Translations under genes and position numbers: made by a program | Notes under the pieces: generated by a model | Told to the model about the DNA's origin: nothing | Database searches by the model: none | The model's input: only the letters and a program-made list of their open reading frames with translations | Shown here: piece after piece, positions 1-64,000 of the stretch | Numbering within the stretch: position 1 is the stretch's first letter | How the letters are laid out: the number at the start of each line of letters is the position of its first letter | Assembly (NCBI RefSeq): GCF_036785885.1 | Contig: NC_092320.1 | Coordinates: 17,609,557 to 17,673,556 of the forward strand | Source: Coffea arabica | Taxonomy: Eukaryota > Streptophyta > Magnoliopsida > Gentianales > Rubiaceae | Direction of reading: 5' to 3' | Length of the DNA: 64,000 nucleotides

Positions 1-314
1 CAGGAATGAACTAGTCTATATTGTCCAATTTTCACTGGTTATGCCTGTACCTAAGGTTTATCAATATGTTGTACTGTCATCTTAGGCAATTGCTCATTTT
101 AACTTTGTAATGTTTTCAGGATATTAATTCAGTTATTCGCTTGCTTTTCTTCACAAGTCAATTGATTGTTTTATGGTTGATTGTGGACTTTCAACTTGCA
201 CAATGTTTTGGGCAGTCTATTGCTTTGCATGTACATTATCTTGTCCCTCTTTTTGTCTATTCATCATGTCAGTCATCTTTCTTAAAATACTAACCCTCTA
301 AACTTTGTTTGCAG
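1..314 (+). other. Intron sequence of the TFIIB gene
   Basis: This stretch precedes the first recognisable TFIIB exon and ends in a T-rich tract followed by the acceptor GCAG at 311-314. I see no coding segment matching the TFIIB linker region, so it is read as intron. The exons for the zinc ribbon and the first part of the core domain must lie before the window. Confidence 0.7.
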
Positions 315-3300
315 GTTGGGCCTTGTTGCAACAATTAAGGTATACTGGTCTCACTCATCTTTAGTTTCATTATCATGTTAAGATTTTTGGCCATAGGACT
401 CTTGTTTGATATTTAGTCTCTTACAAAAGAAAATGTTTGCTTTTGGATGTATCGCCTCTTTAAAAATGAGTGGATTTTGGTTTCTACTTGTATACTCCAT
501 CCTAGGAGTAGAAATGGTTAATATTCTGTAGTATCCATCTATCTTTCTTTTCTGCATAGCATTTTTAGGCCTTTGCCAATGATACTATCTGAAACTTAGC
601 CCAAGTAAGAGAAAACATTATACGAGATCTATGCTTAAACCATGTTATGGCTAAGGTATGAAATAGAGTTGTTTTCTTGCCTTTTTCCTTATTTTAGGGC
701 TGGGTTGTTAGGGTGGCAGGGTTAGGAGGTGGTATAAATGTCAAACTAAATGCTTCCCCCCCTTTTACCCGGACAATAAGGTTTGGAAATGATTAGTTCT
801 GTTTTAAGATGCAAGTAATCTGAAGTTTAGCTCCTAACTTCTATCGTTTTGATTTATCAAGCCAAGTTGGTCAACTATGTCCTTTAGGATTCTTTTGCAA
901 TTGAGTTCTTAAATGGCCTTTTCATCTTGATTGCCTCCCACATTATTGATATTTGATGTTTTACTTTTTGCTTTTCTAGTTGCATGCATAGAATTTGCTT
1001 CTTTCAGGACATATCATGGCCGAAATATCGGGCACATTCATAAGTAACATGGACTTGTGGATGAACTTTGTTCTTTCTTGTCGTCCCTTTCTTACCTTCA
1101 TGTCTTTATTTATCTTTTCTTTGATTGAAATTTCTTTGGCTACATTACTGTTACTGGCTGGTTTAATGATATGATTAAAAGGATCGGGCTAATGAGATAT
1201 ACAAGAAGGTAGAAGATCAAAAGTCTAGTAGAGGGAGAAATCAGGATGCTATACTGGCTGCCTGCCTGTATATTGCTTGTAGACAAGAGGATAAGCCACG
1301 CACTGTAAAGGGTACAGACTAAGTTTAAATTGAATGCATACTGAATTATCTTGTACCGTGAATGAGTTTTCTTGAATCTGTGGATTTCACATAGAAATTT
1401 GCTCTGTTGCCAATGGTGCAACAAAGAAGGAAATTGGCCGAGCAAAAGAATACATTGTGAAACAGCTGGAGCTTGAGATGGGTCAATCTGTGGAAATGGG
1501 AGCAATACATGCTGGGGATTTCATGGTAAGGTTTGTGAATATTTGTCATGTACCTTTTGTCCCATTTCCTCCAAAAAATTTCAAGCAACGTCTTTTCCTA
1601 TTTCTTTGTTGGTTGATGATTTTTGCAACTTTTTAATCTTTGTTTTTGGCCAAATCTTTTGTCCTTTCAGAGACGGTTTGGTTCTTATCTTGGGATGACA
1701 AATCAAGCAGTTAAGGCTGCCCAGGAAGCTGTACAGAAATCAGAAGAATTTGACATAAGGTAACCTGGTTTATGTTTGACATGCACGTGCTTGGATCTAC
1801 AAGTCAATGAATTTGAACGAGCACACTTGATATAATGAACTTCAACGGACACAACAACTTCATTTTTTGTTTTGTCCCCTTGTGTGAGTGGCAATTTGTT
1901 AAATTAAAATCCTTGCAAGGATAACATGAGAGTTGAAAATATATATAGCAAGAGGAAGACTTCAATAAGTCTATATAAAAGGCTCTCCTCTTTTCTCTCT
2001 TAGTATGTTGAGAGAAACATGAGACTGAGAAAAGGGGTGGTTCTCTTACCCTGGACTTCTCCAGCTTTTTGAGACCAAATCCTGTTGCTAAACATCTCCA
2101 CCACCATCCGTATTCTTCAAAATCTCTCCCAGCCCTCTGTCACAATCTTGTATGTCTACTGGGCAACCACCGCAACCCTCACAAGATCTTTCATTCCATT
2201 CCACATTCCCCTAACAAGTCTACGAACAGATACCCCATCTAACAAGTCTACCAACAGATACACCATCTATTTGGCAAATCCCTTAATGACCACAAAATTA
2301 GACCCCCCGGCTCTGCCATAACACCATACAAACCAGGATCTAGACCAACCAGTTGCCAAACCCTACAATGATCACACAATGAAAGCCCCTGCCTCAGCCA
2401 TCCACGATGATGACATCTCTGTACCATTTCTTCAGGCTGTTTCTCATCCTCATTTTTTGTGCTAGCCATAATGAGTTATTGACAAATAAAGAATGGGATT
2501 GATGGGAGATATTTTAGTGGCAATGTTTACTTGCACCTCTTTCCTTTAATTATGAAGGGACTGAATACATGCCAGCTTTTAGGATGGTGAAACTGGTGCA
2601 AGGTCGTGCAAATAAGGGTGCAGCAGACAAGGAAAGAGATTAGGGGCAGAGGAATGAAAAGGGCAGATGGAGGATCCGGTGTTGACTGCAAAGAAATGAT
2701 AAATTGTGAGGTGGAATAAACTCTTCGTGAGTTGAGATAAACCCCCATGAAACTAAAGGAGAAGAGTGAGCCTAACAGCTGAAATTGACAGAAGGGGTAG
2801 AGGTATACCATTTTTTGGATTGTAGTGGGTGCTACGAAACTTCCAATAGATTAGTTATTATAAATAGGGTGAACATTGATGAGTTACTATGTACCTTAAG
2901 TTTGACATTCTCAAAATTGTGTTCTGTGTAAACAGGCTGAACATGGATTGGATTACTAGTTGTTGGTTGTCCATGTAACTTGTTTTGAGAGATGAGGCAA
3001 GGGTGCAGGGGTCAATTTGAAACTGTTATTGTCTGTTATTATCTGGTTCTGTTGGATTGTTTATATCTGTATGTTTAAGTACATCTACTGGATGCCTATC
3101 TGGTATTCTGCATCTTGTGTTGTTTGCCATCTTAGTTATCATGAGCTTTCGTTAACTTTTCCAGTTTGCCAAGCACATGGATAATCATGTATTTCAATGG
3201 CTTCTTCCCCTCAAACTTTGTTTCTGCTAATTTTGCCCTTCTCTCTCTTTTCAGGAGGAGTCCCATATCTATTGCTGCTGCAGTTATATACATAGTCACG

Positions 3301-3833
3301 CAGCTTTCAGACAATAAGAAGCCCCTTAAAGGTAAAAGTTCGAAACCATGTCGACTCATTTGTTAGGACTTGACCCTCTTCCAAATAAAACAGAATTAAA
3401 AAAAGTGCACTTTGTAAACAATTATCTGTGAATAGTTGGGGATGCACATGTGTGAAATTGTAATGTTCATAGTCCAAACAAAATTACAAAAGTAAGTAAT
3501 CCTCACGTAAGGATGCCATTTCGTAAGTATCTGTATTGGAAATTTGAAGAGCTCCTTGATGCATGGGTCCAAATTACTTCACAACTACCACTCCCTCTAT
3601 CAGATTTTGATTCTCACTAGAAACTCATGAAACATGTTTTTTTTCCCCCTTGATGTGGCTATTGTATTCACGTGCTTGAACAAGATATTATGGCTGCAGA
3701 TGTTTCAGTTGCTACTGGAGTTGCAGAAGGCACAATCAGAAATTCTTTCAAAGATCTCCATCCCCATCTTCCAAAGATAATACCTAGTTGGTATGCCGTG
3801 GAAGAGGATCTTAAGAACCTCTGCAGCCCCTGA
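315..3833 (+). CDS. Transcription initiation factor IIB, C-terminal exons (5' partial)
   Basis: TFIIB bridges TBP-bound promoter DNA and RNA polymerase II in the nucleus. Six exons are read from conserved protein and GT-AG junctions: 315-339, 1182-1311, 1395-1525, 1671-1759, 3255-3331 and 3700-3833 (stop TGA). Phases agree at every junction. They encode about 194 residues, beginning at LGLVATIK and ending in DLKNLCSP, which is the last two thirds of the usual roughly 312-residue plant protein. Recognisable blocks are [20 protein letters not shown] and [20 protein letters not shown] of the first cyclin-like repeat, and [18 protein letters not shown] and [14 protein letters not shown] of the second. 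The N-terminal zinc ribbon and B-finger are outside the window. Nothing suggests a pseudogene. It is convergent with the first UGT gene. Identification is from remembered plant TFIIB sequences. Confidence 0.95.
1760..3254 (+). other. Large intron of TFIIB (about 1.5 kb)
   Basis: The donor follows GACATAAG and the acceptor is TTTTCAG before the RRSPISIAA exon. It is far longer than the neighbouring introns of about 80-150 bp. It holds a short imperfect direct repeat around 2216-2268 and no convincing ORF. The extra length suggests an old insertion, but I found no clear terminal repeats. Confidence 0.7.
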
Positions 3834-4588
3834 TTCGTCGACTAAGCAATAGAAGATGGACATTTTCAAAATTAGTTCTTATACTTGTTTATTTTACATT
3901 TCTCAATGTTAGTTGTAATACTTGTTTAGGATACATAACTCTGAAATGTTAACCTTTTGCATTGACAGAATAATCTTAAATTATGCTTTGATCGAAGGAA
4001 AGTTTCAAGAAAATTGTAGCAATAGAAATCCAAGTTCTACATGTTCTCCTTAGTGATGTTTTTCGAGCTAAAATTACCTGAAGCTGAGCTCATTGCATGA
4101 TTAAGTTGCATTTTAACTTCATGATTAGTAAAATTTCTTTTTATCAGGTGGATGGTATCCAAGCATGACTTGAAATTTTCTTGACATATGCTACACTTAA
4201 GTGTCAATGTAGAATATGTAGCAAAATGCTGTATCCCTTTTCCTCCTCGTCAACAACCCCAAAACAGAGATTCTTGTTACTGGACATTTTCTTTTTCTGA
4301 CGTGACGGTAGGAAAGTAAGTACACTCTTAAACTAAAATTGAAGGATGTAACCAGTCAATTACTTAGAAAAGAATTCAATCTGTTAAACTTGATTAGCAT
4401 TGCCTCTCAAGGCTTTCCATTGTAATCCATGTCATTAGACTACGAGTTTCAACTGATGGAGAAGTTGAGACTTCGAACTTCAAAAGGACAAAATTGCAAA
4501 TGCAGAATGGGACAAATAATACTTCGAGAAACACGCACGCGTATGAATTGGCAGTAAAAGTGAGAGTATCTCTTTCAGCGTAATGTCA
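3834..4588. other. TFIIB 3' UTR and spacer
   Basis: AT-rich sequence follows the TFIIB stop. It must contain the 3' UTR and polyadenylation site, but no single signal stands out. I see no other gene or repeat here. Confidence 0.5.
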
Positions 4589-4597
4589 TTTTCTATA

Positions 4598-5069
4598 GGG
4601 CAAATTTCACTTTATCCCCCTGTGATTTAGCGTTTTTTACATAACCCCCCTATGGTTTTAAAAACTATACATAACCCCCTTATGGTTTGGATTAAAGTGT
4701 CAAAGTAACGGAAATAGTCACTCGTAACGGCGTCACATAAAATGTCAAAAATACCCTTATGTAAAGTTGAAATTTATGTATTAACCAAGGGGGGTAATGT
4801 GTATATTTTGAAAATCATAAGGGGGTTATATGGTAAAGTATTAAACCATAGGGGGGTTATATAGTAAATATAAAAATTATAGGGGGTTGATGTGTTATGT
4901 ATTTATAAGGGTAATTTTGACATTTTTAGAAGTTCCGTTACGAGTGACTATTTCCGTTACTTTGACACTTTAATCCAAACCATAAGGGGGTTATGTATAG
5001 CTTTTGAAACCATAGGGGGATTATGTAAAAAAAAGGGTAAACCACAGGGGGGTAAAATGTAATTTACCC
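4598..5069. mobile_element. Fold-back MITE, Mutator type, with perfect 9-bp TSD
   Basis: The 472-bp element is flanked by perfect 9-bp direct repeats TTTTCTATA at 4589-4597 and 5070-5078. Its ends are inverted repeats (GGGCAAATTTCACTTTA and, at the other end, the complement of GTAATTTACCC). The inverted repeats extend about 150 bp inward and contain repeated CCCCCTTATGGTTT-like blocks, so almost the whole element can fold back. There is no ORF. A 9-bp duplication is the hallmark of Mutator-like elements. A related copy lies at 56482-56996. Confidence 0.9.
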
Positions 5070-5078
5070 TTTTCTATA

Positions 5079-5432
5079 ACACCGAAATCATGAACCCACC
5101 ACTGCTGTTGCTCTGGGCGGCAATGCTTTGATTTTTCTGGTGTTTCTTTTGTAGCTGTAACAATTGGTTTCAGTCACTTTGTCTTGGGCTTTGTCATAGG
5201 TGAAGGCTGTGGTTACATTCTGCACTGGCTTATTGCCATACAACCAGAAAACTTAATGAGAAATTATTTTATCAAAAAGGTCATTAGAAGTTTTGATAAT
5301 TGTAACATTAAGGATTGACAAATAGTACTATTCATGAATCTGGTAGCTAGGTGGAATTCAACTTTCAAGAAAAGTTTTCCAAAAGCCTGGTGACCTCCCT
5401 CGATTAAATTTATGATCCTCTAGTAAACAAAT
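5079..5432. other. Spacer between convergent TFIIB and UGT genes
   Basis: This presumably holds the 3' UTR of the first UGT gene (read on the - strand). No other feature is seen. Confidence 0.5.
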
Positions 5433-6854
5433 CTACCGAGTAATGTGAGCGATGAAAGTATCCATCTCAGTGCTATTATCACTACCCTTAATCACTGACT
5501 GCTTAAGTGCATCACTTAATTCTTCTGCCCTCTTCCTCATCTCTTGTCCTTCAGTCGAATTCATCAGTCTTTTTACAGCATCTTCAACTACTTCTGCTTT
5601 AAAAGATTCATCTTGATGGGCTAAATCCCCCACTATTAGACCTGTTTTGAGAATCTTGGTCACCAGGATAGCATTTCTTGGCTGGTCAGAATGCATAGGC
5701 CAGGCTGCCATAGGCACCCCCATGCTAATGCTCTCCACGCATGAATTCCATCCACAATGGCTCATGAATCCACCTGTTGACGGATGGCCAAGAACTTCCA
5801 ACTGCGGTGCCCATTCTCTCAGTATAAATCCTCTTCCATCGACTCTCTCTTCATACCCTTCTGGCAGTTGAGCTTTCCTACCTTCTCCAATAGAAACATC
5901 TCCTGTATCTGCATCTCTTAGGACCCACATGAATTTCTGTCCACTTCTTTCCAATCCAATCGCGATCTGTTCCACTTCTTCATCCGATAACGAAGTTGTT
6001 GAACCGAATGAAACGAATATCACTGATTTTGGAGCTTGTTTGTCCAGCCATTCCAAGCATTTATGGGATTTTTTAGATTTCTGGTCCTCAGTTATCACCG
6101 GAGGATTAAATGGACCGATTGCCCAATTGTTTTCTGTTTCATCGAACTTTATTTCCGCAAGAAGGTTAAGATATTCACCATCTATCAATCTGGATGAATT
6201 AAACAGGTTTCCCCAGTTACACTTTCTTGCTTCTTGTTGCACCTTGAAGAACTCTGCCAACTCTTCTGGGAAGACGCTTTCGGGAGTGGATAAAAGGGCA
6301 TTTACTGGTTCTCCATCGGCCAGGACCGGTTTTCCCATGGCTTCCCAGACGTAAGAGTAGAGGGCAAAAGCCGAAACACTTTGAAAGCAGTAAGACTCGG
6401 CATTCGGGATGGATGGCATATCCTGGACAACATAACACATGAGAGAGTCATGAATTACTACAACTCTTCTTGCCGTGCTCGAGAGTTTGGTTACAAGTTC
6501 ACAAGCAGGCTCACGGAGATGCAACGTCGCGAAAAAGGCCGGGACGAGCTGTGTGGGCAGCTTTGTAGGGGCTTTGGGGTCAGGTGGAGGCGTTGGAAAA
6601 GAAGGTAGTGGGAATTCATGGAAACGGATATCGGAAATGGCTAGAGGATCCCATCCATGCACTCGATCTTTAGCCTGGCGGTTGTGAGTGGCCGAGCCAA
6701 CAAAGTGCACGGGTATGTTGTAGGATGAGATGAGGCGGGAGAGGTGAAGGAGCTGGTTGAGATGCCCTTGTGCTGGAAGGGGCACCATAACCACCACCAC
6801 ATCTGTTTTCTCGTCATAGCCGGCTTTTGCCCCGGGCACTTCAAGTTTTGCCAT
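5433..6854 (-). CDS. Family-1 UDP-glycosyltransferase, zeatin O-glucosyltransferase-like (copy 1)
   Basis: A 473-residue single-exon UGT predicted to transfer a sugar from a UDP-sugar to a small hydroxylated acceptor in the cytosol. The GT-B N-domain carries the catalytic His at residue 31 in PLPAQGHLNQLLHLS, with its Asp partner near 136 in VVVIHDSLMCYV. The PSPG donor box spans about 348-391, from WAPQLEVLGHPS to AAWPMHSDQ. The final Gln is typical of UDP-glucose users. The GHLNQLLHLSRLISSYNIPV block and the short ...FIAHITR tail place it with zeatin O-glucosyltransferases (UGT93 type). I chose the ATG at 6854. The frame stays open 53 codons upstream, but that stretch encodes an AT microsatellite and has no family similarity. 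It is the most divergent of the eight copies (LEVLGHPS against LEILGHSS elsewhere). The true acceptor is unknown. Confidence 0.93.
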   Translation of the reverse strand: MAKLEVPGAKAGYDEKTDVVVVMVPLPAQGHLNQLLHLSRLISSYNIPVHFVGSATHNRQAKDRVHGWDPLAISDIRFHEFPLPSFPTPPPDPKAPTKLPTQLVPAFFATLHLREPACELVTKLSSTARRVVVIHDSLMCYVVQDMPSIPNAESYCFQSVSAFALYSYVWEAMGKPVLADGEPVNALLSTPESVFPEELAEFFKVQQEARKCNWGNLFNSSRLIDGEYLNLLAEIKFDETENNWAIGPFNPPVITEDQKSKKSHKCLEWLDKQAPKSVIFVSFGSTTSLSDEEVEQIAIGLERSGQKFMWVLRDADTGDVSIGEGRKAQLPEGYEERVDGRGFILREWAPQLEVLGHPSTGGFMSHCGWNSCVESISMGVPMAAWPMHSDQPRNAILVTKILKTGLIVGDLAHQDESFKAEVVEDAVKRLMNSTEGQEMRKRAEELSDALKQSVIKGSDNSTEMDTFIAHITR

Positions 6855-6881
6855 CTGAAAAAGTAATTTTTTTTCAGGCAA

Positions 6882-6945
6882 TTTGTGATTCAGTGTTTGT
6901 GGTGTATATATATATATATATATTTTGTGATTCAGTGTTTGTGGT
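6882..6945. repeat. 22-bp direct repeat flanking an (AT)n tract in the UGT copy 1 leader
   Basis: TTTGTGATTCAGTGTTTGTG followed by GT occurs at 6882-6903 and again at 6924-6945, separated by an (AT)n microsatellite (about 6904-6922). It lies 30-90 bp upstream of the chosen start codon, in the probable 5' UTR or core promoter. Confidence 0.9.
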
Positions 6946-7013
6946 TTAAGAAGTCCAATTTTTGGTAATCTGAAAAACTTTTGGTATGAGAATTGTTTTT
7001 TTATATGTTTCAA

Positions 7014-7470
7014 ATGGGGTCCAATTAGTTTTTGAGCAAATATACGACTCAGAATGTTTAATCCAGAATTTCAGATTATTAACAGCTTACATTTAGGATA
7101 ATTTTTGCCAATTAATTCTCTTTTACATAGCTAATTTGGGTCCCACATTCACCACTTTTAAGGCCGGCCTCAGCAAAAACAGCTTAATTTGGTCGGAATT
7201 AAAATCACAATGCTGTGAGAGGCTGAGGGCCCAATGGTCTGGTTTGGATGACTCTAGCCTTGTATTACTTGTCCCAGTTGGAAAGCATCTCCATCGAGAT
7301 TATAAAAATTAACACAAATGATGTGGACTTACACTTACCGTCTTCATGAGCAAATCCGTCTGCTGGCCGGATCAAATATGACGTGGACTTGCAGTTTTCA
7401 ATTCTTCCTGAATATGGTTTAGTATACTTTATGCAGCAGTACCTTTTCATGGAAGTAGTGATGAACAAGC
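7014..7470. other. Upstream region of UGT copy 1
   Basis: Presumed promoter region of the - strand UGT gene. No gene or clear element is seen, and no single motif is distinctive enough to name. Confidence 0.4.
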
Positions 7471-7993
7471 AATGTTTTTAAACTCAGATCGGACCGGTCG
7501 GTCCGATCTGATCGAATTGAAAATCGGTCAAATGTTCGGTCCGAATTATTTTAAAAAATCAGTTGAGTAAAAATTCGATCAAAATCGGGTTTGATAGAAA
7601 AAAACCGGAAGAATCGGTTTAGTCAAAGCCTTTTTTTAAAAAAGGTCAAACATTTTCAATATTATGTTTTGATCCCTAAGTTATTACAAATTATTAATTG
7701 TCCTAAAATTTGATGTTATTTTTCAATCAAGTATATAATTTTAATTCTAAACTTGTTAATGTTCATTAAATAATATAAATTGCTACTTGATCGTTCTAAT
7801 TTCTTTGTATTTTCTTGTTAAATATATTTGAAACATCAAATATATATGAATATACCTTTATTAATATTAACATACTCTTAGGTATTTTACATACAATATA
7901 ATTTTTATTTATGACGTCATCTAGTTCAACTCCGATCGAACACATTGACCTCTGAGATCGATCGAGTCGATACCCGGTCTGAGTCTAAAAACA
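7471..7993. mobile_element. MITE, probable hAT type
   Basis: Both ends carry matching inverted repeats: AATGTTTTTAAACTCAGATC at the left, and at the right the complement of a TAGTTTTTAGACTCAGACCGG-like sequence. A subterminal region is rich in GATCGGACCGG/CGGTCCGAT motifs, a pattern frequent in plant hAT-type MITEs. The middle is AT-rich with no ORF. AACAAG occurs just outside both ends, but an exact target duplication cannot be fixed, so the boundaries are approximate. Confidence 0.65.
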
Positions 7994-9214
7994 TAGTAAA
8001 CAAGTAGCATTCATCACACCCCAATTCCACCCCGTAGCAAGGTTTTTATTGGTAGTGGATTGTCCAATTTTTGCCTGGACTCACTTGACTAACATAATAG
8101 TTTATTTTTTTTTATTGTAACACAAATTATTTTATTAAATTTTACAATAGAAAATATTATTACACATTGTAGCGGAATAAACCAAACAATCTTCACTCCT
8201 AGTCTTTTTACATGAGATTCAACTAAAACAATCCATCTACTGATTGTTAGGTCATTCATATGGCATTTCAATATCCAAATCAGTGTCTACAAAATTTGTT
8301 AATAGTGGAGTGAGTTACACAGCTTAGTGAGATCCGTGTATTTAAATTTTAGATGCAAACATAGACCTGACATAAATAATACTCGACAAGCAAAGAAAAC
8401 AAATAAATGACATACATAATAAAGGATATTGGTATTGATTATCAATGACAATTCGGTTCCATCTTATACCACGATTACGTGCTCAATATCCTACACCCAA
8501 TCAATAGGTTAGTTTCGAAAGTGCCTCTCATTCTCGACCCAACAAGCGGACAATCTCCTGTCCGTGAACTGGGTTGCAGACTAGTTTGTGCAATGGCGTT
8601 CAAACACAACCCCTGCTTGTTCGACGGACCAAGGCACAATACCAGCATAACCACTTGTACCAGAACGATAAAGTACATATTTGGTACGATCGTGCACATG
8701 CAGTCACGATATCATTCTTTGGGACGATAAGTAAATGAATATTTTCCAATCACATGCAATCACTATAAGGACATGCATTATAGTAGCATTTAGACACACA
8801 AGAGTAGTCATATTAAATTTGACTTGGTTTGGTTTTAGCATGGATCTAGTATAATTACTATATAGAGTGTAACTTTAAACCTATATGCTTATAATGCAAC
8901 AATATTTGAGTATTATAATATTTATATGGACACTATGTATATTTACATAAATATAAATGGACACTCATTTGGATATCCTTAGTGTTAGATAAAGTTGATC
9001 TTCTTTTTATACTATCTCCTTATTATGGCTTTCTTTTCCTATTTTCTACGGCAATCTTTGCTATTTCTTTTCTCCTCTCTAATTTGCATTTCGTTCCCCT
9101 CTTAAGAGTATAGGTAAAAGTTTCTAATTTTTGACATATAAATGATGAGAGGAAGGCCCCTATTTTTAGGAAGAAGTCAGCGAGAAGTGAAATAAAAATG
9201 CAATATGTATCATA
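7994..9214. other. Intergenic DNA, unidentified
   Basis: I found no gene. The segment 8440-8730 is less AT-rich than its surroundings and has open frames on both strands (about 75-83 residues), but neither product is recognisable. It may be a worn repeat. Nothing else stands out. Confidence 0.3.
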
Positions 9215-9441
9215 GAGTCACGACAAGTGTCTGTTTGCATGACACATGTCATACTACGGTGTGACACCGATCAGATTGTTTGACACGTGTCACTACAAAA
9301 AGGAAGGCAGTGAAATTATTTGTTAGTTACACTTGTAATGGAGTCATGACAAGTGTCTACTCGGAGGAAAAAAATGTCATGCTATGGTGTGACACGTGTC
9401 ACTACAAGAAGAAAGGTAGTGAAATTATTTGTTATTTACAC
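9215..9441. repeat. Two-copy direct repeat with a G-box palindrome
   Basis: Units begin GAGTCACGACAAGTGTCT at 9215 and GAGTCATGACAAGTGTCT at 9341 (period 126 bp), and both end in GTGAAATTATTTGTTA followed by TTACAC. Each unit contains the 12-bp palindrome TGACACGTGTCA (9281-9292 and 9390-9401), centred on a CACGTG G-box core. It lies about 2.4 kb upstream of UGT copy 1. Confidence 0.85.
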
Positions 9442-9779
9442 ATTGATCCTTCAGACTTGAGTAAACTATATTCAGGTTATTTATTTATTTATTGTCACTG
9501 CCATTTCTAGTACACCTTGTACAAAGAACACACTAGGCTCACTCTATGTCACTCTAATACTAATTGTTGCTCCCCGAATTTGGCAGGCTTGAAGCAGAAT
9601 TTAGACTTATCCAATAACTTTTGAATCTGATTTGTATGCTTATATAGGCCGTTACCCATTATACTCTAATGGACTAAAATGTCATTAGCACTTTGATGTT
9701 AAGATGGAAATTACTTATTAACGACACGTTTGTCGCTTCAAAATTTTGAAAATCATAGGAGCGTAGTATGGAAAAATTT

Positions 9780-9965
9780 TCAGGTTATATAGGCAATAAC
9801 GTACTCCATTATCTCAATACTACATTTATGTATCTTTGCTAAGATAATTTTGACATTTAGCTAGTTTCGCTATAGAGGATAATTTCTGTTATTTTGATAC
9901 TTTAGTCCAAATTATGAGAGAATTTATTTTTTAAATATTAGGAGAATAATGTATTTTTTTTTTTT
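9780..9965. mobile_element. Worn remnant of the 4598-type MITE
   Basis: The order TAATTTTGACATTT, then a TTTCTGTTATTTTGATACTTT-like run and TAGTCCAAATTATGAG, matches one arm of the fold-back MITE at 4598-5069 with many differences. No opposite arm or target duplication is seen, so this is a decayed half. Confidence 0.5.
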
Positions 9966-10139
9966 TACACTGGTAGAGGAGACAACTAAACAAATTAAAT
10001 GTATTCCCACTGCTAGGAAAACCAAATGAATAGCAAAACTTCCAAATGAAAATAAAACTGGGATACTATGTGAAATTGTCGAACAGGTATACTTTTTTTT
10101 GTACTTATAATTGCAATGACCACAGGATCAATAGTATCT

Positions 10140-10275
10140 TTTTTTTTTTTTTTTTTTTTAAGTAGGAGAACAGTAGAATTTAAGAAGTGGGAAGAAAAAA
10201 GAGAAATTTAAATTCAGAACTTTTATATTTTGAAATCTCAATTTTAACCACTAAACCATGCATGTCCCTCTGAGC
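10140..10275 (-). mobile_element. Possible SINE relic
   Basis: A long T tract is followed by AAGTAGGAGAACAG and ends near AACCACTAAACCATGCATG, which read on the - strand resembles a tRNA-type promoter followed by a poly-A tail. It is too diverged to assign to a family. Confidence 0.35.
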
Positions 10276-10479
10276 ATGCATCCAGCTAAAGCTTTTGTTT
10301 GGTATTTTCACGTCGAAGGCCACATTGGAGTTAATAATTTTAGCTGACGATCCACAGGTAGGAGCCAGTCCAAAAAATCTCAAGTGATTAATAATTGGAA
10401 CAAGAAATTCTCAATTTGAAATATATTTATGTTATTGGGTACAACTCTGCGTGAAAAATTTTGATTTATCGTATGACTC

Positions 10480-11041
10480 ATTTGCTTTTGCCAAAAGGAT
10501 AATGGACTCAATCAGACTATTTTTGTTCAATCAATTTAAAACACAAAGAACATTGACCATCTTATCTTTAAAAGGGATTAAAACAAAGGGCCTCAAGTAA
10601 TGAGTAAACAAAAAGGATCACTATATTACATCATCTGGCATATTATATACTCTTTGAAGGTTGAATAACACGCAGACATGCACTGGCCTGACCAATTCCA
10701 CTGACCATAATTTACTTAATTAAACTTTAACGGGAGATTAATTTCGAACTTTAACCTTTTGTCGTTCTGCGATAAAGACCAGAGCCTAATTTCTAATTGC
10801 ATTTTGGTCCTGTATTCGATAACTAACTACATTACTTATTGAACTCTACTTCTGCTTTGACTTAATAATAATTTGGCGAAGTTTACTATTGAACTCTAGT
10901 GCTAGTTACATGGTTTTTCTTCAGTAATTATTTTAATCTCCTTTTCGAACCTTGAGCTTAACATTTAATAAGTATAGACGGTTGTGGAAGAATTTGATTA
11001 GTAAGTTTCGTTGCAATGAGATCTTCAACATTGAAAATTGC
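10480..11041. other. Diverged copy of the UGT 3'-distal flank
   Basis: The segment contains GGACTCAATCAGACTATTTT and the text around GGTTGTGGAAG/AAGTTTCGTTGCAATGAGATC. It parallels 40625-41100 and the corresponding parts of 54951-55440 and 47342-47736. It therefore belongs to the ancestral downstream flank of a UGT unit rather than to unique spacer DNA. Confidence 0.6.
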
Positions 11042-11049
11042 TTGTCAAA

Positions 11050-11361
11050 CATGGTTCAAAGTCGCAGTCACGATCGCGATCATAGTCCGAACAGTTTTAC
11101 ATTGGTCTTGGCATATCGGTGACGGTTCCGCGAGATGCAAATTTTTGTAACATTTAATATTCTAAAAGTTGTGAATAATATAACAAAATATGATAAATAA
11201 AAATAATGAAAATTTGGCTGACTCGGGATGATTCAGTCGTTTCTATCCGTTTCGAAGATATCTCAGCCGACTTCTCGACGATCTATTACTTCGGAATCAT
11301 TTCGTCCTGATATTGTATTGGAGAACTCCGGATGACAACTTGGCTGAGTCTTTGAACCATG
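11050..11361. mobile_element. hAT-type MITE with perfect 8-bp TSD
   Basis: A 312-bp element with terminal inverted repeats CATGGTTCAAAGTC and CTTTGAACCATG. It is flanked by perfect 8-bp direct repeats TTGTCAAA at 11042-11049 and 11362-11369. It contains no ORF. It interrupts the UGT downstream-flank module, whose homologs elsewhere (for example 41085-41140) lack it. Confidence 0.88.
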
Positions 11362-11639
11362 TTGTCAAACAAAGGCCCCATAATAGGTCTATTCATACAA
11401 GGACAATAAAACATGAAAAACGAAATTGTTTCCCTTGTTTATTTCGTATCAATAAAGCTTGGATGATGTAACTTTCTTGGATGAGTCCAAAGAACTCTTG
11501 TGTCAAGGCCTATGCTCATCTCTAAATAGATTTTTCATGTTTATCACCTTTTATCGTCTGTTTGTTTTGTAAAGATCCCCATTTCTCAAAATTTGATCCT
11601 TACTATTTTTATTCTCAGAGATTTGGAGGAAGGTCCTTA

Positions 11640-12545
11640 GTCTCAGGCCCTTGGCCCAACCTTTTGATTAAGACTGCAATTGGGGAATGGTTAGCATACC
11701 AATTTCTGGTTTGACCACTGGCTTCTAATTGGCCCATTGTTCTTGAAATTCTCTAGAAATTTGCTGCATTGTTTTGGCTGTATATAGATGATCAGATAGC
11801 TAAGTGTATGACTAATGTTAACTGGAAATGGCCTAAAGGCAGGAAGAAAACTAGTGAAGTCCAGATGCTTATGCAAGAAACACCTAGTGTGTTTTTTCCA
11901 CTTGTTGATCATGATGATCAAGCTCACTGGACTTCTGCAATGCAGGCTCTGAGACAACAAGGGACTGAAGTCTATTTGTACAAGCTTGTCTAGGGTAAAC
12001 TTAATATTTCACGATTTGCTTTCATAATTGGGGAGTAGACGTGAATTCGGAATTGTGTATGCTGCATAATGAAGTCGATGAACGCAAAGAGATTGTAGAG
12101 TTTTTCAACAGATCTGGCAGAAGGTACAAACTCTGCGTTTTAGGGAAAATATGCTTCGAGGATGAATTGCATGGGTGGCTCATCGTTGGTCTGGCAATTC
12201 CTTTGTTCATCAATTTAAGAGACTTGTGTTCTCTGTAATGATTAACTCTGTGTAATGCTGCATTTTTTAGAGCTTAGGCAACTTCAGCTGTCAGTATTAC
12301 AATGACCATTGTGAATGAAGAAGAACATGTAGTGGGAACTTGGTAAGATTCCACATGCATAGGAAATTAGCCTTGGCATGAGGCCTGTCCTAAAAGTGCT
12401 TCTGTTTAGCCAGTCTTGTGTATAGTTTAGATTCTCCTTTGTACTCTTTTTTTTTTTTTTTTTTTTTTGTCGTAAGAATAATATTTGTATAACCTACTCT
12501 AATTTAATCTAAGAGAAGAAGGAGTTGACGGAATTTTTCCGTCGA
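11640..12545. other. Spacer with two unidentified plus-strand open frames
   Basis: Open frames at 11769-11993 (74 residues, beginning MFWLYIDDQIAKCM) and 12041-12238 (65 residues, ending IPLFINLRDLCSL) lie close together on the + strand and have less AT-rich, gene-like composition. I do not recognise either. They could be exons of a decayed gene or fragments carried by a transposon. There are no convincing splice sites joining them and no start context to prefer, so they are not called as genes. Confidence 0.3.
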
Positions 12546-12648
12546 AAAAAGTCACAATTAAATGGCAAAATGGAAGGTCAAGATTGACTTCCCATTCCAC
12601 CAAAAATGGCAAAAAGTCACAATTAAATGGCAAAATGGAAGGTCAAGA
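12546..12648. repeat. 38-bp direct repeat, two copies
   Basis: AAAAAGTCACAATTAAATGG, continuing into CAAAATGGAAGGTCAAGA, occurs at 12546-12583 and again at 12611-12648. The 27 bp between the copies is unrelated. No function is apparent. Confidence 0.85.
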
Positions 12649-12799
12649 GGCTGTTGGCAGATTCTCTTTTGTAACTTTTTTTTTTTTGGTCAAACAATTA
12701 CACATAAGTTAGATTAAAATTAGCTGAAACATTCTGAGGTTGAACCTAAGAGGGACCACAAGAAACATCCATCCATCCAGCCAATTGATGACAGGAAGG

Positions 12800-12870
12800 T
12801 ACTCTTGTCGAGATTCTCCTTTGTACTTGAGTGTCCAAAAACTTGTAGTGTCAGAAGAGTCACTTTGGTT
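12800..12870. other. Short relic of the UGT 3' flank
   Basis: TCCAAAAACTTGTAGTGTCA and the following TTTGGTTGGTT match the flank text at 44950-44985, 48370-48410 and 56060-56100. This shows that the downstream spacer of the second UGT also descends from the repeated unit. Confidence 0.55.
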
Positions 12871-13249
12871 GGTTATTGCAGGGAATGGAGCACTTGCATT
12901 TGGCGCATGGCCTATTATAGGGCATGAAGTTTTTCAAAAACTGTTCTTTCTGATGATGACAATTAATATAAAGTAAGGGATTGGGTTTACCCTAGAAGCA
13001 ATACAACATTGTTGCTTATCTGAAGCAGAAACCAATGTATTCAGATTGAAATTTCGTAAATAAAAGATCTACCAACCCCACGCGTAACCCTAAAAATAGT
13101 TTATGTCATGGTACGTACTAGACCTCAAATGATTTTGAAGCTTTCTTTTGTACACTAACTAGAATTGTAGTTCCTGAGCAGAATTCCTAAACAATGAACT
13201 TTTGGCTCGATCTTTTATTTATTTATTTTTTTTTGGAACATTATTCATA

Positions 13250-13565
13250 GTTATTAAATCCTATCAAACTCGACGATTAAACCTATCAACTCGATAAATT
13301 AACCATTTAACCTCGGGTAAGACCTTAGACCAAATAACAGAGGAACTCATTGACCAGACAATTATTTATGAATTTAATAGATAAACTCCAGAAAATTGGT
13401 TGGTTCAAATAATTATATTATTCTTACTTATTTAAATATAGTGTTTTATTATATTATAGTTGCATCGTTTGAAACTTGAGCTTGAACCATTGGTCCGTTG
13501 AATTGGTAACCTTATCGGGGTCATATTATTTGTTACACACACATATACATGTATACATACATACA

Positions 13566-13599
<34 letters not shown>

Positions 13600-13600
13600 C
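13250..13600. repeat. Worn hAT-like remnant and (AT)n microsatellite
   Basis: The segment 13255-13500 has CAAACTCGACGATTAAACC at one side and TTGAACCATTGGTCCGTTG at the other. It resembles the CGGTCC-rich ends of the element at 7471-7993 but is too decayed to bound. A perfect AT dinucleotide run follows at about 13569-13596. Confidence 0.4.
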
Positions 13601-13914
13601 CAGCATTATTCAGTGTATAGTTATTGTAGTTTTTTTTTTTTCATCTTTTTGTCCTATCTCGTATTAATATATCTACTCTGATCGATGTTAGGTGTAGAAA
13701 AAGGGATTGAATTGTTCGGATATTCGTGCAAGAACATGGGATGGTTGGGGGCAGCGTGAAACGTTTTATTAATACTTGCATTGTGGGATCCTTAACATGC
13801 AAGTTAGTATGTTACCACAGCCATCCACTCAAAGAATTTGCTCGGTGTCGAAAGACAACACAACGTGGCCAAGCCACCAAACACCACAAGACACCCAACA
13901 ATCCCGTATGAATG

Positions 13915-14440
13915 AATATATATATTGAAAAAGCAAAATTCTTCAGAGAAGAAAATTTTATGTTTGTCACGTACAACTGGCACATACACGAATGACAAGG
14001 AATCATGTGCACTCTTGACCATTCTTCTTCAACGACGTAACATTTCTTGGATGAATTGGATTTTGCTGGATGAATGAACGAGGTTCAATTATCTTTAAGG
14101 AAAAAGACGATTTAATATTATTGTCTAAAAAGACAATTGAATGAGCCAAGAACTGATGTTTTGTGTTTGTCTCTACTCTACAATTAGAGATCAAAATCGA
14201 GATGTGCAGAAATTTTGAACAAGCAAGAACTACTAGCCAATAAACATAAACATAGCACAAGAGCTATCGCAACAGGAGAGCCAAGTGTTTAATTAATGGA
14301 AATACTGTTAGAAAGCTGATCTTCTGCAGTCTAATTAAGATTTCATTGCACTTAATCTAACTCAAGAAGTTACAGTGCTTATTAATCAGAATTTCTCCTG
14401 ATTAAAGAACATATTTATTTTGTTTGGATGAACAGAAAAC
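13915..14440 (-). other. 3' flank of UGT copy 2, duplicated at 36340-37111
   Basis: Near-identical sequence recurs downstream of UGT copy 3, where a SINE has been inserted into it. The two genes were therefore copied together with at least 500 bp of 3' flank. It presumably includes the 3' UTR. Confidence 0.8.
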
Positions 14441-15886
14441 CTACCGACCAATATGAGCAATGAAAGAATCCATCTCCAAGCGACTAGTACCGCCTTCCAT
14501 AACAGAATCCTTTACTGCTTTGCTCAATTCTTTTGCCCTTTGCCTCATCTCTTCTCCTTCAGCTGAATCCATCAATCTTCTCACAGCATTTTCAACAGCC
14601 ATGGATGTCTCAAGTTCGTCTTGCCGAGACCAATCCCTTACCGACAGACCAATTTTCAGCACCTTTTCCAGTAGTATTGCGTTTCTGTACTGGTCAGTAT
14701 GCATAGGCCATGCCGCCACCGGCACTCCCATGCTAATGCTCTCCATACACGAGTTCCATCCGCAGTGGCTCATGAATCCACCTGTTGATGAATGTCCAAG
14801 AATCTCCAGTTGGGGTGCCCAATCCCTCATAATTATTCCTCTTCCTTCAGTTCTTTCTTCGAATCCTCCGGGCAACTGAACTCTCCTAACTTCTCCCTTG
14901 AAGACATCTCCTTGATCTCCATCCTTCAGTATCCATATGAACTTTTGCCCGCTTTTCTCTAATCCAATCGCGATCTGCGTGGCTTCCTCGTCCGATACTG
15001 AAGTATTCGAACCAAAGCAAACAAAAATGACCCAGTTTGGGCCTTGTTTGTCTAGCCACTCCAGGCAATAGTGTCTCTGTCCCGTGTTTTTCTGCTCATT
15101 GATCTCAACTGGGTTGAAGGGACCAACAGCCCATTGCTTGTGGGAATCGGCAGCACTGGCTTTTGCAAGAAGATCAAGGTATGGACCCTCTATAAACCTG
15201 CATGTGTTGTACAGATCGCCCCCAGAGCTAATTGGCTTGGATTCATTTTGCAATTTTATGAAATCTTTCAACTCTTGAGGTAAAGAACTTGCATGTGATG
15301 GAAGATTTTCGAGTGCTTCAAGTATTTCAGGCTCGAGTACTCTAGGTTTCCCTATTTTTTCCCAAGAATATGCGTACGCGGTGAAGGCTGAGACGCTCAT
15401 AAAGCTATAGGACTCTGCATTGGGAATTAAATCAACATCCTGGATGACATATGGCGTAACGGAGTCATAAATAACCACCAATCTTCTCGTTGTGCTAGAA
15501 AGTTGTTGCAGAAGTGCGTAAACTGGCTCCCGGAGTTTGATGGATGCTTTCAGCATTGGGATGAGTTGTACGGGAAATTTTGTCGGGGCGTTTGGGTCGG
15601 GAGGAGGAGTTTCATAAGAAGGGACAGGAAAATCGTGGAAATGGATGTTGGAAATGGCAAGAGGATCCCAACCTTGTACTCGGACCTTCGCCTGGCGGGT
15701 GTGAGTGGCCGTGCCAACGTAGTGAACGGGTATATTGTAGGAGGAGATGAGGCGGGAGAGATGGAGGAGCTGGTTGAGATGACCTTGTAAAAGAAGGGGA
15801 ACCATAACCACAGTTACTTCATGTGTTTCTTCTTCTTGAATGCTACCAATTTGGTTTTGTGCAGTAGAATGACCAGTTTTGGGCAT
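14441..15886 (-). CDS. Family-1 UDP-glycosyltransferase, zeatin O-glucosyltransferase-like (copy 2)
   Basis: A 481-residue intact single-exon UGT. The catalytic His is residue 36 in LLLQGHLNQLLHLS and the paired Asp about 141 in VVIYDSVTPYV. The PSPG box covers about 356-399, starting WAPQLEILGHSST and ending AAWPMHTDQ, with Gln at the sugar-contacting last position. The residues before the catalytic His read LLL, where six of the other copies have a Pro-Ala pair, and TDQ replaces SDQ. It is closest to copy 3 (shared ATHTRQAKVRVQGWDP and TCRFIEGPYLDLLAKA), and the 3' flanks match too. The upstream segment at the position of the TATA box of copies 3 and 4 reads CTTCTAAGAGC, so the TATA core is altered. 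The acceptor is not predictable; the family's known substrates are cytokinins and other hydroxylated metabolites. Confidence 0.93.
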   Translation of the reverse strand: MPKTGHSTAQNQIGSIQEEETHEVTVVMVPLLLQGHLNQLLHLSRLISSYNIPVHYVGTATHTRQAKVRVQGWDPLAISNIHFHDFPVPSYETPPPDPNAPTKFPVQLIPMLKASIKLREPVYALLQQLSSTTRRLVVIYDSVTPYVIQDVDLIPNAESYSFMSVSAFTAYAYSWEKIGKPRVLEPEILEALENLPSHASSLPQELKDFIKLQNESKPISSGGDLYNTCRFIEGPYLDLLAKASAADSHKQWAVGPFNPVEINEQKNTGQRHYCLEWLDKQGPNWVIFVCFGSNTSVSDEEATQIAIGLEKSGQKFIWILKDGDQGDVFKGEVRRVQLPGGFEERTEGRGIIMRDWAPQLEILGHSSTGGFMSHCGWNSCMESISMGVPVAAWPMHTDQYRNAILLEKVLKIGLSVRDWSRQDELETSMAVENAVRRLMDSAEGEEMRQRAKELSKAVKDSVMEGGTSRLEMDSFIAHIGR

Positions 15887-15959
15887 TGGCTGGATTTGGG
15901 ATTTGGAAAGCTCTTTGTACTTTAGCTTGTCAGAATTGCTTTGCTCTTAGAAGTTGTAA

Positions 15960-16080
15960 GATGAAAGCTCTGCTAATACTGTAGGCTTCTACAACTCAAG
16001 AGAAGCTTCTACAACTCATCTTAATTGCAAGTGGACCCTCTGCTAATATTGTAGGCTTCCTAACCTTCCCAAGAACTCTT
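15960..16080. repeat. About 70-bp direct repeats upstream of UGT copy 2
   Basis: CTCTGCTAATACTGTAGGCT (from 15967) recurs as CTCTGCTAATATTGTAGGCT (from 16037), and GCTTCTACAACTCA is itself repeated in between. A TTGCAAGTGG motif also recurs just downstream (16025 and 16101). These are short duplications in the promoter-proximal region. Confidence 0.75.
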
Positions 16081-16109
16081 TCCATGATTGGTAATATTAT
16101 TGCAAGTGG

Positions 16110-16408
16110 AACCTCTGTTAGCGGACAAAGTTGGAAAGTACTTGACCATCAAGATTGCTCTGTTGGCAAAATTTGACTTTGATCCAAGTACTCATCAGTT
16201 ATTCGATCTGGGTTTCCATCATCCTTACAGTTACAGCAAGGAAGCAGCAAATTTGACTTTGATCCAAATACTCAAATTGTTGGATCTGTAGTAGGACCGA
16301 CGCGCGGGTTTTACTGCAGTTACAGCAAGGAAACAGCAGAAGAATTGTACAGAAGATACGAGCATCGAGGACAAGGTGGAGGGTCGGTTGTTGTTGTCCC
16401 TTAAATTG
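16110..16408 (+). pseudogene. Recurring plus-strand coding-like relic (copy A1)
   Basis: On the + strand the frame reads LLADKVGKYLTIK, then LAKFDFDPSTHQLFDL and YSYSKEAA. A second piece reads KETAEELYRRYEHRGQGGGS before a stop. The same protein-like text appears at 38680-39006 and 42385-42745, and more weakly at 59690-60110, always upstream of a UGT gene. The LAKFDFDP block is duplicated internally at the DNA level. I do not recognise the family. It could be a remnant exon of a former neighbour gene or noncoding DNA that happens to be open. The copies are not all intact. Confidence 0.4.
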
Positions 16409-16429
16409 TTATACTTCCTCTCTCCCATT

Positions 16430-16803
16430 TTAATAGTTCTAATTTTTTTTCATACAATTTAAAAAAAAATAATTAATTTTATTAAAAAAATAAATTTAAA
16501 TTATTAATTTTCTAAAATACCCTTACATTATTGTTTCCTCAAGTGGAAGAACAACGGGGGCTACAACAACAATGAAAAAATAAAAACATTGAGAAAAAGT
16601 TGTTCAAACCATCATAAAGGAGAGAAGATTGAATTGTCCAAAACAATTTGTGGAATTGGAGTCCGATTATGATTCTAGTAACTATATTTTGGATGAAAGT
16701 TTTTTCAAATCTGATAAAGGGAAAAGCTATTTAAAATCTGATATTTTCCTTGAGAAGAGGAAAATTTAAGTCAGAGTTCTTCCATTGTTAAGTTTAGTAT
16801 TTC
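16430..16803. other. AT-rich spacer
   Basis: No gene or definable element is seen between the UGT copy 2 upstream module and the MITE that follows. Confidence 0.4.
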
Positions 16804-16812
16804 AATTTTGAA

Positions 16813-17218
16813 GGATTATTATTACTTTACCCCCTTAGTGTTTGGTGTTACTATCAATTTTTCCCTTAACTTTGTTTTTTAGTCATTTTACCTACAAAAT
16901 TAAAGATCAAACTTAATGAAATTTATTAATTCAAGTCATAAGACATGTTTATCTTTTAAAATCATTATTACTTTACTCTCATAAACTATATCTTTATTAT
17001 TAATTTACCTCATAGAGTTATTTTTTAGATAATTTATCCCACCATTAGACCAACTTAACAAGTTAAAAAATTTTAGAAGAAAGTACTCTCTTTTTGTATA
17101 ATAAAAACAATAAAAAAGTTAGAGTAGCCCTTCTCCTTTTTAGTATCAAGGAAAAGAAAGTCAAAATATTAATCTCTTTCTTCTTGACAATCTTATTAAT
17201 ATTGGAAAAATAGAATAT

Positions 17219-17255
<37 letters not shown>

Positions 17256-17480
17256 AAATACCTAGAAAATTATGTTAGAGAGTTAAGCGATTGTACTACT
17301 ATAATTTAAAGGGATAAAGTGATAATAATGTAGTAATGTTATAAAATAAAAGAGAATTTTTGTCAAAAAATTGTTAACATATTAAGTTGAATTACCTATG
17401 GGGTGAAGTGACTAAAAAATAACGTTAGGGGGTAAATTAATGTAGTAATATATTTTATGGGGGTAAAGTGATAATAACCC
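16813..17480. mobile_element. Long-TIR MITE, Mutator type, with perfect 9-bp TSD
   Basis: The 668-bp element is flanked by AATTTTGAA at 16804-16812 and 17481-17489. Its ends are inverted repeats of the form GGATTATTATTACTTTACCC and the complement of GTAAAGTGATAATAACCC. It holds a perfect (GA)n run at about 17220-17253 and no ORF. A truncated relative is at 47263-47342. Confidence 0.88.
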
Positions 17481-17671
17481 AATTTTGAACCAAATAGTTG
17501 GAGGTGGGAAGATTATGGTGAGGGGTGGTAGATTAAAAAAAATGGAAAATTTAAGTCAAGTCTCGAGATTTTGTTACAGATCCAAAAACATATGGAACAT
17601 ATTGGGACGATTTATTTGTAATAGAATTTTGCCGAGTAAACTCTTCCATGTAAGCTTGACGAGTTAGTGTT

Positions 17672-18054
17672 AACGAATGTCCAGTTCTACACCCGCCAAT
17701 CACTTCAAACTCTAATTACATTATCTTTACATTATCTATCATTAGGGACAATGAAAAAGGATAAGAGTATAAAGTCATATAGATCCAATTTAAACAAAAG
17801 ATTCTGAAATCTAATTTTACACTTCTTTTATTCTCATTTGCGAAAATTAAAATCATGAAAATAAACTACCTATCATGAATACAGGCTAGTAATTCAAAAT
17901 GTTGAATGAAAAGATAAGAAATATGTTCTTCACATCCTAAATTTTTGGCCCCAACAATTATTTTACATATCAATAACCTTATCTAGTAAATAAGCATTTT
18001 TCACTATTAAGAAACTTTATATAAATCAAAATATCAAAATATAATTATCTATCC
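17672..18054. repeat. Segment duplicated at 40150-40529
   Basis: About 380 bp from AACGAATGTCCAGTT to AATTATCTATCC recurs nearly unchanged in the same orientation at 40150-40529. The two copies lie on opposite sides of UGT copy 3 and the LTR element. They mark a segmental duplication of spacer DNA. Confidence 0.9.
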
Positions 18055-19440
18055 ATAAATTAAGAGACTCTAATTAATTTTAATTCAACAGGCCTCAACA
18101 TTTCCTTCCTAATCATTGTTTTCCTTGGATCTTCATTTGTCATATTCTTTTTCCTCTGCTCTAGCACTATCACCCTATTATCAAATAACAATTTTAACAA
18201 ATAAAAAATTAAAATTAAAATGAATACGTATAATGGAGTTATTATTTTATGGGGGGAAGTAGTTACAATTCTTTCATTTTAGCCTAAAGATTTTTCATGG
18301 AATCAATACCCGTCTTCTTGTCAGCCACAGGGAATTTTTTTTCCAAAAATAAAAAGGACACAGAATAAATAAAAATTTTAAAAAAAATGAAAAACCACAT
18401 TTCTTTAGATTTAAGGGGAAAAGTATTTATAGCATCACATACAAACTTCAACTTGCCTTTGTTAGGGCGCAAAAGAAAGTCAGATAAAAGGAGGAAGTCG
18501 TAAGAAAAGGAATAAGCAAAGGTTTCTAATTAGGACACAAAAAAATGACAAAAAATAATAAATAGTATATACAAAGAGAGACGGTAAAAGTAGAAGATCA
18601 TGAATCATGATTATTGGACTAAGAAAGAAAAGAAATATCAAACCCAATCTTGATCTCCTACAACTAAACCATTCATTTAGTTAATTATGGATAAAATTGA
18701 AAGAAAATGCATCAACTAATTCAATTGAGAAAAAAAGTAGAGTAAACGATTTGGATGAAGGGAAGAAAAGAAGAGCAGTACAGAGTGAAAACTAAATAAG
18801 GAATTTGCAGTGTAGATAAGAGTTCGTTTGGTTGTCCTTAGCAAAACAACAGAAAGGAAATAAGGTGAAAAAAAAGGAAGCAAAAGGAAGAAAAGAAAAG
18901 GAATGTGCCATGTGTCAAAATGAAGGGAGAGTCACTTGGCAACCATTGAACTTGCTACAATAGCTCCACTTTCTTCTTATATAACTAGGAGGTTTTCGGC
19001 TGTGCTTATAATCTGTTGTCATATATTTTTGTATAAGATAAGATTAATAGTAATGTTTGTGAAATAGCATTCTTAAAATCATAAATTACCAATCAAACAT
19101 GTGGCTAACAATATAAGACTAAACAAAATCAGAAAACCATCAACATTGCAAAAGATAAAAGAAGATGACAAAAGATTGGCAAATAGTTTTACAAATAGCT
19201 TCATATCTTCAAGTGTAAGTTAGTCTTACAGAGACGGGAGAAGACATGCTGAATACTTAATATAAAGTGCAATGATAAGCTGCAATTACAAAATATCAAA
19301 TATTGAAATCCATTAAGTTGCACAAAAGAACAATTTCTTAATGGATGTCAATATTGTGTCAAAAGATGCAAGATTAGCAATTCAGCTATAAAGTGCTTCA
19401 AGATTAGCAAGATTAGCAATTCAAAAGGCTTCAAGCAAGT
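18055..19440. other. AT-rich spacer, no gene seen
   Basis: No recognisable coding sequence. A TATATAA-like motif at about 18980 is followed by no convincing ORF. Confidence 0.4.
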
Positions 19441-19930
19441 TTAGAGTTCGTTATTGTGCTGCTTCTTCAAGGGACTTCTTGGTGCAAGATTAGTTGGAGC
19501 GAAAGCTGAGAGTGCATTGGTGGGCAGTGAGGCAGGTGTAATAGCTTCAGCAGAATTTGATCCAATTTTAGGAGGTACAGTTCCAAAAGCCAAGGCTCTC
19601 TTTGCTGTGGTCACTAGAGGCTGCACTTTGTTTGTAGTAGTAGAAGTTTCAGCGATGGTATCAAGCAGTTTTTTGGTTGATGGATTGAAAAATTCATTTT
19701 TGTTAGCAGACTGTAGCACAGTAGCATGAAGGTCTCGAATTTTTTCATTCGTTTCTGTAGCCGTGATTGCCATTGGAATGTGAGCTGATTCCTCAGTAGT
19801 GTATACCTTGAAAATATTATACTTGCCTTCCTTCTAGCCTTGATAATCTGCCTCATAGTAGCGGATAAAACACACAATCGAATGTTTTCCGATTGCAGAT
19901 GCTAGTTCAACAGAAAAGTTAAGCTCCTAC
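19441..19930 (-). pseudogene. Unidentified minus-strand ORF or fragment
   Basis: An open frame of 110 codons (19441-19773) begins MAITATETNEKIRDLHATVL and continues with an Ala/Thr/Pro-rich tail ending KKQHNNEL. A second minus-strand frame overlaps just upstream (to 19877). Together they look like pieces of one decayed coding region. I see no domain I can name. Its position, 200 bp from the LTR element, and the low-complexity tail leave a transposon-captured fragment possible. Confidence 0.3.
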
Positions 19931-20120
19931 AATTTTTTGTTTTAAAGTATATATAATTATCAAGTGTATCCTGAAATATTAGCTATTTGTTTGGAATTAG
20001 AAGTTTTTATTGTATATTTTGCTCCTATACACTTTGCTGATATATATGAGTAGGCCTATATAATATGCCAATATATATATGAGCTCTTTGTCTGTTTTAA
20101 TAACATTTGACTACTACTAG

Positions 20121-23100
20121 TGTGAGAACCCGTATTTCCCTAATATTTTCCTAGGGTTTTAGTTCCTTTAATTGCGTAATTTTTGCATTTTCTGGTTTAG
20201 AAATATTTTCTGGATGGATTTTATGAGCAATTATGGTTTTGAGATGATTTTTCTAGCATTGGAGAATTTTTAAAAAATTAAGAATATATATTGGACGTGG
20301 GACCCACTAGTGCGAAAAGTTCGGAAAAATTCGGCCAATTAGGTTAAATTTCGGATACTGGTGGAAATTTATCGGGTGTTAAGAGATAAGTAGAGGGTGA
20401 CATGGCATTGATGTGAGAGGAATCAAGTGATAGGAAGGCATTAAATGAAGTGCCAAGTGGCACTATGTGATTGGTCCACTTGTTGGACATTTTTGACTTT
20501 TCTTACCATGGATTAAATATCTCAAAAATTGACTAAAAATTCACTCTTTCTTACCTCTTGTTGGCCGACTCTTGAGAGCTCAAGAAGGAAGAGAATTGCT
20601 TCAAATTTCAAGCTTCCATATAGCTCAATCTTCCAAACCACTTGCCTAACTTAGTTTCTATTCCATAAAAGCCTTCCATTAGGTGCTAGTGAGTTGCTTA
20701 GTGAAGTTTTTTGGAAGAGCTAAGGTGGTCTACAACTCCTCTTCTCTTGTTTACTAGGTAAGTGATGATTGAACATTCTTTTATAGCTAATGATGTTGAA
20801 TTTATGCCTAATGGTGGCTATTGTGTTAGAAATTGTGGATTATTTCTTGGTTTGAAGTGATTTGGTTGAGTTTTTTATTTTTTGAGGAATTTTCTGGTTT
20901 CATATGATCTTGATGGTGTGGTTGTTTTTGATGGTTGGTAATAAGGGGCTTTGGCTCTAGTAGGTGCATATGATAGAAAATTGCAATCAATTTTGGATTT
21001 GGAAGAATTTCTGGAAAATTTGGGTTCTTGGTTGAACATTCTGTCCGAAATTTTAGGTCATAGATAGAGGCCGAATTGGACTTTACTCAAAACATAAAAG
21101 TTGTAGGTATTGATGAGTTTGAAGTGCCTGCAAAATTTCAGGGCATTTGGAGTAGTGTAGAGTGAGTTATGCCGTTTTTACTGTTGCTGTTCTGGGTGAA
21201 CAGAATGTGCGAACTGCGATAGTAATTGTCTGTTTTGACTGGAATTGGTTTGGATTTTGTTGTTGGTGTCTTCTGATGAAATGTAGAGGGATGTCTTAGC
21301 TACCTTATGCCTTTGGAATCAATGCATTTGGACCTGTATAGACCGAATTATACTGATTACAGTTTTGTGTGATTTGTAAACCTGCAATTACGGTTCAGGT
21401 TGTGGTATTCTGCATTTTCGACCTAGTTGTGCTAGGATTTGGACTGAGTGGCCTTCTACATTATTGTAGCCCTGTTTCATAGCTTCGAAACGGTGGGTCT
21501 TACACCCCCATCCGATGACCGTAGAGAATTTTACACCATTACCGCATAATAAGGGCAAAACAGTTTTCTATTTGGGGCCAAGACTAAGGCCATTTTCTAA
21601 TTTCTGGTTTGCTATTATGCTCATTTATGCATATGAAACCCTATTGGGGTTGTGTTTAGCATTGCTATATGACTCGTTATCGAGTCTCTTTTAGGGCTTG
21701 CTTTCATTTCGGTTGTTTCCTACCTAACTTTTGTACTTGTACTACTTTGAGCCTAGTGAACGGCTTTTGGGAATGAGATGACTTTTGTGTGAGGTGTTGG
21801 GACTGATTTGAGGAAATAATGAAGCCTTAATGGCTGGAAAAGTAAGAATTTAGGGGAAGTGCTGCCCGATTTTCTAGGCCGTTTGGTTCTTTAAGTTGGA
21901 TTTGCCTTTTGGTGAAAATGAAAGGACTTTTGGGTTGCTTGAGCCTAGATTTTCATGTTACCCTTTTATTCCCGAAAATCAGGTTTTGCACCCTTGCATT
22001 AGTAATTATTTGGTGAGGTATACGACTAGTAGTCGAGCCTCACATGTGCACTCTGTTTACTCGATTCTGGATGTGAAACCTTCAATTGGTTTATTTTGAT
22101 TATTTTAGGGTTTCTTGGCGATTAAGGCCAATCTGAAGTGAAAACTTTTGAAGTTGAGCCGGTGAGTGTACCACTCCCCTCCATTGCTGTTTAACTTGAT
22201 TTCTGCTCTGCAATCTGTTTATTTGTTCGAGACGAGGGTGTACTTTATCACACTCGTTCTCTAGTCTGTTCATATGCCAATTTACTATGCAAAATTTGAA
22301 TCTGTTATCTGTGTCTGCATCTGTTCGGATTTCTATGACCTATGAGCTCAATCCTGTGGCTAAGTTATTCGAGTCGGGCCGGCAAGGGCCTGGACGATTA
22401 GATAACGAACCACGGTAGTCTGTTCGGGGATTGTGGGTATTGAGACCCTTGATTCCGGGTATACTCGAGTATTACCATTTCTGTTCGGTTACGGTGAGCG
22501 GGCCCGGCAAAGGGGTGTTTGGTGGACGGAATTCGGTGTAAAGAGGGGTCTACGGACGCGTTGGTTCTATATACGTTGACGGAGAGTCAACTGGTTTGGA
22601 TCAAGTACTGCGCTGGAAATTTGGCTCCTGAGAGCCACCTGTATCCTTCTGATTTGAATCATTAGTTCCTTTGCTTTACATCTGATTTGTTAAATGTGAA
22701 ATGTCATGATTTTAATGCTATCTGTTTGGTACCTCATTGAGCGCAAGCTCACCCCGTTCTGTTCCTTTTGTTTTCCTTACAGGAAAAATAAATACTTTTG
22801 GTCTGGATTTGACAAATGGCTGCCAAATTGAGCTAGTGGAACATATCTTTTGTATAGCTCATGTATTAAAACCCTAAGCGTACTTTTGGGGCGTTTTCTC
22901 TTTTGATTTGGCAAACCGTGTATATGTATCAACTTTTGAAAACTTTTGTATGTCATTTTGGATTGTTATCGCTAAAGTTCCGATATGAGTGTTTGTGTGC
23001 TCTTTCGATTGGGTTCTGACGGGTCGGTTACTATTCATGGCCGACTCCGACTTTGTTTTTTTTTTATTTTTGTGGGTTCGACTTGTTTTCACGCGGTGGT

Positions 23101-23212
23101 ATGACCCGAAAAGTATTAGATCGTGCTAATCTGATCCGTAGTCCTGGCGAGAGCTGGGCAGGCAGTCCGCTAACCCCTTTGGTTCGCCTTAGGGGAAAGT
23201 GGGGTTGTTACA
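20121..23212 (+). repeat. LTR 1 of the composite element
   Basis: The 3092-bp long terminal repeat has TG...CA ends. Small open frames inside it recur at the same places in all three LTRs and are not counted as genes. LTRs of this length are typical of Tekay/Del-type Ty3 elements. Confidence 0.93.
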
Positions 23213-23214
23213 AG

Positions 23215-23228
23215 TGGTATCAGAGCCA
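23215..23228 (+). other. Primer binding site
   Basis: TGGTATCAGAGCCA lies two bases inside the LTR end and matches the complement of the 3' end of initiator tRNA-Met, the usual primer of plant Ty3 and Ty1 elements. The second internal region has the same site at 28113-28126. Confidence 0.9.
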
Positions 23229-23733
23229 CGTCGCGTGGTCTCTGCGCGGAGTGAGACTGGGCCAAGTGGTGTTGTGGTCCTAATTTCATGAATTTGTCTA
23301 AGTGCTCGTTTGAGCGTAAGTTATGAACCGGGTATGTGATAAGTGTACGAATCATTATCATGGGAATCGAGGAAGCTAGGTATGTATGTCGGGTAGGAAT
23401 CTTTAATAAGGATGGTTTACTCTTGGGACCGGCCGGCTCGAGTTGTGAATTATCTTAGATAAGATTCTTGCGCCCGGATACGAAAGATATGAGGGCCTAG
23501 GTTAGAAAGGATTTGGTGAACTAGGAAGGCCATTCCTCGGTGGATCGTCTATGTTTGTACTTGACTTAACTGGCTGTGTATATGTGTGTGGCTTAATTTT
23601 GACCGGCTTGTATATATATGTTTTGATCTTGTTTGGAATGTATAAATGTGTGTTATCATAAAAGTTTTGAGTGTTACTTACATGCATCGTGCTTATTTTG
23701 GTTTAGTATTATTGCCTAGACCAAGTAAAACTC

Positions 23734-24957
23734 ATGGAAGGTACACGGAGTGGTCGGGGACGTGGGCGCGGAACTAGACAACCCACACCGGTTAGGGGTA
23801 CGGGGGAAACCTCTACTGGACCCAATCTGGAACCGCAAGTAAACCCTAATGTGCAAATAGCTGCTGCTATGCAGCAAATGACAGACTTGCTAGCACAAGT
23901 GGTGCAGCAACAGGGCCAAAACCCAAACCCTAACCCTGGAAACCCTGGTAACCATATCGAGAGCGAAGACAGAGCTCTCGAACGATTCCAAAAGTTCGCT
24001 CCGCCAAAGTTTGTTGGGGGACCCGACCCAGACGTTGCCGAAAGATGGCTTGAAAAGATGGTGGATATATTTGCAGCCCTACACTACCCTGACGAACGAC
24101 AGGTGACTTTTGCCGTGTTCCAGCTTGAGGGGGCAGCCCGTTCCTGGTGGAACGTAATTCGGCAGAAGTGGGAACGAGAACAGACACCTAGGACTTGGGT
24201 GAACTTCATCAGAGAGTTCAATGCGAAGTTTTTCCCTCCTTTAGTTCAGGAAAGGAAGGAAGATGAGTTTATTCGACTCTGCCAAGGGGCTCAATCAGTG
24301 GCGGAATATGAGAGCCAATTCACCCGCCTATCCAAATTTGCCCCTGAACTGATCATGACCGAGCAGCGGCGAATAAGGCGTTTTATCCAGGGCTTGAACG
24401 TAGAAATTCAGAAGGATCTCGCGGTGGCCCAGATTAATGCTTTTAGCGAGGCCGTAGAGAAGGCGCAACGAGTAGAAAATGCCAGGCTGCAGGTAAAGAA
24501 CTTCCAAACCAAGAAAAGGAGCTTTCCTGGGAGTAGCTCTGAACAAGAAGGTACAAATACACCCCCTAAGATTGGAAAGGGTAACGGAGGAGTACGACAA
24601 CCAGGGGTGTCGCGTGATGTCCCTCAGGGAGGACCGGTCTCTGCTGCTCGTGGTCCCTGTGGATATTGCGGAGGGCCAAGTCATACGGAAACAAATTGCT
24701 GGAAGAAAGAAGGAAAATGCTTGCGCTGTGGAAGCGCTGAACATCGGATTGCTAACTGTCCAGCTCGCCTGCGCGAGCGGAGAGGGACTCTGCCACCAAC
24801 CAAGCCCAATTCTCAGCAACCCGCCAAGAGCAACCCTGGACAGACGAAAGGAGAAGGGACGGGATTGAAGGCACCAGCTCGAGTATACTCTCTAGAGCAG
24901 CATCAGGTCCCTGACTCATCTGAGGATGGAGAAGGTATGGTCCGTTGGGTACTTTAG
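23734..24957 (+). CDS. Retrotransposon Gag polyprotein (first internal region)
   Basis: A 407-residue Gag of the Ty3 type that looks whole. The N-terminus is basic and Gly/Arg-rich. The retrotransposon gag (capsid-like) domain covers about 85-230 with landmarks GAARSWWN and FIREFNAKFFPP. Two CCHC zinc knuckles follow: C309-C312-H317-C322 and C329-C332-H337-C342. No pol reading frame follows before the polypurine tract, which is unusual for Ty3 elements and is the defining trait of TR-GAG elements. Confidence 0.93.
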   Translation: MEGTRSGRGRGRGTRQPTPVRGTGETSTGPNLEPQVNPNVQIAAAMQQMTDLLAQVVQQQGQNPNPNPGNPGNHIESEDRALERFQKFAPPKFVGGPDPDVAERWLEKMVDIFAALHYPDERQVTFAVFQLEGAARSWWNVIRQKWEREQTPRTWVNFIREFNAKFFPPLVQERKEDEFIRLCQGAQSVAEYESQFTRLSKFAPELIMTEQRRIRRFIQGLNVEIQKDLAVAQINAFSEAVEKAQRVENARLQVKNFQTKKRSFPGSSSEQEGTNTPPKIGKGNGGVRQPGVSRDVPQGGPVSAARGPCGYCGGPSHTETNCWKKEGKCLRCGSAEHRIANCPARLRERRGTLPPTKPNSQQPAKSNPGQTKGEGTGLKAPARVYSLEQHQVPDSSEDGEGMVRWVL

Positions 24958-25005
24958 ATTTGATAGATTCCGTTGATAAGAAAATTTCGAGGACGAAATT
25001 CTTTT

Positions 25006-25018
25006 AAGGGGGAGAGAG
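25006..25018 (+). other. Polypurine tract
   Basis: AAGGGGGAGAGAG abuts the next LTR. The preceding text, with CGAGGACGAAATTC, is the common 3' end of Tekay-type internal regions, which suggests descent from a full element that lost pol. The second copy lies at 29904-29916. Confidence 0.85.
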
Positions 25019-28000
25019 TGTGAGAACCCGTATTTCCCTAATATTTTCCTAGGGTTTTAGTTCCTTTAATTGCGTAATTTTTGCATTTTCTGGTTTAGAA
25101 ATATTTTCTGGATGGATTTTATGAGCAATTATGGTTTTGAGATGATTTTTCTAGCATTGGAGAATTTTTAAAAAATTAAGAATATATATTGGACGTGGGA
25201 CCCACTAGTGCGAAAAGTTCGGAAAAATTCGGCCAATTAGGTTAAATTTCGGATACTGGTGGAAATTTATCGGGTGTTAAGAGATAAGTAGAGGGTGACA
25301 TGGCATTGATGTGAGAGGAATCAAGTGATAGGAAGGCATTAAATGAAGTGCCAAGTGGCACTATGTGATTGGTCCACTTGTTGGACATTTTTGACTTTTC
25401 TTACCATGGATTAAATATCTCAAAAATTGACTAAAAATTCACTCTTTCTTACCTCTTGTTGGCCGACTCTTGAGAGCTCAAGAAGGAAGAGAATTGCTTC
25501 AAATTTCAAGCTTCCATATAGCTCAATCTTCCAAACCACTTGCCTAACTTAGTTTCTATTCCATAAAAGCCTTCCATTAGGTGCTAGTGAGTTGCTTAGT
25601 GAAGTTTTTTGGAAGAGCTAAGGTGGTCTACAACTCCTCTTCTCTTGTTTACTAGGTAAGTGATGATTGAACATTCTTTTATAGCTAATGATGTTGAATT
25701 TATGCCTAATGGTGGCTATTGTGTTAGAAATTGTGGATTATTTCTTGGTTTGAAGTGATTTGGTTGAGTTTTTTATTTTTTGAGGAATTTTCTGGTTTCA
25801 TATGATCTTGATGGTGTGGTTGTTTTTGATGGTTGGTAATAAGGGGCTTTGGCTCTAGTAGGTGCATATGATAGAAAATTGCAATCAATTTTGGATTTGG
25901 AAGAATTTCTGGAAAATTTGGGTTCTTGGTTGAACATTCTGTCCGAAATTTTAGGTCATAGATAGAGGCCGAATTGGACTTTACTCAAAACATAAAAGTT
26001 GTAGGTATTGATGAGTTTGAAGTGCCTGCAAAATTTCAGGGCATTTGGAGTAGTGTAGAGTGAGTTATGCCGTTTTTACTGTTGCTGTTCTGGGTGAACA
26101 GAATGTGCGAACTGCGATAGTAATTGTCTGTTTTGACTGGAATTGGTTTGGATTTTGTTGTTGGTGTCTTCTGATGAAATGTAGAGGGATGTCTTAGCTA
26201 CCTTATGCCTTTGGAATCAATGCATTTGGACCTGTATAGACCGAATTATACTGATTACAGTTTTGTGTGATTTGTAAACCTGCAATTACGGTTCAGGTTG
26301 TGGTATTCTGCATTTTCGACCTAGTTGTGCTAGGATTTGGACTGAGTGGCCTTCTACATTATTGTAGCCCTGTTTCATAGCTTCGAAACGGTGGGTCTTA
26401 CACCCCCATCCGATGACCGTAGAGAATTTTACACCATTACCGCATAATAAGGGCAAAACAGTTTTCTATTTGGGGCCAAGACTAAGGCCATTTTCTAATT
26501 TCTGGTTTGCTATTATGCTCATTTATGCATATGAAACCCTATTGGGGTTGTGTTTAGCATTGCTATATGACTCGTTATCGAGTCTCTTTTAGGGCTTGCT
26601 TTCATTTCGGTTGTTTCCTACCTAACTTTTGTACTTGTACTACTTTGAGCCTAGTGAACGGCTTTTGGGAATGAGATGACTTTTGTGTGAGGTGTTGGGA
26701 CTGATTTGAGGAAATAATGAAGCCTTAATGGCTGGAAAAGTAAGAATTTAGGGGAAGTGCTGCCCGATTTTCTAGGCCGTTTGGTTCTTTAAGTTGGATT
26801 TGCCTTTTGGTGAAAATGAAAGGACTTTTGGGTTGCTTGAGCCTAGATTTTCATGTTACCCTTTTATTCCCGAAAATCAGGTTTTGCACCCTTGCATTAG
26901 TAATTATTTGGTGAGGTATACGACTAGTAGTCGAGCCTCACATGTGCACTCTGTTTACTCGATTCTGGATGTGAAACCTTCAATTGGTTTATTTTGATTA
27001 TTTTAGGGTTTCTTGGCGATTAAGGCCAATCTGAAGTGAAAACTTTTGAAGTTGAGCCGGTGAGTGTACCACTCCCCTCCATTGCTGTTTAACTTGATTT
27101 CTGCTCTGCAATCTGTTTATTTGTTCGAGACGAGGGTGTACTTTATCACACTCGTTCTCTAGTCTGTTCATATGCCAATTTACTATGCAAAATTTGAATC
27201 TGTTATCTGTGTCTGCATCTGTTCGGATTTCTATGACCTATGAGCTCAATCCTGTGGCTAAGTTATTCGAGTCGGGCCGGCAAGGGCCTGGACGATTAGA
27301 TAACGAACCACGGTAGTCTGTTCGGGGATTGTGGGTATTGAGACCCTTGATTCCGGGTATACTCGAGTATTACCATTTCTGTTCGGTTACGGTGAGCGGG
27401 CCCGGCAAAGGGGTGTTTGGTGGACGGAATTCGGTGTAAAGAGGGGTCTACGGACGCGTTGGTTCTATATACGTTGACGGAGAGTCAACTGGTTTGGATC
27501 AAGTACTGCGCTGGAAATTTGGCTCCTGAGAGCCACCTGTATCCTTCTGATTTGAATCATTAGTTCCTTTGCTTTACATCTGATTTGTTAAATGTGAAAT
27601 GTCATGATTTTAATGCTATCTGTTTGGTACCTCATTGAGCGCAAGCTCACCCCGTTCTGTTCCTTTTGTTTTCCTTACAGGAAAAATAAATACTTTTGGT
27701 CTGGATTTGACAAATGGCTGCCAAATTGAGCTAGTGGAACATATCTTTTGTATAGCTCATGTATTAAAACCCTAAGCGTACTTTTGGGGCGTTTTCTCTT
27801 TTGATTTGGCAAACCGTGTATATGTATCAACTTTTGAAAACTTTTGTATGTCATTTTGGATTGTTATCGCTAAAGTTCCGATATGAGTGTTTGTGTGCTC
27901 TTTCGATTGGGTTCTGACGGGTCGGTTACTATTCATGGCCGACTCCGACTTTGTTTTTTTTTTATTTTTGTGGGTTCGACTTGTTTTCACGCGGTGGTAT

Positions 28001-28110
28001 GACCCGAAAAGTATTAGATCGTGCTAATCTGATCCGTAGTCCTGGCGAGAGCTGGGCAGGCAGTCCGCTAACCCCTTTGGTTCGCCTTAGGGGAAAGTGG
28101 GGTTGTTACA
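25019..28110 (+). repeat. LTR 2 (central, shared) of the composite element
   Basis: Same length as LTR 1, and I found no differences from it by eye. It serves as the 3' LTR of the first unit and the 5' LTR of the second. Confidence 0.93.
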
Positions 28111-28631
28111 AGTGGTATCAGAGCCACGTCGCGTGGTCTCTGCGCGGAGTGAGACTGGGCCAAGTGGTGTTGTGGTCCTAATTTCATGAATTTGTCTAAG
28201 TGCTCGTTTGAGCGTAAGTTATGAACCGGGTATGTGATAAGTGTACGAATCATTATCATGGGAATCGAGGAAGCTAGGTATGTATGTCGGGTAGGAATCT
28301 TTAATAAGGATGGTTTACTCTTGGGACCGGCCGGCTCGAGTTGTGAATTATCTTAGATAAGATTCTTGCGCCCGGATACGAAAGATATGAGGGCCTAGGT
28401 TAGAAAGGATTTGGTGAACTAGGAAGGCCATTCCTCGGTGGATCGTCTATGTTTGTACTTGACTTAACTGGCTGTGTATATGTGTGTGGCTTAATTTTGA
28501 CCGGCTTGTATATATATGTTTTGATCTTGTTTGGAATGTATAAATGTGTGTTATCATAAAAGTTTTGAGTGTTACTTACATGCATCGTGCTTATTTTGGT
28601 TTAGTATTATTGCCTAGACCAAGTAAAACTC

Positions 28632-29855
28632 ATGGAAGGTACACGGAGTGGTCGGGGACGTGGGCGCGGAACTAGACAACCCACACCGGTTAGGGGTACG
28701 GGGGAAACCTCTACTGGACCCAATCTGGAACCGCAAGTAAACCCTAATGTGCAAATAGCTGCTGCTATGCAGCAAATGACAGACTTGCTAGCACAAGTGG
28801 TGCAGCAACAGGGCCAAAACCCAAACCCTAACCCTGGAAACCCTGGTAACCATATCGAGAGCGAAGACAGAGCTCTCGAACGATTCCAAAAGTTCGCTCC
28901 GCCAAAGTTTGTTGGGGGACCCGACCCAGACGTTGCCGAAAGATGGCTTGAAAAGATGGTGGATATATTTGCAGCCCTACACTACCCTGACGAACGACAG
29001 GTGACTTTTGCCGTGTTCCAGCTTGAGGGGGCAGCCCGTTCCTGGTGGAACGTAATTCGGCAGAAGTGGGAACGAGAACAGACACCTAGGACTTGGGTGA
29101 ACTTCATCAGAGAGTTCAATGCGAAGTTTTTCCCTCCTTTAGTTCAGGAAAGGAAGGAAGATGAGTTTATTCGACTCTGCCAAGGGGCTCAATCAGTGGC
29201 GGAATATGAGAGCCAATTCACCCGCCTATCCAAATTTGCCCCTGAACTGATCATGACCGAGCAGCGGCGAATAAGGCGTTTTATCCAGGGCTTGAACGTA
29301 GAAATTCAGAAGGATCTCGCGGTGGCCCAGATTAATGCTTTTAGCGAGGCCGTAGAGAAGGCGCAACGAGTAGAAAATGCCAGGCTGCAGGTAAAGAACT
29401 TCCAAACCAAGAAAAGGAGCTTTCCTGGGAGTAGCTCTGAACAAGAAGGTACAAATACACCCCCTAAGATTGGAAAGGGTAACGGAGGAGTACGACAACC
29501 AGGGGTGTCGCGTGATGTCCCTCAGGGAGGACCGGTCTCTGCTGCTCGTGGTCCCTGTGGATATTGCGGAGGGCCAAGTCATACGGAAACAAATTGCTGG
29601 AAGAAAGAAGGAAAATGCTTGCGCTGTGGAAGCGCTGAACATCGGATTGCTAACTGTCCAGCTCGCCTGCGCGAGCGGAGAGGGACTCTGCCACCAACCA
29701 AGCCCAATTCTCAGCAACCCGCCAAGAGCAACCCTGGACAGACGAAAGGAGAAGGGACGGGATTGAAGGCACCAGCTCGAGTATACTCTCTAGAGCAGCA
29801 TCAGGTCCCTGACTCATCTGAGGATGGAGAAGGTATGGTCCGTTGGGTACTTTAG
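28632..29855 (+). CDS. Retrotransposon Gag polyprotein (second internal region)
   Basis: The predicted protein is identical to the one at 23734-24957, including both zinc knuckles, and looks whole. Complete identity over 407 residues indicates that the two internal regions were copied very recently. Confidence 0.93.
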   Translation: MEGTRSGRGRGRGTRQPTPVRGTGETSTGPNLEPQVNPNVQIAAAMQQMTDLLAQVVQQQGQNPNPNPGNPGNHIESEDRALERFQKFAPPKFVGGPDPDVAERWLEKMVDIFAALHYPDERQVTFAVFQLEGAARSWWNVIRQKWEREQTPRTWVNFIREFNAKFFPPLVQERKEDEFIRLCQGAQSVAEYESQFTRLSKFAPELIMTEQRRIRRFIQGLNVEIQKDLAVAQINAFSEAVEKAQRVENARLQVKNFQTKKRSFPGSSSEQEGTNTPPKIGKGNGGVRQPGVSRDVPQGGPVSAARGPCGYCGGPSHTETNCWKKEGKCLRCGSAEHRIANCPARLRERRGTLPPTKPNSQQPAKSNPGQTKGEGTGLKAPARVYSLEQHQVPDSSEDGEGMVRWVL

Positions 29856-29916
29856 ATTTGATAGATTCCGTTGATAAGAAAATTTCGAGGACGAAATTCT
29901 TTTAAGGGGGAGAGAG

Positions 29917-32900
29917 TGTGAGAACCCGTATTTCCCTAATATTTTCCTAGGGTTTTAGTTCCTTTAATTGCGTAATTTTTGCATTTTCTGGTTTAGAAAT
30001 ATTTTCTGGATGGATTTTATGAGCAATTATGGTTTTGAGATGATTTTTCTAGCATTGGAGAATTTTTAAAAAATTAAGAATATATATTGGACGTGGGACC
30101 CACTAGTGCGAAAAGTTCGGAAAAATTCGGCCAATTAGGTTAAATTTCGGATACTGGTGGAAATTTATCGGGTGTTAAGAGATAAGTAGAGGGTGACATG
30201 GCATTGATGTGAGAGGAATCAAGTGATAGGAAGGCATTAAATGAAGTGCCAAGTGGCACTATGTGATTGGTCCACTTGTTGGACATTTTTGACTTTTCTT
30301 ACCATGGATTAAATATCTCAAAAATTGACTAAAAATTCACTCTTTCTTACCTCTTGTTGGCCGACTCTTGAGAGCTCAAGAAGGAAGAGAATTGCTTCAA
30401 ATTTCAAGCTTCCATATAGCTCAATCTTCCAAACCACTTGCCTAACTTAGTTTCTATTCCATAAAAGCCTTCCATTAGGTGCTAGTGAGTTGCTTAGTGA
30501 AGTTTTTTGGAAGAGCTAAGGTGGTCTACAACTCCTCTTCTCTTGTTTACTAGGTAAGTGATGATTGAACATTCTTTTATAGCTAATGATGTTGAATTTA
30601 TGCCTAATGGTGGCTATTGTGTTAGAAATTGTGGATTATTTCTTGGTTTGAAGTGATTTGGTTGAGTTTTTTATTTTTTGAGGAATTTTCTGGTTTCATA
30701 TGATCTTGATGGTGTGGTTGTTTTTGATGGTTGGTAATAAGGGGCTTTGGCTCTAGTAGGTGCATATGATAGAAAATTGCAATCAATTTTGGATTTGGAA
30801 GAATTTCTGGAAAATTTGGGTTCTTGGTTGAACATTCTGTCCGAAATTTTAGGTCATAGATAGAGGCCGAATTGGACTTTACTCAAAACATAAAAGTTGT
30901 AGGTATTGATGAGTTTGAAGTGCCTGCAAAATTTCAGGGCATTTGGAGTAGTGTAGAGTGAGTTATGCCGTTTTTACTGTTGCTGTTCTGGGTGAACAGA
31001 ATGTGCGAACTGCGATAGTAATTGTCTGTTTTGACTGGAATTGGTTTGGATTTTGTTGTTGGTGTCTTCTGATGAAATGTAGAGGGATGTCTTAGCTACC
31101 TTATGCCTTTGGAATCAATGCATTTGGACCTGTATAGACCGAATTATACTGATTACAGTTTTGTGTGATTTGTAAACCTGCAATTACGGTTCAGGTTGTG
31201 GTATTCTGCATTTTCGACCTAGTTGTGCTAGGATTTGGACTGAGTGGCCTTCTACATTATTGTAGCCCTGTTTCATAGCTTCGAAACGGTGGGTCTTACA
31301 CCCCCATCCGATGACCGTAGAGAATTTTACACCATTACCGCATAATAAGGGCAAAACAGTTTTCTATTTGGGGCCAAGACTAAGGCCATTTTCTAATTTC
31401 TGGTTTGCTATTATGCTCATTTATGCATATGAAACCCTATTGGGGTTGTGTTTAGCATTGCTATATGACTCGTTATCGAGTCTCTTTTAGGGCTTGCTTT
31501 CATTTCGGTTGTTTCCTACCTAACTTTTGTACTTGTACTACTTTGAGCCTAGTGAACGGCTTTTGGGAATGAGATGACTTTTGTGTGAGGTGTTGGGACT
31601 GATTTGAGGAAATAATGAAGCCTTAATGGCTGGAAAAGTAAGAATTTAGGGGAAGTGCTGCCCGATTTTCTAGGCCGTTTGGTTCTTTAAGTTGGATTTG
31701 CCTTTTGGTGAAAATGAAAGGACTTTTGGGTTGCTTGAGCCTAGATTTTCATGTTACCCTTTTATTCCCGAAAATCAGGTTTTGCACCCTTGCATTAGTA
31801 ATTATTTGGTGAGGTATACGACTAGTAGTCGAGCCTCACATGTGCACTCTGTTTACTCGATTCTGGATGTGAAACCTTCAATTGGTTTATTTTGATTATT
31901 TTAGGGTTTCTTGGCGATTAAGGCCAATCTGAAGTGAAAACTTTTGAAGTTGAGCCGGTGAGTGTACCACTCCCCTCCATTGCTGTTTAACTTGATTTCT
32001 GCTCTGCAATCTGTTTATTTGTTCGAGACGAGGGTGTACTTTATCACACTCGTTCTCTAGTCTGTTCATATGCCAATTTACTATGCAAAATTTGAATCTG
32101 TTATCTGTGTCTGCATCTGTTCGGATTTCTATGACCTATGAGCTCAATCCTGTGGCTAAGTTATTCGAGTCGGGCCGGCAAGGGCCTGGACGATTAGATA
32201 ACGAACCACGGTAGTCTGTTCGGGGATTGTGGGTATTGAGACCCTTGATTCCGGGTATACTCGAGTATTACCATTTCTGTTCGGTTACGGTGAGCGGGCC
32301 CGGCAAAGGGGTGTTTGGTGGACGGAATTCGGTGTAAAGAGGGGTCTACGGACGCGTTGGTTCTATATACGTTGACGGAGAGTCAACTGGTTTGGATCAA
32401 GTACTGCGCTGGAAATTTGGCTCCTGAGAGCCACCTGTATCCTTCTGATTTGAATCATTAGTTCCTTTGCTTTACATCTGATTTGTTAAATGTGAAATGC
32501 CATGATTTTAATGCTATCTGTTTGGTACCTCATTGAGCGCAAGCTCACCCCGTTCTGTTCCTTTTGTTTTCCTTACAGGAAAAATAAATACTTTTGGTCT
32601 GGATTTGACAAATGGCTGCCAAATTGAGCTAGTGGAACATATCTTTTGTATAGCTCATGTATTAAAACCCTAAGCGTACTTTTGGGGCGTTTTCTCTTTT
32701 GATTTGGCAAACCGTGTATATGTATCAACTTTTGAAAACTTTTGTATGTCATTTTGGATTGTTATCGCTAAAGTTCCGATATGAGTGTTTGTGTGCTCTT
32801 TCGATTGGGTTCTGACGGGTCGGTTACTATTCATGGCCGACTCCGACTTTGTTTTTTTTTTATTTTTGTGGGTTCGACTTGTTTTCACGCGGTGGTATGA

Positions 32901-33008
32901 CCCGAAAAGTATTAGATCGTGCTAATCTGATCCGTAGTCCTGGCGAGAGCTGAGCAGGCAGTCCGCTAACCCCTTTGGTTCGCCTTAGGGGAAAGTGGGG
33001 TTGTTACA
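29917..33008 (+). repeat. LTR 3 of the composite element
   Basis: Same length as the others. I noticed only two single-base differences from LTRs 1 and 2, both in the last sixth of the repeat. It ends at TTGTTACA and is followed directly by host sequence. Confidence 0.92.
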
Positions 33009-33659
33009 ACTAACTTCGTCAAAGAGACCATCTATTGAATTTGAGTGTTCGCTTGTCTTTCTTTTTCGCATTCAATAGCATAGCACAGAGGTCTGACTAA
33101 TGATTAACTAATACAATAGCAACTAAAAGTACATACACATAGTCAGTTTTAACTCGAGCCAAACATGTCATGTATAGATACCAAGATAATAACCAAGAAC
33201 TCAAGCAATAATAAACAAAACTTACTATCAGATTTTAAGGAGAAGAACATATTTTATATTTCTTAATGGTTATTAATGTTAATAAAAGCTAAAACTTTCC
33301 AACAGAAAACATGTGGCCTCTAATTTAATCAATAACATAACAGTTTCAAAACTCTAAGTACATAAAAAAAAGTGCAAATCAAAAGCATAAATCTTAAATT
33401 TGATCTTGAGTTTTTTAGACAAACCTCATAGCAACGTATGCAAACTTGCAAGAACAAAGCACAAATAGCCTACAACAGAGGCAACTTCAATTTAAATGAA
33501 AATTTTAATTTTGCAATTAAAGCAAAAAAAAAAAAGAATAAAATTCAATGCAGATAAGGGGGAAAAGTTCAAAATTTAAAAAAATATTAATAAATGAATA
33601 TAAATAAGCAAGAGAGTAAAGGTAATTTATTGTTTTTTATCAGGTGAAAGATGAACAAG

Positions 33660-33765
33660 AAAAGATGGGGGAGGGATGGGTTAGGTGGCATGGGGGGAGG
33701 GAGTGTAAGTAAGAGGTCTCAGGTTCGAATCCTTCAACTTACACTAAAAAAAATGAAAAATTAAA
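33660..33765 (+). mobile_element. tRNA-type SINE fragment
   Basis: TGGGTTAGGTGGCATGGGG is followed by AGGTCTCAGGTTCGAATCC, which carries a good RNA polymerase III B box, and then an A-rich tail. Similar text appears inverted at 61120-61215 and 58790-58865. It is not a tRNA gene because no cloverleaf arms follow. Confidence 0.55.
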
Positions 33766-34537
33766 AAAAAAAAAAAAAGATAGCAAAAAAATAAACCATA
33801 CCACGTGGGGAAAGTGAAGCAACAAGAGCAAAACACCAATTGTTTTTTTTTTTTCTTATCCTTCTTAAACCAAATAAATGATCATGATTACTTGTGAAAA
33901 AAGCTTAAAGGAAGCATCAAATCTATCAATGATCTCTAGGTTGATCAATGGTTTGAAATTGAGAAGGTACAATAAAGGTTAGAGAAAGATGGTGTTTTCT
34001 CTAAAAGCTTTTCATGCCCTAAAAAAGTCTAGACTAAACGAAACAGCAAACAAGGCACACACTAAGTTCTCTGGAAAATTGTTAATCACTCCTATTTCTC
34101 ATTTAGAACAACAACAGGTCACATATCTCATCTGAGATATTATAACTATAATTCATTCTAAGAAAAACTATCTTAGGTTCTGTATAACTTCTTATTTTTA
34201 TGTGTTACCAAATTGTCCATTGTGATTAAAGAGAAAAACACCAGTAGCAGGAGGTTGAAATTAGTTAAAAAGGAACTTGTCATGTAATAATAACTTTAGC
34301 ATAGCAGCCACAACCCCAAAATCAGCACAAGCAAAAGTTTGTCTCACAAAATATATTGTGCTAATGACTTTGGCTCACAAAATATGTTATTGATGTCCAT
34401 TACTACAATTTTTTATCTAGTGTATATAGCAATTTGACTGTTTGATAGTACATTGATTATATACAAACCAGTAGGATAGCTCAATTGGCCAGAATCACAT
34501 CAGCAAATGGATCTCTCTTTTTTGTAGGTATTCCACT

Positions 34538-34541
<4 letters not shown>

Positions 34542-34573
<32 letters not shown>
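34542..34573. repeat. (AT)n microsatellite
   Basis: A perfect dinucleotide run of about 32 bp. Similar runs are at about 13569-13596 and 52143-52173. Confidence 0.95.
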
Positions 34574-34577
<4 letters not shown>

Positions 34578-36409
34578 GAATTCACCAAATTTCAAAATAA
34601 GGATTATTGAACTGGGAGCTGGATTCGTATTTTCATTTTTGGCTTGTTTTTTTAGGTGAATGGGTTGCAGCAACACAATTGGATTGAGAAAATATTAACA
34701 CAATCACCTACTCAAATAAACAACCATTTGTTTCACAAAGGATCACATAAAACAAATAGCACCAGCAAACTTAAAATAAATGAAGCAGAAACTGAAGAAA
34801 AACTACTAAAAAAAAAGGAAAGGTGAAATTTCACTTTTGAAAATATAGTCACATAAAATGAAGAAAAGCTGCTCATAGATTCAAGAAAGACAACAAGCTG
34901 ACCTTCAAGTTAAAGGATTCCTTGACTGATGATATGAACTGCAGCAGAAGGAACCTATCAATTGAAACATATGTGTATATTAGAATTTATTAATCTGTCT
35001 ATTACTTATACAGGGAAAATTTGACAAAAAAAAAGGGAAAAACTTTTTCTCACCAAAGAGACTCCAAAGAGAAAGTGTAAAGATCAAGATGCTTCTTCTT
35101 GCATTTTGTAAGACAGAGGAGCCAGCACCATGCACTGATAAATACCTCTATTCCATTTTTTGATTTCGTAATTCACTGGAAAGGTTACAGGCTAAATGAA
35201 TAGGAAACCTATTTCTTATCATAATTGGAATAAGGGAAAAATCACATCAGAAAAAATATTTCTCATCATAATCGTACGGCTGATGAGAATTGAAAAGAAA
35301 GCATGATTTGAGCAGAAAATTGAATGGCAAAGCTAATGAGAATAGAATGTCATACCTAATCTAACAAAAAGTTCCCAATTTCGCTCATTTGAAGTACAAT
35401 TATCATGTGAGTATCCAACAATTCTTGCAACATGAAATTAATAGAAAGAGAAATGGGTTAACATGAAATCAATTCTTGCAACATGAAATAGGTTAATTTG
35501 ATATTAGAGAAAGAGGAAACCACAGCAAGTGTAGACAAGAGTAATTCACCTGCTCCTAACTTTCCTCCTTTGAAGTACAAACACCATATGAGTGACCAGC
35601 AATCTCTACAACATGAAATCAAGTGTCTGCAGGAGTAGCAGTTGACCTACTGGCTTGAAGAAGGAACTCACAAAACCCATCTCCCAAATCATGTAAAAAA
35701 TCCCAACTTTTTGGCTAGAATAGGCGTTTCGAATTGGGTTTGGTAGAATAGCCGTTTGGAATTGGATTTGCTCAAAATAGGCGCACCATATTTTGGCTCA
35801 GAATAGCCGTCTGGTAGAGAGAAAGGAAGAAAAGACTTCAATGGCAATTTGAGAAAGAAACTGTTTAATGCCAAAAGAAAGAACATGTTTCGGACAATTT
35901 GGAAGGCATATTTGACTTTTCCACATGGCAAAAGAAAAAAGAAAGCACTAATAAGGTAAAGAAACAGTTCAATGCCAAAAGAAAGAGAAGGTTTCGGACA
36001 ATTTGAAAGAAATATTAAGAGAAGGCTTCAGACAATTTGCAAGAAATATTTGACCTTGTCACTTGTCAAATAATTAAGAAGCCACTTGGTAAAAGAAAAG
36101 AAAAGCACTAAACCTTCATCTTTTCTTATATACAAGGAATGAAGATTACTTTTTTTTTTAACGAGTACAACAATATAATAAATTAATAATGTATTTGTAA
36201 ATCAAATGATGGAACGAGCACTATAATAGTACAGAACGGCACGACATCACAATTGCTGTGTCATTCAATCCCATACCACAAATTTAGCATATGATATACA
36301 ATTGGGACTTGAGAACCAGTACAAAAATCTTAAGTGATTAAATATTGAAAAAGCAAAATTCATCAGAGAAGAAAATTTTTATGTTTGTCACGTACAACTG
36401 GCACATACA

Positions 36410-36648
36410 TTTTTTTTTAGACGATAAATCTAATCTATCCTACATTAAGGGAAGGGGGCGGATCTAAGGAGGCTAAGAAATAATCCGGAAGAGACTGAAT
36501 TACCATCGGACTAGATAGACGGTGCACAACACACTCGCTTGAATTTTTTTTGGAAACAATCCACTTAGATGTGATATTTTTGATGATCCTTGCCTCCCAC
36601 CCCACCAATTACGTGGTGGCCACTGAGCCAATGGCCCAGTGGTTAACG
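36410..36648 (-). mobile_element. tRNA-derived SINE with 10-bp TSD
   Basis: The 239-bp insertion is bounded by the direct repeat GGCACATACA (36400-36409 and 36649-36658). On the - strand it begins near TTAACCACTGGGCC, carries a pol III A box TGGCTCAGTGG, and ends in a poly-A tail (poly-T on the + strand). The homologous flank of UGT copy 2 at about 13980-13995 has the uninterrupted empty site, so the SINE inserted after copies 2 and 3 separated. Confidence 0.9.
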
Positions 36649-37111
36649 GGCACATACACGAATGACCAGGAATCATGTGCACTCTTGACTATTCTTCTTC
36701 AATGACGTAACATTTCTTGGATGAATTGGATTTTGCTGGATGAATGAATGAGGTTCAATTATCTTTAAGGAAAAAGACAATTTAATATTATTGTCTAAAA
36801 AGACAATTGAATGAGCCAAGAACTGATGTTTTGTGTTTGTCTCTACTTTACAATTAGAGATCAAAATCGAGATGTGCAAAAATTTTGAACAAGCAAGAAC
36901 TACTAGCCAATAAACATAAACATAGCACAAGAACTATCGCAACAGGAGAGCCAAAGTGTTTAATTAATGGAAATACTGTTAGAAAGCTGATCTTCTGCAG
37001 TCTAATTAAGATTTCATTGCACTTAATCTAACTCAAGAAGTTACAGTCCTTATTAATCAGAATTTCTCCTGATTAAAGAACATAATTATTTTGTTTGGAT
37101 GAACAGAAAAT

Positions 37112-38548
37112 CTACCTACGAATATGAGCAATGAAAGAATCCATCTCCAAGCGACTAGTACCGCCTTCCATAACAGAATCCTTTACTGCTTTGCTCAATT
37201 CTTTTGCCCTTTGCCTCATCTCTTCTCCTTCAGCTGAATCCATCAATCTTCTCACAGCATTTTCAACAGCCATGGATGTCACAAGTTCGTCCCGCCGAGA
37301 CCAGTCCCTTACTGATAGACCAATCTTCAGCACCTTTTCCAGTATTATTGCGTTTCTGGGCTGCTCAGAATGCATAGGCCATGCTGCCACGGGCACTCCC
37401 ATGCTAATGCTTTCCATACACGAGTTCCATCCGCAGTGACTCATGAATCCACCTGTTGATGAATGTCCAAGAATCTCCAGTTGAGGTGCCCAATCCCTCA
37501 CAATTATTCCTCTTCCTTCAGTTCTTTCTTCGAATCCTCCGGGCAACTGAGCTCTCCTAACTTCTCCCTTGAAGATATCTCCTTGATCTCCATCCTTCAG
37601 TATCCATATGAACTTTTGCCCGCTTTTCTCTAATCCAATCGCGATCTGCGCGGCTTCCTCGTGTGATACTGAAGTATTCGAACCAAAGCAAACAAAAATG
37701 ACCGAGTTTGGGCCTTGTTTGTCAAGCCACTCCAGGCAATAGTGTCTCTGTTCTGTGTTTTTCTGCCCATTGATCTCAACTGGATTGAAGGGACCAACAG
37801 CCCATTGCTTGTGGGAATCGGCAGTTTTGGCTTTTGCAAGAAGATCAAGGTACGGACCCTCTATAAACCTGCATGTGTTGTACAGATCGCCAGAGATAAT
37901 TGGCATGGATTCCTTTTGCAATTTTAAGAAATCTGTCACCTCCTGAGGTAAAGAACTTTCATGTGATGGAAGACTTTCGAGTGCTTCAAGTATTTCAGGC
38001 TCAAATACTCTAGGTTTCCCTTCTTGTTCCCAAGAAAACGTGTAAATAGCGAAGGCTGAGATACTTATAAACGTGTAGGACTCTGCATTCGGTATTAAAC
38101 CCACATCCTTGATGACATATGGCGTAACAGAGTCACAAATAACAACCAATCTTCTCGTTGTGCTAGAAAGTTGTTGCAGAAGTGCGTGAACTGGCTCCCG
38201 GAGTTTGACGGATGCATTCAACACTGGGATGAGTTGAGTGGGAAATTTTGTTGGGGCGTTTGGGTCGGGAGGAGGAGCTTCATAAGAAGGGGTGGAAAAT
38301 TCGTGGAAATGGATGTTGGAAATGGCGAGAGGATCCCAACCTTGGACTCGGACCTTTGCTTGGCGAGTATGAGTGGCCGTGCCAACATAGTGAACGGGTA
38401 TATTGTAGGAGGAGATGAGGCGGGAGAGATGCAGGAGTTGGTTGAGATGACCTTGTAAAGGAAGGGGAACCATCACCACAGTTACTTCATGTGTTTCTTG
38501 AATACTAGCAATTTGGTTTTGGACTGTTGAATGATCATTTTTGGCCAT
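37112..38548 (-). CDS. Family-1 UDP-glycosyltransferase, zeatin O-glucosyltransferase-like (copy 3)
   Basis: A 478-residue intact single-exon UGT. The catalytic His is residue 34 in PLPLQGHLNQLLHLS and the Asp about 139 in VVICDSVTPYV. The PSPG box at about 353-396 starts WAPQLEILGHSST and ends AAWPMHSEQ. Glu therefore replaces the Asp found at the second-last PSPG position of the other seven copies. Both residues occur in plant UGTs and contact the sugar hydroxyls, so activity is expected. It is the sister of copy 2 in coding sequence and 3' flank, though about 22 kb away because the LTR element lies between them. A TATA box is present at the expected distance. The acceptor is unknown. Confidence 0.93.
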   Translation of the reverse strand: MAKNDHSTVQNQIASIQETHEVTVVMVPLPLQGHLNQLLHLSRLISSYNIPVHYVGTATHTRQAKVRVQGWDPLAISNIHFHEFSTPSYEAPPPDPNAPTKFPTQLIPVLNASVKLREPVHALLQQLSSTTRRLVVICDSVTPYVIKDVGLIPNAESYTFISISAFAIYTFSWEQEGKPRVFEPEILEALESLPSHESSLPQEVTDFLKLQKESMPIISGDLYNTCRFIEGPYLDLLAKAKTADSHKQWAVGPFNPVEINGQKNTEQRHYCLEWLDKQGPNSVIFVCFGSNTSVSHEEAAQIAIGLEKSGQKFIWILKDGDQGDIFKGEVRRAQLPGGFEERTEGRGIIVRDWAPQLEILGHSSTGGFMSHCGWNSCMESISMGVPVAAWPMHSEQPRNAIILEKVLKIGLSVRDWSRRDELVTSMAVENAVRRLMDSAEGEEMRQRAKELSKAVKDSVMEGGTSRLEMDSFIAHIRR

Positions 38549-38616
38549 TGGAAGAATTTGGGATTTGGAAATTTTGGAAAGTTCTTTTTACTTTCAGCTT
38601 GTTGGAATTGCCCTGC

Positions 38617-38626
38617 TCTTATAAGG
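38617..38626 (-). promoter_or_regulatory. TATA box of UGT copy 3
   Basis: CCTTATAAGA on the - strand lies about 70 bp upstream of the start codon, leaving room for a short 5' UTR. It sits in a block conserved among the UGT upstream regions. Confidence 0.65.
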
Positions 38627-38679
38627 CGTGTAAGATGAAAGATGCGGTCCTTAGTCGTAGTCAGAATTACTTGACGTCC

Positions 38680-39006
38680 AACACGGACTAGTCCATGGAT
38701 TGGTGGCCACGGAAGCATCTCAAAGCAATTGAGGAAAAGCTGAATACCCTCGAAAGAGAAGTGGATTTTTCATGTATAGTGAAAACAATTGGTTATTGGA
38801 CAAAGTTGACCACACAAACTTGACCACCAAGGTTGCCCGGTTAGCAAAGTTTGACTTTGATCCCAGGACTCAATTATTGGATCTGTAATAGAACATGTGT
38901 GAGCTGGATTTCTTTGTCACCTTTAACAAGGAAGCAGCAGAAGAACTGTCCAGAAGATGTGAACATGGAGGATTAGGTGCTGGGACCGTTGTGCATTGAC
39001 ATTTGT
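38680..39006 (+). pseudogene. Recurring plus-strand coding-like relic (copy A2)
   Basis: It begins with ATGGATTGGTGG text encoding KHLKAIEEKLN. A 19-bp gap relative to the copy at 42385 shifts the frame. The next frame, 38772-38888, is 38 codons of clear protein-like sequence (MYSENNWLLDKVDHTNLTTK, then VARLAKFDFDPRTQLLDL and a stop). A final block reads KEAAEELSRRCEHGGLGAGT. The frame agrees with copy A1 at 16110. The family is unknown and this copy is broken. Confidence 0.4.
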
Positions 39007-39112
39007 AAGGGATAATTTCCCAAAACCACTCTTCGCGCTTTTCATAATATCACTCAGCCTCTTAAATTTTCTAAAATCTTTACTACCTCCCCTGTCAGTT
39101 TGACAAAATCAA

Positions 39113-40011
39113 GGGATAATTCCAAAAACCTCCCTTAAAGTTACTACTATTGATTGTTTCACTAGCCTCTCTCTTGATTTTAAAAATTATACTAACCTCT
39201 TTTGAGGTCTATTATCTTGTAGCATTTAGATCCAACCAACAATTAAAAAGTGATATTAGGAGAGAGAAAATAATATGATTTCACCATTACCCCTCATCTA
39301 CTAAATTATTTAATTAATCTAATGCCCACCCAAATATTAAAGAAAATATTAGAATTTTCTGTTTATCATCAGGGATTAAATCACATATGGTATCAAAAAA
39401 TAGTATATCATTCTATATATTTTATTTAATGTAACATCTAAATTGATCTTTTTAGTTACAAACTCATCGTCAAACATGATCAACAACAAATAATCAAAAA
39501 AAATTTATAACCAAAATATTACAAAGAGTGAAATTTAATACCATAAAATTCTCAACAGCTAACCTTAATATGTTGATAAAAACATTTATGATATTAAAGT
39601 TTGTTCTATGTAATATTTTTGGTTGTAAATTTTTTGATTATTTGTTATTGATCATGTTTGATAACGGGTATATAATTGAAAAGAGTAATTTGGATCTTAT
39701 ATTAAATGAAAAATATAACATGATATACTATTTTTTGATACCATATGAGATTTGATCGCTAATGATAAATATTAAATTGCAGTTTTTTTTAATGTGTGGG
39801 TTGGTGTTATATTAATTAAATAATGTAATAGATAAGAGACAATGATAGAATCATATTATCTTTTTTCTCATAATATTACTTTTTAATTATCAATTGGGTC
39901 TAAATGTTACAAGATAATTAATTTCAGGGGGAGGTTAGTATAATTTTTGAAATCTAGAGGGAGGCCAGTGAAATAGTCAGAAACTTCAAGGGAGGTTTCT
40001 GAAATTATCCC
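39113..40011. mobile_element. Long-TIR MITE, Mutator type, with decayed 9-bp TSD
   Basis: About 900 bp with long inverted ends (GGGATAATTCCAAAAACCTC and the complement of GAGGTTTCTGAAATTATCCC), a subterminal ACTAACCTCTTTT/AGGGGGAGGTTAGT pairing and an AT-rich core. Flanks are CAAAATCAA and TAAAACCAA. The duplicated copy at 42991 keeps CAAAACCAA on its left, which brings the match to 8 of 9. No coding capacity is evident. Confidence 0.82.
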
Positions 40012-40040
40012 TAAAACCAAATGTCTCCATCAAGGAACTC

Positions 40041-40127
40041 TTGCCCATTGAAGGGACCAACAGCCCATTCCTTGTGGCTTTTGCAAGAAGATCAAGTTAT
40101 GGACGCTCTATAAACCTGCATGTATTA
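40041..40127 (-). pseudogene. UGT gene fragment
   Basis: About 85 bp match the part of UGT copies 2 and 3 encoding TCRFIEGPYLDLLAKA and, after a short gap, QWAVGPFN on the - strand. The rest of a gene is absent on both sides. The fragment abuts the right end of the MITE. It is the remnant of another UGT copy or of a rearrangement product. Confidence 0.8.
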
Positions 40128-40149
40128 CCAACTCCTTCACTCAAATAAT

Positions 40150-40529
40150 AACGAATGTCCAGTTTCACACCTAATAATCACCTCAAACTCTAATTACATT
40201 ATCTATCATTAGAGACAATAAAAAAGGATAAGAGTACAAAGTCATATAGATCCAATTTAAACAAAAGATTCTGAAATCTAATTTTACACTTCTTTTATTC
40301 TCAGGCAATTATTTGTGAAAATTAAAATCATGAAAATAAACTACCTATCATGAATACAGGCTAGTAATTCAAAATGTTGAATGAAAAGATACGAAATATT
40401 TTCTTCACATCCTAAATTTTTGGCCCCAACAATTATTTTACATATCAATAACCTTATCTAGTAAATAAGCATTTTTCACTATTAAGAAACTTTATATAAA
40501 TCAAAATATCAAAATATAATTATCTATCC
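40150..40529. repeat. Second copy of the 17672-18054 segment
   Basis: Nearly identical and in the same orientation as 17672-18054, with one small insertion near 40302. It ends in the text that precedes 40538. Confidence 0.9.
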
Positions 40530-40537
40530 AAAATATC

Positions 40538-40658
40538 AAAAGAATAGGATACAATACAACTGTGCCTGCCCATATTCAATTATGATATATAAACATATGT
40601 ACCCATTTTTCTGTTTTTTCTACCCAAAGAAAGTGGACTCATTCTGACTACTCTTCTT
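40538..40658. repeat. 120-bp segment duplicated at 44421-44541
   Basis: AAAGAATAGGATACAATACA through GACTACTCTTCTT occurs here and at 44421-44541 almost base for base. A weaker copy is at 52225-52350. It is part of the downstream flank of the repeated UGT unit. Confidence 0.88.
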
Positions 40659-40925
40659 CAATCAATTTAAACAACAAAGAATTTTCACCATGTTTTCCCA
40701 AAATCGGCATTAAAGAAAAAGGACATCGGAAAAATAATAAAGAAAAAGCACCACCATATTGCACTAACGTATTCAGTACTCTCTAGATGCTTGAAAAACT
40801 AGTGGCTGACATGCATTATTAGTGAACTTTAGTCCGAGATACACTTTGATTTGAACATTCAACACTTTTGTCTTTCTACGGCGAAAGACCAAAACCTGAT
40901 TGTTAATTGCATCTTCGTCTTATGC

Positions 40926-41412
40926 TGGACAACTATTTCTTGTTGAATTCGACTCCTGCAATAGATATTTAAATCCCTCTTTCAACGTTGGTCTTAAGAC
41001 AAAGCACCTAATAAGTCCAGAAGGTTGTGGAAGTAGTTTTTTTTAGTAAGTTCCGTTACAATGATATCTTCAAGATTGGAAATTGCTTTGTCAGTGGAAG
41101 CCCGCAATAGACGATTAGCCATACCATGACAATAAAACATGAAAAAAAAAAAAATACTTTTCTTGTTTATCTCGTATCCAATAAAGATTGAATGATGTAA
41201 CATTTCTTTGATGAATTGAAAACTGCCAAATTACATTTTTGCTGGATGAATTAGGTTTGATTATTTTTGGTTGGGCAATGACAAAATGTCCAGCGGACTA
41301 TCGTGCCAAGCTCTGTTTTCATCTCCAAAGAACATGTTCATCACTTAAATTGCCTGTTTGTTTTCTAAGATTCCCATTTCTCAAAATTTTGATTTTTATC
41401 AGCTTTACTTCT
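40926..41412. other. UGT downstream-flank module (orphan copy)
   Basis: This matches 54951-55440 and 47342-47736, which lie downstream of UGT copies 7 and 5. Here no UGT follows. Instead come a SINE, a hAT MITE and the upstream-type module at 42385. The arrangement implies that a UGT gene has been deleted from this unit. Confidence 0.7.
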
Positions 41413-41622
41413 AAAGACTTCCTGTAATCTAATCTATCCAAATCTAGGGGGAGGGGGAGGCACTAGAAGTAGAAACTCTATCAGAAAAAGCCACCGAAAG
41501 CAGCCACATATAATGACAATTTGGTGGGAGGCAAGGATTGAATCTTAATCTCCCAACACCACCAAGACTTAAGTGCTTGGCAGTGACCACCAGGTCAAAG
41601 GGCTGGTGGCAGTCATGATCTT
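41413..41622 (-). mobile_element. tRNA-derived SINE
   Basis: Same family as 36410-36648. The tail-side text TAATCTAATCTATCC comes first, and the - strand head contains GACCTGGTGGTCACTGCC and TTGCCTCCCACC. The paralogous spacers at 47745 and 55441 lack it. No clean target duplication is visible because it landed in a transposon end. Confidence 0.7.
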
Positions 41623-41631
41623 TGTTTAAAT

Positions 41632-42067
41632 TAGGGCTGTTCACGAATCGGCTCGCGAGCGGCTTCAATACGAGCTTGACTCAAACTCGATCAATATCAA
41701 ACTCGAGCTAATTAAGTCGAGATCGAACTCAAACTCGAGTTCAAAAACACTAAATTCGTTGGCTCACGAGCTCGATTATATATATGTTTTTATTTTTATT
41801 TTTATTTTAATAGTAAAATTATATATATATATATCCATAATATTTTATTATTTGTTAAAAAATGATTATTTTATTCATTTTTAAAAATAAAATAATTATT
41901 TTTTATTTTTTAAAAATAAAATAATAATTATTTTTTTATTTTTTAAGCTCGAGCTTGAGCTTGACATTTTGAGCTCGTCGAGCTCAAGTTTGAGCTTCAT
42001 AAAATTAATTGGAGGCTCGACTTAATTAGGCCAAAATTCCATTCGACTCGGCTCGTTTGCACCCCTA
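41632..42067. mobile_element. hAT-type MITE with perfect 8-bp TSD
   Basis: A 436-bp element flanked by GTTTAAAT at 41624-41631 and 42068-42075. Its ends are TAGGGCTGTTCACGAATCGG and the complement of CGAGCCGTTTGCACCCCTA-type sequence, followed inward by many GAGCTCGAGCTTGA motifs. The empty site is preserved at about 55470 in the paralogous spacer. It has no ORF. Confidence 0.9.
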
Positions 42068-42384
42068 GTTTAAATGTACAATAGTATTAGTTTAAACTTA
42101 CAATGTATTGATTTGTAGATTTTTAGAGCATTGTATATTCATTACTTGGGGGAAAAGCCCACGCTATGCGTGGGAGTTTAGTACTTGTAATTAAAGATAA
42201 TTAATAATTATTATTTGGTATTTTGTAGTATAAGAATTGAAGTATGACAATTTTATTATATGATATTAAACAGAAAAATCATAAGTTATATATTAAATCA
42301 AAAAATATAATATATAATGAAATATAATTATAAGATACGGTCAACTACTTTGCATGTAATTTAATAGAATAAAAGAACTACTTT

Positions 42385-42745
42385 GACATCCAACACGGAC
42401 TAGTCCATGGATTGGTGGCTGCGGAAGCATCTCAAAGCAATTGAGGAAAAGTTGAATGTCCTCGAAAGAGAAGTGGATTTTGTTAATCTCCCATCATTTT
42501 TCATGTATAGTGAAAATAATTGGTTATTGGACACAGTTGAAAAAACACTTTATACTTGACCATCAAGTTTGCCAGTTAGCAAAATTTGACTTTGATCCAA
42601 GTACTCACAATTATTGAATCTGTAATAGAACATGGGTGAGGTGGATTTCTTTATAACCTTTTAGCAAAGAAGCAGCAGAAGAACTGTACGGAAGATGTGA
42701 ACATGGAGGGTTAGGTGCTGGGACCGTTGTCCATTGACATTTGTA
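42385..42745 (+). pseudogene. Recurring plus-strand coding-like relic (copy A3)
   Basis: The longest single frame of the set: MDWWLRKHLKAIEEKLNVLE, then REVDFVNLPSFFMYSENNWL and LDTVEK before a stop. LAKFDFDPSTH and KEAAEELYGRCEHGGLGAGT follow in shifted frames. Residue-level agreement with copies A1 and A2 suggests that a real exon lies behind all of them. The family is unknown and this copy is broken. Confidence 0.42.
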
Positions 42746-42795
42746 AGGGATAATTTCCCAAAACCACCCTCACGCTTTTCATAATATCACTCAGC

Positions 42796-42941
42796 CTTGT
42801 GTTTGGATTGTATTTTTCATTTTTTTTATGAAAAAATTACTATATCAATTTGATGTATGTGAGAGAAAAAAGTAATAGGAAAATGTGATCACGGGAAACA
42901 ACAACGTAATTTTTCGACGAAAAACTGCAATCCAAACAAGG
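42796..42941. mobile_element. Small hAT-like MITE
   Basis: About 146 bp with ends CTTGTGTTTGGATTG and the complement of CAATCCAAACAAG. It interrupts text that is continuous in the duplicate at about 39050-39075 (CACTCAGCCTCTTAAATTTT), which serves as the empty site. The target duplication is not clear. Confidence 0.75.
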
Positions 42942-42990
42942 CTATTTTTCTAAAATCTTTACTACCTCCATTGTCAGTTGACAAAACCAA

Positions 42991-43597
42991 GGGATAATTC
43001 CAAAAACCTCCCCTGGAGTTTCTGACTATTTCACTAGTCTCTCTATAAGTTTTAAAAATTACACTAATCTCCTTTGAGATCTATTAACTTATAACATTTA
43101 GGTCCAACCAATAATTAAAAAGTAATATTAGGAGAGAGAAAATAATATGATTTCACCATTGCTCCTCATCTAATAAATTATTTAATTAATCTAATACCCG
43201 CCAAAACATTAAAAAAATATTAGAATTTGCTATTTATCATCAGAGATTAAATCACATATGGTATTAAAAAATAGTATATCATTCTATATATTTTAGTTAA
43301 TGTAACATCTAAATTGATAATTTCAATTATAAACTCATTGTCAAATATGATCAACAACAAATAATTAAAAAAATTTGTAACCAAAATATTACAAAGAATG
43401 AACATTATTACCATAAAATTCTCAACAACTAACTTTAATATGTTGATAAGAACATTTATGATGTTAAAGTTTGTTCTATGTAATATTTTGGTTGTAAAAT
43501 TTTGGATTATTTGTTATTGATCATGTTTGATAATGGGTATGTAGTTGAAAAAAGTAATTTGGATCTTGTATTAAGTGAAAATTATAACATGATATAA
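42991..43597. mobile_element. Truncated second copy of the 39113-40011 MITE
   Basis: It starts with GGGATAATTCCAAAAACCTC and follows the same course for about 600 bp, then stops where foreign sequence begins at about 43598. It was duplicated together with its left flank, not inserted independently. Confidence 0.85.
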
Positions 43598-43700
43598 TCC
43601 ATCTATCCCATTGAAAGTGTCATATTTTTTATTTTGAGATATCTCCAAATATTTGTCACTTGCTAAAAATAGTAAAGACTTTTTATTCAATTTCACTCTT
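43598..43700. mobile_element. Tc1/mariner-like MITE end (fragment)
   Basis: ATCCATCTATCCCATTGAAA followed by GTGTCATATTTTT resembles the CTCCCTCCGTCCC-type terminus of plant mariner MITEs. Only one end is visible before a SINE begins. Confidence 0.5.
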
Positions 43701-43711
43701 TTACCCTTTTG

Positions 43712-43905
43712 CTTAGCTCAGTGGCCACCAGAGGGGCCTTAAGTCCTTCCTTGAAGCCCCCACCTGCAGCTAAAAAAAATTCAAGGGTGATGCCATAGCA
43801 CCCTTTTGGTCTAGTCAGATTTGCATACGTACTAGCTCCTAACACACAAGCTTTCTTAGGCTTCCCCCTCCCTGTAAATTAGAATAGAATAGATTATATA
43901 ATTGT
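43712..43905 (+). mobile_element. tRNA-derived SINE
   Basis: It begins near TTGCTTAGCTCAGTGGCCAC, which contains a pol III A box, and ends near CTCCCTGTAAATTAGAATAG, the family's usual tail-side text. Same family as 36410-36648, in the opposite orientation. Confidence 0.7.
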
Positions 43906-44420
43906 TATCGTTGTCAGAATAAAAAGGTCCCCCAATAATCAAGTTAAGTCAGCTCTTTGAGCCCACTTGTTCAGTATTCATGTGTTTGAAAAGTTTATAT
44001 AAACATGCGCGTGGAGTGAAAAATTATTAAGGAACTTGGTTGAGACCTCAACGTGCAAAGCACGCATAAGATATATGTAAACAAAACAGAAGTTCTGAGC
44101 CCACCCTCCAGTAGTTGTTCAGGCTTTTTATTTGAATTGGCATCAATACCTGAAACCTATTGCATTTACAGCAAGTGATTAAAATTGGCAACGCTTAAAA
44201 GAAGAACTTTATGTTATCAGGTACACCTCTACGTAGACTGAATGATAACAGGATTGGGATTGTTGCGGTTGTGCTTTTGTCTGATCCTATATGGTTGTTG
44301 TGCTTATGTTATATTATTGTATTTGTAAAAATTTAGTGTACGTAAATAAAATATTTCATATACATTTGATACAATAGTGTAACATGATTTTACATCAAAT
44401 GTTACGACAAATACAATGAT
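43906..44420. other. AT-rich spacer
   Basis: No gene seen. AACGTGCAAAGCACGCA at about 44050 and CCACGCTATGCGTGG at 42160 are small hairpins of the kind found near ends of some plant transposons, but no element can be bounded. Confidence 0.35.
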
Positions 44421-44541
44421 CAAAGAATAGGATACAATACAACTGTGCCTGCCCATATTCAATTATGATATATAAACATATGTACCCATTTTTCTGTTTT
44501 TTCTACCCAAAGAAAGTGGACTCATTCTGACTACTCTTCTT
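44421..44541. repeat. Second copy of the 40538-40658 segment
   Basis: Almost identical to 40538-40658. Immediately afterwards the sequence switches to hAT-element text (GCATTAGAATACAATAT), a recombination or deletion junction. Confidence 0.88.
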
Positions 44542-44544
44542 AGG

Positions 44545-44917
44545 CATTAGGCATTAGAATACAATATCTAAGTTCTAATATGTGAAGTAAGTGAATATTT
44601 TGTACACGACCGAACTATTAAATGACTATTACGTTCACTCATAATTCAACAAAAAAGTTCAATATTGAGTAACTAACATTTAAAAGAAAGGAAAAGATAA
44701 CATCCTATTGTATGTTTTAGTTCAATGTTCCATTGTGGAGATATTGAGGATAGTTGCAAGAAATTTCAATATTTTATCACAGGGTTAGAGGAATTACTAT
44801 CAAAATTCAGGACGAGGAGGGGTGAGACAGTATTATAATTTCTAAAATTTTTACAGATTACTTCACAGTTTCTAAAAAATTGAGGGGGTGGTCTGAATTT
44901 GGCTCTGCCCCTGTCTA
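44545..44917. mobile_element. Right part of a hAT element
   Basis: Matches the right two thirds of the elements at 47745-48332 and 55441-56025, ending TTGGCTCTGCCCCTG. The left end is missing, having been replaced by the duplicated segment before it. Confidence 0.65.
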
Positions 44918-45657
44918 GAGATGTTGAGAAGTTGTGGACCGAAATCCTCAAAAACTTGTAGCGTCAGAAAAGGCAATTTGGTTGCTTTTTGGGATACTTC
45001 CTTTTCATGAATGATAGAGAGCTCACATGGCCCGGCCAATTTACAGCAAAAACGAAAAGCTTCTTGTCTTACTACTTTGTCCAGTTAATGAAAATCAAAA
45101 TTCTATGAGCATTTCTTCCTTTTTTTTCCCCCTAAAGATGCCAAATTCCTTTCGGGAACATAAAAGTCAGCATGTGATTATAGGATTTATGTCTTTTAGT
45201 AGCTAGGAAATTACAAAGAAACCAAATTGCATGTCGATTAGACGCTGGTGGTTTTTGAAAGACTGCTGCATTTCTTCAATGCTGACCTGTTGGATGACAT
45301 TTTCCTGATAATGACGGAATAAAATAAATTCATCAAATTAATAACAACGAATCTGTACCTAGGACTAGGAGAAGACCAAAAAACAAACATTGAAGTGCTT
45401 CTACCTAGGACTGATGTTTTATTTTTCTTTATACTTTGACTCAAATCATATGGTGACTACACAGACTTTGAACAAGTGAGGACTATGGAATCAGGAGAGC
45501 CAGGTGTCTGATTAATCGAAATTAATACTATTAGAAAGCTGATCAGCTGCACTATAATGAAAATCTCATTGCAATTGATTTAACTTAATAAGTTACAATT
45601 TTTATTACTCAGAATTCCTGCTGATTGAAGAACCTAATGATTTGGATGAACTGAAAT
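44918..45657 (-). other. 3' flank of UGT copy 4
   Basis: Contains GATAATGACGGAATAAAATA and CTACCTAGGACTGATG blocks that recur downstream of copies 5, 6 and 7. It presumably includes the 3' UTR. Confidence 0.7.
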
Positions 45658-47094
45658 CTACCTACGAATATGAGCAATGAAAGAATCCATCTCCAAGCGA
45701 CTTAGACCACCTTCCATAACAGATCCCTTGACAGCTTTGCTCAATTCTCTGGCTCTTTGCCTCATCTCTTCTCCTTCAGCTGAATCCATCAATCTTCTCA
45801 CAGCATTTTCAACAGTTATGGATGTCACAAGTTCATTCTGCTTCGACCAATCCCTTATTATTAGACCAATCTTGAGCACCTTTTCCAGTAGTATCGCGTT
45901 TCTGGGCTGGTCAGAATGCATAGGCCATGCTGCCACGGGTACTCCCATGCTAATGCTTTCTATGCACGAGTTCCATCCGCAATGACTCATGAATCCACCT
46001 GTTGATGAATGTCCAAGAATCTCCAGTTGGGGCGCCCAATCCCTCACAACAATTCCCCTTCCTTCAATTCTCTCTTCAAATCCTTCTGGCAGCTGAACTC
46101 TCCTATCTTCTCCCTGGAAGACGTCTCCTTTATCTGCATCCCTCAGTACCCATATGAAATTTTGCCCACTTTTATCTAATCCAGTTGCAATCTCCTTGGC
46201 TTCTTCATCAGACACCGAAGTTGTTGAACCAAAAGAAATGAAAATGACCGAATCTGGCGCTTGTTTGTCCAGCCAATTCAGGCAATAGTGTCTCTTTTCC
46301 GAGTTTTTCTGCCCATTCATCTCAACTGGATTGAAGGGTCCAATAGCCCATTGCTTGTCTGAATCGGTTATTTTGGATTTAACATGGAGGTCAAGGTATG
46401 GACCCTCTATAGCTCTACAAGTGTTGAACAGGTAGCCAGAGCTAATTGGCTTAAAATCATTTTGAAATTTTACAAAGTCAGTCAGCTCTTGGGGGAAGCA
46501 ACTTTCCCATGTTGGAAGATCTTCGAGTGGTTCGAGTAGTTCAGGCTGGGATAGTTCAGGTTTCCCTTCTGGTTCCCCAAAAAACGAGTATATAGTGAAG
46601 GCTGAGGAGCTTGGAAAGCAGTAGGACTCTGCGTTCGGGATTAAACGCACATCCTGGATGACATATGGCATCAGAAAGTCATAAATAACTACCAATCTTC
46701 TTGTTGTGCAAGAAAGTTGTTGCAGAAGTGCGTAAACTGGCTCACGGAGTTTGATCGATGCGTTGAATGCTGGGATGAGTTGTATGGGATATTTTGTTGG
46801 GGCGTTTGGATCCGGAGGAGGAGTTTCATAAGAAGGGATGGACAATTCATGGAAATGGATGTTGGAAATGGCAAGAGGATCCCAACCGTGGACACGAACC
46901 TTTGCCTGGCGGTTGTGAGAGGCCGTGCCAACATAGTGAACAGGTATATCATAGGCGGAGATGAGGCGGGAGAGATGGAGGAGCTGGTTGAGATGGCCCT
47001 GTGCTGGAAGGGGAACCATGACCACAGTCACTTCATGAGTTTCTCGAATAATACCAACTGGGCTTTGGACTCTTGAATGATCATCCATGGCCAT
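45658..47094 (-). CDS. Family-1 UDP-glycosyltransferase, zeatin O-glucosyltransferase-like (copy 4)
   Basis: A 478-residue intact single-exon UGT. The catalytic His is residue 34 in PLPAQGHLNQLLHLS and the Asp about 139 in VVIYDFLMPYV; the Phe after the Asp is unique in the cluster. The PSPG box is at about 353-396 and ends AAWPMHSDQ. Its start (MAMDDHSRVQ, VGIIRETHEV) is that of copy 5, while its C-terminal part (GLIIRDWSKQNELV) is that of copy 6, so it looks mosaic. Differences from copies 5-7 concentrate in the N-domain between about 140 and 220 (for example SFFGEPEGKPELSQ), where plant UGTs bind the acceptor, so specificity may differ. The TATA box is present. Confidence 0.93.
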   Translation of the reverse strand: MAMDDHSRVQSPVGIIRETHEVTVVMVPLPAQGHLNQLLHLSRLISAYDIPVHYVGTASHNRQAKVRVHGWDPLAISNIHFHELSIPSYETPPPDPNAPTKYPIQLIPAFNASIKLREPVYALLQQLSCTTRRLVVIYDFLMPYVIQDVRLIPNAESYCFPSSSAFTIYSFFGEPEGKPELSQPELLEPLEDLPTWESCFPQELTDFVKFQNDFKPISSGYLFNTCRAIEGPYLDLHVKSKITDSDKQWAIGPFNPVEMNGQKNSEKRHYCLNWLDKQAPDSVIFISFGSTTSVSDEEAKEIATGLDKSGQNFIWVLRDADKGDVFQGEDRRVQLPEGFEERIEGRGIVVRDWAPQLEILGHSSTGGFMSHCGWNSCIESISMGVPVAAWPMHSDQPRNAILLEKVLKIGLIIRDWSKQNELVTSITVENAVRRLMDSAEGEEMRQRARELSKAVKGSVMEGGLSRLEMDSFIAHIRR

Positions 47095-47171
47095 TGGAAA
47101 GATTTTGGAACTGGAAATTTTGGAAAGCTCTTTTATTTTGTCAGCTTGTTAGAATTGCTTTGGTCGTTTGC

Positions 47172-47181
47172 TCTTATAAGG
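47172..47181 (-). promoter_or_regulatory. TATA box of UGT copy 4
   Basis: CCTTATAAGA on the - strand lies about 78 bp upstream of the start codon and is aligned with that of copy 3. Confidence 0.65.
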
Positions 47182-47262
47182 TGTAAGATGGAAGCTGGGG
47201 AGAGTCGTTAATCGGAGTTGGAACTGTTGCTGGTAACTCTTCGGATGTGTAATAATGTTACG

Positions 47263-47342
47263 GATTATTATCACTTTACTCCCTCAACGTTTGATGCTAC
47301 TATCAATTTTACCCTTAACATTATTTTTTAGTCCCTTAACAT
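47263..47342. mobile_element. Truncated end of the 16813-type MITE
   Basis: GGATTATTATCACTTTACTC followed by CAACGTTTGATG and CCCTTAACATTATTTTTTAG matches about 80 bp of the left end of the element at 16813. It then joins abruptly to the UGT downstream flank. Confidence 0.8.
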
Positions 47343-47736
47343 TATCCAGAAGGTTGTGGAAGTAGTTTTTTTTAGTAAGTTCCGTCACAATGATATCTTC
47401 AAGATTGGAAATTGCTTTGTCAGTGGAAGCCCGCAATATACGACTAGCCATGCAATGACAAGAAAACATGAAAAAAATATTACTTTTATTGTTTATTTCG
47501 TATCCAACAAAGATTGAATGATGTAACATTTCTTTGATGAATTGAAAACTGGTAGATTACATTTATGCTGGATGAATTAGGTTTGATTATTTTTGGTTGG
47601 AAAAAGACAAAACGTCCAGCGGACTATCGTGCCAAGCTCTGTTTTCATCTCCAAAGAGCATGTTCATCACTTTAATTGCCTGTTTGTTTTCTAAGATTGC
47701 CATTTCTCAAAATTTTGATATTTATCAGCTTTAACT
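47342..47736. other. UGT downstream-flank module (copy 5 unit)
   Basis: Parallel to 40926-41412 and 54951-55440. No ORF is shared by the copies, so it is spacer duplicated along with the genes. Confidence 0.7.
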
Positions 47737-47744
47737 TCTAAAGA

Positions 47745-48332
47745 CAGTGGCAGAGGCAGGATCTTTGGTTAGGTTTAAACTTACAATGTATTGATTTGTA
47801 GATTTTTAGAACATTGTATATTCATTATACAAGCACGCTAATTTGTTCAATAACCAATGTTACAAAAATTGAACAAAAAATCAATAGCTCGTGATTTTTT
47901 TTCGTTTGCTAGGTTATTCTAATCGTATAAAATGGTATAGTAATTAAAATTAAGCATTAGAATACAATATTTAAATTCTAATACGTCTAGAAAGTGAATA
48001 TTTTGTATGCAATCGAACCATGAAATGAATACTTGGTTCACTTGTAATTCATGTGATTTAACATTAAGAAAAGTTCAATATTAAGTAAATAGCATATGTA
48101 AGAAAGGAAAAAGCTAACATCCTATCATATATTTTAGTTCAATGTTTCATTGTGGAAATATTGAAGGTAGTTTTAAAAATTTTAATACTTTTGGGGCACA
48201 GTCTGAGGGTTAGAAGGAATACTATCAAAATTCACAAGGAGCAAGAGTGAGACAAAAAATTTTAAATTTTTTACAGATTATTTTACAGTTTCTATTGAGG
48301 GAGTGGTCAGACTGCATGTGGCTCTGCCACCG
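47745..48332. mobile_element. Non-autonomous hAT element with near-perfect 8-bp TSD
   Basis: About 588 bp with ends CAGTGGCAGAGGCAGGATC and the complement of GTGGCTCTGCCACCG. Flanks TCTAAAGA and GCTAAAGA match at 7 of 8 positions. A copy at the same place in the neighbouring unit (55441-56025) shows that it inserted before the units were duplicated. Confidence 0.8.
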
Positions 48333-48951
48333 GCTAAAGATGTCGAGAAGTTGAAGGCCGAAAGTCTTAAGAACTTGCAGCGTAAGAAAAAGGCAAATTG
48401 GTTGGTTTTTGGGGTACTTCATTTCATGAATGATAGAGAGCCAAATTCCTTTTGGCTACATCAAAGTCTTCATGAGGTTATAGGATTTATATCTTTTAAT
48501 AGCTAGGAAATTACAATGAAACAACATTTTTAAATTTAATAAACCAAATTGTCCGACCACTAGATGCATGTGGTTTTGTAAAGACTGCATTTCGTCCATC
48601 CTGACCGGTTGGATGACAATTTCCAGATAATGACGGAATAAAATAAGTTCATCAAATTAACAACGTACGTAGGACTAGGAGAAGGCCAAAACACAAACAT
48701 TAAAGTGCCTTCTACCTAGGACTGATGATGTTTTGTGTTTCTTTATATTTTGAATCATGCGGTGAACAAGTGAGGATCATGGAATAGGAAGAGCCAAGTG
48801 TCTGATTAATCGAAATTAGTACTATTAGAAAGCTGGTCAGCTGCAGTTTACTGAAAATTTCATTGCAATGGATTTAACTTAATAAGTTACAATTTTTATT
48901 ACTCAGAATTCCTGCTGATTGAAGAACCTAATGATTTGGATGAACTGAAAT
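48333..48951 (-). other. 3' flank of UGT copy 5
   Basis: Shares blocks with the 3' flanks of copies 4, 6 and 7, including the 120 bp just after the stop codon. No other gene seen. Confidence 0.65.
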
Positions 48952-50400
48952 CTACCTACGAATATGAGCAATGAAAGAATCCATCTCCAAGCGACTTAGA
49001 CCACCTTCCATAACAGATCCCTTGACAGCTTTGCTCAATTCTCTGGCTCTTTGCCTCATCTCTTCTCCTTCAGCTGAATCCATCAATCTTCTCACAGCAT
49101 TTTCAACAGTTATGGATGTCACAAGTTCATTCTGCTTCGACCAATCCCTTACCTTTAGACCAATCTTGAGCACCTTTTCCAGTAGTATCGCGTTTCGGGG
49201 CTGGTCAGAATGCATAGGCCATGCTGCCACGGGTACTCCCATGCTAATGCTTTCTATGCACGAGTTCCATCCGCAATGACTCATGAATCCACCTGTTGAT
49301 GAATGTCCAAGAATCTCCAGTTGGGGCGCCCAATCCCTCACAACAATTCCCCTTCTTTCAATTCTCTCTTCAAATCCTTCTGGCAGCTGAGCCCTCCTAT
49401 CTTCTCCCTGGAAGACGTCTCCTTTATCTGCATCCCTCAGTACCCATATGAATTTTTGCCCACTTTTATCTAATCCAGTTGCAATCTCCTTGGCTTCTTC
49501 ATCAGACACCGAAGTTGTTGAACCAAAAGAAATGAAAATGACCGAATCTGGCGCTTGTTTGTCCAGCCAATCCAGGCAATAGTGTCTCTTTTCCGAGTTT
49601 CTCTGCCCATTCATCTCAACTGGATTGAAGGGTCCAATAGCCCATTGCTTGTCAGAGTCGGTTATTTTGGATTTAACATGGAGGTCAAGGTATGGACCCT
49701 CTATAGCTCTACAACTGTTGAACAGGTAGCCGGAGCTAATTGGCTTAAAATCCTGTTGCAATTTTGCAAAGTCAGTCAGCTCCTGGGGGAAGCAGCTTTC
49801 CCATGTTGGAAGATCATCGAGTGGTTCGAGTAGTTCAGGCTCGGATAGTCCAGGTTTCCCTTCTTGTTCCCAGACAAACGAGTATATAGTGAAGGCTGAG
49901 GTGCCTGGAGAGCAGTAGGACTCTGCGTTCGGGATTAAACCCACATCCTGGATGACATATGCCATCAGAGAGTCATAAATAACTACCAATCTTCTTGATG
50001 TGCCAGAAAGTTGTTGCAGAAGTGCGTAAACTGGCTCGCGGAGTTTGATCGATGTGTTGAACACTGGGATGAGTTGTGTGGGAAATTTTGTTGGGGCATT
50101 TGGGTTGGGAGGAGGAGTTTCATAAGAAGGGATGGAAAATTCATGGAAATGGATGTTGGAAATGGCAAGAGGATCCCAACCGTGGACGCGAACCTTTGCC
50201 TGGCGGATGTGAGAGGCCGTGCCGACATAGTGAACAGGTATATCATAGGAGGAGATGAGGCGGGAGAGATGGAGGAGCTGGTTGAGATGGCCCTGTGCTG
50301 GAAGGGGAACTATGACCACAGTCACTTCATGGGTTTCTCGAATAATACCAACTGGCCTTTGGTATTGGCTTTGAACTCTTGAATGATCATCCATGGCCAT
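48952..50400 (-). CDS. Family-1 UDP-glycosyltransferase, zeatin O-glucosyltransferase-like (copy 5)
   Basis: A 482-residue intact single-exon UGT. The catalytic His is residue 38 in PLPAQGHLNQLLHLS and the Asp about 143 in VVIYDSLMAYV. The PSPG box is at about 357-400 and ends AAWPMHSDQ. It shares its N-terminus with copy 4 but has four extra residues (SQYQRPVG against SPVG). Its middle (KLQQDFKPISSGYLFNSCR) and GLKVRDWSKQ segment match copy 7. The upstream region is conserved, but at the place of the TATA box it reads CTTACAGGACC, so a TATA core is missing. Expression may therefore differ from its neighbours. Confidence 0.93.
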   Translation of the reverse strand: MAMDDHSRVQSQYQRPVGIIRETHEVTVVIVPLPAQGHLNQLLHLSRLISSYDIPVHYVGTASHIRQAKVRVHGWDPLAISNIHFHEFSIPSYETPPPNPNAPTKFPTQLIPVFNTSIKLREPVYALLQQLSGTSRRLVVIYDSLMAYVIQDVGLIPNAESYCSPGTSAFTIYSFVWEQEGKPGLSEPELLEPLDDLPTWESCFPQELTDFAKLQQDFKPISSGYLFNSCRAIEGPYLDLHVKSKITDSDKQWAIGPFNPVEMNGQRNSEKRHYCLDWLDKQAPDSVIFISFGSTTSVSDEEAKEIATGLDKSGQKFIWVLRDADKGDVFQGEDRRAQLPEGFEERIERRGIVVRDWAPQLEILGHSSTGGFMSHCGWNSCIESISMGVPVAAWPMHSDQPRNAILLEKVLKIGLKVRDWSKQNELVTSITVENAVRRLMDSAEGEEMRQRARELSKAVKGSVMEGGLSRLEMDSFIAHIRR

Positions 50401-52136
50401 TGGAAAGATAATTGGAACTGGGAAATTTTGGAAAGCTCTTTTATTTTGTCAGCTCGTTAGAATTGATTTGCTCGTTTGGTCCTGTAAGAATTGATGGAAG
50501 CTAGGGTCATTAATCGGAGTTAGAATCTGTGGCTGGTAACTCTTCGGATGTGTAATAATGTTGCGGGGCAACATTTTCCAATTCATCCAAGTCTTGTGCG
50601 GTTTGACGAAAATGAGCCCCGTACTCAATCCATTATTGTGGGACAAGGGAGAAAAATGCGAAAGTGACAATGTTGTAGTAGGCCCTCCCCAAATGTGTGT
50701 CATAAATTGATGGAATCTTCTCGATATGAGTGGCGGGTGTAAAAGAAAAAAATAACTGTTCGAATTTCGAAATGTAATTTGGCTTTTCCACTTTCTTCTG
50801 TTTTGTAAAATCTTGTTATTACGAGTGAAGAATAGGATAAGATAGTAGATTCAGTGGATAAAAGGAACGTAAGTAATTTGGGAAGCGTATAAAAGAAAAG
50901 TAGAGTGACTTTAAACTCATGATCTCTTGTATTTTGTCACTTAGTTGAATTCTCTCGCAAGTGGTTTAACTTTTTTCAAGTTAAATTTCGAAACCATTAA
51001 AGAGTGAAAATTTAATAATAGGATAGGGGTGTGTGCCATTGGATTGTCCATGAAAGCGCCAAGGGTAGGCAGGCTTACAACATCTCTCAAAGATCAAAAG
51101 AGAAAAAAGTTGCTAGTTGAATGAGCGTGTATTTCTGTTTGAATTAACTATTTTTGAGTGTGTTTTTGAAAAATTTTATGATATTAGTGTATATAAAAAA
51201 AAATTTTGAGATTTTTTTTTGAATTTTATATATTTGTATATTATTATAATATTATATTTAAAAATTTTGTTTTTTAAAAACAAGCAATCCAAACAGAGCG
51301 GCACTTTCCTCTTTCATAGTCATAAATTCTTCACCTCTTACCCTTAAAAGGGAAAAAAAAAAAAAAAAAAACTTCCATCCTTTATCACCTTATACATAGA
51401 AAAAGGTAAATTAAACTTTCAACCACATCAAAGTCAATGCCAGTACTTCTAATAAATTGTCTTCAGCAAAACTTATCTACCACAGCAAACAAAAGTATAG
51501 ACTCGTCACTGTAAATTGCCCGAATTTGACTTTTCTTCAATCAAATATCGTCCTTGAACATGTGAGACACTTGAGAATGAAAATAAAATCTCATGTGCAA
51601 TTTCTCACTCATTAACATGAGCATAGCTTTTAAGAACAACTTTTTCTTCTGATGAGCGACTAGCTGAAACCCCTACCCGAATTTCACTTAAACCACTTAA
51701 TTTTAAACATTTTTTCCCATCACTCCTTGCCATACTAATATATTTTGAGCTTTAGGACAACCATTCACAATTCTATAGTTTTATCATTGATTAAATCTCT
51801 ATTTATCTTGCTTCGATTCAATAACCTATAGGAATAACAAATTCTCACGAGATCCTTTTTTCTAATCTCGTTTTTAACACCCTAAATCCATCTGACTTTT
51901 CATGATAAAATTTATGGTCCAATCTTCACGAACTAAATATTGCGGGACCAATTTTTGTGGCTTTGCTCGATCAGAACTGTATGTTATCAAGTTCACAGCT
52001 CACCTCAACATAGAGGAATGATACCTGAACTGTATGTTATCAAGTTCACAGCTCTATGCAGTTGTTTTATATTTTTTTGGAGCACAATACGCTACATCGT
52101 TGTATTTCTTAAAAATATTAATATACATGAATAATA

Positions 52137-52175
<39 letters not shown>

Positions 52176-52224
52176 GATATAATGATATAATGTGATTGTA
52201 TACCAAATATTATAACAAATATAG
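50401..52224. other. Intergenic DNA upstream of UGT copy 5
   Basis: About 1.8 kb without a recognisable gene. A SINE-like worn segment may lie at 50855-50960. GAACTGTATGTTATCAAGTT followed by CACAGCTC is directly repeated at 51965-51992 and 52028-52055. Confidence 0.4.
52143..52173. repeat. (AT)n microsatellite
   Basis: A perfect AT run within AT-rich spacer. Confidence 0.93.
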
Positions 52225-52707
52225 TAATCGAGGAATCGGATTCAATACAATTGTACGTCCCCCAGATTCAACGATAACCAGATGGGCCCATTTTTCTGTT
52301 TTTTTACCCAAAGAAAAGTCGACTCATTCTGACTATTCTTCTTCAACCAATTTAAAAAATAAATATTTTTCACAATGTTTTCCCAAAATCAGCATTAAAG
52401 ATAATGACGGAATAAAATAAGTTCATCAAATTAACAACTTACGTAGGACTAGGAGAAGGCCAAGACACAAACATTAAAGTGCTTCTACCTAGGACTGATG
52501 ATGCTTGCTGTTTCTTTATATTTTGAATCATGTGGAGTATCGAATAAGAAGAGCTAAGTGTCTCATTAATCGAAATTAATACTATTAGGAAGCTGGTCAG
52601 CCGCAGTTTTACTGAAAATTTCATTGCAATTGACTTAATAAGTTACAATTTTATTACTCAGAATTCCTGCTGATTGAAGAACCTAATGATTTGGATGAGC
52701 TGAAAGT
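52225..52707 (-). other. 3' flank of UGT copy 6, internally deleted
   Basis: The text runs from the 40538-type segment (AGAAAAGTCGACTCATTCTG) directly into the ATAATGACGGAATAAAATAA block at about 52400. The intervening flank module and hAT element found in the units of copies 5 and 7 are missing here, so a deletion of over 1.5 kb took place in this unit. Confidence 0.65.
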
Positions 52708-54162
52708 CTACCTACGGATATGAGCAATGAAAGAATCCATCTCCAAGCGACTAACACCACCTTCCATAACAGAGCCTTTGACAGCTTTGCTCAATTCTCT
52801 GGCTCTTTGCCTCATCTCTTCTCCTTCAGCTGAATCCATCAATCTTCTCACAGCATTTTCAACAGTAATGGATGTCACAAGTTCATTCTGCTTTGACCAA
52901 TCCCTTATTATTAGACCAATCTTGAGCACCTTTTCCAGTAGTATCGCGTTTCTGGGCTGGTCAGAATGCATAGGCCATGCTGCCACGGGTACTCCCATGC
53001 TAATGCTTTCTATGCACGAGTTCCATCCGCAATGGCTCATGAATCCACCTGTTGATGAATGTCCAAGAATCTCCAGTTGGGGGGCCCAATCCCTCACAAC
53101 TATTCCTCTTCCTTCAGTTCTCTCTGCGAATCCTTCAGGCAACTGAGCTCTCCTATCTTCTCCCTGGAAGACATCTCCTTTGTCTGCATCCCTCAGTACC
53201 CATATAAATTTTTGCCCGCTTTTGTCTAGCCCAATTGCGATCTCCTCGGCTTCTTCATCTGATATTGAAGTTGTTGAACCAAAGGAAATGAAAATGACCG
53301 AGTTTGGCGCTTGTTTGTCCAGCCAATCCAGGCAATAGTGTCTCTTCTTCAAGTTTTTCTGTTCATTCATCTCTACTGGATTGAATGGACCAATAGCCCA
53401 TTGCTTGTCCGAGTCAGTTATTCCGGATTTTGCAAGGAGGTCAAGGTATGGACCCTCTATAGCTCTACAAGTATTGAACAGGGAGCCAGAGGTAATTGGC
53501 TTGTTATCATGTTGCAATTTTACAAAGTCCATCAGCTCCTGGGGGAAGCAGCTTTCAAGTGTTGGAAGATCTTCGAGTGGTTTGAGTAGTTCAGGCTCGG
53601 ATATTCCAGGTTTCCCTTCTTGCTCCCAAACAAATGCGTAGACAGTGAAGGCTGAGATGCTTTGAAAGCAGTAGGCCTCTGCGTTCAGGATTAAACCCAC
53701 ATCCTGGATGACATATGGCATCAGATCGTCATATATAACGACCAATCTTCTTGTTGTGCCAGAAAGTTGTTGCAGAAGTGCGTAAACTGGCTCGCGGAGT
53801 TTGATCGATGCGTTGAACGCTGGGATGAGTTGTGTGGGAGATTTTGTAGGGGCATTTGGGTTGGGAGGAGGAGTTTCATAAGAAGGGATGGAAAATTCGT
53901 GGAAATGGAAGTTGGAAGTGGCAAGAGGATCCCAACCGTGGACGCGAACCTTTGCCTGGCGGTTGTGAGAGGCCGTGCCAACATAGTGAACGGGTATATC
54001 ATAGGAGGAGATGAGGCGGGAGAGATGGAGGAGCTGGTTGAGATGGCCTTGTGCTGGAAGGGGAACCATGACCACAGTTACTTCATGAGTTTCTTGAATA
54101 CTTCCATTTTGGCTTTGGTTTTGGTTTTGGCAGTGAACTGTAGAATGTTCAATTATGGCCAT
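52708..54162 (-). CDS. Family-1 UDP-glycosyltransferase, zeatin O-glucosyltransferase-like (copy 6)
   Basis: A 484-residue intact single-exon UGT. The catalytic His is residue 40 in PLPAQGHLNQLLHLS and the Asp about 145 in VVIYDDLMPYV. The PSPG box is at about 359-402 and ends AAWPMHSDQ. A short Gln/Asn repeat (CQNQNQSQNGS) precedes the conserved domain, as in copies 7 and 8. Distinguishing residues are LLAKSGITDSDKQ in the middle, where copies 4, 5 and 7 have HVKSKITDSDKQ, and SISDEEAEEIAIGL before the linker. The C-terminal 90 residues are almost those of copy 4. A good TATA box lies about 70 bp upstream. The acceptor is unknown. Confidence 0.93.
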   Translation of the reverse strand: MAIIEHSTVHCQNQNQSQNGSIQETHEVTVVMVPLPAQGHLNQLLHLSRLISSYDIPVHYVGTASHNRQAKVRVHGWDPLATSNFHFHEFSIPSYETPPPNPNAPTKSPTQLIPAFNASIKLREPVYALLQQLSGTTRRLVVIYDDLMPYVIQDVGLILNAEAYCFQSISAFTVYAFVWEQEGKPGISEPELLKPLEDLPTLESCFPQELMDFVKLQHDNKPITSGSLFNTCRAIEGPYLDLLAKSGITDSDKQWAIGPFNPVEMNEQKNLKKRHYCLDWLDKQAPNSVIFISFGSTTSISDEEAEEIAIGLDKSGQKFIWVLRDADKGDVFQGEDRRAQLPEGFAERTEGRGIVVRDWAPQLEILGHSSTGGFMSHCGWNSCIESISMGVPVAAWPMHSDQPRNAILLEKVLKIGLIIRDWSKQNELVTSITVENAVRRLMDSAEGEEMRQRARELSKAVKGSVMEGGVSRLEMDSFIAHIRR

Positions 54163-54230
54163 TGGAAAGGTTTGGGAATTGGAAATGTTAGAAAGCTCTC
54201 TATTTTCTCAGCTTGTTAGAATTGCTTTGA

Positions 54231-54240
54231 TTATATAAGG
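54231..54240 (-). promoter_or_regulatory. TATA box of UGT copy 6
   Basis: CCTTATATAA on the - strand lies about 70 bp upstream of the start codon. It is the best TATA match among the paralogs. Confidence 0.68.
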
Positions 54241-54286
54241 TGTATGATGAAAGCCATAGGGTCCTTTTATTTTTAATTTTTTTAGA

Positions 54287-54648
54287 GGGTAAAATACAAA
54301 AAAGTCCTTTGTGGTTAAGTTAATCCATGATAAAGCCCCTTATGATTTCAAATCATACATTTCGACCTCTTATGATTTGAAATAACAATGGAAATCATCA
54401 AAACTAATGGAGGGGAACGAAATGACACAATTATCCTAGTATATATAAGCAATAAACAGTTGGTGGGATAAAATCCAAACCCAACGAAATAAACAGTTGG
54501 TGGGATAAAACCCAATTGTTAATTCAGATGATTTTCGTAGGTTTTTTAAATTAGTTCAAACAAAGAGATATCGGAGTGTATGTTTTAAAATTAGAGGGGG
54601 TTTTCTGTATGTTCGCTTAATCTCAAGGGATTTTTCTATATTTTGCCC
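54287..54648. mobile_element. MITE, Mutator type, in the UGT copy 6 promoter
   Basis: A 362-bp element with ends GGGTAAAATACAAAAAAGTC and the complement of TTTTTCTATATTTTGCCC. It is flanked by TTTTTTAGA (54278-54286) and TTTTTTAAA (54649-54657), a 9-bp duplication with one mismatch. The upstream region of copy 7 at about 58760-58785 keeps the empty site. The element contains a tandem repeat of AAACAGTTGGTGGGATAAAA (about 54450 and 54488). It sits under 50 bp beyond the TATA box. Confidence 0.88.
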
Positions 54649-54950
54649 TTTTTTAAAATTAAGTCGGGGGTTTCAAACTTGAGATATCACTAAAAGTCCT
54701 TGTTAGTTTAATGTAGATTCTGTTGACTATAGTGTTTTCCATTTGAATAACCTAGCAGACTTAGATTGTAATGCAAGTCAATAAAATTTCTGTTTTTTAA
54801 CCCAAAGAAAAGTGGACTCATTCTGACTATTCTTCTTCAATCAATTTAAAAAGGGGTTAAATGCTAAAAACCCCCCACAAACTATATATTCAGTTGCAGT
54901 TTACCTCATAAACTATACTAATAGGCATTTTGCCCCTTGAATGATATGTT

Positions 54951-55440
54951 TGGACAATTATTTCTGGTTGAATTCCACTCCTGCAATAGATATTTTAATC
55001 CCTCTTTCAACGTTGATCTTAAGACAAAGCACCTAATAAGCCCAGAAGGTTGTGGAAGTAGTTTTTTTTAGAAAGTTCCGTTAGAATGATATCTTCAAGA
55101 TTGGAAATTGCTTGGTCAGTGGAAGCCCGCAATAGACGACTTAGCCATACAAGGACAATAAAACATGAAAAAAGATTACTTTTCTTGTTTATTTCGAATC
55201 CAATAAAGATTGAATGATGTAACGTTTCTTTGACGAATTGAAAACCGCCAAATTACATTTTTGCTGGATAAATTAGGTTTGATTGTTTTTGGTCGGACAA
55301 AGACAAAATGTCCAGCGGACTATCATGCCAAGCTCTGTTTTCATCCCCAAAGAGCATGTTCATCACTTTAATTGCCTGTTTGTTTTCTAAAAATCCCATT
55401 TCTCAAAATTTTGATATTTATCAGCTTTAACTTCTAAAGA
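54951..55440. other. UGT downstream-flank module (copy 7 unit)
   Basis: The longest intact copy of the module also seen at 40926-41412 and 47342-47736. No conserved ORF. Confidence 0.7.
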
Positions 55441-56025
55441 TAGAGGCAGAGCCAGGATCTTTGTTCAGGTGTACAATAATATTAGTTTAAACTTACAATG
55501 TATTGATTTGTAGATTTTTAAAAACACTATCTATTCATTATACAAGCACCCTAATTTGTTCAATAACCAAGGTGATAGCTCATGATTTGTCGTTTGCCAG
55601 GTTATTCTAATGGTATAAAATGGTATAGCAATTAAAATTAAGCATTAGAATACAATATTTAAATTCTAATACGTGTTGTCAGTGAATTTTTTTTTATACA
55701 TGATCGAACTATTAAATAACTATTACGTTCACTTGTAATTCACGTAATTGAACATTAAAAAATTTTCAATATTAATTAAATAACTTATATAAGAAAGGAA
55801 AAAGATAACATCCTATTATATATTTTAGTTCAATGTTTCATTGTGTAAATATTGAGGGTAGTTGTAAAAAATTTTAATACTTTTGGAGGACAATCTTAGG
55901 GTTAGGAGGATTACAATCAAAATTCAGGAGCAAGAGCAAGACAATATTAAAATTTCTAAATTTTTACAGATTATTTTACAGTTTCTAAAAAATTGAGGGG
56001 TAGTCTGAATGTGGCTCTGCCACTG
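55441..56025. mobile_element. Non-autonomous hAT element, same insertion as 47745-48332
   Basis: Same family, same orientation and same flanking text (TTCTAAAGA on the left) as the element in the copy 5 unit. The ends TAGAGGCAGAGCCAGGATC and GTGGCTCTGCCACTG are more worn. It is an ancestral insertion copied by the unit duplication. Confidence 0.78.
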
Positions 56026-56481
56026 CCTAAGATGTTCAGTAAGTTGTGGACCGAAATTCTCAAAAACTTGTAGTGCCAGAAATGGCAATTTGGTTGGTTT
56101 TTGTGGTGCTTCCTTTTCATGAATGATAGAGAGCAAAAAGGAAAAGCTCTTTGTCCTACTACCATGCATATTTGTCTGGTTATTGAAAATCGAAGTTCAA
56201 TGAGCATATCTTCTTTTTTTTTTTTCAGGACTCTTCTTAAGCCAAATTCCTGTTGGCAACATAAAAGTCTATATGTGGTTGTTGGATCGTATCTCTTAGT
56301 AGCTAAGATATTCCAATGAAACAACATTATTAAATTTAATAAACCAAATTGTACGACTATTATGCATGTGGATTTTGAGAGACTGCATTTCTTCCATCAT
56401 GACATGTTGGATGACAATTTCCAGATAATGACGGAATAAAATAAGTTCATCAAACTAACAACCTAAGTAGGAGTAGGAGAA

Positions 56482-56996
56482 GGGCAAAATACACTTTGCT
56501 CCCTTGTGGTATAGCCACGTCTTATCTAATCCTTCTATAGCTTTAAAAGTTATATATAACCAACCCTCTCATAATTTGGATTAAAGTATCAAAATGACGG
56601 AAATGATTATTCATAACGAAACCTATAAAAATATCGAAATTACCCTTATTTAAAAACAAAAATGGCTGAAATAATCAAAACATATAAATATAAAATACAT
56701 GACACTCTAATCCCATATAATTTAATACTTTACAATATAACCCTCTTGTGGTTTTCAAAATATATACATACCCCCATGTGGTTAATAAATAATTTTCAAC
56801 TTTACATAGAGGTATTTTTGACATTTTAGTTGACTCCGTCATGAATTACAAATTTTATTACTTTGACACTTTGATCCAAATTATAAAGGGGTTATGTAAA
56901 GATTTTGAAATCATAGGGGATTATGTATAGATTTTGAAATCACAAGAGGTTATGTAATAAAACACTAAACTACAGAGGATAAAGTGTAATTTGCCC
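56482..56996. mobile_element. Fold-back MITE, 4598-type, without TSD
   Basis: The 515-bp element has ends GGGCAAAATACACTTTGC and the complement of AAAGTGTAATTTGCCC. Its arms carry the GGATTAAAGTATCAAAATGA/TTTGACACTTTGATCC pairing of the family. The flanks do not match. Aligned with copies 5 and 6, about 80 bp of host flank between GGAGAAG and TGAATCATG is replaced, so the insertion or a later event removed host DNA. Confidence 0.85.
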
Positions 56997-57216
56997 TACC
57001 TTGAATCATGTGGTGGACTACAAAGATTTTGAACAAGTGAACAGTGTCGAATCACAAGAGCAAAGTGTCTGATTAGTCGAAATTAATACTATTAGAAAGC
57101 TGATCAGTGGCAGTATAATAGAAATTTCATTGCAATTGATTTAACTTAACAAGTTACAATTTTTATTACTCAGGATTCCTGCTGATTGAAGATAACGATT
57201 TGGATGAAGTAAGAGT

Positions 57217-58674
57217 CTACCTACGAATATGAGCAATGAAAGAATCCATCTCCAAGCGACTAACACCACCTTCCATAACAGAATCCTTCACAGCTTTGCT
57301 CAATAGTTTGGCCGTTTGCCACATCTCTTCTCCTTCAGCTGAATCCATCAATCTTCTCACAGCATTTTCAACAGTAATGGATGTCACAAGTTCATTCTGC
57401 TTCGACCAATCCCTCACCTTTAGACCAATCTTGAGCACCTTTTCCAGTAGTAACGCGTTTCGGGGCTGGTCAGAATGCATAGGCCATGCTGCCACGGGTA
57501 CTCCCATGCTAATGCTTTCTATGCACGAGTTCCATCCGCAATGACTCATGAATCCACCTGTTGATGAATGTCCAAGAATCTCCAGTTGGGGCGCCCAATC
57601 CCTCACAACAATTCCCCTTCCTTCAATTCTCTCTTCAAATCCTTCCGGCAGCTGAGCTCTCCTATCTTCTCCCTGGAAGACGTCTCCTTTATCTGCATCC
57701 CTCAGTACCCATATGAATTTTTGCCCACTTTTATCTAATCCAGTTGCGATCTCCTTGGCTTCTTCATCAGACACCGAAGTTGTTGAACCAAAAGAAATGA
57801 AAATGACCGAATTTGGCGCTTGTTTGTCCAGCCAATCCAGGCAATAGTGTCTCTTTTCCGAGTTTTTCTGCCCATTCATCTCAACTGGATTGAAGGGTCC
57901 AATAGCCCATTGCTTGTCAGAGTCGGTAATTTTGGATTTAACATGGAGGTCAAGGTAAGGACCCTCTATAGCTCTACAACTGTTGAACAGGTAGCCAGAG
58001 CTAATTGGCTTAAAATCCTGTTGCAATTTTGCAAAATCAGTCAGCTCCTGGGGGAAGCAGCTTTCCCATGTTGGAAGATCTTCGAGTGTTTCGAGTAGTT
58101 CAGGCTCGGATAGTCCAGGTTTCCCTTCTTGTTCCCAGACAATCGAGTATACAGTCAAGGCTGAGGTGCTTGGAAAGCAGTAGGACTCTGCGTTCAGGAT
58201 TAAACCCACATCCTGGATGACATATGCCATCAGAGAGTCATAAATAACTACCAATCTTCTTGTTGTGCCAGAAAGTTGTTGCAGAAGTGTGTAAACTGGC
58301 TCGCGGAGTTTGATCGATGTGTTGAACACTGGGAAGAGTTGTGTGGGAAATTTTGTTGGGGCATTTGGGTTGGGAGGAGGAGTTTCATAAGAAGGGATGG
58401 AAAATTCATGGAAATGGATGTTGGAAATGGCAAGAGGATCCCAACCGTGGACGCGAACCTTTGCCTGGCGGTTGTGAGAGGCCGTGCCAACATAATGAAC
58501 AGGTATATCATAGGAGGAGATGAGGCAGGAGAGATGGAGAAGCTGGTTGAGATGGCCTTGTGCTGGAAGGGGAACCATGACCACAGTTACATCATGTGTT
58601 TCTTGAATACTACTACCATTTTGGCTGAGGTTCTGGTTTTGGCCGTGGACTCTAGAATGACCATCCATGGCCAT
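57217..58674 (-). CDS. Family-1 UDP-glycosyltransferase, zeatin O-glucosyltransferase-like (copy 7)
   Basis: A 485-residue intact single-exon UGT. The catalytic His is residue 41 in PLPAQGHLNQLLHLS and the Asp about 146 in VVIYDSLMAYV. The PSPG box is at about 360-403 and ends AAWPMHSDQ. The N-terminus combines MAMDGHSRVH (like copies 4 and 5) with GQNQNLSQNGSSIQ (like copy 6). The core matches copy 5, and the tail EEMWQTAKLLSKAVKDSV has elements of copies 3 and 8. Cys replaces the Arg of the HLSRLIS motif shared by the other seven copies, just after the catalytic-His loop. A weak TATA (CCTTATACAA) lies at 58726-58735. Confidence 0.93.
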   Translation of the reverse strand: MAMDGHSRVHGQNQNLSQNGSSIQETHDVTVVMVPLPAQGHLNQLLHLSCLISSYDIPVHYVGTASHNRQAKVRVHGWDPLAISNIHFHEFSIPSYETPPPNPNAPTKFPTQLFPVFNTSIKLREPVYTLLQQLSGTTRRLVVIYDSLMAYVIQDVGLILNAESYCFPSTSALTVYSIVWEQEGKPGLSEPELLETLEDLPTWESCFPQELTDFAKLQQDFKPISSGYLFNSCRAIEGPYLDLHVKSKITDSDKQWAIGPFNPVEMNGQKNSEKRHYCLDWLDKQAPNSVIFISFGSTTSVSDEEAKEIATGLDKSGQKFIWVLRDADKGDVFQGEDRRAQLPEGFEERIEGRGIVVRDWAPQLEILGHSSTGGFMSHCGWNSCIESISMGVPVAAWPMHSDQPRNALLLEKVLKIGLKVRDWSKQNELVTSITVENAVRRLMDSAEGEEMWQTAKLLSKAVKDSVMEGGVSRLEMDSFIAHIRR

Positions 58675-58725
58675 TGGAAACGTTAGAAAGGTCTCTATTT
58701 TCTCAGCTTGATAGAATTGCTTTGA

Positions 58726-58735
58726 TTGTATAAGG
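58726..58735 (-). promoter_or_regulatory. Probable TATA box of UGT copy 7
   Basis: CCTTATACAA on the - strand lies at the same distance from the start codon as in copy 6, with one base different in the core. Confidence 0.5.
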
Positions 58736-59689
58736 TGTATGATGAAAGTTATAGGGTCCTTTTATTTTTAATTTTATTTTAAAATTAAGTGAAAGGCCTG
58801 AAACTCGAGACTTTTTACTTACATTTACTCTCGGCGCCACTCGACCCATTCCTTCCGAGTCCTTAGTTTAAGTTAGATTCTGTTGACTCTGGTGTTGACT
58901 CTGACCTTCCAATCCGCATAGCTGCACTGGGCGATATTTTCCGAATTATATCAGAAAGTGTCCAATTGTGGCTTCAAACTTTGTCTCGGGGTTCCGTAAT
59001 TTGTGCGGCTTGAGGAATAGTACACCAGAAAAAATTACGATTAATTAACTGGCTGGGGATACCAAAAAAGTCCAAGAAATATAAAATTATTTCCGCCCTT
59101 CACTAATTTTTTTTTTATTTGCAACCGTAGATGTCCTATAACCTAATCTAGGGGGAAGGGGTAAGGAGAGATAGTCAACTAAAACCAGCCATATATTGTG
59201 GCAAATTTGAGGGAGTCAGGAATGGAACTCCTGACCTCCAGCATCACCAAAAAGGGTGATGACCACTGGACCAAATGACGAGCAGCATTTATACCTTCAC
59301 TAACTATACCAGTGGCATTTCCGCCCTTCACTAACTATACCTTTTATATGATCTTTGTCCATAACTAAATTTCCGAATGACGACAATCCTCTTTGAACCA
59401 TAAGATTTTTTGAAATAATATTATAGCACTTTTTATAATATAATATACGCATCCAAACAAACACAATATTAAAGGGGTATAATGTCCATATTAGTGATAT
59501 AGAGTGAATTTGGGAAACCAAGATGCACTTATTTTAAAATCAAGAACACTAAATTTAAACTTGAAGAAAAGTCAGTTTAAGAGCAAAGCAATCCATCAAG
59601 GGCATTGACAAGTTTAAACCAATCACCACAAATTCGGTCCGTGGTCCTTGTTTCTCGAACCTTGTTCTTTGGTTTGAATAGTTTGTCAA
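58736..59689. other. Spacer upstream of UGT copy 7 with SINE relics
   Basis: A worn SINE-like segment of the 33660 type is at 58790-58865 (- strand). A better copy of the 36410-type SINE is at 59130-59280. No gene seen. Confidence 0.5.
59130..59280 (-). mobile_element. tRNA-derived SINE
   Basis: Text TAACCTAATCTAGGGGGAAG comes first, then GACCTCCAGCATCACC and GACCACTGGACCAAATGA, matching the order of the copies at 41413 and 36410 read on the - strand. No clear target duplication. Confidence 0.65.
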
Positions 59690-60110
59690 AACTATAAAGG
59701 GGGTATCCAAGACAGCAACTGAGGAGAAGTTGGAAAATCCTCGAAAGAACAGTAGTAGTTTTGTCACTTTCCCATTGTCCTTCTTGTCTAGTAAAGGCAA
59801 TTGGTTATCGGACAAAGTTGAAAGTTGCTTTAACCTCGACAGTCTAGATTGCCGGCTTCATAAATTTTGATTGTGATCTAATTAAGTAATCAATTATTAG
59901 ATCTCCACAGGGAATAAAGAATTGAGGCAGGGAACAGATGATAAGGACACTGAGGTGGGCTGTTTATTGGGTAACGCAGACAATAACTTTTTTATTTTTT
60001 GGTTAATTTGCAGACAATACCTTTGTAGACCGTAATAGAATATGGGCAAAAGGGAAGTCGTTATCAGTTTTACAGCAAGGAAAGAGCTGAAGAAATCGAG
60101 ATATGAATGA
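59690..60110 (+). pseudogene. Recurring plus-strand coding-like relic (copy A4, diverged)
   Basis: One frame reads KGVSKTATEEKLENPRKNSS, then FVTFPLSFLSSKGNWLSDKV and ESCFNLDSLDCRLHKF before a stop. It aligns with KHLKAIEEKLN...NNWLLDKV...LAKF of copies A2 and A3. A later SKERAEE block matches KEAAEEL. It is the most diverged copy and broken. Confidence 0.35.
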
Positions 60111-60149
60111 ATATTCAGGATGAGGGCTGCGATAATTGTCCCCAAGAAC

Positions 60150-61039
60150 CCTCCTCTATTAGCAAATTAAACAAGTCTTGTAGACTCCTAATTAGAGGGC
60201 AAATTTGGTTATCCCATTCTATCGCCTCCTTTCCTAATACATACAATTTACCACTTTTAAATTATTCTCTCTAAATTTAAATACCATCTTAAGCATCGGA
60301 GGTATCCCGAAAGCAAAAAAATTCTATTGTTCATTTGAATTTATACCACGTATTTGGGCACCTGCTCTAGGATATATTTATAAAAGTTAGTACATCTTCC
60401 AAGAAATTGAATATTACTAAGCTACCTAGATCGAAAAATTTAGCTATTATACATTGAATTGAGTTTTAACTCACACACATAAGAATAAGAGTTTTAACTC
60501 TTCATTCTTCTTAGTTGAACAATTTCAGGACACTTTACTTATAGACCATATGTCATGAACAAGAAACAAATATCACAAGAAATTGCCTAGTACCATACTC
60601 AAACTACTAAAAGCTAATTTGATCAAAAATTTCTAAACAATGATATATAACATAAGATTGTTTTAATATGCCAACAAAATACACATTTATTTAAGTACTA
60701 TTATGCCCCGAGTGTGGTGTATAAACCTTTGTTTGAATAGAGGAAAAGTCTATCAACTACACTGATTTACATGCTTCTTTTGACGATTTTCATGCCGACA
60801 TGCAGCAAGGATTACTTTGTAAAGCAAGCCATGTCCAAGCCCAATCATACCGGACAGCCCAATTGATGATTTAGCCCACTTGAATTCTAAAATCATCAAT
60901 TGGGCATTCATGATTCGAGAATTGTTTTGGTAAAGTACTCTTTTGCTGATTTATGTATGGACAACTTTATTTTACATTGTCAGTGTATAATTTTTTTTAA
61001 AAAAAATTAGTAGGTTTAGATCATGCCACGGAACCAATT
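60150..61039. other. AT-rich spacer, no gene seen
   Basis: No recognisable coding sequence or bounded repeat. Confidence 0.4.
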
Positions 61040-61048
61040 TCTTTTATG

Positions 61049-61634
61049 AGAAAATGGCCAACCTCATCGCTAAACTTTTTTTTATTGGTGTTGATTTAGT
61101 CTCTAACTTTTATTTTTGGTCTTTTTTTTTGTGTAAGTAGGAAGATTTAAATTCGGGACTTTTTATTTACACTCTCTTCCTCCGAACCACCTAATCTATC
61201 TCTCTCCCACCCCTCCTAATTTTTTGGCTAATTTGATACTTGAACTATTTTGCAATTCCATTATTACCAAAAATTGATTTGACTCTTAATTAACTAACTA
61301 AACAAGGGTATTATGGAAACGTCACTCAAGGAACTGTAATAAAACTAGCAAATAGTGTAAAAAATCATCAGATAAAACCTTTTTAAAGTTCAATCTTGTG
61401 GTTTGTTACATGATTTACTTGATTTATTATAATCCTGTAAGTGACGTTCTCTGAAATACCTTTGTTTAGTTGGTCAATTAGAAATCAAATTAGTATTTAG
61501 GTGGTGGTACTGCCATGGAGGTTTCTAATTGAAGCTGTGAGAAAAAGTTCACATATCAAATTGGATAGGAACCAAAGTTAGGGACAAAATCCGCACTAGT
61601 TAAAAAGTTTAGGTTCAAAATTGGTCATTTTCCC
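61049..61634. mobile_element. MITE, Mutator type, with perfect 9-bp TSD and a nested SINE
   Basis: A 586-bp element flanked by TTCTTTTAT at 61040-61048 and 61635-61643. Its ends are GAGAAAATGGCCAA and the complement of TTGGTCATTTTCCC, with matching AAACTTTTT and GTCTCTAACTTT/AAAGTTAGGGAC subterminal blocks. A SINE-like segment (about 61120-61215, - strand) interrupts the left arm. Confidence 0.88.
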
Positions 61635-61643
61635 TTCTTTTAT

Positions 61644-62365
61644 ATTATTCTAAAGTTCTAATTAAACTTATGAAACACTTGAAGAAGTATGCAATCGGAC
61701 CGTTGACGAGTTTAACTGAAGTTGTTGGTTAAATGACACTAATCTCCCTCTGCTTTGGCAGTAAAATAGATACTTAGCTTAGCTTATGACTTTTTAGGTT
61801 ACATGACCTCTTTGTTCTATCTACGAAACTCTAACCCTACCAATACAGATATTCGATATGACCAAGAATTTCTTCATTCAACTCTCAAGTTATTCCAATA
61901 CGACTTGAATGCCGCATCTCTCACAAATTTTGATAGACATGATATTTCTTCTTTACGTACAGTAGTGATAGTATAAACAGTGTTCATTTTGATGTACAAG
62001 CTACTGATGTTACTGAGTGTGACCTTACCAGTATTTTATCAATAAAGATTTACATTTTGCTTAAAAAAAGCTTAGTCCAACAAAATAAACTTCCTCATTC
62101 TCGTTTTAGTTACCTTTCCTTTGCTTTTCATGCTTTTGCCCCTATGATTTAAATTTTGTGACATCACCTCCCTATTTAACTCATGAGTTAATTTAAGAAT
62201 TTCAAGAGTGTTTAGATTTAACTGACATGAAATACCACACTTTCATACTTTGGGAGGTTTATGGACAGCAATAAAGATATTTTGGGCATAAAATGGTACA
62301 TTTTATTGAGGGAAATGAAACCAATTTCTCCTGATCAAAAAACATATATGACTAAAAAAAAAAAA
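61644..62365 (-). other. 3' flank of UGT copy 8
   Basis: Spacer without a gene. Unlike copies 4-7 it does not share the ATAATGACGG block, so this gene belongs to an older or separately derived unit. Confidence 0.5.
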
Positions 62366-63832
62366 TCATCTCCGAATATGAGCAATGAAAGAATCCATCT
62401 CCAAGCGACTAGCACCACCTTCCATAACAGAACCCTTCACAGCTTTGCTCAGTTCCTTTGCCGTTTGCCTCATCTTTTCTCCTTCGGCTGAATCCATTAG
62501 TCTTCTCACAGCGTTTTCAACAGTCATGGATGTCACAAGTTCATCTTTCTTCGACCAATCCCTTACTAATAGGCCAATCTTGAGCACCTTTTCCAGCAGT
62601 ACCGCATTTCTGGGCTGGTCAGAATGCATAGGCCATGCTGCCACGGGTACTCCCATGCTAATGCTTTCCATGCACGAGTTCCATCCGCAATGACTCATGA
62701 ATCCACCTGTTGATGCATGTCCAAGAATCTCCAGTTGGGGGGCCCAATCCCTCACAACTATTCCTCTTCCTTCAGTTCTCTCTTCGAATCCTTCAGGCAA
62801 TTGAGCTCTCCTAACTTCTCCCTGGAAGACATCTCCTTTATCTGCATCCCTGAGTACCCATATGAATTTTTGCCCGCTTTGCTCTAATCCACTTGCGATC
62901 TCCTCGGCTTCTTCGTCTGATAGTGAAGTTGTTGAACCAAAGGAAACGAAAATGACTGAGTTTGTGGCTTGTTTGTCAAGCCAATCCAGGCAATAGTGTC
63001 TCTTTTTTGAGTTTTTCTGCTCGTTTGTCTCAACTGGATTGAATGGACCAATAGCCCATTGCTTGTTGGAATTGGCTGTTTTGGCTTTTGCAAGGAGATC
63101 AAGGTATGGACCCTCGATAGCTCTACATGTATTATATATGTCGCCAGAGCTGATTGGCTTGGTGTTCTTTTGCAAATTTACAAGGTCTATCAGCGCTGGG
63201 TGGAAGCAACTTTCCAGTGACGGAATATCTTCAAGTAATTCGAGTAGTTCAGGCTCGGATAGTCCAGGTTTCCCTTCATCTTCCCAATCAATTGTGTAGT
63301 CAGTGAAGGCTGAGATGCTTTCAAAGCAGTAGGACTCTGCATTCGGGATTAAACCCACATCCTGGATGACATATTGAAAGAGAGAGTCATGAATCACTAC
63401 CAGTCTCCTGGTTGTGTTTGAAAGTTGTTGCAGAAGTGCATAAACTGGCTCGCGGAGTTTGAACGATGCATGTGTTGCTGGGATGAGTTGTGTGGGAAAT
63501 TTTGTTGGGGCATTTGGGTTGGGAGGAGGGTTTTCATAAGAAGGGACTGAAAATTCATGGAAATGGATGTTGGAAATGGCAAGAGGATCCCAACCTTGGA
63601 CGCGAAACTTTGCCTGACGAGTATGAGTGGCCGTGCTAACGTAGTGAACGGGTATATTATAGGAGGAGATGAGGCGGGATAGATGGAGGAGTTGGTTGAG
63701 ATGACCTTGTGCTGGAAAGGGAACCATGACCACAGTTACTTCATGAGTTCCTTGAATGGTAGCATCTTGGGTTTGGGTTTGGTTTTGGTTTTGGTTTTGG
63801 CTTTGGACTGTAGAATGATCAAGTATGGCCAT
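62366..63832 (-). CDS. Family-1 UDP-glycosyltransferase, zeatin O-glucosyltransferase-like (copy 8)
   Basis: A 488-residue intact single-exon UGT, the longest of the set. The catalytic His is residue 44 in PFPAQGHLNQLLHLS and the Asp about 149 in VVIHDSLFQYV. The PSPG box is at about 363-406, starts WAPQLEILGHAST and ends AAWPMHSDQ. The N-terminal SQNQNQNQTQTQD is an expanded Gln/Asn/Thr tract encoded by hexanucleotide repeats. It shares THTRQAKFRVQGWDP with copies 2 and 3, but CRAIEGPYLDLLAK and the DADKGDVFQGE loop with copies 4-7, so it is intermediate. The upstream region aligned with other promoters reads CCTTGTGAAACC and lacks a TATA core. The acceptor is unknown. Confidence 0.93.
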   Translation of the reverse strand: MAILDHSTVQSQNQNQNQTQTQDATIQGTHEVTVVMVPFPAQGHLNQLLHLSRLISSYNIPVHYVSTATHTRQAKFRVQGWDPLAISNIHFHEFSVPSYENPPPNPNAPTKFPTQLIPATHASFKLREPVYALLQQLSNTTRRLVVIHDSLFQYVIQDVGLIPNAESYCFESISAFTDYTIDWEDEGKPGLSEPELLELLEDIPSLESCFHPALIDLVNLQKNTKPISSGDIYNTCRAIEGPYLDLLAKAKTANSNKQWAIGPFNPVETNEQKNSKKRHYCLDWLDKQATNSVIFVSFGSTTSLSDEEAEEIASGLEQSGQKFIWVLRDADKGDVFQGEVRRAQLPEGFEERTEGRGIVVRDWAPQLEILGHASTGGFMSHCGWNSCMESISMGVPVAAWPMHSDQPRNAVLLEKVLKIGLLVRDWSKKDELVTSMTVENAVRRLMDSAEGEKMRQTAKELSKAVKGSVMEGGASRLEMDSFIAHIRR

Positions 63833-64000
63833 TGGAAAGATTTGGGAATTGGAAATTTTGGAAACCTCTTTATTTTCTCAGCTTGAATCTGTTAGAATTG
63901 CTTTGGTTTCACAAGGTTTAAGATGAAAGGTATAGGGTACTTATTAGTTGAAGGTAGAATCTGTTAACTCTGGTGTTTCTTCTTGGAATAAGCCAGCAGA
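63833..64000 (-). promoter_or_regulatory. Proximal upstream region of UGT copy 8 (truncated by the window)
   Basis: It keeps the block GAAATTTTGGAAACC and TCAGCTTGAATCTGTTAGAA shared with the upstream regions of the other copies. No TATA box is seen where copies 3, 4 and 6 have one. Confidence 0.5.

What the first reader, a model, noticed from the sequence alone, without database searches (positions are those of the whole stretch)
20121..33008. Tandem LTR-gag-LTR-gag-LTR composite of a gag-only retrotransposon
The period is exactly 4898 bp, the two Gags are identical, and LTRs 1 and 2 look identical while LTR 3 differs at only two bases that I could see, both near its 3' end. This is what one unequal exchange between the LTRs of sister copies would give: the central LTR is left-LTR-like in its 3' part, and the two internal regions are the same sequence. 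The alternatives are insertion of a tandem DNA form or an assembly duplication. Outer flanks ACTAG/ACTAA indicate a single original insertion.
Basis: partly seen in the sequence, partly recalled or inferred. Interest (0 to 1): 0.75.

Follow-up and report, generated by a model that had tools for sequence, protein, structure and literature searches.

The report
Tandem gag-only retrotransposon made by recombination
One inserted plant retrotransposon was, most likely, later duplicated head to tail at the DNA level by recombination between its end repeats, as has happened to relatives of it elsewhere in the same genome.

Summary
LTR–gag–LTR–gag–LTR spans 20121–33008 with period 4898; the two units are identical, and LTR3 differs from LTR1/LTR2 at 2 of 3092 bases. 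Six of six fetched empty sites read ACTAA uninterrupted, so ACTAG/ACTAA is one 5-bp target duplication with a later change on the left. At LTR site 2584, LTR1 and LTR2 share T; LTR3 and seven LTR copies from four other insertions carry C: the middle LTR was copied from an already mutated LTR1.

The locus is one of many. Of 100 listed gag starts (1406 matches in all), 62 lie in 13 same-strand clusters of 2–10. In the 10-unit array, first and last LTRs differ at 47/2991 bases but three sampled internals at no more than 1/1806. Four copies of one C10 insertion hold 8, 8, 3 and 1 LTRs inside the same target duplication. Tandem LTR retrotransposons are known (PMC11899658), but that paper leaves open whether they form at insertion or by recombination; these data favour recombination. 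Misassembly cannot be excluded without reads.

The parts
20116..20120 (.). left copy of the 5-bp target duplication (ACTAG; the unmutated target is ACTAA)
20121..23212 (+). LTR1, 3092 bp, TG...CA
22704..22704 (+). LTR site 2584: derived T in LTR1, shared with LTR2 (27602); LTR3 (32500) keeps C
23213..25018 (+). internal region 1, 1806 bp, no pol
23215..23229 (+). primer-binding-like site TGGTATCAGAGCCAC (initiator tRNA-Met type; name recalled)
23734..24957 (+). gag 1, 407 aa, two CCHC knuckles (read by eye)
   Evidence: Retrotrans_gag 2.8e-22; Ty3_capsid 1.8e-14
25006..25018 (+). polypurine tract AAGGGGGAGAGAG
25019..28110 (+). LTR2, the middle LTR, identical to LTR1; by our reading the product of the exchange
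28111..29916 (+). internal region 2, identical to internal region 1
28113..28127 (+). primer-binding-like site of unit 2
28632..29855 (+). gag 2, identical to gag 1
29904..29916 (+). polypurine tract of unit 2
29917..33008 (+). LTR3, two differences from LTR1/LTR2; A at 32953 is derived
33009..33013 (.). right copy of the target duplication (ACTAA)

Best explanation
A gag-only, non-autonomous Ty3/gypsy-type LTR retrotransposon inserted once, duplicating the target ACTAA. Its 5' and 3' LTRs then each gained a point mutation. Later the 3' LTR of one copy paired with the 5' LTR of its sister chromatid (or homologue), and a crossover somewhere upstream of LTR position 2584 produced LTR1-int-hybrid LTR-int-LTR3. 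The middle LTR ends like LTR1, and both internals are copies of one. Shown: single insertion, identical internals, and a derived base shared by LTR1 and LTR2. Inferred: the crossover itself, the partner, and its position. Inferred also: that the same DNA-level process built the other arrays of the family, and that it needs no intact Gag (seen in one array).
For: (1) Empty target: the six best of 12 other full-length matches to the right flank were fetched, and 6 of 6 are continuous across the site with ACTAA. (2) Polarity, among LTR copies held: at LTR site 2584 LTR1 and LTR2 have T; LTR3 and 7 of 7 LTR copies from four other insertions have C. At 3037 LTR3 has A; 31 of 31 matches have G. (3) C1:6.86 array, 10 units by gag starts, target duplication TAGCA/TAGCA (5' edge read by eye): of 42 sites where first = inner, not last, 23 can be polarised with relatives; 14 are derived states shared by first and inner, 9 private to last. 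First and last LTR differ at 47/2991, internals 1, 3 and 10 at no more than 1/1806 (Fisher p 4e-9, entered with 2992). All three sampled internals carry the same early gag stop. (4) C1:28.18, 2 units, CTTGG/CTTGG: 4 two-state sites are derived and shared by middle and last LTR, 0 by first and middle. (5) C10: four loci with the same CCTTT duplication and flanks alike over 2.5-5 kb (at most 2 differences) hold 8, 8, 3 and 1 LTRs; all 13 inner LTRs share two states absent from the other 7 LTRs. (6) A solo LTR on C20 differing from LTR1 at 3 sites, with CCATT/CCATT, shows loss of an internal by LTR-LTR exchange in this lineage.
Against: The window alone has only two informative bases, and the int-versus-LTR contrast there is not significant (0/1806 versus 2/3092, p 0.53). 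In the C10 arrays no derived site is shared by first and inner LTRs once relatives are used; I first read them as a mosaic and withdrew that. In C1:28.18 the internals (13/1793) are not significantly younger than the outer LTRs (29/2737; p 0.34 with denominators 1806 and 2850). The relatives used to polarise C1:6.86 are only 70-84% identical to it and not all independent; 19 of 42 sites could not be polarised. Gene conversion between LTRs could also spread a derived base. No reads were available.
Confidence: 0.83

Rival explanations
1. The element inserted already as a tandem form, made by template switching, a one-LTR circle transcript, or readthrough RNA reverse-transcribed as a concatemer.
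For: One target duplication around the whole array; PMC11899658 and PMC7215508 consider this route possible (sections and passages read).
Against: All LTRs would start equal and mutate independently, so LTR1 and LTR2 should not share a derived base. In C1:6.86, 14 shared derived sites and the contrast of 47/2991 with 1/1806 are not expected. C10 unit number differs between duplicated copies of one insertion.
Confidence: 0.08
2. Assembly duplication of a normal two-LTR element.
For: The units are identical and no reads are available; the 33-kb C10 arrays exceed usual accurate read lengths (recalled).
Against: LTR3 differs from LTR2 at two bases; clusters with unequal unit lengths (4711/4725, 3296/4820) occur on several contigs; a 12.9-kb structure is within the reach of long reads (recalled).
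Confidence: 0.07
3. Two neighbouring insertions recombined or nested.
For: None found.
Against: The empty target is continuous, with no sequence lost between the flanks in 6 of 6 paralogs, and all LTR/internal junctions are exact.
Confidence: 0.02

Closest known systems
Tandem LTR-retrotransposon structures in rice, Arabidopsis, almond and cotton (Morales-Diaz 2025, PMC11899658; abstract, passages and sections 9, 12, 13 read)
   Same: Alternating LTRs and internals from a single insertion with a target duplication; variable unit number; solo-LTR forms at the same locus
   Different: That paper could not separate insertion from recombination. Its 28 selected tandems all contain regions encoding retrotransposon protein domains, and 'gag' and 'non-autonomous' do not occur in its text as searched. 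Here a gag-only family has clusters of up to 10 units and polarised evidence for recombination.
Wukong TRIM in maize (PMC4528315) and Cassandra TRIM arrays (PMC7215508); passages read
   Same: Non-autonomous elements in tandem with three or more LTRs; unequal exchange proposed
   Different: Wukong has 230-bp LTRs and a 72-bp internal, and Cassandra no gag; here LTRs are 2.5-3.1 kb and the window, C10, C11, C16 and both C1 internals carry gag or gag-derived sequence
TR-GAG elements (PMC8704663 and PMC5818461, passages read; Chaparro 2015 recalled, not held)
   Same: Two LTRs around a single gag ORF, no pol; PMC8704663 reports that one such element transposes in Arabidopsis
   Different: Tandem TR-GAG arrays were not seen: a search for 'TR-GAG' with 'tandem' lists 6 papers, of which I looked at passages of two and at the listing only for the other four

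Membership tests
LTR retrotransposon | LTRs TG...CA, PBS after the 5' LTR, PPT before the 3' LTR, 5-bp target duplication | tested here: met
   left copy of the duplication carries one change
Ty3/gypsy superfamily | gag of Ty3 type | tested here: met
   Pfam Retrotrans_gag and Ty3_capsid
Ty3/gypsy superfamily | pol with order PR-RT-RH-IN | tested here: not met
   no pol in the 1806-bp internal; placed with Ty3/gypsy as a non-autonomous derivative, by Gag only
TR-GAG (non-autonomous gag-only LTR element) | single gag ORF, no pol, between two LTRs | tested here: met
   definition as in PMC8704663. Gag dN/dS 0.06-0.16 in 8 of 10 pairs; the other two are 0 and undefined; dS reaches 2.1, so saturated
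TR-GAG (non-autonomous gag-only LTR element) | mobilised by an autonomous partner | not tested
   no genome-wide pol search was run; one 12,011-bp tandem on C3 with C10-type LTR pieces was sampled for 5 kb and 0 of 10 ORFs hit Pfam
Tekay/chromovirus lineage | RT/IN phylogeny and chromodomain | not testable with these tools
   no pol present in the element; the lineage name is recall only
Tandem LTR-RT produced by unequal exchange | single target duplication around the array | tested here: met
   perfect in C10, C1:6.86 and C1:28.18; 4 of 5 bases in the window (explained by the empty sites) and in C8:28.36. Seven of 10 arrays probed gave no usable pair of edges
Tandem LTR-RT produced by unequal exchange | inner LTR shares post-insertion derived bases with an outer LTR | tested here: met
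   met in 3 of 4 arrays tested: window (1 site), C1:6.86 (14), C1:28.18 (4); not met in C10. A fifth three-LTR array, C11:44.94, runs on into a partial internal and was not polarised

The most novel reading that the evidence does not exclude
In this genome, recombination between LTRs has overtaken retrotransposition as the main way this gag-only family gains copies: arrays arise long after insertion, amplify even gag-broken copies, and turn dispersed retroelements into long-period satellites. In the 100 listed gag starts, 49 are extra members of same-strand clusters rather than separate loci.
Probability: 0.45. Interest if true: 0.6.

Novelty: new member of a known kind. Interest (0 to 1): 0.42.

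Why it matters
Tandem LTR retrotransposons are reported as common in plants, but whether they form at insertion or by later recombination was left open in 2025 (PMC11899658). This family offers a cheap test that works within one genome: polarise LTR differences, and compare internal age with outer-LTR age. The C1:6.86 array gives a clear answer and C10 shows unit number changing after insertion. If general, insertion dates should be taken from the outer LTRs, and gag copy counts overstate retrotransposition.

Tried and rejected
C10 LTR mosaic: first read as a switch from last-LTR to first-LTR type, then rejected because relatives show those sites to be private to one LTR or ambiguous.

Autonomous partner: a 12,011-bp tandem on C3 that shares C10-type LTR sequence was sampled (5 kb). 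Of 11 ORFs of 100 aa or more, 10 were scanned against Pfam and none hit. No genome-wide search for pol was made.

LTR-end pattern: an exact 29-base LTR/PBS junction occurs twice in the genome, both times in this window, so it was useless for a survey.

Array edges: of 10 arrays whose edges I predicted from spacing, both edges were found in 3 (C1:6.86, C1:28.18, C8:28.36; one edge each of the first and last read by eye). C2:26.08 has a 5' LTR that lacks its first bases, C13 continues upstream, and the other 5 had at least one edge not at the predicted place.

C11:44.94 has three LTRs followed by a partial internal (207 bp), so its last LTR need not be the original one; it was not used for the first/inner/last test.

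C16 gag closes early after a frame change near its second zinc knuckle; its dN/dS (0.16 with the window) includes that altered stretch.

Full report
Between 20121 and 33008 the window repeats with period 4898. The three LTRs are 3092 bp each and the two internals 1806 bp each. LTR1 equals LTR2, the internals are equal, and LTR3 differs at two bases. Each internal begins with a primer-binding-like site, holds a 407-aa gag and ends in a polypurine tract. Pfam finds Retrotrans_gag and Ty3_capsid in the gag. There is no pol.

It is one insertion. The sequence just right of the element is a moderate repeat; besides the window it has 12 full-length matches in the genome. I fetched the site from the six best, and all six are continuous across it with ACTAA at the target; four of the six align with the left flank over nearly all of the 200 bp compared, the other two only over the part nearest the site. 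The target was therefore ACTAA, and the left copy of the duplication has since become ACTAG. This explains the mismatch in the duplication and speaks against two merged insertions.

It was duplicated after insertion. At LTR position 2584, LTR1 and LTR2 have T, while LTR3 and seven LTR copies from four other insertions have C. At 3037 LTR3 has A, while LTR1, LTR2 and 31 of 31 matches among the loci held have G. A base that arose in one LTR after insertion and is now in both LTR1 and LTR2 is what an unequal crossover between the 3' LTR of one sister and the 5' LTR of the other would leave. A ready-made tandem insertion would need the same mutation twice, or gene conversion. On two bases alone this would be modest evidence.

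The rest of the genome supplies the stronger tests. A 33-base gag-start pattern with up to 3 mismatches matches 1406 places; 100 are listed, all exact, on C1 to C10. They form 51 same-strand clusters (neighbours under 7 kb): 38 of one and 13 of 2 to 10, the latter holding 62 of the 100. At the density of 1406 sites, about 0.4 such neighbours would be expected by chance among 100, against 49 seen. Most steps within a cluster repeat one length, but some do not (6278, 2412, 3296), so not every member is a clean unit.

C1:6.86 has 10 gag starts inside one TAGCA/TAGCA duplication. I fetched only its edges, three LTRs and three internals. First and last LTR differ at 47/2991 bases, the internals of units 1, 3 and 10 at no more than 1/1806. 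Of 42 sites where first and inner LTR agree against the last, 23 could be polarised with relatives that are 70–84% identical: 14 are derived in first and inner, 9 in the last. The array is thus much younger than the insertion. All three sampled internals share an early gag stop, so amplification did not need an intact Gag. C1:28.18 (two units, CTTGG/CTTGG) has four two-state derived sites shared by middle and last LTR and none shared by first and middle; its internals differ at 13/1793 against 29/2737 for the outer LTRs, a contrast that is not significant.

C10 carries four copies of one insertion, 151 to 176 kb apart. Their flanks are identical or nearly so (at most 2 differences) over 2.5–5 kb, and the target duplication is the same, CCTTT. 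They hold 8, 8, 3 and 1 LTRs. Ten copies of the host repeat that appear in the listings of both flanks lack the element, and the two flank matches overlap by five bases in 10 of 10. All 13 inner LTRs share two states absent from the other 7, which fits growth from one middle LTR. I first saw a mosaic here as well, but relatives show those sites to be private to one LTR or ambiguous, so C10 does not support the LTR-sharing test.

Gag is not required for arrays. One unit each from two related arrays with periods of 3486 and 3609 bp has an internal of roughly 0.4–0.5 kb that keeps only the two ends of the window's internal. Between diverged copies gag has dN/dS of 0.06–0.16 (8 of 10 pairs), with dS partly saturated, so functional Gag seems to have been kept in the source lineages. 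LTR and internal histories disagree: C10 shares 99.7–99.8% of the internal with the window, but its LTR aligns well only over the first 1447 bases, while C11:44.94 shares about 95% of the LTR but only 86% of the internal. This points to exchange between family members, at the RNA or the DNA level.

Prior work: tandem LTR retrotransposons are described as common in rice and other plants, with unit-number variation, but that paper states that it could not decide between complex insertion and recombination (PMC11899658; abstract, passages and sections 9, 12, 13 read). Wukong and Cassandra TRIM arrays are known too (PMC4528315, PMC7215508; passages read). TR-GAG elements are known, and one is reported to transpose in Arabidopsis (PMC8704663; passages read). 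The finding is therefore a new member of a known kind, with unusually direct evidence on mechanism. What remains open is read-level proof of the window locus, the autonomous partner, and the host species, which I could not name.

Noticed in passing
window 5433-7013, 14441-15886, 37112-38548, 45658-47094, 48952-50400, 52708-54162, 57217-58674, 62366-63832 (minus strand): A cluster of eight UDP-glycosyltransferase ORFs (Pfam UDPGT in 8 of 8; zeatin O-glucosyltransferase-like by recall); the element lies between the second and the third.
   Followed up: partly
G000:C10:26.78-27.31 Mb (L009-L020): Four copies of a segment 151-176 kb apart, each with the same retroelement insertion, holding 8, 8, 3 and 1 LTRs; internal variants are also ordered differently in the two 8-LTR copies.
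   Followed up: partly
L009-L018 versus window 20121-25018: Internal regions 99.7-99.8% identical while the LTR aligns well only over its first 1447 bases: LTR and internal histories are discordant between family members.
   Followed up: partly
L060 (C15:24.53 Mb), L061 (C21:11.27 Mb): Gag-less relatives with internals of about 0.4-0.5 kb also lie in arrays, with periods of 3486 and 3609 bp.
   Followed up: partly
G000:C3:55223878-55248198: Three C10-type LTR pieces spaced 12,011 bp apart; 10 ORFs from a 5-kb sample of the spacer have no Pfam match.
   Followed up: partly
G000:C8:28356648-28381957 and C1:6862860-6904716: Arrays with one odd-sized step in the middle (5957 among 4838; 3296 among 4820).
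   Followed up: no
L023, C20:25463618-25466709: Solo LTR 99.9% identical to the window LTR, with a perfect CCATT duplication.
   Followed up: yes
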